Made by a program: the position numbers and the translations under genes
Shown: positions 1 to 64,000 of the stretch, piece after piece
Numbering within the stretch: position 1 is the first letter of the stretch
Layout of the letters: each line of letters starts with the position of its first letter
The notes under the pieces: generated by a model
Database searches by the model: none
The model's input: only the letters and a program-made list of their open reading frames with translations
Told to the model about the DNA's origin: nothing
DNA from: Cryoendolithus antarcticus
Taxonomy: Eukaryota; Ascomycota; Dothideomycetes; Cladosporiales; Cladosporiaceae
NCBI GenBank assembly: GCA_002077065.1
Contig: NAJO01000067.1
Location: 62,001 to 126,000 of the forward strand
Direction of reading: 5' to 3'
Length of the DNA stretch: 64,000 bases

Positions 1-1132
1 ATTCATTTTCCATAAGGACGCTTACCAGTTGCAAGCATGCGTCCGCACACAGGAACGACTCAGGCAGACTAATCCGTCTAATCGCCGAATCGTCCAGACT
101 TCTCTCAAGCCATTGCGCAGCGTAAGTCTGTTCCGCGTCACCACCGAAATTGCGCAGCTTTCTCCCCAGTGAGCAAAGACGCTCACTCCTCATCGGGTTG
201 CGCTTGTACGCCATCGCCGAGGAGCCGATTTGCTCTGCCTCGAACGGTTCCTCGAGCTCCTTGAACATAGCCAGATGTCTGATGTCGCCACCGATTCGTT
301 CGCACGTAGCTCCGAAGGACACTAGACAGTGTAGGACATCGACATCGATCTTGCGAGAGTAGGTCTGTGATGTACTGATCTCGGGTTCCTCGAAACCGGC
401 TTTCTTGGTGACTAGCTCGTCAAGGGCTTCGACTTTCAAGTGGTCGCCTTTGAAGATCGTGAGGAATGAGGCTTGAGTTCCAGTCGTGCCTTTGACGCCA
501 CGGAAGACTTGTAGTAAGTCATCTCTCGTTCGCTCGAGGTTGCGAAGGTCGTAGAGTAGGTCGGTGATCCACAGACTCGTGCGTTTGCCAACGGTGACGA
601 GCTGTGCGGGCTGACCGTGGGTGTAGCCGAGACATGGCAGTGCCTTGTGCTTTATCGCAAAGTCCGATAGGAGGGATATGACTGTGGCGAGCTTTGGCAG
701 GAGAAGATTGAGTGCGTCTCGGAGAAAGATCAAATCGGCGTTGTCTGTCACATAGCAGGAAGTAGCACCCCAGTGTAGGATACCAGCAGCTAGAGGAGCA
801 GCCAGTCCATACGTATGGACGTGAGCCATAACATCATGACGTCTACGCTTCTCCTCGATAGCAGCTGTCTCGAATTCGCTGTCCGCGATACGCACATGAC
901 TTTTGAGCTGTTGTATGGCTTCCTCTGAGATTTCTAGTCCGAGTTCTCGCTCAGATTCGGCAAGATATACCCATAGTTGCCGCCATGTACTGAATCGGTT
1001 CCGGGGCGAGAAGACATACTGCATCTCCTTTGAGCAGTAGCGCGAATTTAGCGGACTGAAGTATCATTAGCAATGCTCAGGGAGCTTGCTTATATGTGAG
1101 AGATACTTCTGATATTGATCAAGACCTGCCAT
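1..1132 (-). CDS. ADE13: Adenylosuccinate lyase, N-terminal 360 residues (cut by window edge)
   Basis: This purine-pathway enzyme splits SAICAR and adenylosuccinate, releasing fumarate. The reverse strand is open from 1055 to the left edge. It shows the [15 protein letters not shown]-terminus of eukaryotic adenylosuccinate lyases, the histidine loop GYTHGQPAQ, and the fumarase/lyase signature [17 protein letters not shown]. An in-frame TGA just upstream of 1055 is removed by a 51-bp intron (1106-1056, GTATCT..CTTCAG, branch GCTAAT). The first exon, 1132-1107, supplies only MAGLDQYQ plus two bases of the next codon, joining to give the family N-terminus ..[12 protein letters not shown]. Coding exons are therefore complement(1107..1132, <1..1055). 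The C-terminal quarter lies outside the window. Identification is firm; the start is inferred from the splice fit. Confidence 0.93.
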
Positions 1133-1871
1133 GATGGGCGATAGTGATTGAAATTCCCAGTCGAATCACACGAAAGTCGTCGATGTCGAAGGATCTGGTG
1201 TGTGTATGAAGCCCAAGGACCACAAAGTTTTTGATTGAATTTCTACAGGCAAGTACAAATCACACCAAACTTCGGAGTCACAGGAAACCACGTCCGTACC
1301 TCTGCTTCCCACCAAACCCCTGAGCGCTCGTATGCTTCTACAAGTGCACCTGCGATAGCGGGTATGCTCAGTGATATGCGTATGAGAGTAGACTCAGTAG
1401 TGTTGTTCGTGCCCAGACTCTCATTAGCACAGCAACGTAGCAGATCATGGTTACAGGTCCATGTATATTAGCACAGGCGCTGTCAAACTTTAACTGAGGG
1501 AGAAGTAGCTTCTGTGTAACTTCATCGTCGACGAGAACAGCTTGAGAGTCACATCATCTAAGTTCCCTTCAACTCAGCCGCGGTCGGGATGCTACATGAT
1601 GTACCGTGTGAGTTCTGCTATGGGGTTACCCTGCCGAAAATCTGTCTGTAGTACATGTAGGTTTTGGTATGGAGTGGGGTGGAGGGGCATCAATCAAACG
1701 CCTCCATCAAGTTCAGTCAATTGAATGATCAATGCCATCGACGTCACTTTGCGCTTCTCTCAGATCTGCAAAAGATTTCCAAGCACAACTATATCGATGT
1801 ATGTTAGCCACATAGGATTAGCATCCGCCGAGACTCCAGAATCGAAATTGGTAGGTCGAAATTGAGCAATC
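1133..1871. other. Intergenic, divergent promoter region ADE13 / SQT1
   Basis: There is no convincing gene here. Short open frames at 1235-1471 and 1542-1724 have no coding bias or recognisable motif. The stretch must carry the promoters of the leftward ADE13 and rightward SQT1 genes. Confidence 0.6.
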
Positions 1872-3371
1872 ATGTCTGGTAAACCACACCGCGACGACGC
1901 AATGGACGACGCACATCTGGAGGACGAAGAGGAGGAGGCCATGCTAGACGAGGGCGAGGCAGAGGAGACGATCGAGGAAGACGACAATGAGGATGCGGCA
2001 ATGGACTCGGGTGACGACGACGAGGGCGAACACGAAGAAATAGACTTGGTGAACGACAGTATAGCGCATTTCGACAAGCACAAAGATAGCATATTCTGTA
2101 TTGCGCAGCATCCACTGCAACCTGAGATTGTCGCAACGGGCGGAGGAGACGATGTAGCATACGTCTGGGACGCATCACCACCGGAGCGACCTTTGCTACC
2201 TTCGAGCTATGAGACAAATCCGCAGCCGAGGGAGAGGAAGGGTCAAGAAGTGATCGCAACGCTAGACGGGCAAGACGAGAGCGTCAATGCAATCTGCTTC
2301 ACCCTTCCACAAGGCGAGTACGTGGTCACCGCAACACTGGCCGGTCTCCTTTCAGCATACGCCACGCCCACAACCACCGGACCTGCAAGGAAAATCGGCA
2401 CAGCGAACGAGGTCGAAGAAATCAACTGGCTCATCCCCTGTCCCCACCCATCTCATCCCAACACGGTGGCCCTGGGCGCAACCGACGGCAGCGTCTGGAT
2501 TTACACTATAGACACCTCCTCCATTACGATAGTGCAGACCTTCTTCCTTCATCAAGCCTCCTGCACTGCTGGCGCGTGGTCGCCAGACGGCAAGCTCTTG
2601 GCGACAGTGGCCGAAGACAGCAGTCTGTACGTCTGGGACGCATTCGGCGACGCGGCAGCAGCGGGAGTAACGAATCCGAGTTCAGGACAAGTGGTCGTAG
2701 CACTCACAGCATCCGACGAGCGATTCGCAGTCGAAGGAGGGCTATACAGCGTGGCAATCTCACCCGGTGGTGGGATCGTAGCCGTCGGCGGCGCAGGAGG
2801 GAACATCCGTATCGTCGGTTTGCCGCGCTTCACAGCAGCATCCTCAGTAGCCAAACCCTCCACCGCGCGAAGCAAAGCTCCCGCCGGCAAGGCCGCTTCG
2901 AAAGCAAGCACAACAGCTTCAACAGGTCAGATGGGCACCATCCTCGCCTCCCTTCAAGCGCAATCTGACGGCGTCGAAACGCTCTCATTCTCCCAACCAC
3001 CACTCACACTTCTCGCGGCAGGCTCTGTAGACGGCAGCATAGCCCTCTTCGACGCAGCACATAACTTCACCGTGCGGCGGAATATCCGGGAAGCGCATGA
3101 AGATGATGCGGTGATTAAGGTGGAGTTCTTGAAGGGTGGGAGTAGTGAGAGGAATGCGTTGTTGACGAGTTGTGGCAATGACGGGGTAGTCCGAAGATGG
3201 GACGTGCGGGGTGGGACTGCTGCAGCGAACAGAGGACTTGTGGGGGAGTGGCGAGGTCATAGAGGTGGAGGCGAAGGCGGCGGTGTCCTTGGATTCGTGC
3301 AAGGGGGTGGAGGGAACGCCATAGTCACAGCTGGTGACGACGGTATTGGGCTGGTGTTTCGAGCGGACTGA
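1872..3371 (+). CDS. SQT1: Ribosome assembly WD40 protein Sqt1 (Rpl10/uL16 chaperone)
   Basis: A single-exon protein of 499 residues. Residues 1-60 are a strongly acidic leader (runs of D/E), followed by the family hallmark ND-SIAHFDKHKDSIF-x-I and then WD40 blades (GGGDDVAYVWD, ATDGSVW, WSPDGKLLATVAEDSSLYVWD, AAGSVDGSIALFD, CGNDGVVRRWD, AGDDGIGLVF). In yeast, Sqt1 binds nascent Rpl10/uL16 and delivers it to the pre-60S particle; the acidic leader and blades match that protein and its animal relative AAMP. A low-complexity Ala/Ser/Lys insert (about residues 325-355) sits between blades and is longer than in yeast. Start chosen at the first ATG, directly before the acidic leader. Confidence 0.9.
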   Translation: MSGKPHRDDAMDDAHLEDEEEEAMLDEGEAEETIEEDDNEDAAMDSGDDDEGEHEEIDLVNDSIAHFDKHKDSIFCIAQHPLQPEIVATGGGDDVAYVWDASPPERPLLPSSYETNPQPRERKGQEVIATLDGQDESVNAICFTLPQGEYVVTATLAGLLSAYATPTTTGPARKIGTANEVEEINWLIPCPHPSHPNTVALGATDGSVWIYTIDTSSITIVQTFFLHQASCTAGAWSPDGKLLATVAEDSSLYVWDAFGDAAAAGVTNPSSGQVVVALTASDERFAVEGGLYSVAISPGGGIVAVGGAGGNIRIVGLPRFTAASSVAKPSTARSKAPAGKAASKASTTASTGQMGTILASLQAQSDGVETLSFSQPPLTLLAAGSVDGSIALFDAAHNFTVRRNIREAHEDDAVIKVEFLKGGSSERNALLTSCGNDGVVRRWDVRGGTAAANRGLVGEWRGHRGGGEGGGVLGFVQGGGGNAIVTAGDDGIGLVFRAD

Positions 3372-3741
3372 TCGAAAGGGGGGTTCAGGATAGATGTATA
3401 GATTATGGAAGCGCCTACGTGCCTACGAGGCCCAAGGTTCTGTCCATCATTGGTAGGATTTCCCGACTGTTCCAAGCACTGAGCGCTCCACTGACCAAGA
3501 CAAAGCAGAGGGAAAAAACCATAACTTTTCATCAAGCTCACATAGGAGCGAGATTACGGCTTCAGGTATCAAGATATGTTCGGCTGAGGCTGTGTTGCTC
3601 GCCTGCTATGCCCTCCCTCGACAGAAGAAAGGGTATCAAATCTACTGCTCCCCAGTCACTCCTTCCTCTACTCCATTCCACATATTAAACAGAAATACCA
3701 CCCACCCTCACTTCCCGTTACCCCTCCCCTCTTCTTCACCA
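3372..3741. other. Intergenic, shared 3' region
   Basis: A convergent 3' region between SQT1 and the leftward disordered-protein gene. Pyrimidine-rich sequence occurs near 3700-3760 and no gene was seen. Small open frames extending into 3.4-4.2 kb on the plus strand are antisense shadows of the neighbour. Confidence 0.6.
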
Positions 3742-6700
3742 CTAATCATTCAACCCAAAAGCCCGTCTCAACAACCCAAACTTCTTCTTCCGCCCAGTCC
3801 TCATGCTGTAAACCCCCGTCCGCTCCTTAGGCTCCACAACACTATCCGCGAACCCGACACTCCGCTCTCTCTCCCGTATAGTCTCCATTCCACTTCCTAC
3901 CACACTACTCCCACCCAGTTCCCCGGCCATGGTGCCGCTCACGCTGCGCCGGTCGATGGTAGGTCGCATAGTACGAGCGAGCTTGACGGCTTGCTCGTGG
4001 ATGCCGTCGGAGGTGTTCGGGCGGTTTTCGTCGTCGACGCCAGTGGAGACGCCGTTGGCTGTGATTTTCGGTATGGGAGGAAGAGGCCAGTTCTCCTCTT
4101 CGATCTTGGCCACGGCTGGACCCGCGGGCGCGGTAGCAGTGCTCATGAAGCTTTCACCTCTCAGATGCGCCGCTGGCCGAGGCGAGGAAGGCTGCGCTGA
4201 GCTGCGGCGCACGAGCTTCCCGCGGGTTGGCGTGGCGCTCCCAGGTGTAGGCGGAGCAGCTTGAGGGGAGGTCTGCGCAGGTGTGCCGGGTGCGATGCCC
4301 ATAGGCGCCATGGGCGGAACCTGCGTGACGGAGGCGCTGCTGTTACGGTTGCGGCGGAGGAGGGAGCCCATGAAGCCGCGTTTCTGTTTCGTCTCGAGAG
4401 GCGTGCCTGGGACGGGTTGGGCTGATTCGGTGCGGATGGGTTCTGCGGGCTTGCGAAGACTGCCTTTGGCGAGGTTGGCGCCTTCGATCTCGGGCTTGGT
4501 GGTGGGCGTTGTGGTGTTGCCGTTTGTCATGCCTAGATTGCGGCGTGCGGCAGCCATGGCTTTCTCGACGTCCGCTGGGTCCGGCACGATGGGTTTGGAC
4601 TGTTTGTTGCGATTTCTGCCCGCCTTCCGCGGGTCTTCTTCTTCACCGGACAGATCAGTCGAGTCGCCATCTTCCTGGCCCTTGCGTCTCGGGATGCCAC
4701 GCACGGGAGTCAGTTTGGCTGCCGTGGGCATGGGCGATGTAGGCTCGTCATCATCCGAGTCCGCAAACCTACTGCGGAACATTGGGCGGCCGGTCTGTCG
4801 CGGGGTATCATCTTCATCATCAGAATCATTGAAGCGAGACTTGAACCTTGACGACATCCCTCCGCCAGAGGTTACTGGTTTCCCGGCAGCCATACGAGGT
4901 GCAGGAGCAGCAGGCTGAGGCTTACCCATCGAGCCTGGCCCGCGCATGGTCTTACCAGCTGCAGGTGGAGGACCAGCACGCATGGACTCCTTGAGATTTT
5001 GTCGGTTGCGGCCGAAGAACGATCCAGTAGGCGAGAGGGACCGCACGCTGAACGAGCCACGACCCTTGCCAGCTGCAGCAGCGGGGGTGGGCGATATGGG
5101 ACGAGCCTGCTCTGAGTCGATGGATCCAGATCGCATGCTGCGCTTCATGGCAAAGCCGCCGGTGGCACTACCTGCAGGTCTCCGCGCTTTGCGGAAGCTG
5201 CTCTCGGAGTCCGAGTCGTTAGCAGCGGGCAGTGGGGCGGCTCGAGGCGCTGGCTGGCTTCGAGATGCACTCATAGCCGGCGCAGGTCCGGTCTGGCTTG
5301 CTCTGCTCTGCGGGCGCTGTTGCATTGGCGCAGGTGGACCAGATGAGCCTGCTGACATTGGCCTCAAAGTCTTCTTCTGGATCGACCCGCTTGATGGCAG
5401 TACTTCGGACTGCGGCCTCTGTTGCGGCGCACCACGCAGGCTGCTTCGCATGGTCACTCCGCCTTCACGCGGTGACTTCTCGCGCATCGAGCCTCGCAGA
5501 TGCGTCTCCGCGTGCTGCGTAGCTGGCGTAGGACCGGCAGGAGCACGCATGCTCTTCTTCATCGCGGACACAGGTTGGCCTTGCTCTAGCGGCGCGCTGC
5601 GGCGAATGTCAACATTTGGTGGCGAAGCTCCTACATTGCTGGTGGTCATGATGGGTGTTGGACTCTGCTTGACTGCACTCTTCTTCTTCTTCGGCTTCTG
5701 CGCAGCTGCACGAGGCGTCATCTCTTCGTCCGACGACATGTGCGCACGCTCAATCTGTTCGCGCTGCTGCCTGCTTAGTTTGGACCAGTACGCAGTGGCA
5801 TTTGTCCAATCTCCATTAGGCGTAACGACATCGCTCTCGTCGGCTACGACACCCTTTCTCGCTGCTTGTCGAATTGAAGGACTCTCGGTAGGTGATGACG
5901 GCGACTTAGCAAGGATCGGAGACGTCGGCGGTGGGCTCTTGACCATAGCATCGAGCGACGCAAAACCGCCTTCCTGATCTGAGAAGTCCTCTGCGGCATC
6001 GCTGAATGCTGCACTGTCGTCTGACTCGGTCTCGTTGATGTCGCTGAGATCTGGCACTGTCCGATCTGGCACGCCGTTGGCAGGAGCAGGAGCGGCTACG
6101 AACGCAGCTGCACGCTGGCTGGCCAGCTCCTGCAACTTCGCAGACTCGATCGGCGAAGCAGCACTTGTCGGCGGTGCTGGGATTGCTGCCTTGACAGTCT
6201 CAGGTTCCTCGATATCTTTGCCCCAGCTGCCGGGTACTGCGAACTCCTCGAACGAAGAGCGTGGACGTGGTTGAGGTGTGGCGGGAGGCGATGCACCGCC
6301 AAGCTTCTTCGCCTCCTCCTCGATGCCTGGAGTGGGCGGTTGTAAGCTGATAGCAGGTATCGCTTCTTCCTTAGGATCTGCCGGGGCTGACTTCTGAGTG
6401 GCGAAGTCTTTGGCAACCGGTGCGGGAACGGTAGACTCTGCGTTTGACGTCGCAACAGCAGGCCCTTGAAGCGGCATCTCATCCTCGCTCTCGTCACTAT
6501 GGTAAGCCGGGCCCTCTCTCGAAGTCACCTCAGGCGGCAGTGGCTCGTGCGATGCTTGCTTGCGTGCTGCACCACTAGCGATGATGGCTCCAACGATCTG
6601 ATCGCTGCTTGCTTCGTGTCGTGCAGGTGGCCTCTCAGTGACCTTGACGGGTGCTTCGGGTTGCCCTCTGCGCACACTCCCGAAGGACGGCAACGCAGGT

Positions 6701-8292
6701 CGAGGCTTCATCAGCTCCTCCATGTCGTTGTCCAGTGCGGGCGATCGCTCGCGGCCAATTGCTTTCGCTTGCGCAGGAGCAGCCTGCTTGCCGAGCTCAT
6801 GCGGCTGCTCGTCAAAGCTGACTCTTGCATTCTTCTTCTTTCTTGGTAGCCCATCCTCGGAAGACTCGCTCCAAGCCCTCCCGCTGGCTGGGGACGTCAT
6901 CACGATGGGCGAAGCCTCTCGTATCGATGAAGAAGGCGAATGCTTCATAGCCGATTTCGCAGGTGAGACGCCCCTGTGCGGCTCATGTCTGACGCCGTCA
7001 AGCAGCGGAGTTGCCGAGAACCGTGTCGTTCTTGATGGGCTCTGTGAATTGCCTCTGCCTCGCGTCGATGTGTCAGATGCAGAGCGTGGCACGTCCAGAC
7101 TTTCGGATCGCTTGTGGGCCACAGCAGGTGCAACGTATCGCTTTGCGGGTCCAGCCGATGTGTTGATAGTGTTGCTTGACGGGGATGTCTTGGTGGGTTG
7201 CGCAGTGGATGCTTCGGCGGCTGATTCAGCTTCTGGCTCCTCGCGCACGATAGAAGGCTGATGCTGGAGAAAGCCCATCGCACGAGGTGAAGCCGGCATC
7301 GGTTCTGGCGAAGACACTCGAGCCGGGTTCCGAGGAGGTGGAAGTGGTGTTGTGACGAGAGGAGGGATATTTGGTCTAGTTTTGGGGAGACTTCTGAGGG
7401 ACTCGGATGATTGTTGACGTGCTGCAGGCGGCTTCGGGGTAATGGTTCGACTGCTCGGATCATAGACACCAGGTGGCGGGCCTGGGCCTCTGCTTTGCAC
7501 TGGCGATTGTGCACGAGGTGGCGCATAGTCTTTCGGCCGTGGTTCCGAGACGAACTTGCGGCTATTCGGATCGTATACCATGATCGTGTCGGCTGTATCC
7601 ATTGCGGTAGTTGTAGGGTTGGACACGGACCCATTAGCTTGTGCGAAGTGGCTGCCCTGCGAACTCTGAAGATCCTGGCGCTTCTTGACAGGCCGATTAG
7701 CGGTTGATGCCAGATTGCTTTGTATCCCAGATGCTTCATATTGCTGCAGCCCTTGCGCACTCGCCGGTCGTATTGGCGGCTTGACGGAGCTCATGTCCTG
7801 CATTCCAGCAGCCTGCGTGAACCATGATCCGCTTGAGTGGACCGGCTTCTGAGTCGTAGGGCTACCCATTGTCGATCGCGGCCTCGAGAAGTTGACCGAG
7901 TTCGGAGAGGCATCATCGCGTTCTGTTTCGGGCACCTCAGATAGGCGGTTTGATCTACGCGTCGAGACTGGCGTTGACATATTCCCGCGATCCACGCTTA
8001 CGCCTCTATTCCCACGCGGTGTAGGTGACATGACGCGTGCGACTGGCTCTTGACTAGCTGATCGTTGATGTCCTCCGCGCATGCTCTGCGGCAGATACGG
8101 CACAGGCGGCGCGTCAGGCGCAGCAAGAACTACATCTGCAGGGCGTCCGGGTGAGTTCGATCGAAACGTCCGCTCTGTCATGGACCCGCTACTGTCTCTT
8201 CTTTGCAGCCCTCCTCTGCCCACTCCACCTCGTGTGCTGCTCCCAATGACTCCGGTACTGTTTGTCGATGAGCCAGATCCTCTCCGCACCAT
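3742..8292 (-). CDS. Very large intrinsically disordered Ser/Pro/Ala-rich protein
   Basis: An uninterrupted frame of 1516 residues, almost entirely low complexity: many SP/TP and RS sites, repeated short basic-hydrophobic pieces (MKxSMR, SMRxGP, KKSMRAP, SSLRGAP) and acidic stretches (DLSDINETESDDSAAFSDAAEDFSD). An element MVYDPNSRKFVSEPRPK near residue 240 recurs weakly as VYDPSSRTITPKP. A compact basic C-terminus (GRKKKFGLLRRAFGLND) looks conserved in style and may be membrane- or partner-binding. No catalytic domain is visible. The many SP/TP sites suggest a phosphorylated scaffold, but that is inference. The ATG at 8292 is only a lower bound, because the same frame stays open to about 8540 with coding-like sequence (see next entry). 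Confidence 0.72.
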   Translation of the reverse strand: MVRRGSGSSTNSTGVIGSSTRGGVGRGGLQRRDSSGSMTERTFRSNSPGRPADVVLAAPDAPPVPYLPQSMRGGHQRSASQEPVARVMSPTPRGNRGVSVDRGNMSTPVSTRRSNRLSEVPETERDDASPNSVNFSRPRSTMGSPTTQKPVHSSGSWFTQAAGMQDMSSVKPPIRPASAQGLQQYEASGIQSNLASTANRPVKKRQDLQSSQGSHFAQANGSVSNPTTTAMDTADTIMVYDPNSRKFVSEPRPKDYAPPRAQSPVQSRGPGPPPGVYDPSSRTITPKPPAARQQSSESLRSLPKTRPNIPPLVTTPLPPPRNPARVSSPEPMPASPRAMGFLQHQPSIVREEPEAESAAEASTAQPTKTSPSSNTINTSAGPAKRYVAPAVAHKRSESLDVPRSASDTSTRGRGNSQSPSRTTRFSATPLLDGVRHEPHRGVSPAKSAMKHSPSSSIREASPIVMTSPASGRAWSESSEDGLPRKKKNARVSFDEQPHELGKQAAPAQAKAIGRERSPALDNDMEELMKPRPALPSFGSVRRGQPEAPVKVTERPPARHEASSDQIVGAIIASGAARKQASHEPLPPEVTSREGPAYHSDESEDEMPLQGPAVATSNAESTVPAPVAKDFATQKSAPADPKEEAIPAISLQPPTPGIEEEAKKLGGASPPATPQPRPRSSFEEFAVPGSWGKDIEEPETVKAAIPAPPTSAASPIESAKLQELASQRAAAFVAAPAPANGVPDRTVPDLSDINETESDDSAAFSDAAEDFSDQEGGFASLDAMVKSPPPTSPILAKSPSSPTESPSIRQAARKGVVADESDVVTPNGDWTNATAYWSKLSRQQREQIERAHMSSDEEMTPRAAAQKPKKKKSAVKQSPTPIMTTSNVGASPPNVDIRRSAPLEQGQPVSAMKKSMRAPAGPTPATQHAETHLRGSMREKSPREGGVTMRSSLRGAPQQRPQSEVLPSSGSIQKKTLRPMSAGSSGPPAPMQQRPQSRASQTGPAPAMSASRSQPAPRAAPLPAANDSDSESSFRKARRPAGSATGGFAMKRSMRSGSIDSEQARPISPTPAAAAGKGRGSFSVRSLSPTGSFFGRNRQNLKESMRAGPPPAAGKTMRGPGSMGKPQPAAPAPRMAAGKPVTSGGGMSSRFKSRFNDSDDEDDTPRQTGRPMFRSRFADSDDDEPTSPMPTAAKLTPVRGIPRRKGQEDGDSTDLSGEEEDPRKAGRNRNKQSKPIVPDPADVEKAMAAARRNLGMTNGNTTTPTTKPEIEGANLAKGSLRKPAEPIRTESAQPVPGTPLETKQKRGFMGSLLRRNRNSSASVTQVPPMAPMGIAPGTPAQTSPQAAPPTPGSATPTRGKLVRRSSAQPSSPRPAAHLRGESFMSTATAPAGPAVAKIEEENWPLPPIPKITANGVSTGVDDENRPNTSDGIHEQAVKLARTMRPTIDRRSVSGTMAGELGGSSVVGSGMETIRERERSVGFADSVVEPKERTGVYSMRTGRKKKFGLLRRAFGLND

Positions 8293-8690
8293 CCGCTTGG
8301 TCTGAACATTGCCGACAGGCTCGGGGGAAGTGGTATGCGATCTGAGGGCTGCGGCTGCCGCGGCAGAGGAAAGGGGACCGACTGATGAGGCTCGCGTTCG
8401 GAATGCTGCGCCAGCAGCGACGGCGGCGGCATTGGCTGTGCTCCGGTCGATCGGCTGGTCATCTCTTGTCAGTACAATATTCTGTTGTGCATTTGCATCG
8501 CGTTCATCTCGTCTTCCGGCGAGTGTAGAGCTTCAATGGAGAACTTGCCGGTGTCGTCGAGTTGCCCCGCGGGCGTCGGGAGAACATGTTTGGCATCTCG
8601 AAGGAGAATAATGCGAAGCTCGCCGGCTTCTGGGTATATACTTCGTAGATTGGCAGCCGGTAGTGGATCCTGGTATTATTGCTGTCGCGC
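8293..8690 (-). other. Probable 5' coding extension of the disordered-protein gene, frame unresolved
   Basis: Upstream of the ATG at 8292 the same frame continues without ATG to about 8540 and reads like protein (QQNIVLTRDDQPIDRSTAN, then an Ala-rich segment). In another minus-strand frame, about 8489-8690, a second coding-like stretch (ELRIILLRDAKHVLPTPAGQ, SIEALHSPEDEMNAMQM) ends at a stop just where the first begins. A short ATG-led frame (MPNMFSRRPRGNSTTPASS) starts at 8596. No GT..AG pair found by eye joins these cleanly, so the true start, an unseen intron or a one-base assembly error cannot be separated here. Confidence 0.45.
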
Positions 8691-9794
8691 CGACATCATA
8701 GCAAAAGCTAAAGTCGACACACGCCGCGGGATTGGCTTGTCGAGTATTGCGCGAGGGACTGCGCAACGTAAGCTGTTGCAGATTCCTTAGAATGATGTAT
8801 CGTTGAGTAACAATGAGGTGGCAGCTGATAGGGAGGGTATAAGTATGAGGTGATGTCGCTGTCCCGCTCCGCCGTCACACTCTCCGGCGATGGCTTGTCC
8901 TTGCGGCGATCATCTGTGGCGCTGCGTCACTCTGCGGCGCGAGCTCGAAGACACGGGGCCGAGGCGTGCCGAATATTTATTCATTGCTCTGCGGCGGTAG
9001 GGTTCGGGTAACAAACAGTGGACCTCTACGACGACCATGACAATGTAAAGTCATATACCGTTCGACTCTGAAGCGTACCTTATGGCTGGTGGTCGCCATC
9101 GAGCCGCCTACTGGACGGGAGGTACTGCCACACTACTACTGGGAGGCACCTCGAATACACCACCTGCACGCGGCTTTGTTCCCATCAAACACATCTGGTC
9201 TCCTTCGTGGTCACGATGCCACCGTGTTGGCCATCGGGTTTGACGATCATGACATTCAATCCAGTCGAGACACTATCCAGAGACCCACTGGGCAATGTCA
9301 CTGCACACAAGACTCGGAGGTAGGATCCTTCGGTAGCCCGAACGTAGCTGCAACGGTTTTAACATACAAAACTTCAAGCTTCCACTCACAGGCAACGAGA
9401 TCCCTTCGTGTGATATACCTCATACAGCTAGTTTCACGCAACATGACGTTTGGCACCCGGGACGCAGAGTGATAGCATGTCGGCGGCCAACGGTGATTGT
9501 TGACTGATCACGCCTGCCCATGAGACTCGCCGTGTGTAGTCAGCGAACACGATTACATCTTCGCTGACCTCAGCAAGTTACGAGATCGGGAGTCGCTATG
9601 CATGACGGGAGCAGGTCAGCAATTGCGAAGAGAGCAGTCACCAATGGCCCTGTCCCGTGCCTGCGTCTCAACCATTAAGGTGTTTTCGCCTTCCTAAAGC
9701 CATCGCAGTATGTTCATCAAGGTACATTTGTCTCCTAACAGTCATGTTCAATAATCCACTCCCATCTCTACATTGAGCATCTCATTGCGATACC
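8691..9794. other. Intergenic
   Basis: About 1.1 kb with no supported gene. The plus-strand open frame at 9089-9472 has no recognisable motif and irregular codon use, so it is not annotated. Confidence 0.5.
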
Positions 9795-10774
9795 ATGGCG
9801 AAGCCAGACATGCACGAGCAGGAACATCAAAGCATGACACTTACCCTGCTTCCCATCGAGATAGTCCTCGAAATCATTCCTCACGTCCCCTTCTCTCCCT
9901 CACAATTCCAAAGTCTCCGCACGATTAGCCCAACCTTCAACTTAGCGATAGCAAACCACGAGAGGAGTCTCGTACGCGCCATTCGTGGTAGATAGTACAC
10001 CGAATCGACCATCGTCAGCTTCCCGGGTCTCTTACAGTCATACACCGGCTTGTCTACGCTGCACAGCCGACTAGATACGATCTCAGGCCTCTCCGACCTC
10101 TGGCCGAGGTTGACGACTGGCAATCCCGATCTCGCCTGGCTGCGCGACCGCTGGATCACGATGCACAAGCTCGGCACCCTACTCCTCTACAGGCTCCAAG
10201 ACTGCTCGACGCACGATGCGCGTACCGATCTGCTGAATGCGCTGCCTGAGACTAGCCTGGCAACGCTGTACTTCACCCTATTCAGCTCTGTCAAGGTGCT
10301 ACGATGTCATGGGCCGGAGCCGATCAATGGTTCGTACAGCAAAGGGGATGCAGAAGCGCGGGCAGATATCGAGCAAGCTTTTGAGGAGATGTTGTTGTAG
10401 CATGGGCTGGACTTCTTCATGTCATTGCTACGTGCCGGGACTAGGCCACAGTGTAATGAGCCGGGCTGGGCGATATCGTAAACTGCTCACATGCAGCGAA
10501 TCACCGAGATCAATTGCTGAAGCATGCAATCAGGGCGCTTGATCACGAAATCACGACCATAGAATGGCGGCAACTGCACTCGCATACGCCAACGTTGATC
10601 TCGGTACTTCGACGGTCGTTCGCTGCGAAGATGGAATGTAGGCTCTGTGAGAACACGACTAAGATGTGGGAAGTGCTTAGCGGGACCGTTTTCGATAATG
10701 TGAGCGATGAAATCACGGTCAAGGTCGTCAATGGCGAAGTACTGAAAGGAGGGATGAGGAGGATGGGCCTGTGA
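9795..10774 (+). pseudogene. Broken F-box-type gene (at least one premature stop, then another stop and a frameshift)
   Basis: The first 66 codons contain an F-box-like motif (LTLLPIEIVLEIIPHVPF..FQSLRTISPTFNLAI). The frame then meets TAG at 9993 but continues with clearly protein-like sequence (FPGLLQSYTGLSTLHSRLD, SDLWPRL) in the same frame to a second TAG at 10398. It goes on (HGLDFFMSLLRAG), then shifts frame near 10440-10460 into DQLLKHAIRALDHEITTIEWRQ, which runs to a stop at 10774. The first stop sits where no intron of usual size fits. Both TAGs could arise from CAG by one C-to-T change. If intact it would be an SCF substrate adaptor. Expression or read-through cannot be judged from sequence. 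Confidence 0.62.
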
Positions 10775-11392
10775 TGTGAGCAGGGCGGCCACGGTCAACA
10801 GCAGCACAGTGGACGGATTGGCGAGGTCTGTACCCGATGTGGGACCTGCTCTCTTCCAAGAATCTCAACGTGCTTGTCGCACTACCAGTATCCCTACCAA
10901 TGTCATCGTGCGCTCACTATGTGGAGGAGAGCACGAGAGGCTTGTCGAGATCCATTGCAACTCCGAGTGCTACATTAGTAGATTATGTCCTAGTATGGTG
11001 CACCGGACGGATGCTCGAGCGAGGGGTCCAGTTCGTCGAGATCTCCAGACTCCATGAAACCTGGATGACGTCGACGGAGAAATATAAAAATCTCTCTTTA
11101 CACTCTTCCCTTCTTGCTGTTCGTAGCCCGGAGGCTGGCCTTCCGTGAATGGACCCGCAATTCTGCCTCGACTTCGACCACATCACATCAGAATGTACCC
11201 TATCTACGCAGATCGCGGTGCGGAGCACGGCACCATGTAGTAGGTGATCAAGCATACAGAAGCTTCGCAAGCCGTAGATGTGGAGACCAGGATAATTCCT
11301 CCAGGCGAAGCATACTTATGCTAGGTATGTAACTGGAGGTGAGCCACTTCCTTTCATTGCCACCTCTACCCTTCTGAACATCCATCTCCGCA
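10775..11392. other. Intergenic
   Basis: No supported gene. This contains the promoter of the downstream esterase. Small plus-strand frames at 10776-11148 have no coding features. Confidence 0.5.
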
Positions 11393-12552
11393 ATGAAACC
11401 GCACACGCTTGACCTGGCAGTCCTTGCCACGCTGCTCGCAGTCAGCAATGCCACCAAGACAGTGACAGTGACCAAACACATTCCCGAAACCCACTGGCGC
11501 ACCAAAACCCACACGCACACCATTCAACCCTCCTGCCCATCTTCTTCAACCTCCCCAACCTCATCATCAACCCCATCACCTTACCCCTCACCTAACGCAA
11601 CCCACTACCACGGCTGGCCTAGCATTTCTCACCTCATAGTCTTCGGCGACTCCTACACAACAACCGGCTTCAACGTCTCCGGCCCGCAGCCAAACCCGTC
11701 GAACCCGCAAGGAAATCCCCCTTACCCAGGCTACACAGCCACCAACGGTCCAAACTGGGTCGACTTCCTCACAACAACGTACAACGAATCCTTCATCGAG
11801 ACCGTCAACCTCGCCTACGGTGGCGCGACGGTAGACAGCGCGCTCGTGGCGCCGTATCTACCTACCGTCCTGTCGCTGAAGGACCAGGTAGAGATGGAGT
11901 ATCTGCCGCTTTATGCTGGGAGGCCAGCGGGCTTTCAGTGGACGAGCGAGGACACGCTGTTTGCGCTGTTTTTGGGTATTAATGATGTGGGGAACGCGTA
12001 TTACCGCAGTAACAGCAGTGATATCTTCGCCGCGGAGCTTGAGGTGTATGCTTCTCTCGTCGATACGCTGTACGGCACCGGAGCGAGGAACTTTCTGTTC
12101 TTGAATGTCCCCCCTGTGGATCGGAGTCCTTTGACGGCTGCGCAAGGTGCTGCTAGTCAGGCGGCGGAGAAGGTGGCGATTGCGGCGTGGAATGCGAATG
12201 TGACTGCTCTGGCTGCTAATCTGACCAAATCGTACAAGGATGCCACGGCGTTTGTGTTCGATACGAATGCGGCGTTTACGCAGGTCCTGGATAATCCGGC
12301 TAGTCATGTGGAGACGGCGCCGTATAAGAACACGACGGGGTACTGCGATGCCTGTGAGTCCAGTCTGCTTGATGCCGTCGCCAAGTGCTGCATACTGACA
12401 TTTTCGTAGACATGAACGGTACGCCAACGTGGTACACGTTTAATGCGAGCTGTACGTATTCCGTGGACGAGTACTTCTGGCTGAACAGCTTGCATCCGAC
12501 GTTCCGCATGATGAATGTGACGGCGCAGGAGATCGTGCAGCAGCTCAGCTGA
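11393..12552 (+). CDS. Secreted GDSL/SGNH esterase, CE16 acetylesterase type
   Basis: Exon 1 runs 11393-12353 and exon 2 runs 12410-12552, split by a 56-bp intron (GTGAGT..TCGTAG); the mature frame encodes 367 residues. A signal peptide is visible (about residues 1-20, LAVLATLLAVSNA), then a Ser/Thr/Pro linker (about 45-70). SGNH blocks follow: FGDSYTTTG (nucleophile Ser), a Gly-containing block NLAYGGATVD, GINDVGNAY (Asn block), and after splicing DEYFWLNSLHPT carrying the Asp and His of the triad. The intron lies just before that catalytic block, so reading only the first exon would give a dead enzyme. CE16 members remove acetyl groups from plant cell-wall oligosaccharides outside the cell. 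N-glycosylation sequons (NVS, NES, NSS, NVT, NLT, NTT) fit secretion. Confidence 0.86.
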
Positions 12553-12649
12553 GTGCTGTTGGCGTCCATCGGTCAAGTTGGGGTGGCATAGTACGGTCCA
12601 TCTCGTCGTCGGTATCGACAGACTGGTGACAGCGCGCGATAGTGTAGCT

Positions 12650-13234
12650 TCATGCTGCATTTTGAGTCTCTCCCTTCCACCCCCTAGTCCTCGCCCTCTC
12701 CTCAATATGCTCCAACAGCCCCTTCCCACACCTCACAACCTGCTCATACGCAACCTCAAACCCATCCCGGCCCCCATAATACGGATCCCCCACCTCTTCA
12801 TCTTCGTTCTTGCTCCCAAACAGCCCAAACAGTCTTAGTCGTCCGGTGATCGGCTCCTCGCCACTAGCGATCTCTCTCCTGTCCGCCTCCTCCAAATCAA
12901 CCATATTCTCCCCATCCATCCCAATCACATAATCAAACTCATCAAAGTCCTTCGACGCCCTCAACTTCCTCGCTTTATGCCTATAATCCTTAATCCCGTG
13001 CTCGGCTAGTACACTGAGGGTGCGCGGATCGGGTTGCGAGTTTGTGTGATAGGCGCCTGTGCCACAGGAGTCTATGCGGGCTATGAGAGGGTGTTGGGAT
13101 GACGTGTCGTAGTGGGTGAGGGAGCGGAAGACGCCTTCGGCCATGGGGGAGCGGCAAATGTTGCCGAGGCAGACGAAGAGGACGGAGACGGGTTTGACTT
13201 CGGGGTTGGAGGAGGAGGGGCCGGAGGAAGTCAT
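12650..13234 (-). CDS. LTP1: Low-molecular-weight protein tyrosine phosphatase
   Basis: A single-exon protein of 194 residues. The P-loop signature VCLGNICRSPMAEG carries the nucleophile Cys22 and Arg28 (C-x5-R), directly after the first beta strand as in all members. DYVIGMDGENM is the mid-protein motif and DPYYGG holds the general-acid Asp near residue 150. The family normally has about 155-165 residues; the extra length is an N-terminal Ser/Pro leader and a 15-residue tail. It is a cytosolic enzyme that dephosphorylates Tyr phosphoproteins. It is convergent with the esterase gene, with about 100 bp between stops. Confidence 0.92.
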   Translation of the reverse strand: MTSSGPSSSNPEVKPVSVLFVCLGNICRSPMAEGVFRSLTHYDTSSQHPLIARIDSCGTGAYHTNSQPDPRTLSVLAEHGIKDYRHKARKLRASKDFDEFDYVIGMDGENMVDLEEADRREIASGEEPITGRLRLFGLFGSKNEDEEVGDPYYGGRDGFEVAYEQVVRCGKGLLEHIEERARTRGWKGETQNAA

Positions 13235-13569
13235 GGCGGCGAGATGTGGCAGAGTCTCTGGTGTTTGTTCCTACCTCGAGGCTAGATTCGTGATAGTGGA
13301 GTTGATTGACTTTCAGGAAGATCTGCGCTGCAGGACGCTAGTTTCTGGGGTGCAGATGGCTTGCTGAACAGTGTGGGGATGAAGGCATGAGCTTGAGCTC
13401 GAGATGAAGGGCCGCGGCTGAAGAGACAATGCGATTCGCATTTCTTAGCTTGCGCGCTGCTTGCGCCAGACATCCGTCACCATGCACTAGCATTCGATCC
13501 CTAGTCCTTTAAATTCGTGTCTCGAACACCGGCTGCGTGAGACCCGCTTCAGGCTCACAAGCCGACAAG

Positions 13570-15186
13570 ATGGCAAGCTCCGAGCGTGGCGACTTCGCCT
13601 ACAACAGTGATCTAGTGAGTTGCATCATGATGTGTTTCTGTGAATAGAAGTCTGATGTATATGAGGACGCCTTCACGCTGTACCACCAACAAGTCAACTC
13701 CTCGGCCCCTTCCTCATCAACCTCATCTATCGCGCCAGCCCTCCCAGCTCTCGGCCATGCAATCGCAGGCTCAACCGCAACAGCAATCTCGAAACTCCTG
13801 ATTTACCCTCTAGACCTCGTTATCACTCGCCTGCAAGTCCAGCACACCCTTCACGGCCCTCGAGAGACGCCTTCAGCAGCCAAAGACGCCGATGCCGAGT
13901 ACTCCAGCCTTGCCGACGCCATTCGCAAGATCTACGCAAATGAGGGTGGAAGTGCTGCATTCTACACTGGCTGCACGCCAGATGTAGCGAAGGGATTTGC
14001 GGACTCCTTTCTGTTCTTCTTGGCTTATACGTTTCTGCGGCAGCGGGAGCAAAGGCGGCATGGGCAGGTGTCCGTGCCTAGGGAACTGGGTGTGGGTATT
14101 GCGGCCGGGGCGTTCGCGAAGCTGATCACGACGCCGTTGCAGAATGTGATTACGCGACAGCAAACTGCTGCGATGGTCGCAGCACGGTCTCCTGAGAAGG
14201 CCAGCTCAACGGACCAGACCGTGACGGCGATCGCGAGACAGATCCGAAGCGAGCGTGGACTGCAGGGATTCTGGGCCGGCTACAGCGCCAGCATCATCTT
14301 GACGCTGAATCCGTCGCTCACATTTGCCGTCGACAACTTGCTTCACCGACTGCTGCTGCAGAAGTCATCTCGGGCTGACCCATCAGCGTGGGTCCGCTTT
14401 TTGATCGCGGCAATGAGTAAAGTCGTGGCGACTAGCATTACCTACCCAGTCAGTCTGGCCAAGTCGCGCGCGCAGGTCAGCGCTTCAACGACTATAGTGC
14501 CAGCTGAAGGTACGGAGAAAGGCGGGCGAACCAATGCGACGCGCCATCCGAGCACCATAGCGAGTCGTTTGCTGAGTCTACTGTCCGCACAGCATGCCAT
14601 ATTGGTCTCACTCCGCCGCATCTATCGTGAAGAAGGGAAGAGTGGACTGTATGCTGGCCTCGAAGCCGAAGTGATCAAGGGTTTCCTCAGCCATGGTCTG
14701 ACCATGGCAATGAAGGATCGCATCCACACTGGCGTAGTGCAGCTGTACTACGTACTGCTCAAGCTCATATGGAGATGGCCGGGAGAGCTCGGCCGTGTTC
14801 GTGAGAAAGTTGGCGAGGCGATCGTGGACGCGAAGCAAGGTGCTGGTAATCTCGTGGAGACGGCCAAGGAGCAAGTTCCTAGTGTGGTGCAAGTCCAAGC
14901 AATAACGGGACAGGTAGCCACGAGCGTCAAGGAGCGCGCCAAGCAAACGATTGAGGGCGTACAAGCCAGGACCGGTAGCCCCCAGGAACTCCGGGCAGAA
15001 GCTGCGAGCGCTGTCGACGTAGCCAAGGAGGAGGCCAGCGGCGCGCTTGGTATTGCTACTTCTGCGGCGACGGAACTTGCGCAGGAGTCGCAGCGGCGAG
15101 TAGGAGAAGCCGCGCAGAGAGCGGGCGAAGGCATCTCCAATGTTGGCGCCGGTGTCGCGGAAAGAGCGAAGGGCACGAGGCAGTAG
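13570..15186 (+). CDS. Peroxisomal adenine-nucleotide-type mitochondrial carrier family protein with amphipathic tail
   Basis: Exon 1, 13570-13614, encodes MASSERGDFAYNSDL. After a very short intron the frame is open from about 13648 to 15186 (about 528 residues). The acceptor is uncertain (13647, 13650 or 13665), since all keep the frame. Three carrier signatures are seen: YPLDLVITRLQ, TPLQNVITRQQ and YPVSLAKSRAQ, with the acidic residue lost in repeats 2 and 3, as in the PMP47/ANT1 group that imports ATP into peroxisomes. FWAGYSASIILTLNPSLTF matches the diagnostic loop of that group. From about residue 400 the protein carries a tail of Ala/Glu/Lys/Val 11-residue-like amphipathic repeats (AKEQ, VKERAKQT, AKEEASGA, ERAKGT), resembling LEA or apolipoprotein helices; this is unusual for the family. 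Confidence 0.82.
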
Positions 15187-15456
15187 ATGCTGCGCAATCG
15201 ATTACCCACTTGTCCCTGTGTAGGATAGTCCGGACTGTAACGTACTCATGTCTGTACTCAGGCTTCCCTTTGCTATGGTTCAAGATCCTGAGCGACATGG
15301 AGTCCTAGCCTGACCAGAGAGGCTTTGACGTTCGCTTGGTGGCAAGCGATGTGGCCTAGCAGTGTCGTGCGATGGGTTCGCGAGACAGTGTGGCGGCAGT
15401 GTGCTTGCTTGCCTGATCAGGCACATCCCCTTGCGCACGTCGCAGCGCAATCTGCC

Positions 15457-16041
15457 TCAGAGGTACCGCTTAGCAGCCGCACTCACCCTCCCCCGAAACA
15501 CCGGACTGGTAACCTCGGAGTTCACATCATAGAAAGGATTCATGATGCACTTCACCCACGCCTCATAAATCTCACCCATGAAACCCCTTACAGCCTCCTC
15601 AGTCTGCGGACTCGTCGGGTTCGCTGCCAACAGCCCACCTTGCTTCGCCATCGAAGCTCGTGAAGGTGGCGGTGAAGCGTAGTTGGAGTAGGCTGTTAGG
15701 CTGGGGTCAGCGTTCATGAGTAGCATGAACTTGACGTTGCCGCCTGTTATGTAGGCGTGGATGTGGTTGTTTTGGAAGGTGTCGACTTTTTTGAGGTACC
15801 TGTCCTGTAGAATCAGTCGAATGTGCAGGAGAAAGGGACAGGATGTAGGGTACAAGTCTTTGGTCGTCCACTGGACTTCCTCAACGAGGTCTAAGGCAGC
15901 GTGGACGATGAACTGGTTCATCTGAGCTGCTTCGTCACGGAAGCGAGCTGTGCCATCGCCTGTGCCAGGTTTGGACGTCCCGAATGTGGATTCGAAGAGC
16001 GGATTGTCCTTCGTGCCGATTATAGTGAAGTAGTACGACAT
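15457..16041 (-). CDS. TRS20: TRAPP complex subunit Trs20 (sedlin/TRAPPC2)
   Basis: The start is placed at MSYYFTIIGTKDNPLFE, the invariant N-terminus of sedlin, rather than at the upstream in-frame ATG at 16146. A 54-bp intron (15853-15800, GTACCC..GACAG, branch GACTGAT) has a length divisible by three and no stop, so it reads through as spurious protein. Removing it restores QWTTKDL-YLKKVDTF and a protein of 176 residues. The body has FQNNHIHAYITGGNVKFMLL and the C-terminal FMGEIYEAWVKCIMNPFY, both family hallmarks. A Ser/Pro insert (about 105-130) is typical of filamentous fungi. It functions as a TRAPP core subunit in ER-to-Golgi and autophagic trafficking. Confidence 0.93.
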   Translation of the reverse strand: MSYYFTIIGTKDNPLFESTFGTSKPGTGDGTARFRDEAAQMNQFIVHAALDLVEEVQWTTKDLYPTSCPFLLHIRLILQDRYLKKVDTFQNNHIHAYITGGNVKFMLLMNADPSLTAYSNYASPPPSRASMAKQGGLLAANPTSPQTEEAVRGFMGEIYEAWVKCIMNPFYDVNSEVTSPVFRGRVSAAAKRYL

Positions 16042-16311
16042 CTTGGCTCGATGTATGAGAGGCTTTCGACTAGCACATGCTGCGAGACTGCCTGCAGCTC
16101 CGAGATAAGCACAGTTACGCTCAGCTATCTTGAGCTCGAGTCGCAATATACTCTGATGGGTCTGTGGTCAGCCACTGCTTGTTGCTCGAAATAGGGCCAG
16201 CTCATATGTAGTGGAATTCCGCTTATCCTAATGTGGCATCCCGTACTTCAACATCGCCATTGCCATCAGCGAGACCAGCGAATGTACGATTGAACAGCGT
16301 ACACAGCAACG

Positions 16312-16879
16312 ATGTTCGGCGCTTTCAAACCCTCCGCGCCTCTCTCTGTCGGTCTCCTCTGGTAAGTCTGTTCACTTCCGCATCTATCAATCCGCCTGTT
16401 GACTCATCTCTAGGAAAATCCCCTGGCGTCTCTCCGCCCCCCAGAAACTACGACACCGTCGCCGCATGCGCAGAGTGGACAACATAGTCTCCGTCCTCGA
16501 CACCGCGCTCCAACGCCACGCCGGTTCCTCCGCCCTTCGTCCAAACCCGCAATCCAACTCCCCCGACGCCCTAACCCCTGCCTCCTCCTCAAAACCCACC
16601 ACTACCGCAGTATCTACATCCCGCACAAAATGCCCAGCGCCAGGCTCCTTCCCAACGTCGCCCGCAACCACAGTCTCGAATCCTTCCCTTAGTGCTAGGG
16701 CGCTGGGAACCATCAAATTGGTGGAGCGATGGAAAGCCGAGATGCCTACGGAGAAGGAGATGCTGCCGAAGGATAAGTACACGATGTTTGATCGGAAAGC
16801 GAAAGGGTATAGGAAGGGGGTGCATAAGCTGCCGAAGTGGACGAGGGTTAGTCAGAGGGTCAACCCGCCTGGGTTTTGA
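16312..16879 (+). CDS. MRPL31: Mitochondrial large-subunit ribosomal protein mL60 (MRPL31)
   Basis: Exon 1 runs 16312-16361 and exon 2 runs 16414-16879, split by a 52-bp intron (GTAAGT..CTCTAG) inside the Trp codon of LLW-KIPWRLS; the product has 171 residues. It starts with MFGAFKPSAPLSVGLLWKIP and ends with the block RWKAEMPTEKEMLPKDKYTM...GVHKLPKWTRVSQRVNPPGF, which is the fungal mL60 signature. A Ser/Thr/Pro-rich central insert (about 55-110) is extra. It is a component of the mitoribosome. The basic N-terminus serves as the import region. Confidence 0.9.
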
Positions 16880-17484
16880 ACAAGAGGAGCAGGTGTGGGT
16901 TAGATGTTAGAGGATTGTATGGGATGATTGGTGGTGATGTATCGAGGTGCTGCCTCGTTTCAAGACGCAGCGATGGCGAGAGTGTATTTCCATGGAGTCA
17001 TATGCCTGCAATACACGACATTGTACATGTACAGTAAGACGGCTTGTGTGGACTCCAAGACTTGGATGAAGTCTGGTGGCAACGCCGCTACCAGAGACCC
17101 GGCTCGGAGGGCCCGTGGCACGAGCATGTACAAACAGCGAGACAGAGAGGGGGAAGGGTGCGATGGTTGACGAGCGAAAGAGCGTACAAGACATTCGTCT
17201 CAATGGCTCGTGGTTTGACTACTACATAGCATAAGCACGCCAATGCGCGCGTCAAGAATTAAACAATCTTCGCAATGCGTCTGCCCTTCCTGATATGATG
17301 TATTTTTCATTTCCCCAACTCGCTTCGGAACCCAACAATCTCCCCATTTTCGCCACATAAAAGCCATGGTACAATCTGATATCTCCCAGGGCGCCAGCCA
17401 GTGCATCTCATTCCTCCCGCGTTCTACATGAATCAGCACGCTCCATTGCATTAGTACAATCTAGTTCTGGTTCATTTTATTCTC
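16880..17484. other. Intergenic, convergent 3' regions
   Basis: It holds the 3' ends of MRPL31 and the leftward orphan gene. An AT-richer patch at 17230-17480 is likely a terminator/polyadenylation area. No coding evidence was found. Confidence 0.5.
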
Positions 17485-18711
17485 TCAAAACGTCCTTCCC
17501 CTCCTCAGCAGCGCTCTCTCCGGCTTAGCAAACACATCCTCAGCCTCAACAGTCTCCTCTCGCAACCCCTCGCGAATAGAATAAAGTCCTCTGCTTGGCT
17601 TGACCCACGAGTGCCTCTTTCCCGAAAGCGTGCGATCATGCTTCAGACCCGGCCTGACCATCCTCGGCTGAACTGCAGGAGCCGACGACGTTGCAGTCGC
17701 GTGCTGAGCGGCAGCCTTCCGTTGCGCTTGGCTACGCTTGACGAAGAAGGAGAGTGGCAGGTAGTCCTCCTCGTCTGTCTCGTTGCCAGCAGCAGCCTCA
17801 GCAAGAGCAGCCTCGAGGTCCTCTGCCGGCGGTGTGATGATAAGGTTGAAGACTGGTACATTGCGACGAGTGGGCATCACGAGGCCATCGCCATCAGAAT
17901 CGTAGTCCATGTCGTCATTGACTTGTGGCGAGGCATCTGGCGTAAGACCTGGCAGACTGTCACCTGATCCGTTACGCGCGAGAAACTCGGGCTCGACCGC
18001 TGTGCTGGTCCGCTGGACAGTCTGCTGATAGAGTTGGGCTTGATCAGCGAGGAGTCCGTTCCATTTGCTTGGCAGAGGGACGTCAGCCTTCTTGTGGTCC
18101 TCGTAGAGGAGGCCGAAGTCGATGATGCCAGCGTCCCAGTCCGGTACATCGTCATCATCTTCGTCGTCATCCGACCAGTGTTCGTAAGAGGCCATGGGGG
18201 AGAGGAAGTGGGACTGCGGGTCGAGGTCGATCTCGTCGGCGTCCTCGAAGGCGGGAGCGGAGGTGGCGAGGATGCGAGGAGTGTGTGGAAGTGGCATCGA
18301 AGCCGGGATGAGATCTGCAGAGGTGATACTTGTCGAGGGCATGTCGGTGGTGTGCATTGAGAATTCAGAATGCCCCTCGCGGCAAAGGGTAGTATCGGCA
18401 GGTGCGGAGATTTGCGCACTTAAATGTGCGCCGTCACGCTGGAGGTGCTGAGTCGATGTCATCTCACTGTCCTTACGTGCTGACAGCAAGGGCGGTGTCG
18501 AAGTCGAGGCACGCGAGCACTTGTCAGAAATGCCCACTATCTGGGGTGGATCAGACGTGATCGATGTAGTACTGAGGTGTTGTGGCCGACCGCGAGCGAC
18601 CTCGAGGTTTATCGGAGCGCCTACAGTGAGGCTGCAGAATATCAAGCCAAGTTGCCTGATCCCCGACGAAATGTGCGCAGGCGTCGAAATTTGTTGTGAC
18701 TTCCGGCCCAC
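17485..18711 (-). CDS. Uncharacterised acidic fungal protein
   Basis: An open frame of 408 residues without recognised domain. The convincing part begins near residue 84 (ATG at 18462, MTSTQHLQ). It contains an acidic cluster (HWSDDDEDDDDVPDWDAGIIDFGLLYEDH), a conserved-looking segment KKADVPLPSKWNGLLADQAQ, a second acidic block ending FNLIITPPAEDLEAALAEAA, and a basic tail RKRxSWVKPSRGLYSIREGL-like near residues 360-390. The first 83 residues include Cys/Ile/Leu-rich sequence of poorer quality and may be 5' leader or contain an intron. Probably lineage-specific; no function is proposed. Confidence 0.6.
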   Translation of the reverse strand: MGRKSQQISTPAHISSGIRQLGLIFCSLTVGAPINLEVARGRPQHLSTTSITSDPPQIVGISDKCSRASTSTPPLLSARKDSEMTSTQHLQRDGAHLSAQISAPADTTLCREGHSEFSMHTTDMPSTSITSADLIPASMPLPHTPRILATSAPAFEDADEIDLDPQSHFLSPMASYEHWSDDDEDDDDVPDWDAGIIDFGLLYEDHKKADVPLPSKWNGLLADQAQLYQQTVQRTSTAVEPEFLARNGSGDSLPGLTPDASPQVNDDMDYDSDGDGLVMPTRRNVPVFNLIITPPAEDLEAALAEAAAGNETDEEDYLPLSFFVKRSQAQRKAAAQHATATSSAPAVQPRMVRPGLKHDRTLSGKRHSWVKPSRGLYSIREGLREETVEAEDVFAKPERALLRRGRTF

Positions 18712-20052
18712 TGGCCGGGCAGTCTGTCGAGTTACCAGCTGGCTGGGACTTCAATTCACCAATAAGGCAATGTTGCTGACAACGAAAGTGTGGGGCTCTA
18801 TTCGCCCGAGTCGACAAATGAGAACGCTATTGAAAAGAGTGACGGTGCAAAGAACTCAGGCGTAGTAGAAGAAGGAAAGGTGAAGCTCATACCATATGCA
18901 CGCTCGAGCCAAGCGTGGAGAGTATGCGGGCGTCCAACGGGGCAGGAATGGATGCGTGACTCCGAGTGGTCAGAGAGGCGCAGATGCTGATGACTGGACG
19001 TCGCTGGTGTGTGGGAGTCAGCTGGGTGATGTGTGAGACACCGCCCTTGTTCAAGGCCCGAGCGTGTTGCGATGTTGGGGGCTGCCTGGAAGCGAACAGG
19101 TTTGCGCGATGCAAAGGCCGCGATATATCCCACGTCAGCTATTGCCCACCGGGGCACAATGATGAATAATGTAGCCGGTGAGAGACTCGGCAAAGTCTAG
19201 ATGGGGATGGTCGCACGGGGGTGCATTGATGTGGACGCAGGAACGGGCTGCTGGTGCTGCAGGATGGCTGCCTCATGATCGCCTTGGTGGCGTCGGTAAT
19301 GGCCGAGTCATCAAGCGGTTGATGAACACAGCCAAAGGATCACAGAGTCGTGTAGTGCTTCACACAGCCAGACCTCGACCGGCAGATGCATTCTGTCCTC
19401 TGTGTGATGTGCCTGTCTCGTTAACAGCTCTGAAGACGAGAGGTCAGCAAAAGAGTTCAGATGGTGCTTCTGCACCCCCACACTTCGGCTCGCCGGGAAG
19501 CAAGGTTTAGTCTACGAACACAACGCATGATGCCTGCATGCGATCATTCATTCGTGGTCTAAAAGGTGGCAGATGTTGATGGAGGCCTTCCGGTGGGCTG
19601 CAAGCTGTGCGAATGTGGAAGTAAGCCTACGTTGTCTACCTTTTCGGGAATCGGCAATGGCTGCACTGGCTTCGCTGCGAAGGGGTGGTCAGCGAGTCGC
19701 TAGAGGGAGGAAGGAAGCGAAGGTCATTTCGCCAGCCACGGGCTCAGACAGATCAGATTAGACGATGTTGCGTCTCGAACAGTGCTGGACTAAGCACAAT
19801 TGCCACTGATCGAGTTCTACATGCAAATTGTGGCGAGTGGTCACAATCTGGAACGAGTGCACAAAATTTTGGTGAAGCTGCCTTTGTGTGTCTGTAAGTC
19901 TATCCTAATGTACTGCCTGTATCTGGGTATCTCTGAGTGTACAATCCGGAAGTGTAATATCCTATGAGCCTCCCACACTCGTGAACTACCGCCGTAAGAA
20001 TGAACCAAAAGCCATCCCGCTGTCAGATCTGCCCATACTGCCCCAAATTCAC
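18712..20052. other. Intergenic, about 1.3 kb
   Basis: No supported gene on either strand. Plus-strand frames at 18790-19510 and 19573-19897 lack motifs and sustained coding bias. It includes the promoter of the leftward orphan gene and the 3' flank of the AlkB-like gene. Confidence 0.5.
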
Positions 20053-23000
20053 TCAGCCCAACGCCGAGTACCACTCCAGTATATCTCTATCCCCCGGACC
20101 CCGCAGCTCAGATCCATCGTACAAGATCTCATCGGGCTCCTCACCATACGCTGGCCACTGCGCGGCCGTCAAATGCGCGCGCAGAATGTCTCTCACGGTC
20201 AGCGCGTAGCGAAGCAGACCCAGAGACTCCACGCCGTGCTTGAAGTACTTCTGCACGAGCTCGCCGCGCATGAAGCAGACGTCACCATGAGTGAGGTGTA
20301 CGTCTACGACGCAAGTCGCCTGTCGCTGCTTAGTCGTGCCTCCGATTCTCTCGGCAAGCTGCTTGCGAAATTCGAGGGTCTGATCAGTCGTGGGTTCGCC
20401 CACCTTGAGCTTCTGCAGCTCCTCGTAGCACTCAACGCGAAGATCGTAGTTCTTGCGGGTCTCGTGTACGTGCGTCTTACCGTGGCCGAAGCCAGAAGCG
20501 ACGAGCAGCTCATACGGCAGAGGCGCCTCGTCCAAGAAGCTGCCATCATTGGCAAGCTGGCTGAGATATCTCGTCTTCAGGAACCACTTCATGTCAGCCG
20601 GGCCGCCAAGTGAGAGCGTGCCGACTTCAGGACCTAAGCCTTTCTCGCCGTCGTCGTGCGGGTTCATGCCAGTTGCCTCCATGTAGGCGATAATCAGGAG
20701 CTCGTTGAAGTCCTTACGCACTCTATTGCCGAGTGCTCCGATGATGATGCGACGTACCCAGCTGAGATAGGATCTTGTCCAGCGTATTGCGCGAGGGGCA
20801 TCAGCGAATGAAAAGGTAGCACCGATGCCCACGAACTTGTACACCATGCCAAAATTCAGCGACGCGCCTCTCATGCGTTGCCCAACAATTCCGTTGGCAT
20901 CCACAGTCATCTCGTTCAAGTGCTCTCCATCTTCGGGCATCTCAGTCAGATCTTCGGACTCTGAGACTTCATTCGCAGCTGCCTTCTTGAATTTGCGACA
21001 CTTCTTTATGGGGCGAGTCGCTCTGATGATGCGACACTCAAGCCCAATGTCGCGTTCTTGCAGCTCTCGGAACATATCGTCGGGGCCGCCAGGCTGCGCA
21101 TTGATCGACTTGTTGGACTTGAGCACCTCCACGTACTGCCCAGGCAGCAATTCATAGCGCACCGCCTTGAAGCCGAAGCCATGGGCCACCTTTATTGGAA
21201 TATGGGATGCCGCTTTGAAGCGGCCGACACCCGGACCAGAACCGACACTGGTCCAGGAGTGGCTGTGAGGATTGGCCGCCGGCTGTACGATCTCGTGAGG
21301 AGGCTCGAGCTCGAAGCCACAGCCGGGCGTGTCGCACTGCCACTTCCAGAACTTGTATCTGGAGTTGCATCGCTTGCACTTCGGGCAAACAATGCCGCGA
21401 GCGTTGACTGCAGTCAGAGTGTCGCCGCTGATCTCACCAACCTTGGGTGGCTCAGGTGCAAGGTCGAATGGAGGGATGGCGTTCTTCCACTCGCGTCTGT
21501 GCAAGAGGTAGGCGGGGTGGAAGTCGAGATGATGCACGACAGGAGCCCTCTCGCCACTCGGACGCTGCCAGAACTGCTCACATTCCCCACGCATGCACCA
21601 CCAATCAAGCAAGTACCTCTGCGGCGAGTCCTTTCCGCAGCACTGACAGATCCTTGTGATCATGCTGCAGCCTTCTGGGAGCTTCACATCAGGCTTGTCG
21701 GTCTCATCGGATGTGAACCAAGCTGGCTCGGAGACATTCTGCCTCTCGTAGCGCATCTTGATAGCCTTGAGAGGCTCGCCCCTGCCGCTCTTACGAGGTA
21801 CGTACTCCTCCCACACCTCAGCCACCAAGAAGAAGTCAAGCACAGCGTATCTCCAAGCGTCCATGTTGCAGGGCATGCCGGAGTGCTTGTTGCCTGCGAG
21901 TATCGGGAAGGGATTCTCGTGCGCCTTGTTGTTTAGCACAGCTTTGACGTGGGTGTCGATCATGCTGTGGCTCTTCTCTTGGAACCACTTGCCGGTTGCC
22001 TCGTCGCACTTCATCCCGCCGGCAGCACGAACAATCATGACATTCGCATTCACGTACTCGCGAGCTGTGTTGTTGCCATCGACAAGCTGGCCGTAGAGTG
22101 TGCCACCGTTGGTGTAGCTGCCACCTTGCGGCTTTCTGAAGTAGTCCAACGTCTCACACAGCTCTGAACGGCCTGGTGCCCAAGCGGGTGGCTGACCACG
22201 AGGCGGCAGACGCTCGCCGATAGGCCTAAGTGATGTCAGCTCCCTGGAGATGCGAAGCAGCTCAGGGTCCATCTGATCGTCGTAGGTAGTGTCGATTGGA
22301 AACTGCTCCGTAACCTCAGCCTCAGTATCCGCATTTTCCATAGCACCGGAGGGCTCCGTGGTGATGACGCCTACGGCGGGCGTCGTTTTGGGTCGCCGAG
22401 TATACGCACGCTTCGCGGGCATGGTACCGTCAGCAGCCGGCATTGTCTTGCGTCTCGGAGCTGCTTTCGGCTTGCTTGGCGCACTGCCATCAGCAGCAGG
22501 CAGTGTCTTGCGCCTTGAGGTAGTCTTGCGCTGCGCTGGTGCATTGCCATTGGCCATGATCGCCTGTGCAAGTCCCGCGATGGTCGGAAGTGCAGGTACA
22601 ATAAGCGCAGGGGCGCTGGGTCCAGTCTCTGGCTCCGAATGGTGTGACACCTCAGAAGCATCGTCGTCTTCCAGCTGCTTGATGACTTTGCGTAGTGGAG
22701 GCACAACCACATCATCATCTGTCGAGCTGCGCTTGCGCTTGAGACCAGCCATCGGGGCCTTCACAAGCTTGGGCCTCGGCGCCGTCTTCGGTGCGCTAGC
22801 GGCGCGTGATGCTTTCGTTGGAGCTGTCTTTGCAGCAGCTAGCTTGTGCTGCGCGTCTGATTTCGATAGCTTGGAGCTCTTGCGCTCCGGTGTCACTTGT
22901 GACGGCTTGCCGCGTTTGCGCTTAGACGCACGACCAGTATCTGACACATCAGCATCGGAGTACCGATCGATGATGTAGCTAGTGTCGTGGTCGATGAACT

Positions 23001-23412
23001 CAGCAGTGGCTGGGTCCTGACCAAAGCGGAAGGTCTGCTTCCGCACTCTCTTGGAGGACAAAATGGCCTCCGAGTCCAGTGCTGGTGCATCAGTCATGGC
23101 AGTATCGGGCGTGGATGCTGTGCGGATGGTAGGATTGCTCGGCGCATTTGCGTTCATAGAGGGTGTATTGAGGGTCTGCTGGAGGAGAGAGAACTCGTCA
23201 GCAGACACGGGCGTAGGGAGATCCTCGAGGTCGGTGAGGTCCGCATCATCTTCGCTCGCGTCCGATGCTACCGTGAGACCTGGTGTGGAGCCGGCGTGCG
23301 AGCTTGTCGATGAAGACTGCGTAGCAGCGACATCCTCGAGGTCTATCATGGAATTCCTCTGCGCCGCGAGAATCTCGCGCCTCTCCTGCATGGTCGTGTT
23401 GCTGTCATCCAT
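20053..23412 (-). CDS. AlkB-like 2OG-Fe(II) dioxygenase with Cys-rich modules and basic disordered N-terminus
   Basis: A single frame of 1119 residues. Residues 1-400 are disordered and basic, with repeats of the type APRRKTMPAADG and KRKRGKPS that resemble AT-hook/DNA-tethering segments. A conserved region of unknown fold follows (about 420-570, LYGQLVDGNNTAREYVNANV, AWRYAVLDFFLVAEVWEEYV). Next are two Cys clusters: ICQCCGK...WWCMRGEC (about 600-625) and CPKCKRC...WQCDTPGC (about 680-710). The C-terminus is an AlkB fold: PHDDGEKGLGPEVGTLSLG gives iron ligands His919 and Asp921, YFKHGV gives His1059, and LRYALTVR gives the R-x5-R pair 1068/1074 that binds 2-oxoglutarate in AlkB enzymes. All catalytic residues are intact. 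Likely nuclear and acting on DNA, RNA or chromatin; the substrate is unknown. Confidence 0.8.
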   Translation of the reverse strand: MDDSNTTMQERREILAAQRNSMIDLEDVAATQSSSTSSHAGSTPGLTVASDASEDDADLTDLEDLPTPVSADEFSLLQQTLNTPSMNANAPSNPTIRTASTPDTAMTDAPALDSEAILSSKRVRKQTFRFGQDPATAEFIDHDTSYIIDRYSDADVSDTGRASKRKRGKPSQVTPERKSSKLSKSDAQHKLAAAKTAPTKASRAASAPKTAPRPKLVKAPMAGLKRKRSSTDDDVVVPPLRKVIKQLEDDDASEVSHHSEPETGPSAPALIVPALPTIAGLAQAIMANGNAPAQRKTTSRRKTLPAADGSAPSKPKAAPRRKTMPAADGTMPAKRAYTRRPKTTPAVGVITTEPSGAMENADTEAEVTEQFPIDTTYDDQMDPELLRISRELTSLRPIGERLPPRGQPPAWAPGRSELCETLDYFRKPQGGSYTNGGTLYGQLVDGNNTAREYVNANVMIVRAAGGMKCDEATGKWFQEKSHSMIDTHVKAVLNNKAHENPFPILAGNKHSGMPCNMDAWRYAVLDFFLVAEVWEEYVPRKSGRGEPLKAIKMRYERQNVSEPAWFTSDETDKPDVKLPEGCSMITRICQCCGKDSPQRYLLDWWCMRGECEQFWQRPSGERAPVVHHLDFHPAYLLHRREWKNAIPPFDLAPEPPKVGEISGDTLTAVNARGIVCPKCKRCNSRYKFWKWQCDTPGCGFELEPPHEIVQPAANPHSHSWTSVGSGPGVGRFKAASHIPIKVAHGFGFKAVRYELLPGQYVEVLKSNKSINAQPGGPDDMFRELQERDIGLECRIIRATRPIKKCRKFKKAAANEVSESEDLTEMPEDGEHLNEMTVDANGIVGQRMRGASLNFGMVYKFVGIGATFSFADAPRAIRWTRSYLSWVRRIIIGALGNRVRKDFNELLIIAYMEATGMNPHDDGEKGLGPEVGTLSLGGPADMKWFLKTRYLSQLANDGSFLDEAPLPYELLVASGFGHGKTHVHETRKNYDLRVECYEELQKLKVGEPTTDQTLEFRKQLAERIGGTTKQRQATCVVDVHLTHGDVCFMRGELVQKYFKHGVESLGLLRYALTVRDILRAHLTAAQWPAYGEEPDEILYDGSELRGPGDRDILEWYSALG

Positions 23413-24545
23413 GATGATCGAGGATGAAGAGATCTCAGAGGAAGTGAAGGTTGTCCAAGTCGACGATTGGATGCGCTATGCGCAAAGGCAGTAGAGGCCT
23501 CGAGGCCCAAAGTAGGTGTCTCAAAGGATGTCCAAGGTTGACCAAAGAAGTCCAAGTCCAAAGTTGTCTGTATGGAGGTGGATGAGTGATTCAAGAAGGA
23601 TCCAGAATTCGAGAACTCCCTAGTAATCCAGAGTGGGCCTCAACGGGAGGTCCCGCCGGCGGCAAGCACGATCTGCTAACATGTGCGTGCATGCAGTGAA
23701 AGACGTTTGGCAGCGGCGTGGCGCTGGAAGTGAAGCTCGTGGTGTGGGGTCAGTGGTAAGTTGTGATATATAGGTGGGCTCTGCGCCGGCTCGAAAATAA
23801 CTTTCCGGGACAGTGGAGTGAGGAGTAGAGAAACCGTGAACGTGATTCGAGATCGTTTGTGCAAGACGCCGTGGATCATGAGGCGGTAGTACGGAGGTCG
23901 TGGTGGTTGTAAAGAGTGAGGTATGGCCGCCTCGAGGACATGAAGTCGGCTTCCTGGGTGGGCTAGCTCGTACCAGCCATAGCTAAGCGGGGCGCCACAT
24001 TGACTTTAACCGTACCATGCTCTGGTGGCCTCACTGATACCATAGTTGAAGGCAGACGAAGTGTTATGTTACCGCGCCTCACTGGGTGTGCTTACAACAC
24101 AATCTCTTGTATGCCGACCACGCGAGCTGTCAATGGAAGGTAGGAGATATAGGAGGACAAGGGTACTTAGACTGTCTAAGGCTGCCCCAGCAATCAGCTC
24201 CATCGCCAACAATGTCCTGATACCTGGCTGGCATGCCGTTGCGTTGTATTCACGTCTTTCGCCTGGTGTCCAAAATCCTGCTTCCGCGCGAGCGCCTGTG
24301 GCAGACAGAGCTGCTCGCTCCCCATTCGTCATCTCCAGTGCACATCGACAGCAGGTTTAGACATTACGCAGTCTACTGACCACTCATCAAACCCAATGCG
24401 ATTCGTGAAGCAGTCGAATGTGCCATGATCGACTCAGTACACAGTATCCATGCCATGTCGCTAGTCATAGGAACGAAGGAAGAAGATGCGCCACTGCGCT
24501 TCATTGTGAATCCTCCCCTCCGGTAAGCATCGCTGCCGGGAACAC
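23413..24545. other. Intergenic, about 1.1 kb
   Basis: Promoter side of the AlkB-like gene and 3' side of the Red1-like gene. A TATA-like GATATATAGG lies near 23765. No supported gene. Confidence 0.5.
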
Positions 24546-27500
24546 TCAGAGACCGAGATCGAGCACTTTATCAGGCGCGTTGAGAAAGTCACGTCGGAAC
24601 TTGACGATGGCGTCCGCTATGGCGTTGACGTCTTTGCCGCTGTCAGTACCACGTAGAGCCTTTACCACTGCCCCAAGACCCTGCTTCCAACGCTGCTTAG
24701 ACTCAGGGGTACCGGCGGGAATGTTGTTGGTGCCATATACACGAAGGAGATCCGAGTCTGTGAGCAGGTAAGTCTGCGTCAGTCGTGGACACCGCCAGAG
24801 GGACCGTGAAAAGCGGAAGCGTGAGGATAAGGAGCGTGTGTTATGAAACGACGTCTACGCACCATTGTAAGCAATATCACGAAAGTGCTGGAACTCGCAG
24901 TCAGTTCTCGTGCATTGCTTACCGTCAAGCTCAGTGCTGCAGAGGGCGACTTGATCTTTGATCTTGTTGTTGTATGTCAAGGACTTGTGGCCGCCTGGCA
25001 CATACGAGTTGAACTCTGGGTGATAGCGGAAGTTCTTGAAGCGTGCCAGTGGCGTCTGGTAGGGCGTGAACCGCGATATTGGCTGCTCGTCCGGCTAATG
25101 CGCACTTCAGTATTGATTCTCCGGCTTCCATCAGCAATCTTGACCCACCTCTTCGTCTTCGTTTCCCTGCTCTTGACGCGCTGGCTGTAGCTCCGGCGCA
25201 ATGTCAAGGTCGTATACCTGCGCAAAGTCTTCACTGTCCGTGGCGACCGCGCTCGATTGGGGACCGGGGCTATCTGCCTGTGCAGGCGCCGATGTCATAG
25301 AAGACTTCGCCGCAGCTTCGCGCTCCATGCGTGACATGCCCGCATTTCCCAGTGTAGCCAGCTTTGCAGCTATTCTCGCCTTACGAGCTTCTTCGGACAG
25401 TCTCTCTTCCTCGAGCAGCTTCTCCCGCCTCATAGCAAGCTCTTCTTTCTTGGTCCGTACGGGCTGTTGCGCCGTGGCAGTGACATCCTCGATTTGAAAC
25501 GGGACAATACCTGTAGGCGGTGGGTGTACGTCCTGACTTGGCGCACTCTGCTGCAACGACACACTCGTCGAAGGATCATCTCCAGCTGACTCCAGCATTT
25601 CGCGCGTATCCTCCGGCTCATAGTCGTCCTCAGACTCTTCATCGGACGAAAGGGACATCGCTTGCTCAGCAGAATCTAATCGAGAGGTAGGCGCGGTTTG
25701 TGTGTTGACAGCACTGGTAGGAAATGTAGATGGCACATCAGCGGGCTGCGCGATTCCGTACATCTCCGCGTCACTGTCGTCGATCGAAGAAGCATCGCTT
25801 GAGTCAATGTCTCGAGAGTGCTCCGGGACAGCGCTGACCGGATCTGGCGCCGGGATCTCTTCGATCACACCATCGGACGAATCGTCACTGCTCTTATCTT
25901 CAAATGGCTGTGCGACAATCTGACCGAGCTGGGCCTCGGCACTCGTCTTGGTGGCCTCGTCAGTTGCTGATCCAGCCTGCAGATCGTCGTCTTGATCAAG
26001 TAACTCAGTCTCATAGTGCTCGTCTGCAGCGTCGACCTCGACAGCTAGAGGAACATGCTCTGAAGGCACATCCTCCTCGATCTCACCGTCCTCTTCGCTC
26101 GACACATCCATCTCGTCGGCGGTGCTTGAATCTGACAGCTTGTCTAATGCCTCGTCTGCCTTGACAAGCATGTTGGCAGCAGTTTCGATGGACGAGCCAG
26201 CAGGTGGCGCAGCCTCTTGATCGAGCGCTCCTGTGCCGAACGACGCTGTTGACGCTGTGTGGACTGCCGAAGACGCGCCATTTTGCAAGGGCGTGCTTGA
26301 TCCTCGTGCCTTCACTTTCTGTGCCCGCATACTTTCTATCCGCTTGTTCATCTCCTGAATCTCCAGTAGCTTGCAATGGTAAGCCGTTCCACCGGGTGTG
26401 CTACTGCCGGAGGTCATGTCTGCTGCAAAGCTGCCAGGACTCGGCAGAGCAATTGCAGACGGTGGTAGTGCGTTCTGTACGTTGCGGTTGCCTGGACCCT
26501 TCGCAGGCACATTGGTAATTGCAGCTGTATCAGCGTCTTCGACGTCCATATCATCCTCGTCGAACTCTGACTCGTCATCATCGTCCACTTCGCCTTCCTC
26601 GTCGCTATTGTCGATGACCACATGATCGATTACTGGCTTGCCGAATGTGCGCTTGCTTGGGTACGTGCTGATAGCAGCACTTGCACGCTTAACTCCTGCT
26701 GCGCTCGCACTGAGCGCGACAGAGTTGCCAGGATCTGATGGGGAGAAAACGCTATTCAGGTGACTAGACGAATCCGAGTCGTAGGTGCTAGGCGCAGTTG
26801 ATGAGGTTTGCCCAAAGGCAGCTTTGGGCATGGACGATGCGATTGGCTGCGTTCCGAATATAGTCTGTGTCGGTGGCGCTGACGGCAGTGGAAGTCCGGG
26901 CGTATGCGTGCCGAATGGGCTGCCTGACATGAACAGCCCTGGCAGGCCGGGCAGACCACCGAAGGACGCCCCAGATGGCGAGTAGACTGGGGGACTGGCA
27001 AATGGCGCTTGAGGCTGTTGTTGCGAAGATGGCTGATCTTGCATGTGCTGCGCTGCACTACTGCTGGAGCTATCTTGCACGCTTGCTGTAGGTAACGGAG
27101 TAGGCTGTACAGATTGAGATGCAATGGCAGCAACGGCGTCGTGCACATGTTGAGAGGAGAGACCGGGTGCGGCAGCGTGGACTGCCTGCGCGACAGCATT
27201 ATACATGGCGGATCCACTCGCGCCGCCAAGCTGTGCCCCAGGCTGAGCGCTGCTGGGCGTGATATCACCTCCCTCTTTGCGAGTCCGCGCTTCCTTGAGA
27301 GCTGCCAGACGCTGTTTCACCAGCTCTGTGTTTATCTGTGTTTTCGGCCGGGCCTCTGCAGGCATAATAGGCGGATTCATACCAATGGCAGGCGACGCTG
27401 GAAGCTCTCGCGTCGCCGTTGGCATCGCTGCTGGAATTGATTGCGTCTGCTTTGCTGCCGTAACTGAGGCCGGTGGCTCAGTTGTCGGCGACGCTACTGA

Positions 27501-28460
27501 CTGGGACGGCGCGGCGTCGGTGGCGCTCGCCTTCGAAGCTGGTGCGGCTGCCTTGCTCTTCAAAGCGTGAAGTCGAGCCAGATATGCCGAGCGGTCACCA
27601 GCCTCGGCTGGTTTGACAGGCGCAGTCTTCTTGATTGCAGAAGCCAGTTTTGGCAGAGAAGACGTGGCGGCGATGGCGGCTGCTGGCTTGGTGAGAGTGT
27701 TACGATCGGCTTTTGGTAGTGTGCTATCTGCCGGCTGTGACGCAGAAGCCGATATCAGGTTCGAAGCCTTTGGCTGTGGTGCCGGGGCAATTTGATCGAC
27801 TGGTCTCGTGGAACTTGGAACATCCGCCTGCTTCTTACGAACGGGAGCGACTCCAAGGCCCAGCTCATGAAACAGTACACCTAGTAAGCTAGCGTCGTTC
27901 ACCTCCCTAGCCAAATCGTCAAAAGAGAAGCCAGCCTCGTGCACAGCTAGAATGAAAGTTTTGGCGGCATCTCGTCTGGCCTGCCGATGCGCTGAGACTC
28001 TAGCGGACACAAGCGGCGATGCGTGTGTCACACTGGGCTTCCGAACCCGATTCTTGCCATCGCCTGGTCGTCGCCGACGATCTGTCGCAGCTGGACTTCG
28101 CTTGCGAGGACCTGTAGGTGGGGGATGTAAGAAGTCACGCTGTCCACTGATGTCCATGTCATCTTCATCCCATTCCCCTTCCTCTTTGTCTGCAGCAGTA
28201 CCATTTACGTGACCGTTGCTCGTCGGCCGCACGCCGTTCACGCCCTCTGTCGACGGTCTCGCATCTTGACTCGGTGTTGGCACGAGAGTCTGTGGAGGTT
28301 GTGGTGGCAATTGGAGCTGTCCTGTCTGGAACAGATGGCCGATCACCGCGAGTTGCTCTGGTGAGATCCCTTGCAACAACGCGCTCATATCCACAGCTGG
28401 CGGCTGAGTATTTGATGCCGCATTGCCCTGTTGGGATGCCGATGGTGTCGAGGATGCCAT
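24546..28460 (-). CDS. Red1-like large disordered protein with C-terminal C3H1 zinc finger
   Basis: Three exons: 28460-25149, 25094-24863 and 24757-24546 (1251 residues). Intron 1 (54 bp, GTGGGT..CATTAG) and intron 2 (105 bp, GTGCGT..CTCACAG) are required; the first exon alone ends in an intronic stop. Exon 1 is disordered (Ala/Pro/Ser) with acidic blocks and a helical EELAMRREKLLEEERLSEEA near its end. Exon 2 carries the diagnostic LARFKNFRYHPEFNSYV then PGGHKSLTYNNKI and a CCCH finger C-x8-C-x4-C-x3-H ending QHFRD. Exon 3 has DSDLLRVYG...TPESKQRWKQGL...IVKFRRDFL, the usual follow-on of this putative zinc-finger family. In fission yeast, Red1 is the hub of the MTREC/NURS complex that sends meiotic and cryptic RNAs to the nuclear exosome; the same role here is inferred. 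Confidence 0.8.
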
Positions 28461-29102
28461 ATCTTTTGCGAGTGCCGCGCAGCCTCAACGCAGCTGACAC
28501 TGTACGCCTCCGGTTCGTCGCCTACCACCACTGTACGTCAAAGTGAAGGAGGCAGTAATCACATGCAACACCTCGTTGGCACCGAACGATACTATGCAGA
28601 TACCGCGACAACACAGTCGTTTGGCGCGTCTCGAGCGCACCACGGAGAAGAATCTGCGACACGCTTTGGGCGATGGGTCGCAATCAGCACAAGTCGCGCA
28701 TGATCAAACGAAGTGAGCGCGTCGACACCCAAAGCGCAATTATCTACGCGATGATGCGGATGTAGACGCAACAGTGAGGAATCGTGTAGTGTCGAAGACG
28801 GGAGGGGGGGTGTGACCAGATGGAAGTCGGGACGGATAATTTTCGGGAAGCCACGGTTGCTAGCGGCTTTTGGTGTTTACACATGGAAACTCTAAACTGC
28901 GATTGAAGCAAGAGCGACTGGCGGGCAGCACATCAGCATCGCCATCACGACTTTACGACTTCGAGAGCGTCACCTGTACATAATATCGGCTACCTTGGAT
29001 TGGTCAGCAGAAGAAGTTGCTTACATGACTCGGAGCAGTTGAGCATAGATGCGCGTGTTCGAGAACGCGTCTCACTGAGACATTGCACGAGCAAAAGGCG
29101 CA
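28461..29102. other. Divergent promoter region, Red1-like / myosin II
   Basis: A 642-bp region between two outward-facing starts. No gene was seen. It contains a G-run at about 28800 and no convincing TATA box. Confidence 0.5.
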
Positions 29103-32100
29103 ATGAGTGCGCAGGCGCAGAATGGGCCACGATGGCGGAATAGCACAATGGGGCCTCGCGATGCAGACACGCCATCGCCTGGTCCGCCCCCGGGACATGC
29201 TCGAACGCGATCGGGCATCGCACAAGCACCCATTTCGCCGAACTTCCCAGCAGGACATATGAGGAATCAGTCTATCACTGATTTGCGACCATCTGGACTG
29301 GCTCGAAGCGACTCGAGAAGACTGGGGTCTGCGCGTGGTGCATCGCCCGTTGGGACGTTTGCGCCAAAGTTCATAGAGCAGGAGAGCCTGGATGGACAGA
29401 CGGACAAGGTGCGAGGTATCGATGGCGAGAATGACTTTTCTGGAAAGAGATACGTCTGGGTCAAGGATGATGCAAAGGCATTCGTCAAGGGCTGGGTGGT
29501 GGAGGACTTGCCAGACGGGATGCTACGATTACAATGCGATGATGGGAGTCAACGCGATGCGCCTGCAGACGGCGTGGACAAAGTCAATCCGGCGAAGTTC
29601 GACAAGGCAGATGATATGGCTGAGTTGACGCATCTGAACGAGGCAAGCGTGGTACACAACCTGCACCAGCGATACCTGGCGGACCTGATCTACACGTACT
29701 CTGGACTTTTCCTGGTGACTGTGAATCCGTATGCGCCACTGCCAATTTATGGACGAGACTATGTCAACATGTACAAAGGACAGAGCAGGGACGAGACGAA
29801 ACCACACATATTCGCCATGGCTGATGAGGCGTTCCGAAGTCTGGTGGACGAGGGTGAGAATCAGTCCATCCTGGTGACGGGTGAGTCTGGTGCTGGCAAG
29901 ACCGAGAACACGAAGAAGGTGATACAGTACTTGGCAGCAGTGGCGACCTCGGACACGCCTCGAGCCAAGTCAGGAGGACGGCAGCTGTCAAATCTGTCAG
30001 AGCAGATACTGCGAGCAAACCCGATTCTGGAGGCCTTCGGCAACGCCCAGACAGTGCGCAATAACAATTCGTCACGTTTCGGCAAGTTCATCAGGATCAA
30101 GTTCACGCGAGCCGGCCAGATTGCAGGCGCCTTCATCGACTGGTATTTGCTCGAGAAGAGCAGAGTGGTCAAACTGAACTCGCACGAGAGGAACTACCAT
30201 GTCTTCTACCAGCTGTTGCAAGGCGCAGATCGCGCGATGCGGCGAGACCTGCTCCTTGATGGAATGGATGTGGAGGATTTCGAATATACACGACATGGCA
30301 ATGATACCATCGTTGGCATGTCTGATGTGGCGGAGTGGAATTCACTGCTCGAAGCTTTCCACATCATGAATATCTCGGAGAAGGAGCAGAAGGCCATACT
30401 TGCTACGATCGCATGCGTTCTGTATCTAGGCAACATACAAGTCGTGAAGGAAAGTCTACGCGGTGATCAGGCTGCGCTACATCCCGATGGCGAGGAAGCA
30501 GTGCGCAAGGCTTGCCATCTCATGGGTGTAGACGCGTCTGCTTTTGTGACGGCTCTCCTACATCCTCGTGTCAAGGCTGGTAATGAGTGGGTCGAGAAGG
30601 CACAGACTCCAGAACAGGCACGACTTGCGATCGACGCGCTGGCGAAAGGCATCTACGAACGCGGCTTCGGGGACCTTGTCACTCGGATCAATCGACAGCT
30701 GGATCGCACATCTTCGGGCTCATACTCGGAAGATACCTGCTTCATCGGCGTGCTCGACATCGCTGGATTCGAGATCTTCGAAAACAACAGCTTTGAGCAG
30801 CTGTGCATTAATTACACCAACGAGAAGCTCCAGCAATTCTTCAATCATCACATGTTCGTCCTTGAGCAAGAGGAATACGCAAGAGAGCAGATCGAATGGA
30901 AGTTTATTGACTTTGGCCGGGACTTGCAGCCTACAATCGATCTCATCGAGTTGCCAAATCCGATAGGTATCTTCTCATGCCTGGACGAAGATTCCGTGAT
31001 GCCAAAGGCCACCGACAAGAGCTTTACTGAGAAGCTACACTCGCTGTGGGATCGCAAGACGCCCAAGTACAAGCGCTCGCTACTCTCTCAGGGCTTTATG
31101 CTCACACACTACGCTGCCGAAGTCGAATACTCTACCGAAGGCTGGCTGGAGAAGAACAAGGATCCTCTAAACGACAACATCACCCGGCTACTTGCTCGTT
31201 CCTCCAACAAGCACGTTGCTCAGCTCTTCTCTGACTGCGCTGACACTGATGATGCTGGAGAGGGCGGTATGCGCAGTCGTGTTAAGCGAGGTCTTTTCCG
31301 CACTGTCGCTCAACGGCACAAGGAGCAGCTATCGACACTAATGAATCAACTGCACTCGACACACCCTCACTTCGTTCGATGTATTCTGCCCAACCACAAG
31401 AAGCGGCCACGAGACTTCAGCGAACCGCTTGTACTAGACCAGCTGCGTTGTAATGGTGTTCTGGAAGGTATCCGAATTGCCCGGACTGGCTTCCCGAACA
31501 GACTGCCCTTCGCCGAGTTCCGCGCCCGCTACGAGATCTTGTGCAAGAATATGCCGAAGGGCTACATTGAGGGTCAGGCAGCCTGCAAGCTTATGCTCGA
31601 GAAGCTCAATCTCGATAAGTCATGGTACCGAGTCGGTCTTACTAAGGTCTTCTTCCGTGCCGGTGTACTTGCCGAGCTTGAAGAGGCTCGAGACACGCTC
31701 ATTCGCGACATCGTCGCGCGCTTCCAGTCTGTCGCTCGAGGATTTACGCAGCGACGGATCGCACACAAGCAGCTTTACCGCGCAGAAGCTACTCGTGTGA
31801 TCCAGCGCAACTTCAAGGTATACTTGCAGATGCAAGCGAACCCGTGGTGGCGACTGTTTGTGCAGATGAAGCCTATGCTAGGCGCAACACAGCAGTCGAT
31901 AGAAGTCAAAAGGCGAGAAGAGGAGATCGACAAGCTTCGCCAGAAGATGGAGCTAGAAGAGCAGCACAGACTCAAGATCGAAGACGACCGTCGCAAGGCC
32001 GAAGCTGCGATCAAGAATGTCCAGCAGACTCTCGAAGCTGAGCGCGCGCTTGCACTGGATAAGGATGATATCTTCCGGCGCCTGCAAGATCGAGAGGCAG

Positions 32101-35100
32101 AGCTTACAGAGAAGCTGCAAGGCTCACTTGATGACCAGGACAACCTTGAAGGGCAAATTGATGAGCTCATTGCTGCGAAGAAGGCTGCTGAGGACGAGGC
32201 AGCAGTCCGCCTGAAGCAAGTGGAGCAGGCTAGTCAGATCATCACGCGCTTAGAGAGTGAGAAGACAGACCTCAATGATCGGATGGCCGAGCTCGATGCT
32301 CACCTTCAAGCTGTCGAGCGCACCAAGTCACAGAGAAGTGAGCAAGAAGATCGTCTTTCGCAGGAGGTCCGCATGCTCCAAAGCCAGCTTAGCTTGCGCG
32401 AGCGGAAACTCCAGGACCTCGAGACGAAGCTGCTCACTAACGATCACGAGCTTGATCAGAAGCTGTCGACCGCCACCCAGGATCTTCAGGGCGCCAAAAA
32501 GCAGGTCAGGGAGCTACTTGATGAGAACCGGTCGGTACGCCAACAAATTTCTGATCTGGCGTCCACATCTTCTAAGTTCGAAGATGTCATTCGACGCAAG
32601 GACAGCGAGCTCGCCATTCTGAGAAGCGACATGCGGAAGTTCCAGGACGATCGCCAGCGCTTCGAAGACGAGAAGCTTCAACTCACTGGTCAGCACAGCA
32701 GCGTGCAAGATCAGCTGCGCCGGACGCGCGCTGAGATGGACGCAGTCCGAACTCAGCATGCACAACTCGAACGCGAGGCAGCTGACGCTAGGCGAGTTCT
32801 CGATGAGCACACGTCTGCAAATGAGCAAGTGGAGATGCTTGAAGCACAGCTGCACGACATCAAGGGTGACCTCTTCCAGGCACAGACAGACCTCAGTCGC
32901 GAACGCCAGTCCCGTGACGATGTCAAGCAGATCGCCTCTGCTGAGCTGGACGACCTCAAGCGCGAGTACGATGCCCTCAATGAGAGCAAGCTTACCATCG
33001 AGAGGGAGATGTACACCCAGTCAGACGTCACCCGTCGAGCTACAACGGCAAGAGAACAAGCGGAGGAAGAGCGCAAAGAGTACCAGGCCGAGCTCCAAGG
33101 CTTGCGGAAGAAGTTCATCGAGCTGCAGGAGGCCAAGCTTGAGTGCGAGACTGCAGCTGAGCGCAAAGTTACTGCACAAGCGAATGAGCGGCATGGCGCT
33201 CTACGCCGTGACTTCGACGAGACGGTACAGCAGAACGATGCGCTGGAGAGGGAGCGCAACCAACTTGCGGGTGAGGTACAACGCCTGAAGCAGCTGATCT
33301 CGGACTCCGACTCATTCAAGCTGCACCATGATCAGGACAAGCTGCGACTTGAGCGCGAAGTAGTGACCATCAAGGGCCGCCTCACTGCGTCCGAGAACGA
33401 TAATCGCGCACTCCTCAACAAGGTACAGCAGAAGAACCTCGACATTGCACGATCGAACTCGAAGGCAAGTGACAACCAGCGCACGAGACTCAATCAACTG
33501 CTGGCCGACAAGACCAAGGCGGATGAGCAAGTCAAGAAGCTGCAGCGACAGGTCAACGACTCACAGTTGCTGATTACATCGCTGGAGAAGCAGAAGGAGA
33601 AGCTGACGCTGAGCCTCGAAGACCTCAGTCACGAAGTCGACCGCGAGCACAAAACCACCCGCAATGCTGAGCAGCAGTCATCGACCATCAATCTACAACT
33701 CGCCGAGGCGAACAGGAAGCTCGAGACGGAGCGCCAGCTCAAGTCGCAGGCGCAGCAGAACACTCGCGCCGTGCAGGGTTCGCTAGACACCAGAGAGCAA
33801 GAGCTGAAGGGTGCCCGTGAGCACCTGCAGCTGCTCGCGAAGGTCTTCGACCCAGAGCATGGCCGTCTGCCAGCAAATCTCGACGGCACCTCGGCTTCCA
33901 TGCAGAAGACCATCGACATCGCTCTTAAGCTCGAGTCCGCCGAGCAAGCCCTGCGCATGGCTACAGATCGTTGGTCTCGTGCCGAAGCCCAGCTCGAGAA
34001 TCTTCGCTCACAGCACACTGAAGATCTACAAGAAAACGACACTCGCCATCAATCCTCGAAGCGCGCATTATTAGAAGAGATGAACAGCAGTCAGGTTAAT
34101 GCCCGGAACTCGCCGTCGCATCTCCGTCGTGAGTGGACCGGCGAACGAGCAAAGACTTTCTCCCCTGGTAATGCTACGCCTGCATCGCATCAGCGACAGA
34201 TGAGTAACGCCACTGACCACTCAGCGCGTTCCGACCGGACAGTCGACACAGTGACGTTCAACACCCGGATGGATCTAGCTGGAGAACTCGAGCTCATGCA
34301 GAATCAGCTACAGATGTCTGAGATGCGCAATCGGCACTTGCAATCGCAGATCGATCGCAGTCCGACCAAGCCTGGCTACCAGCAAGAAGAGAGTCCCTCC
34401 GTCCGGCGAGTGCAGAAGCTGGAGAGGGAGAACTTTCGCCTGCATGACATGCTCGACGACTCGGCGAAGAAGGTATCAGCGCTAGAGCAAAGCATTAGAA
34501 GTGGTCAGCTGTCGCTGAAGGAGGTGCAGACCAAGAGTCATGAGGAACTGTACGACCTCATCAATTCGCAAGAGCAGTCTCGCCGCTCTTTGCTGACGAC
34601 TCATAACGCTGCCGTGTCCGAGCTAGCAGATGCGAAGACGGCATTCGACGACATCAAGCAGCATAAGAGCGGCATCGAAGTCGACCTCCGCGACGCAAAG
34701 TCAGAGCTCAGCGAGGTGAAGTACGAGCGCGAGCAAGAAGCCGCCAATCACTCCCAGCTCCTGCAAGAGTTCTCGGACATGCAATTCAAGCTCGACACCG
34801 AGGTCTCCAAGCTTCAGGACGTCGAAGCAAGTCTAGACATGTACAAAGCGCGTTCTGACGAGTACTTCGCCAAACTGGAGCAAGCTGAGATCGCGGTGCT
34901 GAAGGCATCTCGCGCTGAGCAATTCGCGAAATCGCAAGCGAGGGAAGCGGAAGACACTTGCGCGACGATCATGTCCGAGCGGAAGCAAATGGACATGATG
35001 GTGGAGGACCTGCAGCGGCAGACACAGCAGTACGAGGAGAAGCTCGAGGACCTGTCTGCGGACCTCGACGGCGCGTTGCAAGCTAAGAAGCGCCTGCAGA

Positions 35101-36422
35101 ACGAGCTCGAGGACTACCGATCCCAGCGCGCCATGGATCTGGAAGATAAGGAGACTTCAATGGAGCAGACGAGGAAGAAGTATCAGACTGAGCTCGCCAC
35201 GATGACAAATGAACTCGACATTGAGAGGGAGAGCGTTATCCATGCCAGAACCGAGAACGGCCGCCTGCGCGACGAGCTCGAAGATTTGCGAAACAAGTGC
35301 GATGATGAAGTTCTCAACAGTTCTACCTGGGCAAAAGAGAAGTCAAGACTCGAAGTCGCATTGCAGTCTCTCTCCGACTCTCGCGACGAGGCAGTCACAG
35401 CACACAATGACGCACAGTCCAAGATCGTCGACCTGTTGGGCCAAGTCCGCACCTTGAGGACTGATATCGACGAAGTCGTTGCCGAGCGCGAATTACTGGT
35501 TAAGGAGAAGAAGGGCATCGAGTCCCGGCTCGCTTCCGCAGCAGCCAGCCTTGAGGATCTGTCTTTGCATGGCTCGCCTGCGAAACGGAGCGCGGCGCAT
35601 TCTGACAGGGAAGTCCTGGATTTGAAAACTAAGCTGGCACAGCAGGAAGACATCGCTTCGGCTGCTGTAGGCAAGATGCGCAGAGCTGAGTTGCTTGCCC
35701 AGGAAGTGCAGAAAGACATCACTGCTGAGCGACAGCGAGGTGTTGATCTGCATCGCGAGAAAGCTGCGTTGGAAAAGGGCGTCAAAGAGCTGCAGCTGCG
35801 ATGTGTGGATCTCGAGACGAAAGGGTACAGTACTGGGAGCGGCGATGTTCGTTTCCTGAACAGTCGCATTCAAGAAGTAAGCCTCCCTCCCCCTTCTTTT
35901 CACCATCTCTTCCATCCCAGCTAACATCGCTCCCTCTAGCTCGAATCCACACTCGACTCCCTCGAGTCAACCCGCGCAACCGAATGCCGCAGCGTGCGGA
36001 ACGTAGATCGCACAGTCAAAGACCTACAATCGCAGATAACCCGCCGCGAGAAGTCCTCCCAGCTCCTCTCAGACGACTTATCAAAATCTCGCGAGAAAAT
36101 CGATCGCCTCCTCTCCACGATCGACGAACTACAAGCATCTGACTCCTCCGCCCAACTCTCTGCCAAGCGCGCTGAGCGTGAGCTCCGCGAAGAGAAGGAA
36201 GCTCGTCTTAGGCTGGAGCAAGAGCTCGAATCCCTCCGCGGGCTGCGCGTGGAGCGCGGCAGTGTGCGCGGGTCAGATCGCCTCGGTATCAGCGGGGGCT
36301 TAAGTGATTACGGCGGCGGTAGTCGACGAGGCAGCGGCGTGAGACCGCCGGGAAGCGCGAATGGAGAGGTGAAATTGGCGGTGCCGGAGAGGAAGAGCAG
36401 TTTGAGCAAGGGTTTTTTGTAG
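29103..36422 (+). CDS. Class II (cytokinetic) myosin heavy chain
   Basis: Exon 1 runs 29103-35876 and exon 2 runs 35940-36422, split by a 63-bp intron (GTAAGC..CTCTAG) after RIQE; total 2418 residues. Order: a disordered leader; an SH3-like N-terminal domain (KRYVWVKDDAKAFVKGWVVED, about 110-135); the motor with P-loop GESGAGKT at 260-267, switch I NNNSSRFGKF, switch II [20 protein letters not shown] and the actin-binding HFVRCILPN; a neck with weak IQ motifs (about 850-905); hinge NPWW; then about 1450 residues of coiled coil with a Ser/Pro break near 1660-1710 and a short Gly/Ser tail. With no DIL/globular tail it is not myosin V. Such myosins drive the contractile ring at septation. The gene is convergent with the downstream phosphatase. 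Confidence 0.93.
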
Positions 36423-36682
36423 GTAGTGGCGCATTTGGCGAATTGGCATTGGTCGGGGGTGGGGCGGGGACGCGAAAGCGGAGGGAAAGGGGACGGGGGG
36501 CGGGGGTGGGAAGTGAGGCGTTTTTGTGATGGCCCGCATGGTGAGATTATCGTGGCAGGCAGACCACTGGGATGGGGATGGATATCTTGTGCATTTTGTG
36601 CAGTGTCTCGTAGTAGATTCGGCTTGATCATTCGACTCGTCCTTCAACTTCATGAAGGTACACACTTTGGTGAGGAGGCCAC

Positions 36683-37990
36683 TCAACTCCCAATCAACGC
36701 CCTCACAACCAACCCCACGCCCACAATTCCCACCACAGTAGCCACCAACAACGCCTCGCCCTCCCACGTCCAGCCCAGGTACGCGGCCAGCCCAACAATA
36801 ACCTCCAGCCGTCTCGCCACAGCCCGCCGCTCATTCCAATCCTTCTTCACCTTGAACGGTGCCTCCGCGCCCACGGCAGGCTCCAACTCAATACTAAAAG
36901 CCAGCGCCACAGGCCTGTGATCACTACTCGGCTGGACTGGCAGCGCGGTGTAGGAAGCTATCCTAGGATTAGAGGAGGGAAGGTAGAGGATGCGATCACA
37001 CCAGCTCGGCACTCTATGCCTCGCCCAGGCATCGGATCCCGGTTCCTCTGGCTTGCTGCCCTTACCCACCGACTGAGCCGCGGGGTGCGCCTGCGCGGAA
37101 GCGGAGTACTTGTATGTAGGATTAAAGGTCACGAGGGACTCGGTGAGGTTGTGCAGGGTTCGATGGGCGAGGCGTTCGCGGGTTAGTTGGTCGGAAGCCA
37201 GGAGGGACTGGAAGGTGTGGGTTGCTGACAAGGGTGAGGGCCAGGTTTGGTGATCCGAGGGTCGGGGAGAGGTAGAGGAGGTGCGGTAGTTGAGGTCGCC
37301 GGCGAGGAAGATGTGGGAGGGTGGGGAGAAGAGGGAGGATATTGATGAAGAGGAGGTCGTGGGGTCTTTGGAGGAGGGCGAGGAGGCTTCGCCAAGAAGG
37401 GGTGCGGACTCTTCCATTGAGGTGTCCTGAGAAGGGGAGGAGACCTCGCGAGTAAAGACTAGTCCCTCGCATATACTCTTCCAGTCTTCGTTTCGCCTCT
37501 CCACCTCCCCTTCCCCTGCCGCCAGATGCGCACTCACAAATGTCACCGGCACAACCTCCTCATCCTCCCCCACCACCCCCAACCTAGCCCCAACGGCGCC
37601 CTTATTCCCCATCTCCCACACCCCAACGCCCACCCCCGCCGTCTCAATCCACCTTACCCTCTCCCTAACATCCCTCCTCACGAAAACCATCAACCCTGTC
37701 ATACCCACATTCTGCGCCAACAGCGTCTCGTACTCAACGCCATCCTCGAATCGCGCTGCAACAGCGCGTTGCACGACGTTTGAGAGGCGGGAGAAGTATG
37801 GTGTAAGGTAGGCGGCGCCGAGGAAGCTGTAGCCGAGGGGAGCGAGTTCTTGCAGGCAGAGGACTATGAGGTCTGGCGGGATGGGGGAGGGAGTTGGGGG
37901 GTCGGAGAAGAGGGCGGAGGCGAGGTGGGTGAGGGAGGGGAGGGTGCGGGCAGTGTTGAAGGTTGTTATGTAGATGGATAGGTTGGACAT
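36683..37990 (-). CDS. Inositol-polyphosphate 5-phosphatase with C-terminal membrane anchor
   Basis: An intron-free protein of 435 residues of the endonuclease/exonuclease/phosphatase fold. Visible motifs in order are ITTFNTART, LCLQELAPLGYSFLG, GNKGAVGARL, VSAHLAAGEGEVERRNEDW (metal/catalytic His), FLAGDLNYR (catalytic Asp/Asn), NPTYKY (5-phosphatase specificity), VPSWCDRILY and SSDHRPV. A Ser-rich loop (about 195-225) interrupts the core. The last 30 residues (LLVATVVGIVGVGLVVRALIG) form one hydrophobic helix with no following domain, so the enzyme is probably tail-anchored at an inner membrane, acting on phosphoinositides there. Its 3' end faces the myosin gene with 260 bp between stops. 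Confidence 0.88.
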   Translation of the reverse strand: MSNLSIYITTFNTARTLPSLTHLASALFSDPPTPSPIPPDLIVLCLQELAPLGYSFLGAAYLTPYFSRLSNVVQRAVAARFEDGVEYETLLAQNVGMTGLMVFVRRDVRERVRWIETAGVGVGVWEMGNKGAVGARLGVVGEDEEVVPVTFVSAHLAAGEGEVERRNEDWKSICEGLVFTREVSSPSQDTSMEESAPLLGEASSPSSKDPTTSSSSISSLFSPPSHIFLAGDLNYRTSSTSPRPSDHQTWPSPLSATHTFQSLLASDQLTRERLAHRTLHNLTESLVTFNPTYKYSASAQAHPAAQSVGKGSKPEEPGSDAWARHRVPSWCDRILYLPSSNPRIASYTALPVQPSSDHRPVALAFSIELEPAVGAEAPFKVKKDWNERRAVARRLEVIVGLAAYLGWTWEGEALLVATVVGIVGVGLVVRALIGS

Positions 37991-38648
37991 GGTTTGATTG
38001 ACCTACTGTCTTTCTGCATCAGGATACGACTGCTGGTGATATTCGATTGTCGAGCTGTCAGTCTGAGAGCTTGGAAGCTACGTCACTTACCGCGATCACG
38101 GCATGGAAGATGAAAGTGTCGACCATCCACGCCTTGTGCTTCTTCTCGAGCACTCTACGTTCCGCGATATTCGCCATCGACCTTGGAAGAGTTCAATTTG
38201 GACCTCACGCAATTGTCTAGCAGTCTCCACGACTCTGGACGATGAGACAGCGCAGCCCATACGGAGCAACGGCACCTCGACACCCCCTGTCCTCCGCTCG
38301 AACATCGCGCCGTCCCTTGACAGATAACGTCCGCCCCACGCACTTCACAGATCCTCCTACCAAGCCCTCTTCCGCTCCCGTACCACGCGGCAAAATCACA
38401 TCGCTTAGTACAAAATGCTTCCTCGCTTGCAAGCATCTCACGGAAGCGCGCAAGCGATCGCATTTTCCGCACCCGTACTGCGCATCTCGTTTGCAGATGA
38501 GGAGCCCGAGTGCTTGGAACCTCGTGTCGGCGTAGATCTATAGTGGCTGTTGGCCTGCCGCCGAATATCACCGGTAAGTATTGTGTTCCCTCCGTCTCTT
38601 TCACGACAGCAACATTCTTGTGGCTTGCAGATCCAGGCCACCATCATC
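37991..38648. other. Divergent promoter region with probable 5' UTR intron of the RTA1-like gene
   Basis: It lies between the starts of the phosphatase and the RTA1-like gene. A strong donor GTAAGT at 38574 and acceptor GGCTTGCAG ending 38630, 19 bp before the ATG, define a likely 57-bp intron in the 5' UTR of the RTA1-like gene. Small frames in 38103-38604 on both strands show no motif and are not annotated. Confidence 0.5.
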
Positions 38649-39791
38649 ATGGCGTCTCTTCTCTTCACGTTAGTGGCCCATGCTGTACTAGAGCCCAGAC
38701 AAAAAGACAACTACACCGAGACGAAGAATTGGCGCGACTCTTGCACAAAGGCGACGTGCGATCTGAAGTACTCGTACTGGGGTTACATACCCTCGATAGT
38801 AGCTAACAGCATCTTTGCCGCGCTGTTTGGGATATCGCTACTGGGTTTCTTGGTACAAGCAGCGATATGTCGGAAGCGCTTTTGGGGCTTCAGCTTCGCT
38901 ATGAGCGCTGGTTCGTTCCTCGAAGTGCTGGGCTATATCGGCAGGATCGTCTCGTTCTCGAACCCGTTCAACGAGAATGGCTTTCTGATACAGATCGTCT
39001 GCTTGACAATCGGTGCGCCAGCATCCCTCTCCACATCAATGCTGGCCTTACTGACAAGACCATAGCCCCCGCCTTCTACGCAGCAGCCATCTACTTCTGT
39101 CTCCGCAGCATCATCCTAACCTTCGGACCCGCCAACTCCCGCCTTCCCGCGACCTGGTACCCCCGGATCTTCATCCCCTGCGATGTCGTCTCTTTACTAC
39201 TTCAAGCAGGCGGCGGAGGCTGGGCAAGCATAGCCTCGCACTCCGGCCACTCGGCCGCAGGAGGGAACCACATTATGCAAGCTGGTCTAGCCTTCCAGGT
39301 GCTGACGTTGCTGATCTTCATTATACTGGCTAGTGACTTTACGTTCAAGACGTACTCGCGGTACAAGAAACTCGGCCGCGGCGGCATTCGATCAAACGCA
39401 CAACGACCTCCGCAAGAGCCGGAAATTCCAGCTCTTCCTCTGCGCTCTCTGCTTCGCAACTCTCTGCATCTTCACGCGCAGCGTCTACCGCGTAGCAGAG
39501 CTGAGTGAAGGCTGGACCGGCCGGCTGATCAAGACGCAAAGCTACTTCATCGGATTGGAAGGTGCGATTGTGAGCGCTGGCGTACTGGCACTGAACATCT
39601 TTCATCCCGGATTTTGCTTTGGAGAGGGATGGGATGTGGAGAAGGCTGCTACTGGTGGGAGGAGGGAGAGGAAGGGGAGGAAATGGTTTGGGAGGAAGGG
39701 AGAGCAGTCTGAGACCGAGGCGGAGAGGAGCGGTGGAAGTTCTGATGGAGAGATCTTCGGAGAGGAGAGAGAGGTCAGGGAGAAGGTGTGA
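38649..39791 (+). CDS. RTA1-like seven-helix membrane protein, apparent frameshift in one loop
   Basis: Exon 1 is 38649-39012, then a 53-bp intron (GTGCGC..CCATAG, branch CTGAC) and exon 2 from 39066. The product begins with a short lumenal N-terminus, then YWGYIPSIVANSIFAALFGI and further helices. RTA1 hallmarks include LGYIGRIVSFSNP, CDVVSLLLQAGGGG, GLAFQV and SVYRVAELSEGWTG. The frame that reads SDFTFKTYSRYKKLG near 39330-39375 must change by +1 base to the frame that reads AAAFDQTHNDLRKSRKFQLF, between about 39365 and 39390, inside the GC-rich GGCCGCGGCGGC. No intron of normal size fits. Either a one-base insertion (mutation or assembly) or a pseudogene. RTA1 proteins are linked to resistance to 7-aminocholesterol and to lipid translocation at the plasma membrane. 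Confidence 0.75.
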
Positions 39792-40064
39792 GAGTTGGGT
39801 TGGCTTGGGTGTGGTTCCGAAGGGATTGAGCATTTCACATGGTCTTCAAGGCTGGCGGATAGACTTCTTTCACGGCATATATCGAGGAGTCTGTGGGAGC
39901 GCGTGGCGCTGAGAAATGATATATACATCATCAGCTGCTCCGAGCCGACGAATACAGCGATGTAGTCTCGTTGCACGTCGTATCAATGCGTGTAATACTT
40001 GACCGTCTTGAAACAGCCCACCAAAGTCCTAGCGGGGCACGGCAACATACAAAATACCTGTACA

Positions 40065-40077
40065 TTCGAGAACTTTC
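40065..40077 (+). promoter_or_regulatory. Perfect three-unit heat-shock element upstream of CDC37
   Basis: TTCgaGAActTTC is three inverted 5-bp units in perfect register, the binding site of trimeric heat-shock factor Hsf1. It lies 158 bp before the CDC37 ATG. Cdc37 is an Hsp90 co-chaperone, so heat-shock control makes sense. The site itself is seen; its use is inferred. Confidence 0.65.
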
Positions 40078-40234
40078 CCAGGCCTTGTCACATGTCCATC
40101 TCCATTCACCGTTGTCGCACTGTACGCTCCTTCACCCCATTCATTACACTTCTGTGGCTTTTCCACCTGATCAGAGGTCACCGTACTGCAGCCCAATCCC
40201 CATCTCCGACGCTTCGCAACCATTCCGGTCCGCA

Positions 40235-41806
40235 ATGCCTATCAATTACAGCAAATGGGACGCCCTCGAGCTCTCCGACGATAGCGACATTGAGGTCCAC
40301 CCTAACGTCGACAAGCGATCCTTCATCCGCGCGAAACAGAACCAGATACATCAGCAACGGCATGAGCGGAAGGGCAGGATAGCTACGTTAAGGTATGAGA
40401 GGATCATCAACGAAGGACTCTTGGGGAGGATCGGGGAATTGGTAAAACAGCTGGATGAGCAGAGGGGAAAGTATGCAGAGGGAAAGGGAGAGGAGGTGGA
40501 TGAAGGCGTCTTCGAGGCATTGGTCGAAGTCACGAGTGATGCGAGTCTAGGCGAGGATTCCCCACCACGGGCACCAGAAGGCGTACACAAGAACGAGCAG
40601 CAGCCGAAGTACAGTCAGATGCTCGGCGCACTGGTAGACCAGGTGAAACTCGAGGTCGATAAGTCCAAGTCTCAGGGCTCAGCACGGCACGAAGCGTATG
40701 TGCAGGAGGTGCGAAGTCATTTGGAGAAGGTGCAAAGCCTGCAGAAGGATCTTGAGGTCGAGCTACGACGGCTGGAGAAAGAGGAGGGCGACAAGATCAC
40801 AAGTGATAGCATACACGAGGGGTTTAGTATCAGCCAGGTCAGCAAGGAGAAGGCGAGTGTTGTGCAACCTGAGCTGCTGAACCCGAAACGAAGTCCTGCA
40901 GAAGACGGAGCAGCTACATCGGGCGCAGAAGCAGACATCGAAGACGGTGACATCGACGCTGCGGCCGGAGAAGACGAAGATATTCAAGCCTCGCCCACGG
41001 CAAAGAGGTTTGGCAAGATCCCCTACGGCGACTACACAGCCTCCCTGCAGTTCATCATCTCCAATCCACAGATCCTCATCGAGAAAGAAACCGACGGCTT
41101 GCTAGTCGAAGCCTTCAACGCCCAATCGCAAGCCACCTCGAAAAAAGACGAAGACTACGCCCGGACCTGCGTTCACCAAGCACTACTACTACAATACTGT
41201 CGCCAGCTTGGCAAAGACGGCGTGAGATTGTTCTTCCAGCGCGTGCAGACGTCGGGACACAAGGCAAGGAAGTTGTTTCTGGATGATGTGAATAGCACGT
41301 ATGCGCGGATACGCACGCGCACGGCAGAGCTGAAGAAGGAGAGTGAGGAGGAAGGAGGCGATCGGGAGCAAATCCAACTCCACGCCGTGGATTCAGGGAC
41401 ATCAATCAACATCCTCACACCTCCGCCTATGGCGCAGTGCACGACGGACGACGAGCGCGCCGCACGAGAAGTCTTCGACACCTTCCCACCTGGTTTGCAA
41501 CGCGCGCTGGAGAGCGGGAGTTTGGAAAAAGTCAACGTGGTTTTAGGCAAGATGAGCGTGAGTGAGGCGGAGATTGTTGTGGATCAACTGGGCGGGGCAG
41601 GGATGTTGAGTATGGAGGAGGGGGTTATTGATGCTACGACTGAGGAGGGGAGAAAGGTTGTTGAGGAGATCGAGAGGGGGAAGAAGATGCCTAGCCGCGT
41701 GGAGGAGGTGGGTGATGAGGAGATGGAGGGTCAGACAGGAGCTGGGGCTGGGGAGGCGAACAGGGAGGACGAGAGGGAGGTGTTGATGGTTGATGAGGTG
41801 GACTAG
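40235..41806 (+). CDS. CDC37: Hsp90 co-chaperone Cdc37
   Basis: The start is at MPINYSKWDALELSDDSDIE (upstream in-frame ATG at 39971 rejected), giving 523 residues against 506 in yeast. The N-terminus IEVHPNVDKRSFIRAKQNQIH, with the conserved casein-kinase-2 serine in ELSDDSD, is the kinase-client binding region. A coiled segment and an acidic linker (about 200-250) follow. The Hsp90-binding middle domain is GKIPYGDYTASLQFIISNPQIL...ALLLQYCRQLGKDG. The C-terminal domain is EEIQLH-type (REQIQLHAVDSGTSINILTPP) followed by FDTFPPGLQRALESGSLEKVN. It loads client protein kinases onto Hsp90 in the cytosol. No intron. A heat-shock element sits 158 bp upstream. Confidence 0.95.
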   Translation: MPINYSKWDALELSDDSDIEVHPNVDKRSFIRAKQNQIHQQRHERKGRIATLRYERIINEGLLGRIGELVKQLDEQRGKYAEGKGEEVDEGVFEALVEVTSDASLGEDSPPRAPEGVHKNEQQPKYSQMLGALVDQVKLEVDKSKSQGSARHEAYVQEVRSHLEKVQSLQKDLEVELRRLEKEEGDKITSDSIHEGFSISQVSKEKASVVQPELLNPKRSPAEDGAATSGAEADIEDGDIDAAAGEDEDIQASPTAKRFGKIPYGDYTASLQFIISNPQILIEKETDGLLVEAFNAQSQATSKKDEDYARTCVHQALLLQYCRQLGKDGVRLFFQRVQTSGHKARKLFLDDVNSTYARIRTRTAELKKESEEEGGDREQIQLHAVDSGTSINILTPPPMAQCTTDDERAAREVFDTFPPGLQRALESGSLEKVNVVLGKMSVSEAEIVVDQLGGAGMLSMEEGVIDATTEEGRKVVEEIERGKKMPSRVEEVGDEEMEGQTGAGAGEANREDEREVLMVDEVD

Positions 41807-42756
41807 ACGATGCGTATGAGGTGGTGTTCTGGGACTGCACATCGGGACTTGGCGGATGGAGCTGGCTCCGGCAAGACAACGGTCAAAGAGTGGAGACACG
41901 ATGACGAAGGTTTGCTCGCGCACTTCAACATCACGAACACTGCTTCCTCGTCTATCCTCCATCCACACATCGCCTCAAACCCACACGACCGCCTGACCGA
42001 TCGCCCTCTCATTACTCAAATACCTCGGCCGCGGCGGACCAAGAACCCGACTTGTACGAAATATCGCAGCAACCGCAACATGGAGCCAGCAGTCTACCTC
42101 TGGGCATGGTTCGAGACCAAGATTCTGAAGAAGAAGGATATGAGCGTGGTTGCGAAGCCGGATCAGAGCGCTGAGAAGGAGCCGAAGAGACCTGCTTTGC
42201 GCTAGTCAGGATGGAGTACGATCTGGTATGAAGCGAGAGGAGAGTAGAGCGCAGGGCATGGCTGTTCGTCATTGGCAAGAGCAGTGTGAGTGTGTCCTGG
42301 CGCTGGAGCAGGTCATGCCGGCGCTGACACATGCCCCGAGGCCTCGAACTTGCGCAGACGATCGAGCCCGAAAGCTGCACATCTTCAAGATTGTGTATGT
42401 AGCACAACAACATTCGAATTTGGCACTGAGAAGCTCTTGGCACGTTTCGGCTGAAGAGGTCATTGGGTGCGTACTCTCGACAGCGGACGAAGCAGAAGCC
42501 AGACATCGATGCTGACCTTCGGCAGTGTAAAGTATATCCCCATATGTCCGCAACTCGAAGACGTCCTCACAATGTTCTTCCCTGTGTATATCTCGCATTT
42601 CCCCAGAGTGAGAAATGTAAGTCTGTATCTGCTTGTCAGTCTCTACTTCAACTCTTCTACTCGATCAAGTCTCATTGTCCACTTGCAGTATCTCACTCAA
42701 AAAAATTCAGCTCAGACCAGAGACAAGGTCGCATCGACACCCGCGCAATCAACACG
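41807..42756. other. Intergenic, about 950 bp
   Basis: It lies between CDC37 and the F-box-like gene. The plus-strand frame at 41810-42205 (ending MEPAVYLWAWFETKILKKKD..) has some coding look but no recognisable family and overlaps the CDC37 3' flank; it is left unannotated. Confidence 0.4.
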
Positions 42757-44499
42757 ATGGCCACTGATACCATCGCCACCGGCACCATCGCCACCGAAAG
42801 CATGGCCACCAATATCGCAACCCCCCATACCACGCCTCCCGCGACCGCTACTCCCAATCCCGAAGCCAATCTCGGTGCCCTTCCCCAAGAAATCAAAGAG
42901 AGAATCTTCGACCAACTCATGCTCGATCCCGGCTTCGCTCCGTCACGCAAATTGTACGCCTGTGCCGTGGACTCCAGCACAAGACTTCGACCCCTCGCCT
43001 CCTGGGCGAACTTTGCTCGTGTCAAGCGCAAGTTTCATGCTTCCGCCGACCGCTGGCTGCAGGACACGCATGAGCTCGTGCTAGTGAAGATCCGATGGAG
43101 AAAGCTGGTGGAGTATCTGGATGATTGCCGGACGAAGGATACGGAGTTCATCAGTAGTACTAAGCAGGCGCTTGCATTCGAGAGGAGGGGAATGGCGGCA
43201 ACGACTGTTGAGATCACGGGTCCTGTAGATAGTCACGCGCCTCTGGTGGCATTCGTATCCGAGCCGAAGTCCCTCGACAAGTTCTACGCGATCGTACCTC
43301 CGGTCACTGGACAGATCGTCAACGCTCGCCACGTATACTCGTCGGCTACGCCCTAGTTCAGAATGCCGGTGCTCGCGATGAACGCGAGGAGTAGCGGGAT
43401 GAGGCTGCGCTTCGCAGTGCGACTGTCGCACATACCGCGAAAGCGAATGTCTGCTGAGAGGCAGCACAGTCTGCTGCGCCCCTTGCAGAGCATTATTGCG
43501 GATGGCATGGACTTCACCATCGAGGGAGGCGTTTGCGATCGACCCCATGCCGATGCGGTCACGTTGATGCTGTATGGCGGCTTTTTGAAAGTATCTGAGA
43601 GTATCAGCTCGCCGATCGTTAGGCTGTGGGACTACGTGACCATCTTGTCAAAGTGCAAGGACATGGTTGACGAGGATATCGCCAACGGTCGCGAGCGCGC
43701 CGCACTTGCCTGGTTAAACCGGATTGCAGACTGCGAGTTCGCGAGATTCATCTCGGACTTCAGTACTCTCTGGGATCCTCAGCTTCCAGCACAAGATGTC
43801 CTGGCTGCGCTGACACTGCTTCAGTACGATTTGAGCCGCACCTGTACGTACTTGCACCTCCGTCTCGATCTTCCGGAAACGCGCATCACGGATCAAGCGA
43901 TGTTCGCGTTACGCAACGAAGCGCCGACGGCAACAGCTCTAGGTGGTGGATGGCTCGCATTGTGTCAGTCGCATCGTCAGCTCGCGTTCGAGACGAAGAT
44001 GCACGCATATCACATGATACTGCTGTGCCGCGATTTTGACCGGCCAGGTCTTCTCATGAGGCGATGCAAGGAGGGAGAATCAGCGCGCCGTATCCAGCAG
44101 GGCTTGGTAGTCAATTGGCCGGCGCAATTCGATCAGTGGGCGCTGATGAACCCTCATGCCGATTTTGATCTGAACTATATCCGTTCGGAGACCCTCTGGC
44201 CGGTGATTCAGAAGTCTAGTGTATTCACGCTGGGGCCTATGAGCTTCAATTTGCATAAGAATGTGGTGAGTGAGCGAGGACAGTATCGCAGGTGGTGGGA
44301 TGTTGATCTGTTGCGCAAGCACGGATGGGGGCTTGAGTCGATCGGTGAGGGAATCGAGTATCTTGTCAAGATCACAGAGTCGCTACAGCTTGTTGAGGTA
44401 GTGCCTACGCTAGACGCGAAGAATACCACAGACTCTGCGCCAGCAACCTCAAGCTACGCATGGGGAGAGGTTCGCGAGCCAGTGAATGCGCAGAGATAA
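42757..44499 (+). CDS. F-box-like domain protein with an in-frame TAG or a 63-bp intron
   Basis: The ATG at 42757 opens a Thr/Ala-rich leader, then ALPQEIKERIFDQLM...WANFARVKRKFHASADRWL, an F-box-like N-terminus. The frame meets TAG at 43354 but continues in the same frame from FRMPVLAMN to a stop at 44499 with steady coding quality (helical, Trp/Leu-rich: WDYVTILSKCKDMVDEDIA, LQYDLSRTCTYLHLRLDLPE). Two readings are possible. One is a 63-bp, frame-preserving intron 43291-43353 (GTACCT..CCCTAG) that removes the stop. The other is a premature stop splitting the gene. The deduced product, about 560-580 residues, would be a putative SCF adaptor. No other domain was recognised. Confidence 0.6.
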
Positions 44500-45528
44500 G
44501 AGAAGGCGCGAGAGACCAGCGAGTTGCCGGCCCCGGTCTTTCAAGGCGGAAATCTGGCCCATAAAGCAGCGTCGAGCTTGCTGTCACAAGCCCGGCGACC
44601 TGGGGACTCGTCGGCTCGGACGATACCGAGCCTGCTGTCCCTACTTGGCACCTTTGACGACGGTACGAACACGGCGAAGACGTCTAGCTAGGGAAGCGAA
44701 ACATCTCTCGACCCCGGCCGCGAGAATTGCATCGCTGGGTTGCCTGGAGGGAGTGAAGTGGTGTGCGAGGTCTGCCTGGATATTCTAACGATTAGTCACG
44801 CCCAGCTTGGCTGAAGGTTGCTGGTGGCAGGGTGTCTAGAGTCCGCGAAGGAGAGAGAAGTCAGCATGGTGTGGTCTAGCTCAACCCGTTTACACTACGA
44901 AGCCTTCATGTGCCTCACCGCCACTCGCAGATGGACTGGATCTCGATTTGTTCGCGCGGACTGTGCATCGACGTTCATGAGTAAGTTGACGTGAAAAAAT
45001 TCCTTCGTGAGCTAGATTCATATACAATGGATGAGAAAAGTGCAAATCGCCGTTACTTGCTTATTTCTCGTCATTTCGAGCCCATAACCGGCGAATATTC
45101 CACGAAGAACCTCTCCTCGAGGCCACCGAGTTGAGAATTGTGACGGGTATATGATGTACTTTTGACATGTTGTAATCGCACTTGGGGTTAGAAGGTTAAC
45201 CACACATTGAGCATCCCTAACCCTTCGTAATGCCAAGCATCTCGATCGATGCTCCTTCCTCTGGCTAACGAAGTAAGCTCGCTGTCATGAAATACCAATA
45301 AAATCCTAATCTCGATTTGATTAAATCGCGAAGGATGACCAGAATACCTTGCCGAAGTTTTACGTGCTGAGTGTCTCAAGAGCTGATTCCCTCAGTTTTC
45401 AGGCAGCAAATCACGAACGGCAAGTTCGATTCACACCGCCTGATTCGGCAGAACTTTTGGCATTCTCGGACTTTCACTCTGCTCGAGCTTGTTGAACCAC
45501 ATACACATATCCGATATCCTTGTCAATC
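44500..45528. other. Intergenic, about 1 kb
   Basis: No gene supported. Includes an AT-rich stretch (about 44990-45300) in front of DBP9. A GTTCGATTC word at about 45425 resembles a tRNA T-loop but has no pairing arms. Confidence 0.5.
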
Positions 45529-47472
45529 ATGAAGCGCAAATTGAACGCCGACGACGTTCCAGAACCTGTGGATACAGGCGCTGGACAAACGCCTGCCCAA
45601 AGTAAGACCGGTTTCGCAGGTCTCGGCCTGGACGCTCGACTTTTGCAAGCAGTCGCGAAAGAGAAGCTCAGCGAGCCTACACCAGTACAAGTCCAGGCGA
45701 TCCCGCTTGCGATTGCTGGAAAGGATATATTGGGTACGAACGAGCACAAACAACCTGTAGGAGAGGAGTACTGACATTACGCAGCTCGCGCAAAGACCGG
45801 ATCAGGCAAGACGCTCGCATACCTACTCCCAATCATTCACTCAATCCTCCGGCGCAAAGCTTCCTCCGTACGCCCTACAAAGGCTGTCTCGGCGATCATG
45901 CTGGTACCGACCAAGGAGCTGGCGACGCAGGTTACTACAGCCGTCAAGACCTTCACCTCGTTCTGCAACCAGGACATCCGCGCAGAGAACATCAACCGAA
46001 AAGAGGATCTCGCTGTCACTCGTGCGCGGCTATTGGAGTGTCCGGAGATCGTCGTCGGCACTCCCAACAGAGTGAGCCAGTGGATCAGCAATGATGTACT
46101 CAAGGCGGCAGACCTCGTCCACGTGGTGATCGACGAGGCAGACTTGGTACTGAGCTATGAGTACGAGGATGAGTTGCGCAGTATCGCTGCTGCGCTACCA
46201 GCCGGGGTTCAGAACATCTTCATGTCTGCGACTTTACGGACTGAGGTCGACAAACTCACAGCGCTTTTCTGCAAGTCAGGATCACCTGTGGTGCTGGACT
46301 TGTCAGAGCAAGAGGCTGCCGAGAAGCCAATACTGTCTCAGTACATCGTCAAGACGGCGGAAGATGAGAAGTTTTTGCTCATATACGCGATATTCAAACT
46401 GCAGCTCATCAAGGGCAAGATCATCATCTTCGTGGCGGATATCGACCGATGCTACAGGATGAAGCTGTTCCTGGAGCAATTCGGGACGAGAAGCTGCGTA
46501 CTGAACTCGGAGCTCCCTGTGAATAGTAGGCTACATGTCGTGGAAGAGTTCAACAAGGGCGTATACGACGTTCTGATTGCAGCGGACGAAAGGGAGGTTG
46601 CTGAGTCAGGAAGTAGGAAGGTCAAGAAGAGCGAGGATGATGATATTGAAGATATTGAAGATGCGGCTGAAGAGGAGATAAAAGGTGTAGACGATGTGGA
46701 TGTGGATGCTACGAAGCCAGTTGTGGCACCTCCAGCAAAGAAGCAGCGAAAGACCGGCAACGATCGCGAGTTCGGGGTCTCGCGAGGCATCGACTTTCGC
46801 CATGTTGCTTGTGTGCTCAACTTTGATCTACCGACATCATCGAAGTCATATACCCATCGCATCGGTCGCACAGCGCGTGCAGGCCAGAAAGGCATGGCAT
46901 TGTCGTTCTATGTGCCTGCCGAGCTCTTTCGAAAGCACAGGCCTACGTCCATACTCCAATGCCAGTACGACGAGAAGGTGCTTGCAAGAATCACAGCCCA
47001 TCAAGAAAAGCACGGCGCAAAGTTAGAAGAATGGCAATTCGACATGGAAAAGTTGACAGGCTTCCGCTACCGTCTGACCGACGCCCTACGCGCAGTGACC
47101 CGCATCGCGATTCGCGAAGCACGCACCAAGGAACTCCGTCAAGAGCTCATCAACTCCACGAAGCTAGCCCGCCACTTCGAAGAACACCCCGAAGACCTGC
47201 GCCACTTGCGCCACGATACTGAGAGCCATGCTGTGAGGCTGCAGCCGCATCTGAAGCATGTGCCTGAGTACTTGCTGCCTAGTGGCGGGAAGGCGGCGGT
47301 GCAGCAGGATGTGGGGTTTGTGGAATTCAGAAAGGATGAGAGGGCTGGGAATAAGATTCGCAAGGCTAGGGAGGTGAATCGGAAGAGAGGGAAGGGTGCA
47401 ATCATGAAGGGGAAGAGGACGGCGGGGGATCCGTTGAAGAGTTTGAATGCGAGGGGGAGGGGGAAGAAGTGA
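45529..47472 (+). CDS. DBP9: ATP-dependent RNA helicase Dbp9 (DEAD box)
   Basis: Exon 1 runs 45529-45733 and exon 2 runs 45785-47472, split by a 51-bp intron (GTACGA..ACGCAG, branch CTGAC) inside the codon before motif I; the product has 630 residues. Motifs: Q motif GFAGLGLDARLL...PTPVQVQAIP; I AKTGSGKT; Ia PTKELATQ; GTPNRV; II DEAD in VVIDEADLVLSYEYEDEL; III SAT; the C-terminal lobe IIIFVADIDRCYRMKLFLEQFG; an acidic insert EDDDIEDIEDAAEEE typical of Dbp9; then RGIDFRHVACVLNFDLP and VI HRIGRTARAG. The tail is basic with GKGAIMKGKRTAGDPLKSLN. It functions in nucleolar 60S ribosomal subunit assembly. Confidence 0.94.
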
Positions 47473-48282
47473 GGCTGTGTTTGGCGAGCTATGAAATTCG
47501 ACTAGTTCACTACGCTAGCGCAGATCAGATTCGTGCAGAAGGTCAACGTTGACTATCGAGCCCTGTACATTTAGTGGCTGTAGGATAGGCACCTCGGAAT
47601 TCTCAATGCACCCCACGCTACTGCAACACCTGCAGATAAAACGCCAAGGCACACCGCGGCAAGCTTCCGGACGCGACAAAATTGCAAGATTCGACAAGTG
47701 CTGCAAGAGTGCCTTACAGACCCTGCCACCAACGCGATTGGCACTCGGCATCGCGATTCGATGCCAGACATTTCTCATCGATAGTGGGGCTCGAAGAAGC
47801 TCCATTGCCGGTGCGGACGGGAGCGGGGCGTCTACGCCTATGTTGACCTCTTTCATTGCAAAGCCTCGACATTCACGGACTTGGATCTTCAGGGATCTCG
47901 ACCAGACCAAGCACCACACGCAGATCTCAAGAGCAGGTGCAGGCTTCAGCCTGAGGAATCAAGTAGATAATTTGACATAGGCTGCAAGTCTCGATACAGC
48001 TACCACCGCTTTCCCGAATGCCTACAGCCCACTCTCGCGTAGTCGTTCACGACGCAATCAAGCACGCCCAAATGCAGAGAAGCCACAACGCCGCCGTCTT
48101 CGAAGTGCAGGCGACGATCCTGAGAACGGAGGACGTCTCCGTTTACCGAGTCGTGCGACGTATAAATTGGAAGATGCAAATCAGGGAAAGTCGTCAATTC
48201 GTTCCGTCGTAATGTCGAGGAGCACAAAGCGTTCGGGACCATGTGAGCGAACAATGGTCGGAGTACATCAGGACCGGGACGG
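47473..48282. other. Intergenic boundary between housekeeping genes and the tandem array
   Basis: No supported gene. Opposed open frames at 47515-47919 (minus) and 47549-47980 (plus) overlap each other and lack motifs. This is the left border of the repeated gene-pair region. Confidence 0.45.
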
Positions 48283-49560
48283 CTAACCTGGACCGTAGAG
48301 GTCCTCCTCTTCCGGCTCTTCCCCACGATGCCTCGCTTCTCCTTCATCGTCATCATCGTCTGCATCCTGGTCCTCGTCATCATTATCGTCATCCTCTTCA
48401 TCTTCAAGGCTAGCTGCTCGCTGATGATACATGGCTAAGAGCTTGCTCTTGACTTCATCTTCGGTGAAGCCTTTCTCGAGCAAGGCTGCCTTCCAGCTTT
48501 GCATCGACCCAGAAGAGAAGGCAGATGGACTTGTCGCACTCGACTCCCGCGTGATGATATGGTCTGAATGTTTGCGCCATACGTTGTCGAACTGGTGCAG
48601 CAAGGGCCGCAAGGATCGTTCATTGACCTTGCCAAAGGACTTGGCCTTCACGTAATGCTGTATAGTGTCCACCTTGCCAAAGTCAAGACGCGACATCGAA
48701 TCTAGCTTGGTACTTTTGTCATCTGGATCCACACAAATTGATTCGGGTCGCATTGGTGCCTCTCTACGAGCTGGATACTCCTCTGGGCGAGGGTGAGGAC
48801 ACGTCCTACCAGTGTAAACAATGGCATGATCGGACTTGATGACTCCCGGCTTACTGACGCCTCGTCCGTTGTAAGTGGTGATAGGAAGGACACTGCAGTA
48901 CTTGTCCGAGGTACGGATGACAACAAAGCGCCGGACTTTGGTATAGAATCGTTCCCCATACGCACCACGATAGACGCCGGCATCGGGTAAGAGACTGGTT
49001 ATGTGAGAATTGTTCTCACCTGCAGTCTCCGGCCAGAGCGTCATGAACACCCTTCCTTCGGTAAAGAATTTGGCAGGGCGCTTCTTATAGCTCGGATCCA
49101 GACGCTCGGTGTCTCCATCGGTCTCCAAAAGCGTCATGTGGCCCGGGACACCGAGTTCACGCAGATGGGGATCCAGCTGTGCTCCAGGCGGCCCCCGCGC
49201 TGTCCTTGCAAGTGTGCCCAAGCGTGGATCACCCCGGTCGACAAAGCGGGGGTCTTGCGGCCGTGGATTGAGGTTCATAGCGTTCATGCTCGAAGCCAGA
49301 TCCGACGTTGTGCTCCGTCCACCAGGAAACCTCGGTATGACATCTTCGGACGCGCGAGACTGAGCCGGACGAGCAGCATACACGCCCGGAGAATCTGCAC
49401 CTTCCCAGACTGCTGCCTGTAGCAGTGAGTGGGTTCTGGGAATGGTCGGTGGTCTTGGAAATCGCCCACCATCGCGCTTGACTATCAGATCTCTGCTTTG
49501 CACATAGATGAAATCGCCACCGATGGCTTCACTGTATTGCCATGGCCGTGGGTCAGCCAT
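48283..49560 (-). CDS. DUF6590-type protein, array copy A (intron-free)
   Basis: A protein of 425 residues. Residues 5-40 carry the array's N-terminal motif (W-x-YS...FIYVQSRDLIV). A disordered Pro/Arg linker follows. The DUF6590-like domain spans about 154-330: LDPSYKKRPAKFFTEGRVFM-TLWPE, YGERFYTKVRRFVVI, YCSVLPITTYNGRGVSKPG, ICVDPDD...LDSMSRLDFGKVDTIQHYVKAK, LLHQFDNVW. The tail has a short helical element SWKAALLEKGFTEDEVKSKLL followed by a very acidic run ending EEDLYGPG. It aligns with copies B, C and D but lacks the three introns of B and C. It is divergent from the plus-strand gene at 50310. The function of DUF6590 is unknown; the assignment rests on remembered family motifs. Confidence 0.8.
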   Translation of the reverse strand: MADPRPWQYSEAIGGDFIYVQSRDLIVKRDGGRFPRPPTIPRTHSLLQAAVWEGADSPGVYAARPAQSRASEDVIPRFPGGRSTTSDLASSMNAMNLNPRPQDPRFVDRGDPRLGTLARTARGPPGAQLDPHLRELGVPGHMTLLETDGDTERLDPSYKKRPAKFFTEGRVFMTLWPETAGENNSHITSLLPDAGVYRGAYGERFYTKVRRFVVIRTSDKYCSVLPITTYNGRGVSKPGVIKSDHAIVYTGRTCPHPRPEEYPARREAPMRPESICVDPDDKSTKLDSMSRLDFGKVDTIQHYVKAKSFGKVNERSLRPLLHQFDNVWRKHSDHIITRESSATSPSAFSSGSMQSWKAALLEKGFTEDEVKSKLLAMYHQRAASLEDEEDDDNDDEDQDADDDDDEGEARHRGEEPEEEDLYGPG

Positions 49561-50309
49561 CCCGAGTGGCTATCATGAGTCACTGAGTTGAGTCAGGCAA
49601 GGATGTAGGGCGTCACACGCTCACCTTTATATCAGATGCGGCTCAATTATGCAGATCGGACTAACCTCATACCGAGCGGAGGGGCGTGCAGCCACCGTTC
49701 AAAGTAACGGCAACATCCTAAAGTGAACAGTCCTTGCGATGCAAGACGTATACATAGAAATCGGCAGGCGTAGTCTGGCCGAGATAACAACGTCAACATA
49801 CAGTATGTAGAGCCCCCACGCTGCGGGTAAGATGCTGGCAAAAGTCGTGGGCTGCAAAAGTACGCCCCACTATGATACATGCTACGCCTCTCCGCTGCAT
49901 GGACAGACGTTAAGGAGCACACACATAAGCAGCATACATAACAACGGCGGCAGCGAGAGTTGCCTTCTCATTTCCTCCACGCGCAGAAATCCAAGTACTT
50001 CTGGGTCCCCACGTCACATGGAAGCCTTACTCCCGCAAGCTGCCACCTCTCCCGGTCCTTGGCTCCATTGCTTCACCCGACTCCAGTGCTGCGAGATTTT
50101 TCGGTGCTGTTGCGACCGCGGCTGGATCGTGTGTGTAAGGGGTATGACTCAGGACGGTGACAAGTTCTCGATTGCTTGCACTATGCAACGTAAGGTCTGG
50201 TGCATGTCGTGGCGTTAGGGTCGTCGGGCTCTCATGCGCAGAGCGTGACCATGTTATACACGCTCAGGCAGGCAAGACAATCATTGCTGAAGAAAGTGTG
50301 CGCGCGAAA
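49561..50309. promoter_or_regulatory. Divergent intergenic region, pair A (749 bp)
   Basis: Separates head-to-head starts of the DUF6590 copy A and its partner. The size matches pair C (748 bp) and is near pair B (828 bp). No shared regulatory word was proven by eye. Confidence 0.4.
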
Positions 50310-51824
50310 ATGGCCGACAGTCCACCAGATTTTAGCAATGGTCTACGAGAAGTCAATAGGGCGAAGCTCATTGACGACATTGCACGTCTGTCTCAGAGTG
50401 GAGGCTCTGCGCATGACCTGCGAACATCACAATTGCGTCGAATCTGCGATATCTTCCAGCGGCGTCATCGAAGACTGTCTAGGGCACGAGAGCTGGAACT
50501 CTCCCTTGGAACGGAGCTTCAGTATCAGTGGCAAATATGCGCAGACTACCGACGACACTACGACGAATCGACGGAAAAGTTCATGCATCAGGCTATGTTG
50601 GTCGTAGGGAAGACCGGACGCAAGACATTGGCGACAAAGTTGGGGAAAACGCATGTCCAAGTTCAAGCAGATCAAATGATGTTGACTGCACAGTCCGTGA
50701 GAACAAAGGAACTCGAAATTCTCCGATCAGAGCAGTCAAGTAAGATCAAGAAGCTCGAATCAGTGCTCGATAAGGCTGTAAGCAGCTTGTCAGCGTTTCT
50801 CAACGACGAGTTCGATACTGTCCACACTGAATATGATGATGATGGTTCCGTTTCAAGCATAGAGCCACCCTCAAGTATGTCAAACGTGGAGAATCCATTG
50901 CTGGAGGATTACTACGACAAGACAGGCAACATCGCTATTATGCGTGAGAGATTGAGCGAAGTTTATAGCGAGTATGTCGATGAGCGTGCACAGAGGATCT
51001 TTCGTGCTGATCAAGACCAAATTTTGGAAAATACCGATGAGCAGTTCGATGCATCATACCAAGTCGCGATCCAAAACGCTCAAGAGAGTATTGAGAACGC
51101 AATCGACGCCCGGCAGGAAGCACTGGAAAAGTGCCGGGCCGCTGGCGTCGAGATACCACCACCTAAGCCTGTATCTGAGTCGTCAGCGGTAGTTAGTGGA
51201 GTGTCTGGAATGCCGCTCACGGGAACCTGGTCCGGAGTTACTCGTAGCCCACCCCGTAGCCAGGCTCCCAAGACTGAGCTTGTCAGCCCGGCACCACCAA
51301 CGATTGCTACGGGTCACATGCTCCCCGATGGTACAGCAGGACCTGACGCCAAGGTAGGCAGCTATATCGAAGACAGCAGCATCGAGAAGTGGATACGTGA
51401 AATTCCAGACCTCATGCCTTCAGGGGTTGGAATCCACCGTAATGCTACGGATGCTACAGCGCCAGTCATCATGTCATTGGATGATGACCTTGGTGCAGCG
51501 TCGGAAGGTCGTTGGCGTGGCAACTCACTGACGGCAGAATCTATTGATCTGGAGACAGCAGAGCTAGCCAAGGTTGGGAGCGATGACTTTTCAGCCATGA
51601 ACACAACGCCGCCTGTTCCGACACAGGCGATCTCTGATCCCAGTGCGCGTCGCCAGTCAGCAACTGATAGGCATTCGTGGAGCGAGCATAGACAGCCGGA
51701 GGACCGTGGGTGCCGCGACGATGGTGATGTCTGCGATTCTCCGGACGCGCACGTCTGCAATACAGACCAAGTCGACCTCGTGATCAGTCAAGCTCCGCCG
51801 CCCGACTTGCCAGATCTCAGCTAA
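50310..51824 (+). CDS. Helical partner protein, array copy A (unnamed family)
   Basis: The start is placed at MADSPPDFSNG (the frame extends upstream to 50157 without coding character); 504 residues. A helical head (about 51-88) contains RRHRRLSRARELELSL and WQICADYRRHYDEST. A long coiled-coil-like segment follows (KELEILRSEQSSKIKKLES). The family block at about 195-285 reads NPLLEDYYDKTGNIAIMRERL...DQDQILENTDEQFDASY...KCRAAGVEIP. The C-terminal half is disordered, with a small motif SIEKWIREIPDLMP. Paralogues at 55879 and 60903 share the block. No known domain was recognised, and no signal peptide or membrane helix, so it is probably intracellular. It is divergent from the DUF6590 copy A gene. 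Confidence 0.72.
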   Translation: MADSPPDFSNGLREVNRAKLIDDIARLSQSGGSAHDLRTSQLRRICDIFQRRHRRLSRARELELSLGTELQYQWQICADYRRHYDESTEKFMHQAMLVVGKTGRKTLATKLGKTHVQVQADQMMLTAQSVRTKELEILRSEQSSKIKKLESVLDKAVSSLSAFLNDEFDTVHTEYDDDGSVSSIEPPSSMSNVENPLLEDYYDKTGNIAIMRERLSEVYSEYVDERAQRIFRADQDQILENTDEQFDASYQVAIQNAQESIENAIDARQEALEKCRAAGVEIPPPKPVSESSAVVSGVSGMPLTGTWSGVTRSPPRSQAPKTELVSPAPPTIATGHMLPDGTAGPDAKVGSYIEDSSIEKWIREIPDLMPSGVGIHRNATDATAPVIMSLDDDLGAASEGRWRGNSLTAESIDLETAELAKVGSDDFSAMNTTPPVPTQAISDPSARRQSATDRHSWSEHRQPEDRGCRDDGDVCDSPDAHVCNTDQVDLVISQAPPPDLPDLS

Positions 51825-52739
51825 TGTTCGCAGTCGCCCTCAGCTTGCGACACAGCAGGTAGGTAGATGTTGGCGTCGCCCCTGCTACCCAAGTGCTCAA
51901 CTCGGCTTGTCCCCATGCCGCGGCAATGCGGACTCGCAGAACCTGCTTTAGCCTCATAAAAAAGAGAGTTTGCGTATGACCCTGCTTGGTTTTTCCGTGC
52001 ATGTGTGATGTGAGCCACCCCCTGATCATGAATTGAATATCTGCGGCTGACACCACACAGCTGTTTGCGGGAGGGAACTGACCTTGTGATGGATATCCTC
52101 ACTACTCGATGAGCGGTGGAGTAGCGGCAACAGCGAAGGTTCAAAACCAAGATTGGTAGCCAGTCCGAATCGCTGGCTCATCATATCTCAGGGGACCAGG
52201 GTGCGGGTTCAGCATGGGTTAAGTTGTTGTCCGCTGCTGTCAGACATTTGCAGCGTGAGAGAGCTGTCAAGCGCATAGGCTGATCGGCACTCGAGTGAGA
52301 CACTAGCAGTAGTCACAACATCCATCGTTACGCGGTGGGACGAGATGTATGCTCTTACCCTGTGGTATCACGGGATTAGGTATAGACGTCGGACATGTAA
52401 CATTGCGTTTGCTCTCTGGTGAATGTAGCCCCGAGGCCACAGTTTCCTCGATACGCGCGAGATTATGACATGGTAGGAAACGAAAACTACGCAATGTATC
52501 TTACTATCAATTGACCGAACCCCCGGCCACGCTATCTCCAACGCTGTATTGCTGTCCCTTGCTGCCGTAGTATGTTGACACCTGCCCAGCGTCACACATA
52601 GTGAACGCCAAACGTGGCCAGTATAAGTTGCGGAGAAGCCTAAAATCATCGCATGCTTCCCGCCGTCGCGAGAGAGCTGCGTAGGTCCCTCATACGTCAA
52701 TCTCGTAAGTCGTGAGTAACAGAAAATGTTGTAAATCCG
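51825..52739. other. Intergenic spacer between array pairs A and B (915 bp)
   Basis: Convergent 3' region between the partner gene of pair A and the DUF6590 gene of pair B. No open frame with family motifs was seen. Confidence 0.45.
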
Positions 52740-55050
52740 TCAATTCTGTCTGCCCTTCCCTTTGGACCCAGCTGCGTTGCTGTCTGCCGATGTCGAGGCA
52801 CTGACTGCATCACGCACATGCTGTAGCGCGACTTCCAGACTGAGACCACGATCAACAGCGCGAGCTACAGCCTTCGCTTCGCCGAGCGAGATGCCTCCTT
52901 TCCTCAACATATTGATGACAAGCTGAGCCGCGTTTGAACTTAGTCCATCATCCATCAGATTTCGAAACGCGGTAGCTTCTTTGGGCTGCCAACCGTTCGC
53001 CGCCAAGTCGGTGTACGAAGGACTAGAGCTCCCTTGCGGTGCGGGAGGAACTTCAGTCCTGCAGGCCGAGGGACCGGACTCGGACTGGCCTATCCGAGGC
53101 CGCTGATCAGACATGTTAGATGCTCTGTGTGCGCGAATAGTGGACTCTTGGAGTTGAAAAGCTGCAGGAGCTGTTCGGCTGCTCATCGCTGCAACCCCTT
53201 GGGGCAGTGAGGCTCCAGTCATTTCCCTTCGTGGGCGTATGATGTCTTGCGGCTGGGACATTGAGAGACGTCGAGTCTGAAGGCCCTGCTGTAGCGTTGC
53301 CAGATTTTCAGGTGCGATCGTGGAGCGTACACCGAGTGTTTCTGCGCTACCACGAGGCGCTTCCTGTCGGCGCGAGGCAGAAGCCTGTGAACGCTCGCGA
53401 GCGTTCGATACCATCTTGGTCAGCAGCGTATTCACTATGGCTTTAGCTTCAGACGTAGCTGCACTTGTCGAAAGTCCTTGGTCTTTGAGCTTCTGGATGG
53501 CTCCGAGAAGAACATCTTTCAATCGCTGCTGTTCATCACGGGTGAGTTCCGCAAGTTGCGACGGAGTGCCTTGCACTTCCTCGTCCTGTGGGCCGTCATT
53601 GCTTCCAGTGGTACGAGCGGACTCATGCCGTTGAGGCCGACTTCCACGGGCCACCTCTGCGAACTTGGTAGCTTCTAGATGTCGCAGTACATTCGGGGGT
53701 TGAGTACTGCGCGATGCTCTGTCACTCGATGGTCGACCTGGAGAACTGAGAGGAGGATGTTCTGAAGACTTCTCTGACGTGGCATCAACCATTGACACAA
53801 CTTGGCTATGTCTCAGGATCTTGCTCGTGAACACTGCCTGGAACTGCGACACCAGCGCCTCGTGACAATCGCGATTGACCATGCCGAGAGGCTTTACTTT
53901 CAAATTATGCTCCACCGTGTAGACGGTGCCGTAGTGGATCCGCGATGCCGAATGAAGCTCGCTTCGGGGATCTCTCGGATCATCAGGATCAACGCGTATG
54001 GGACGGGGTAAGAGTCTCGATTCCCCAGACGGTCTGCGCGGAGTTGGAGTGCCTGTATATATTATTCCGATCTCAGCTTGGTCCAGGCGTTCTCGAGCGC
54101 CGCGGCCACCGAATGTGCGGACAGGTCTTCAACGGTCAGTCAGCTTGTATAATTACGCAGACGCCACGCTGGGGTCTTACAGGGCAGTACAGCTCTGTGG
54201 GCCAGTATTGATAACTACGAAACGTCGTACATCAGAGTAAACACGTTCGCCAGCGAATTTGCCGGGTAGAGTGACTTTCTGTGTGACTACAGACCCGCGC
54301 GCTGAGTTGTTCAACGATTCGCTGGCCGGTTCGCTCCAAAGAGTTAAAAAGACCTGAGAGGTATGAGTATGTGAAACATTGGCTGAAGTCATTGAGACAC
54401 TGACCCGGCCGATCACAAAAAAGGCCCGGGGTTGTTTGCGCTTCCGAAAGCCTGCCAGGACCAGTCAGCAATATCATTGACACCTGGGACAGAAGAGTTG
54501 ACGAACTTGGGTCCAGCACTTCTTGGTCACCGGGGGTCTCGAGCAGTTGTCGCTCGGGCGGTACTCGATTATGCTGACCTCGATTCCCAGCGTTTCGGAA
54601 TCCGGATCTGGCGACTCGCGATCTGACCAGAGTCTTCGCATTGTAGCCATCCACGAAAGGTGAAATTCCAAGACCTGCTTGTAGGTCTTCGCGGCGTGGC
54701 TGGCGTGGTGGCGGCCCTGCTCGATTCTGTATGGGTCGTGGCCGCACGGGCAGCGTCGTAGCGGCAGCAGAGGCTTGAGCGTGATCAGATGTTATCTCGC
54801 GCAAGGGCCGCGGTGCGGAGGCCAGATACGGGGCGTCTGCTCTGGGAGGATTCTCAACGGTAGCAGATGGAATTTGGGGGCGATTGCTCGTCCTTGGAAC
54901 ATCTGATCCAGTCACCCGTGTGGACAGACTCGGTACTAAGCTCTGCAGCACTCTGCCATCTTCTGTGATGTCTAGACCTCGTGAGTGATCGTGATAATAG
55001 TAGGCATTCACTTGCGGGCTGTAGAGCCATGTTCTCTGTGAGTTCGGCAT
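52740..55050 (-). CDS. DUF6590-type protein, array copy B (four exons)
   Basis: Exons are 55050-54507, 54451-54405 (47 bp), 54353-54181 and 54126-52740, joined in phases 1, 0 and 2; 716 residues. The introns (55, 51 and 54 bp) restore the domain that single frames break: EVLDPSFRKRKQPRAFFVIGR, VFLTLWSEP, GERVYSDVRRFVVI, CTALPVRTFGGRG, IRVDPDDP, IHYGTVYTVEHNLKVKPLG, FQAVF. The N-terminus shows W-x-YS...YYYHDHSRGLDITEDGR. The tail is about 340 residues longer than the domain needs, Ser/Arg/Gln-rich, with two helical pieces (DEQQRLKDVLLGAIQKLKD; LVINMLRKGGISLGEAKAVA) that resemble the tails of copies A, C and D. The exon pattern is the same as in copy C. Confidence 0.8.
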
Positions 55051-55878
55051 TTGCCTGCCTCAAGGGTCTCGACCGCTTTTGTGTCTCGAAGCTGCGAGTC
55101 AGTGACAACTGAAGGCTCGCCTCATAATTTGTCTGGTTCGGCATGGCCAAACCGACAGGTCGAGCATCACGGAGCTGATATGGAGCTGAAGATTCAGCCT
55201 CATGGAAACACAACGCGGTAGAAAGACAGGGCATGTGGCATTCCTCGTGACAGCAATGAATCTGAACCCTAGCAGATGTGCCGCAGTAGCGCTGTGACCG
55301 ACTCATCTACTGTTGATTGCCCCACACTCCGCGACCAATCTGGCCAATATGACCTGTCCCTTGGACATCATTGCTCGATGCGATTGGCGGTTAGGCGCGG
55401 GCGAGAGAAACATGAACGTGGGCGGCACGGCACCAGCTCTAATGCTCCACGACATTCGGCCACGAGTGTGTAGACACAGCAAGCTTGCGGGAGCTGCATA
55501 CAAGTTTCGCGGGTGCACCTTTCTGCTTCAGAAATGGTTACTTGCATGGCATGTGGAACGCAGGCTGCTACCGCGGACATTGCTTGGTCGACAGCGCCGT
55601 TGCTAGCTGTCTGATTACCGAGCGTGTCCCGATGACAAGCCTCACTCCGGTACTCCGGGAAATTGCACAGTGAGCACGGATCGTAAAGCGAGTTTGGGAC
55701 TATCCTACGGTCATACCGCGGATGAAGCCGGTACGGACACAAATGCCAGACGTAGCCGGGTTCACGTTGCTGCAAAGGCGACGTCTCGACTGCTCGGTCT
55801 CCATGTCGACGCAGCGCATCTGCGACAGGCTTCACGACAGTATTGTCCAGCTGACCGGAACTACCTACGACTCCATAC
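55051..55878. promoter_or_regulatory. Divergent intergenic region, pair B (828 bp)
   Basis: Lies between head-to-head starts of the DUF6590 copy B gene and its partner. Short frames at 55276-56038 on the plus strand and 55368-55922 on the minus strand have no family motif. Confidence 0.4.
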
Positions 55879-57270
55879 ATGGCGAAAGTGTCCGACTCAA
55901 TATTGGAGCCTCTCGTGTGCAACCGTGATCAGTACAACGCCTCACTTGATGAAATCAATTCCCGCTCGGCGTCAGCTCATCGACAAATCTTGGAATTGGC
56001 GGAGCAATCTGGTCCAGCGGTGGCAATCGAAGGACTAGACGTAATTCTTTCGACCAGGCAACCAGCCACTAAAGGGTTGCAACGCGCAGCGCATACTGTC
56101 AATCGGAGGAGACGACGTCTTTTGGCATATCGTGCCGACGTGGGCTTGCTACGTGCGCAGGCAGCGGTGTCTTGGGAGCGTTATTGTCGCTACCGGGACT
56201 ACTATCTGGAGTCGAGCAGTGCATACGAGAGCACGATGCAATATAGCCCGTTCCGAGCGCCGACACTTGACAGGCATCTTTATGCGCTGCGCTCCCGACT
56301 CGAGCACGACCGCACAAGGCTTGAGACCCAGTATCACGAGGCTTCAGACCTACAACGTCATCTTTCCAACCTTGAGACTGACCTGTACGAGGTGACGACG
56401 AAATTCATGGACGCTGCGTTGGATCTCGCGCAACTTACTTTAGGAGGCACGGCACCAGCTGATAATACCACATACGAGCCTACACTTGAGCTTTCAGCTC
56501 CGAGCACAATGTCGTCGCTTACAAGACTGGACCCTTTGCTGGCGCAATACTATGATCGAGCTGGTGATGTCAGCATTATGGCGGAGCGAATGGGTGATCT
56601 CCAGGAGCAACACTATCACGAGATTGCCACGCGAGGTCTGCGGGAGGATCAGGCAGAAGTGCTGAGTATCGCGGACGCAGACTTCGACGACAACTACGAG
56701 CGCGAGCACAGAATCTTGCAAACCGAGCTTGACATTGCGGCAGGTGAAGCCGATGAGCTTCGTGCGAGGTGCGAAGCAGCAGGCCTCGACATTAGTGCAG
56801 GCCTTCGCAATACCGAAGATTCCGATACGGATGTCGAGGATTCGGACCTCAAGCCTAGCAACGAACTGATCGCTCCTACTCCGTCAGGTCCGACCCATGA
56901 CGTTGAAGGCATGCTACATCTGCTTGACATCAAGGACGCCGCAGAACAGGTCCGCACTGCGAGTTCCGTCCTGCGCGCACCGCTGAAGCCCTCTGAAAGC
57001 GACGACCGTACGGTGATAAGTGTAGATGACTGGATCGCAAGTGTAACCTCCAGCTTGAACGTCGATGAGACAAATTACACTGGCTTTCCGGGAGATCCGA
57101 GGTCCTTGCCGGCGAGATCACGGAACCCTTCCCTCAGCACCCTTGGCACTCCATTAGCTCGACGGCATTCCGAAACCGATTTGCTTGACGAAGTATTGCA
57201 TGGAGCAGGCTATGGGGCAAGCGGAACATCCCCACCGAAACCCCCGGACAGGTCATCCCTTGCAATATGA
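55879..57270 (+). CDS. Helical partner protein, array copy B (unnamed family)
   Basis: An intron-free protein of 463 residues. The head (about 77-113) reads RRRRRLLAYRADVGLLRAQ then SWERYCRYRDYYLESS, aligning with copy A. A coiled-coil-like stretch (about 125-190) has EHDRTRLETQYHEASDLQRH. The family block at about 218-315 reads DPLLAQYYDRAGDVSIMAER, REDQAEVLSIADADFDDNYE and LRARCEAAGLDISAGLR. An acidic spacer, the motif ISVDDWIASVTSSLN and a tail LARRHSETDLLDEVL follow, matching SARRQSATDRHSWSE in copy A. No enzyme motif was seen. It is divergent from DUF6590 copy B. Confidence 0.72.
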   Translation: MAKVSDSILEPLVCNRDQYNASLDEINSRSASAHRQILELAEQSGPAVAIEGLDVILSTRQPATKGLQRAAHTVNRRRRRLLAYRADVGLLRAQAAVSWERYCRYRDYYLESSSAYESTMQYSPFRAPTLDRHLYALRSRLEHDRTRLETQYHEASDLQRHLSNLETDLYEVTTKFMDAALDLAQLTLGGTAPADNTTYEPTLELSAPSTMSSLTRLDPLLAQYYDRAGDVSIMAERMGDLQEQHYHEIATRGLREDQAEVLSIADADFDDNYEREHRILQTELDIAAGEADELRARCEAAGLDISAGLRNTEDSDTDVEDSDLKPSNELIAPTPSGPTHDVEGMLHLLDIKDAAEQVRTASSVLRAPLKPSESDDRTVISVDDWIASVTSSLNVDETNYTGFPGDPRSLPARSRNPSLSTLGTPLARRHSETDLLDEVLHGAGYGASGTSPPKPPDRSSLAI

Positions 57271-58220
57271 CGGTCGTTAACCACATACAGCGAGCCTTGA
57301 AATAGCCCTTACCTTGCGTTATTGGGAGACATGGGGCATAGTATGCTTCCCACAACATTACGGCTTACACCCGCTATTGACCAGCATCGACTGCATCGTT
57401 TGTCACTCTGATCGCCTTCTACCCACGAATGTATATTTGGTCATCACGCATTCGCATCGCTGCGCTGTCGGGCGGTGCCAGATGTCTGAACATGACCAAC
57501 ACCGTCGTTGATTAGAGAAATTTGAGCATGGTGCGGCATCGCCTACGCTCTTGCGACTGCAAGATCAATGATTTGAAAGGTCCGTACAGCGATATGGAGT
57601 AGGATCTATTCAGCCAACATTAATGTTGACGTGCGCTACATCCTCGTGCCAGTTTGATGCGATCGCACGGCGAATGATCCGCGCAACACAGGATATCAGC
57701 GTTGGCTGGCGTGAATCCCCACGTCATATACGACCGCTGTGTATCAATTTGTGTAACAATGCGCTTACCGCTAGTCCGGCACATCTAGCAGGAGGGCAAA
57801 GTTTCGAAGGCTTTCGTCGGTGAGTCTACCTTCCTATCACCCGTATCATGATTACTAATGCTCATTCCCGTCAGACATTCGTCCATGGCACACCGACGCA
57901 GCTAATCAGTAGCACAGTCAATCTCTAGTAGCTGTTGAAGGAATCAAAAAGCTATCGACTATGGAAGATAGCTATGTAACACATTTCCTGCCGCACGAAC
58001 GCACATCCGTCTGAGTCTGCTCTCCGCCATGATCTTGCCCCCAAAAGACAGATGACTGTCTTCAAGTAGGCGCGTATTGTGGTAGCATTTTCGAGCCGCC
58101 AGAAGTACGAGGTATCAAATCGTTGCGTCGTAAAGTCGTAAGTGAGCAATGTAGTCAAACCAGATTCCGCGATTCTGCTCCCACTGCAGCTGATGATGAT
58201 CTAGGCCCTGGCAACGCCCA
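57271..58220. other. Intergenic spacer between array pairs B and C (950 bp)
   Basis: Convergent 3' region, close in size to the A-B spacer (915 bp). No gene or mobile-element remnant was recognised. Confidence 0.45.
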
Positions 58221-60154
58221 TCAGCTCTGCCGCCCTCCCCCTCGACCAGTGCTCTGCTTCCGACGTGCTGCAGCCTCAGCCAGGACTTGTCGTGCCTCAA
58301 TGTTAGTGTAACCGCGTGCCATGAGCGCATCGATTGCGATCTGTAGTGCAGCAGTCCGAGACCGTTGCGGAGAGTCCGCAGTGGCGCCACTACCACTGCC
58401 ACTGCGCCTTTCTTCATCGTTGCCCAGGCCATCGTCGCCCTGGTCATCGTCGCCCCGGTCATCGTCGCCCCGGCCATCGTCGCCCCGGCCATCGTCGCCC
58501 TGGTCATCGTCGCCCCGGTCATCGTCGCCCCGGCCATCGTCGCCCCGGCCATCGTCGCCCCGGTCATCGTCGCCCCGGATCGCTTCATGGCTCTCATGCT
58601 CCTGCCCAGTCGTGGCACGTTGCGAAGCTGCTTCTACCCGGTTAGCTACGCCTCGTCGCGCCCTACGATCTGCTTCGCCCTCGCTAAATCCCCGAGCTAG
58701 CAGCGTATTCTTCAGCCGATGGTACAGGGATGTCGCCGCTCGACGGGCAGCCTCGGCTGAGCTCTCTGCAGCGTCGCTGCCAGCACCAGATCCACGGCCA
58801 GATCTCTGATCGGACCGGCCATCAGTGTTCGAAGGATTCCTCCTCAGTCTACCGACTACAGCGCTAGCCTGCTCCATGGCGGCACGTTGTCGCTCGGTGA
58901 GCTCTCGTGGTTGTCGTTGCTGCATGACATCGCTACCTCGGCGCGCCGTAGACTCCCCAGACACACGGCTTTGTTGTGGAGTCACAGATCGCGGAATAGT
59001 CGCAACGATAGGATTAGCACGAGGAACTCCCACATGACTGACCCAGACGTTGTGAAATTGCGTCAGAAGCGGTTGCAGCGACCTGTCATGCACCAAGCCA
59101 AATGGCTTGACTTTAATGTTGTGCTCGATCGTGTAGACCTTACCGTAGTGAATCAGAGACTCAGGGTCGAGTTTGTCTGTAGGAATGTCGACGTTGATGC
59201 GAATAGGATGCTCCAGCAAATCGGGCGCACGTGAAGCACCGGCCGGTACAGACTTCCCTGTGAAGACTACGCCATGCTCAGAGGCATCAATGTGATCCTT
59301 ATTTGAGCCTTGGTGGTTGTACGTCAAGATGGATCTATGGCCAGATATCATCAGTGGTCGCGGCCGAGTGACAGCCTTGTGTACCAAAGAGATTGGTCGA
59401 CTTACAGTGCGCTGCAGCTTCTGTCACCGGCTCGGATGACCACAAACCGTCGGACCTTGGAGTATACTTTCTCGTTGTGGCGGCCCGGGATTATACCACC
59501 GGTGTGCAAGGTCGTAACGAAACTATTAGCGCCTGCTGGCTGAGCCCACAGGACGAGGAAGACCTGCAGTGTTTAGCGAAGTTCATCGAGATGGGTCGTG
59601 CCTTTTCTGAAGGTCCATACCCTGCCTGGGATGAAAAACTTGTTGCCTTGTGGCCGCAAGCGATAATCTACATGGCCACATTAGCGGAGACTGTGAATTT
59701 TGTAATATTGTAAATTCTCACCCCGGTCCAGGAACTCTGAATCTTCCGTGTTGCCAGTCGCAACCAGCTTTGCATGTGCCCTGTATCCGTTATCGTATAG
59801 TCCAGGTTCCGTAATATCTTCCGTTGGCTCGAATTTGATGGCAGACTGGATTCGCTTTTGTCGATCAATCCCTCGGTGAACGGCTGAATCATGCTCCGAT
59901 CTTGGAGTGGACAGGGAAATCCTGTTCAATCTCTCTGACAAGCTGGGGTCCTTGCTAGTAGTGTACTTCGGGCTTGCACTGAGTCCTGGATGGTCGGCCT
60001 CATCACGCTCAGGCGCTGGCATTGAACGAGGCTCCGACAGTGCTGAAACTGGGAGTCGTACTCTGTCTTCGGTGATGATGACATCGGGTCGTCCGGTGTG
60101 TTGGTACCATTTACCCAGTCGACCACTCCAGATCCAGCCATTGCGATCTGCCAT
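58221..60154 (-). CDS. DUF6590-type protein, array copy C (four exons)
   Basis: Exons are 60154-59722, 59667-59621 (47 bp), 59563-59406 and 59334-58221; phases 1, 0 and 2, exactly as in copy B; 583 residues. The N-terminus is W-x-WSGRLGKWYQHTGRPDVIITEDR. The spliced domain (about 142-310) reads FLDRDYRLRPQGNKFFIPGR, VFLVLWAQPAGAN, EKVYSKVRRFVVI, CSALSILTYNHQGSN, ESLIHYGKVYTIEHNIKVKP, LLTQFHNVW. The tail contains a helical piece LYHRLKNTLLARGFSEGEAD, an eleven-unit GDD(D/G)(R/Q) repeat, and a terminal helix AALQIAIDALMARGYTNIEA followed by a Gly/Arg end. That last helix matches the end of copy D. No function is known. Confidence 0.8.
58415..58579. repeat. Coding minisatellite, 11 units of 15 bp with a 60-bp higher-order repeat
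   Basis: The unit CATCGTCGCCCCGG(C/T) is repeated head to tail. The 60 bp at 58441-58500 are repeated exactly at 58501-58560, so four-unit blocks have duplicated recently. On the minus strand it encodes acidic pentapeptides GDDDR, GDDGR and GDDDQ in the tail of DUF6590 copy C. Because 15 is divisible by three, copy-number change keeps the frame. Confidence 0.92.
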
Positions 60155-60902
60155 ACTGAATCATTGGGGCCTGACGCGGTTGTATCTGCAGAGAAAGAGC
60201 GATTGGAAGTGACACGAGCAGACTTCCGATACTTGTGCTACCAACACCCCAATCTATACTGCGGCTCTGCGGAAGGTGGAGGACAACCTGGAAGCTAGGA
60301 AGGTGAAGGTGGTGTGCCAATGCAGTCATTTAGGCGGGACGAGACTGTCCGCTGTGTCTCGACGTCGCAAATGGGAGCAGAGCTTGAGATAACGTCTGGA
60401 GGAGAGTCCACTTGCCACGCGGGAGATGTCGCTACCGGCAGGGCAAAGCTCATGCTGTGTTCCGTTGGCCCTCGGCAAGCACCTATGGCGAGGTAAGGAG
60501 TACATATATCGAAGAGCAACAAGCTATCTGCCGAGCCGCCAGTGAGCTTGTGACTGCTACACAATGTACTCTGTAACAGTGAAACATGTGATACGCTGCG
60601 AGAGCGCGTCATCAAGCCAGTAGATGTGATTGGGTAACACCGCGTCCGCGCGACTCTATTCGGTCCGCGTGAACTGAAGCTGTTGGCAGCGATCCGCCGT
60701 GAAAGCCTACCCGACATCTGGGTGCCAGCCTGCCAGGTGACTGGAGGAGCATCATCGGAGTCCGTTGTGCACTGACCAGGTTCGGGATATGAGGCTTACT
60801 TTGCTGCACAGTGCAGCTGCTATCCTTGGTCAAGCTGTGTGCAGACCATCTGCTGTCGCGTTCATACACCTGCTGTTTCGATGAGGCGGCTGCGTATCGA
60901 AG
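60155..60902. promoter_or_regulatory. Divergent intergenic region, pair C (748 bp)
   Basis: Lies between head-to-head starts of DUF6590 copy C and its partner. The length is nearly equal to that of pair A. A short plus-strand frame at 60314-60496 has no motif. Confidence 0.4.
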
Positions 60903-62486
60903 ATGGCTCCAATACTGACATCTGGTCAAGACTTCAAAGCAGAGCAAGCGTCCAGATATGCCGGCAACGTGCCCAGTCCACCAGACCCGCGCGTTGTGGC
61001 CCCTCGCGATCAAGCCTCGTCCGCTGCTCTCCGGGATATCAGCATGAGCGAACCACTGTTCCCTGTACCTCATGGATCCGCACCGAGTCGACAAGTCGAT
61101 CAGTCGTCGTCTCAGATCAACTCGCCAACGAGAAAACGGCGCCCTTCGCTTCTCACAGGTACCGACCGTATGCGCGAGCTCACAGAGGTCCTGGAGGATT
61201 TGGAACGGCAACATAATGCGATTGTGGTGGGCGCTTCTGCGGCACCTGATACTCATAGCGAGACATTGAGCCCAGTAGTCGCTCTCGCGCCTCCACTCCA
61301 AGTACTGAGGCAGCGTGAAGCACGCTTCATTCGAGGTGCTCGTCGATTCCTAGACCTCATCCAGGCACCGATACTTCGCGACCTCCTGGGAAAGGCCGTC
61401 CCGCTGCGGGCAGGATCTGATATTGGCACCATGAGCACGTTGGAACACGGTCTTGCGTATGATCTCAAGTCCTCCGAGTCTCGCACTTTACCACCACTTC
61501 TTGAATTGTATTACGATGAGGCTGGTGAAGTCAAGCTGCAAGGAGAATCACTGGTGAATTTGGACTATTGGTACACCGAGGAAGTGTCAGTGCGAATGTT
61601 GCAGGAGGATCAGGGTCTTGAAGTCCCCGTGCCAGACGACGTATTCCATGCAGAATATCTACACAAGCGCGCTCTCATCGAAGTTGCTCTTGATCGCCAT
61701 ATTGATGAGGCTGAGCGCCTACGCACGCAGTGTATTGCTGCGGGCTTGGATCTGAACGCGGGCATGCGTGTCTATGAAGACAGTGAAGGGGACCTCTCGG
61801 AGGTCTTGGTGGAGTATCACGAAGACGACGTGCACTCTCTTTCGGATCCCGGCCCTCTCATACAGCCGCTGGAAGTTGGCTCCAGCGAGCGTCTGCGCAC
61901 GGGTGGACTTACTCCAGCTGCTCGAAGCATACTAGGCTTGGCTCGCATGAATGAACATGTCTCTCGATGGATTGTTGACGTTGAGACGCCGGCAGATGAG
62001 TCCTCACAACAGTTGCTTCTGCAGCACGTTGAGATCGTTGACGACGCCAACGAGCCGCGATCAATGGGAATGCAGTCGGACAATGTGGCTCTGCAGCCGA
62101 CCGTACGGCACAATCCCGTAGGATTAAGTGGACAGCAACCCATTCAATATGACCACGTCGGGGTCAATTGTGGGGTCACTGATCTGTTGCAAAACGTAGT
62201 AGCATCGATCGACGGGACAGTGGACTCGGCGTGGGTCGACATAAGTAAGGAAGAGGTAGCAGAAGCCCTTGAACGACTAGAAGGGCTGGATCTGGCTACA
62301 GCGCCATTTCCTCAACAAGAGGCTCGCACGAGCCGGCGAGCGCGTGATTCTTGGGGTCAAGACACCAAGGACACGAATTCTACAATGACATTCAAAAATC
62401 GCTGGAGTGTACTACTAGACGACACTCTGGCGAACGCTCGAGCGTGGATGGCCAAGTTCCTGACTGCTGCCCCAGTGACACCTTGA
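60903..62486 (+). CDS. Helical partner protein, array copy C (unnamed family, head region diverged)
   Basis: An intron-free protein of 527 residues. The long helical head seen in copies A and B is missing or strongly diverged; instead there is a disordered N-terminus, a basic patch SPTRKRRPSLL and a shorter helix RMRELTEVLEDLERQHNAI. The family block is clear at about 196-290: LPPLLELYYDEAGEVKLQGE, LQEDQGLEVPVPDDVFHAEY, ERLRTQCIAAGLDLNAGMR. HVSRWIVDVETPADES matches the W-I-x-x-[VI] motif of the other copies. The extra tail (about 400-527) includes helix SKEEVAEALERLEGLD. No known domain. It is divergent from DUF6590 copy C. Confidence 0.7.
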   Translation: MAPILTSGQDFKAEQASRYAGNVPSPPDPRVVAPRDQASSAALRDISMSEPLFPVPHGSAPSRQVDQSSSQINSPTRKRRPSLLTGTDRMRELTEVLEDLERQHNAIVVGASAAPDTHSETLSPVVALAPPLQVLRQREARFIRGARRFLDLIQAPILRDLLGKAVPLRAGSDIGTMSTLEHGLAYDLKSSESRTLPPLLELYYDEAGEVKLQGESLVNLDYWYTEEVSVRMLQEDQGLEVPVPDDVFHAEYLHKRALIEVALDRHIDEAERLRTQCIAAGLDLNAGMRVYEDSEGDLSEVLVEYHEDDVHSLSDPGPLIQPLEVGSSERLRTGGLTPAARSILGLARMNEHVSRWIVDVETPADESSQQLLLQHVEIVDDANEPRSMGMQSDNVALQPTVRHNPVGLSGQQPIQYDHVGVNCGVTDLLQNVVASIDGTVDSAWVDISKEEVAEALERLEGLDLATAPFPQQEARTSRRARDSWGQDTKDTNSTMTFKNRWSVLLDDTLANARAWMAKFLTAAPVTP

Positions 62487-63686
62487 GTACGCCATTACGT
62501 CAATTGGCAGTCATACTTTGCCCCAGCTGAGCGCAGATGGATTGGCTATCTTTCCGATTGCGGTCATGTCCCTGTTTACGGACTGTTTCCTTGTTATACG
62601 TGAAAATTCATAGTCTCGGTACGCACTGAGGCTATTCGGTATGATAGCTAAGTCTGGCCAAGTCATGGCCAGCAGACACTCGCTCACACACCTAGCTATG
62701 TATCTGAACGTCATCGCCTGATTTCCAGGCGCACACGCACAGAATATATCAGCTGACATACATACATTGCCTGATTCTTGCACGCCAGATTCCTGCAGAT
62801 GTTCTAGCGCTTTGGCATTGCAACTGCTTGAGACTGAACCGCACGCCTATACATGTTATGGACGCAATACCGGATCTCCGAACACAGCTAGTGTCACGCT
62901 GTAACAGGTTGCCTTGGTGGCGTCGCCACAACGAGCTACCCCGGCTCCTTCAACCGTTAGAGTGAGGCACCCATATAACACAAGTCTGAAATTCACTGTA
63001 CGTCAAGACTGATGCGTCTGCGAGTCCATGACAACACGCGTCGGGACAAGGCAAGCGGGTGTTGACCAGGGTTCGGTACCACACAACCTTTTATTTCATC
63101 TAGTAGCATAAGCATCTATCCTTACGCAGCATTGACTTCCTCCATAGTCAAGTGCCCTTCGATGTGGAGCCGACACTATCGCCGTGGCTCGACAGCGTAC
63201 TTGCATGCTGATGGCGCACGTGGCCGGGATGCCGCATATGCAGCTTTTCACCGGTGCGAGTGACTCTACCTTCTAGTAAGATGAGGAGACAGAGCGAGCT
63301 ATTGTTACACGGATAGGGTAATTTCGTCTCTCGGTACGGTTGCCGTGGGATGTAGATCTGTACCTTAGTCCATCGGGCCAGCCTCGACATTGATGACCTG
63401 TAGACCAATGGGATTGGCATATTCTGTAGGTGCATCATCGCCGTACGATGACACAGATGATTGCTGTAGAGCAGTGGATACATGCGTGGCCACAAAGAAT
63501 CATTCCCCTTTCCAATCAGGCTCGCGAGCGAAAGGTTGTGTTAGGCTGAAATGTTGTAACGTGCAAGTCTTGCCGGATCGTCGTGTCTGTACATTACGCA
63601 AAGGCAGGAGTACAATTTAAACGTGAATCTACACGTCAAACCAGCAAAGTCGCCGTGAAGAATGACCACACCTCCGCGGAGCAAGC
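62487..63686. other. Intergenic spacer between pair C and copy D (1.2 kb)
   Basis: Convergent 3' region of the partner C gene and DUF6590 copy D. Small minus-strand frames at 62511-62931 and 63148-63495 carry no motif. Confidence 0.45.
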
Positions 63687-64000
63687 TTAGCCTCTTTTCC
63701 GATCTTTACGAACATGCGACGCTCGGCCCAGTATAGCCACTGCTTCCTGTCGTGTGTATCCAGCCCGCCGCAACGCAGTGATAGCTGTCTCGACAGCGTT
63801 CGCAGTCGACTTTGATTCTGGCCCATCGCCGCGGGCGGCCAAACCTGAGTGCAAGTTTGGTGTCGACTGACTTATCTCAAGCGCTGCGTTATCGTCATCT
63901 GAATCGGACTCCGACTCACTTGCTGAGGGTCCTGAATCTACGTCGCTCCGCTCTTCTTCATCGACCGCGGCCAGGTGCAGATCCCTGATCGAGTTGGTGA
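63687..64000 (-). CDS. DUF6590-type array copy D, C-terminal tail only (cut by window edge)
   Basis: The reverse strand is open from the right edge to a TAA at 63689-63687. It reads an acidic Ser/Asp/Glu stretch (ERSDVDSGPSASESESDSDD), then AVETAITALRRAGYTRQEAV and a basic end HVRKDRKRG. This matches the end of copy C (AALQIAIDALMARGYTNIEA then a basic/Gly end) in position, strand and pattern, so it is taken as the tail of a fourth DUF6590-type gene. The domain itself lies beyond the window, so the assignment depends on tail similarity and the array's geometry. Confidence 0.6.
   Translation of the reverse strand, partial: TNSIRDLHLAAVDEEERSDVDSGPSASESESDSDDDNAALEISQSTPNLHSGLAARGDGPESKSTANAVETAITALRRAGYTRQEAVAILGRASHVRKDRKRG

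Follow-up and report, generated by a model that had tools for sequence, protein, structure and literature searches.

The fungal family DUF6590 (Pfam PF20233) is of unknown function, and we found no paper in the PMC literature searched that names it by either designation. All the minus-strand DUF6590 genes of the array described here belong to it; in this array the family counts six genes, one of them a fusion, and is accompanied by a private partner family. Among bacterial type II toxin-antitoxin systems, the MazF/PemK and CcdB toxins resemble DUF6590 in its predicted fold over residues ~160-335, and the sequence relation is undetectable. Unlike these toxins, the DUF6590 proteins of the array are multi-domain eukaryotic proteins of 425-708 aa encoded by genes with introns; the partner is long and helical rather than MazE-like, and the genes are divergent rather than joined in an operon. 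In its apparent way of working, the array can be compared with het-B of Podospora anserina, where two adjacent genes of unlike families differ strongly between haplotypes; het-B combines a HET/TIR-like domain with a PII-like partner and has proven incompatibility (PMC10890737). In the array, unlike het-B, the divergence separates duplicated contigs within a single strain and is known here from sequence, and the eight window ORFs scanned gave no Pfam match at E<=1 to HET or any other known cell-death domain. Fungi carry at least 13 toxin domains of bacterial origin (PMC3482391), and the array recombines domains as polymorphic toxin systems and their fungal offshoots do; it differs from them in that no secretion or toxin-processing domain was seen. 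MazF, PemK and CcdB are not mentioned in the 300,000 characters of that paper searched, and among the matches listed for the MazF fold, MazF/PemK homologs or toxin-antitoxin systems in fungi, judged by titles and abstract openings, no family like DUF6590 was found. The array looks like an undescribed two-part system, and what is new here is the MazF/CcdB fold predicted for DUF6590, which is invisible to sequence profiles.

Layout of the gene pairs in two arrays

The window, a 64,000-nt stretch of the Cryoendolithus antarcticus genome (C114:62001-126000; the assembly has 46,965,068 bases in 149 contigs), contains three pairs at exact coordinates, each with a DUF6590 gene on the minus strand head to head with a gene of one helical family on the plus strand. 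The module 1 (m1) DUF6590 gene (48283-49560, minus) is intronless and encodes 425 aa, with a PF20233 match at E 2e-48; a 749-bp spacer (49561-50309), presumed to be a shared promoter, separates it from its partner (50310-51824, plus; 504 aa), which is supported by the family alignment and a predicted model. In module 2, the DUF6590 gene (52740-55050, minus; four exons, 708 aa, from a gene model with PF20233-matching exons) faces its partner (55879-57270, plus; 463 aa) across 828 bp (55051-55878). The module 3 DUF6590 gene (58221-60154, minus; four exons, 583 aa) has in its C-terminal part a 15-bp tandem repeat of 10.9 copies (58415-58578, minus) encoding a GDDDR-type repeat, and faces its partner (60903-62486, plus; 527 aa) across 748 bp (60155-60902). 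The original prediction had also noted the tail of a fourth module. The window's edge does hold the 3' part of a fourth DUF6590 gene (63687-64000, minus), which runs on into the adjoining stretch L009 (C114:126001 onward), to about C114:127.3 kb; it has no partner, and hence there is no fourth pair.

The assignment of the minus-strand genes to DUF6590 was borne out by PF20233 scores of 164.7, 83.5 and 90.0 bits for the three window genes, which far exceed the curated 27-bit cut-off. The second and third had been read as single ORFs, mistakenly: both are spliced, with three GT-AG introns each (51-79 nt) at matching positions, and C90 m3, C90 m4 and C114 m4 have introns in those same three positions. 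The plus-strand genes do form one family, as proposed, by alignment and by phmmer cross-matches within the window (m1 to m2, E 2.5e-15; m1 to m3, 1.1e-4; m2 to m3, 1.9e-16; m2 to m1, 9.7e-16).

A PF20233 profile search of the genome extended the array beyond the window to six DUF6590 genes, m1-m6 (C114:110598-131339), with m5 and then the fused m6 (B0A48_17660; L009:3783-5393 plus an upstream exon) lying in the adjoining stretch. It also revealed a second, syntenic array in inverted orientation on C90, with five DUF6590 genes (m1, m3-m6), and five further matches outside both arrays (C46, C125, C68 and two on C77). The genome count was 21 rows, exons being counted separately, every one above the curated cut-off. 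On C114 a partner adjoins each of m1, m2 and m3 on the opposite strand, and the corresponding places on C90 are likewise occupied; m4 and m5 have no partner, and m6 carries a partner-like helical half within the same protein. Past m6 lies gene 7 (L009:6695-7753, minus), which has in common with the C-terminus of the m2 DUF6590 protein a repeat-like helical stretch (blastp E 4e-4). The order and orientation of m1, m3, m4, m5, m6 and gene 7 are identical in the two arrays. The strain, formerly Rachicladosporium antarcticum CCFEE 5527, was reported with 47.4 Mb and 18,781 genes, and CCFEE 5018 with 18,892 genes (PMC5502844); from the gene number and the syntenic C90 array we infer that the C. antarcticus genome is doubled.

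All five complete pairs (three in the window, two on C90) are transcribed divergently, not as an operon; their predicted start codons lie 749, 828 and 748 bp apart for the window pairs, and 794 and 760 bp apart for those on C90. No 7- to 10-mer is shared by every spacer, and the three 8-mers found in at least four of the five (shuffle maximum 1) are too little to name a site.

The array genes are real rather than spurious ORFs, because their introns match, because the third codon position is the least conserved in all 10 aligned C114/C90 gene pairs (nine array genes and one flank gene), and because dN/dS is below 1 in all eight of these pairs with a computable NG86 dS, the other two being saturated. 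The expectation that the modules arose by old duplication agrees with the DUF6590 tree, in which an m1 clade (support 98%) stands beside a clade of m2, m3, m4 and m6 (99%); the placement of C114 m1 differs between two DUF6590 trees (supports 84 and 71). The partner core tree is internally unresolved, with supports of 41-53 at several nodes. DUF6590 genes and their private helical partners, head to head over 748-828 bp in the five complete pairs, have been copied together more than once.

Linkage of the two families and the fused sixth gene

With the m1, m2 and m3 partners as queries, the only places in the genome at E<=0.01 were the six stand-alone partners themselves; with the fused half added to these queries, the same threshold gave the six stand-alone and two fused loci in the 47-Mb genome, all within the two arrays. 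These counts hold among the best candidates, to which scoring was confined. The best matches outside the arrays had E values of 0.062 and 0.153, in frames interrupted by three and two stops respectively, followed by 1.43 and 1.77. Because every partner locus at E<=0.01 lies inside a DUF6590 array, the association of the two families, as judged from these searches, is not due to chance.

The protein database was searched with the six-partner alignment; at E<=0.001, among the best 7,998 candidates, it yielded three proteins, namely the window's own, B0A51_03269 of Rachicladosporium sp. CCFEE 5018 and LTR95_001283 of Oleoguttula sp. CCFEE 5521. We term these sources two other strains because the CCFEE 5018 ITS is 98.6% identical to that of R. 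monterosanum (spelt monterosium; PMC5502844), which has since been transferred to Cryoendolithus (PMC10739867). The close homologs of the m1 DUF6590 protein are B0A51_03268, LTR95_001284 and B0A48_15772, and in both of the other strains in which a partner was found the locus tags of the m1 pair are consecutive (B0A51_03268/03269 and LTR95_001284/001283), from which adjacency was read. The neighborhood of the pair is kept in these relatives.

At m6 the two families meet in one protein. B0A48_17660 has 697 aa, with PF20233 at residues 115-254 (E 3.5e-19) and, starting near residue 390, a helical half. As a query in the protein database this half found four proteins, two from C. antarcticus and two from Oleoguttula (LTR95_001276 and LTR95_010919), so that DUF6590 and a partner-like half are joined in two species; the contig of LTR95_001276 has 42,971 bases, the same size as that for LTR95_001283/001284. 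As a single query in our searches the fused half recovered only itself and its C90 copy. Profile comparison with the partner gave E 3.7e-4 (probability 36%) from two fused sequences and a score of 37.1 (E 6.3e-4, probability 28%) from four, against a maximum of 26.0 in 200 shuffles by seven-column blocks and 13.3 for the reversed profile. In the other direction, when 1,019 sequences from the two regions were searched with the core profile of the stand-alone partners (8 sequences), the matches at E<=1 were the six ORFs of those partners, followed by nothing but fused proteins or ORFs (E 3.5e-4 to 0.48). By these profile matches the fused half is likely to be a distant homolog of the partner.

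A question raised with the original prediction was whether the partner occurs as often without a DUF6590 neighbor as with one; in this genome it does not, since five of the six stand-alone partners have a head-to-head DUF6590 gene and the sixth, the C90 m2 partner, sits within the array. On C90 the m2 partner has been kept and the m2 DUF6590 gene is absent: tblastn with the C114 m2 DUF6590 protein found only m1, m3, m4 and m6, and in the gap between the m2 and m1 partners the best of 64 ORFs scored with the DUF6590 profile had E 0.07. Conversely, the partner core profile found nothing better than E 0.9 within 10 kb of each of the DUF6590 matches on C46, C125, C77 and C68. The original prediction of selection holding both partners together therefore survives as linkage and fails in its strict sense. 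That the two families are linked is well supported by these sequence comparisons because three independent signs agree, namely the confinement of the partner to the arrays, the consecutive m1 tags in other strains and the fused protein; the linkage is not strict because the C90 m2 partner stands alone and several DUF6590 genes (m4, m5 and those on C46, C125, C77 and C68) are partnerless.

A possible objection is that the paired genes are simply neighbors sharing a promoter, that tandem duplication carried both along, and that their products do not interact. Divergent neighbors duplicate together by default, and the persistence of the C90 m2 partner without its DUF6590 gene would fit this explanation, but it leaves unaccounted for both the union of DUF6590 with a partner-like half in the m6 protein of two species and the failure to find the partner away from DUF6590; we consider it rather improbable. 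The fused m6 also provides indirect evidence on whether partner and DUF6590 bind each other.

Predicted structures and the conserved signature of DUF6590

The AlphaFold model of the m1 DUF6590 protein has pLDDT mostly of 82-97 in the core, with a loop (179-194) below 50. It suggests a small N-terminal beta module modeled with high confidence, a MazF-like domain at ~160-335, a short C-terminal helical hairpin and an acidic tail. For the ~160-335 region, 50 of the 50 PDB matches listed in each of two comparisons were MazF/CcdB toxins, and we predict from the model that the DUF6590 domain takes the MazF/CcdB (PemK-like) fold. Sequence methods did not find this likeness: PF02452 (MazF/PemK) had no match in the genome at E<=10 (3 of 14 control genomes were positive), and hhalign of DUF6590 against K-12 MazF and ChpB scored no better than shuffles. 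The DUF6590 profile run against PDB sequences gave ten matches, which we rejected; MazF was not among them, and several of the alignments were of acidic low-complexity tails.

In a 24-sequence alignment of DUF6590 the invariant positions are R210, R211, F212, V213, P226, I227, T229, Y230, K237 and H245; the last two of these are variable in m2, m3 and m4. Among 25 copies, with all array modules included, the RRF motif is in register in 19 of the 21 stand-alone copies (both m5 copies have RAL) and in none of the four fused copies, which have HGL or FGL instead; the Thr at the fourth place of PIxTY follows the same split (19 of 21, with Ser in m5, and 0 of 4). The RNase activity of Klebsiella MazF requires Arg28 and Thr51 (PMC8086154). 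In DUF6590 the conserved Arg opens a strand and the Thr follows the next strand, a likeness to the MazF residues seen by eye, and our guess is that these are the fungal counterparts of Arg28 and Thr51.

The model of the m1 partner predicts long helices at 34-100, 105-170, 211-240 and 243-277 and disorder in the remainder, including the C-terminal half; mean pLDDT is 56, with confidence confined to helices ~34-170 and part of 211-277. Core invariants of the family include P196, L198, Y201, Y202, G206, R229, D234, Q235, D243, F246, Y250, C275 and A278. Two longer m1-partner homologs, P0002 and P0003 (658 and 719 aa), extend beyond the helical domain. On C90 the region corresponding to this extension is an ORF separated from the partner by stops, and the window has a weak possible remnant of it (51838-51987, plus; tblastn E 0.001 with P0003 and 0.16 with P0002). 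A DUF6590-like half in the extension was considered and rejected, as Pfam found nothing there and hhalign aligned 20 columns with a score of 22.9 against a best shuffle of 20.2 (n=100).

Could the pair be a true self-maintaining toxin-antitoxin (poison-antidote) module, derived from a bacterial mazEF-like one? The predicted MazF-like fold would suit this, as would the one broken pair, in which the putative antidote outlived the putative toxin, the order of loss that a cell could survive. Against it, the partner has no Pfam match of MazE/AbrB type, the genes are divergent with no operon, the partnerless DUF6590 genes listed above persist, and a sequence link to MazF is absent; such a derivation is very unlikely.

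Divergence between the arrays and its interpretation

Between C114 and C90, protein identity is 43-58% for the partners (48.5% for m2, 58.4% for m3), 59-89% for DUF6590 m1 and m3-m5 (63.8% for m3) and 52% for the m6 exon, against 94% for a neighboring helicase gene. NG86 dS is 1.0-2.1 for the partners, 1.7 for m3 DUF6590, 3.3 for gene 7 and saturated for m1 DUF6590 and m6; m4 (0.84) and m5 (0.96) fall with the flank ORFs, which are mostly at 0.3-1.0 in a set that includes some antisense ORFs. In nucleotide alignments, C90 covers 43% of the array at 71.9% identity, compared with 89% at 84.5% for window positions 1-48000; the fraction of array bases identical to C90 is 0.306, and left-flank windows of the same length have at least 0.674 (mean 0.722). 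Five of the six array spacers align over 0-7% (in the module 1 spacer nothing does) and the m3 spacer over ~55%, while the flank spacers sampled (n=3) align over 60-100%. For two or three of these array spacers alignment was impossible in any case, since they adjoin the m2 DUF6590 gene that C90 has lost. Relative to the flank, the arrays stand out as a divergence island.

Taken together, the MazF-like fold, the private helical partner, the fused copy lacking the signature and the sharp divergence island lead us to favor, tentatively, a fast-evolving two-component recognition or conflict locus in which a MazF-fold effector is held by a dedicated partner. The DUF6590 protein would act as an effector on RNA, or on some other target of the MazF type; the partner transcribed away from it, a long helical hairpin whose core is conserved, would bind it and restrain or steer it; and the fused m6, having lost the conserved signature, may be a non-catalytic regulator or decoy in the same complex. 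The system would serve recognition or conflict, self/non-self or anti-parasite, because the locus, spacers included, is far more diverged than its flanks. From the roles first suggested for the pairs (recognition, toxin/antidote, allorecognition or effector/chaperone), the predicted fold and the island lean toward toxin/antidote or recognition. A fuller version, in which DUF6590 is an RNA-cleaving eukaryotic branch of the MazF/PemK fold, each copy is restrained by its head-to-head helical antidote, the fused copy is a built-in inhibitor and rock-dwelling Dothideomycetes use the array as an 'RNA-cutter plus guard' locus for self/non-self recognition or against parasites, we think unlikely as a whole. 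If the effector-and-partner reading is right, a fungal family without any function would be given a fold and an activity open to testing, and two-gene conflict systems with an effector of MazF type would be represented in a eukaryote; the array offers natural test material in its cognate and non-cognate pairs, orphan effectors, orphan partner and fusion without the conserved residues.

The main rival is an ordinary cellular complex, made up of a non-catalytic MazF-like barrel that binds RNA or protein and a helical structural subunit; the divergence would then reflect weak constraint, with neither toxin nor recognition involved. Partnerless DUF6590 genes occur in other fungi and at five more places in this genome, dN/dS is well below 1, the eight window ORFs scanned lack HET, NACHT or other cell-death domains, and a fold alone does not give a function. 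Weak constraint by itself, however, does not explain why most array spacers are unalignable though flank spacers align, nor why most array genes have dS of 1.0 or more, up to saturation, when flank values are mostly 0.3-1.0. We hold this rival to be possible but somewhat unlikely.

The island might instead be an effect of assembly, hybridization or hidden paralogy, the two contigs having retained different old tandem copies, and have nothing to do with recognition or conflict. Unequal exchange turns over tandem arrays, C90 lacks the m2 DUF6590 gene, synteny ends just right of the array, and redundant contigs were removed at 95% identity (PMC5502844). Yet m1, m3-m6 and gene 7 share order and orientation in both arrays, and an artifact of this kind seems to us highly improbable.

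For m1, the two homeologs are closer to the CCFEE 5018 protein than to each other, both for DUF6590 (66.8 and 62.9% vs 59.0%) and for the partner (56.7 and 45.5% vs 43.0%). We considered trans-species polymorphism as the source of this pattern and set it aside, since the pattern is also to be expected if the doubling predates the species split. In the flank, an oxygenase gene (20071-23476) has dS up to 1.6. Within the array, domains have been reshuffled, among them the N-terminal module, DUF6590, the helical half and the C-terminal helical repeats.

Additional segments of the DUF6590 and partner proteins

A segment of some 40 residues (W-x-Y/W-S ... DG) lies N-terminal to the DUF6590 domain in the proteins of array genes m1-m4 and m6 (m1-m3 in the window, the others in L009) and likewise in several database homologues. 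In the predicted model of m1 it forms four short strands (pLDDT 85-95), and it may resemble WW or OCRE modules. Within m3, a 15-bp minisatellite of 10.9 copies (window 58415-58578) reads in frame with the DUF6590 gene; the repeat is absent from the translation of the m3 counterpart on C90, the contig of the same assembly bearing the second, syntenic array. The longer homologues of the helical partner protein have a C-terminal extension, which is separated by stops in C90 (L013:8404-8907, minus strand) and of which the window keeps a possible, weakly matching remnant (51838-51987).

Gene 7 and the right side of the array

Gene 7 adjoins the array (L009:6695-7753, minus strand, in the sequence right of the window; also L012:1430-2497, plus strand). 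Its protein seems to lack a DUF6590 domain, and its repeat-like helical stretches are related to the C-terminus of the m2 DUF6590 protein (blastp E 4e-4). Synteny between C114, the window's contig, and C90 is lost right of the array, beyond window coordinate 73.1 kb, and returns near 81 kb in reversed orientation.

A fast-evolving oxygenase-like gene in the left flank

The minus-strand gene at window 20071-23475 has a C-terminal match to PF13532 (2OG-Fe(II) oxygenase, E 3.2e-8). No alignment at all to C90 was found for window 20-22 kb, and the products of the C114 and C90 genes share 38% identity, with a dN of 0.58. This fast-evolving gene constitutes a second, smaller divergence island.
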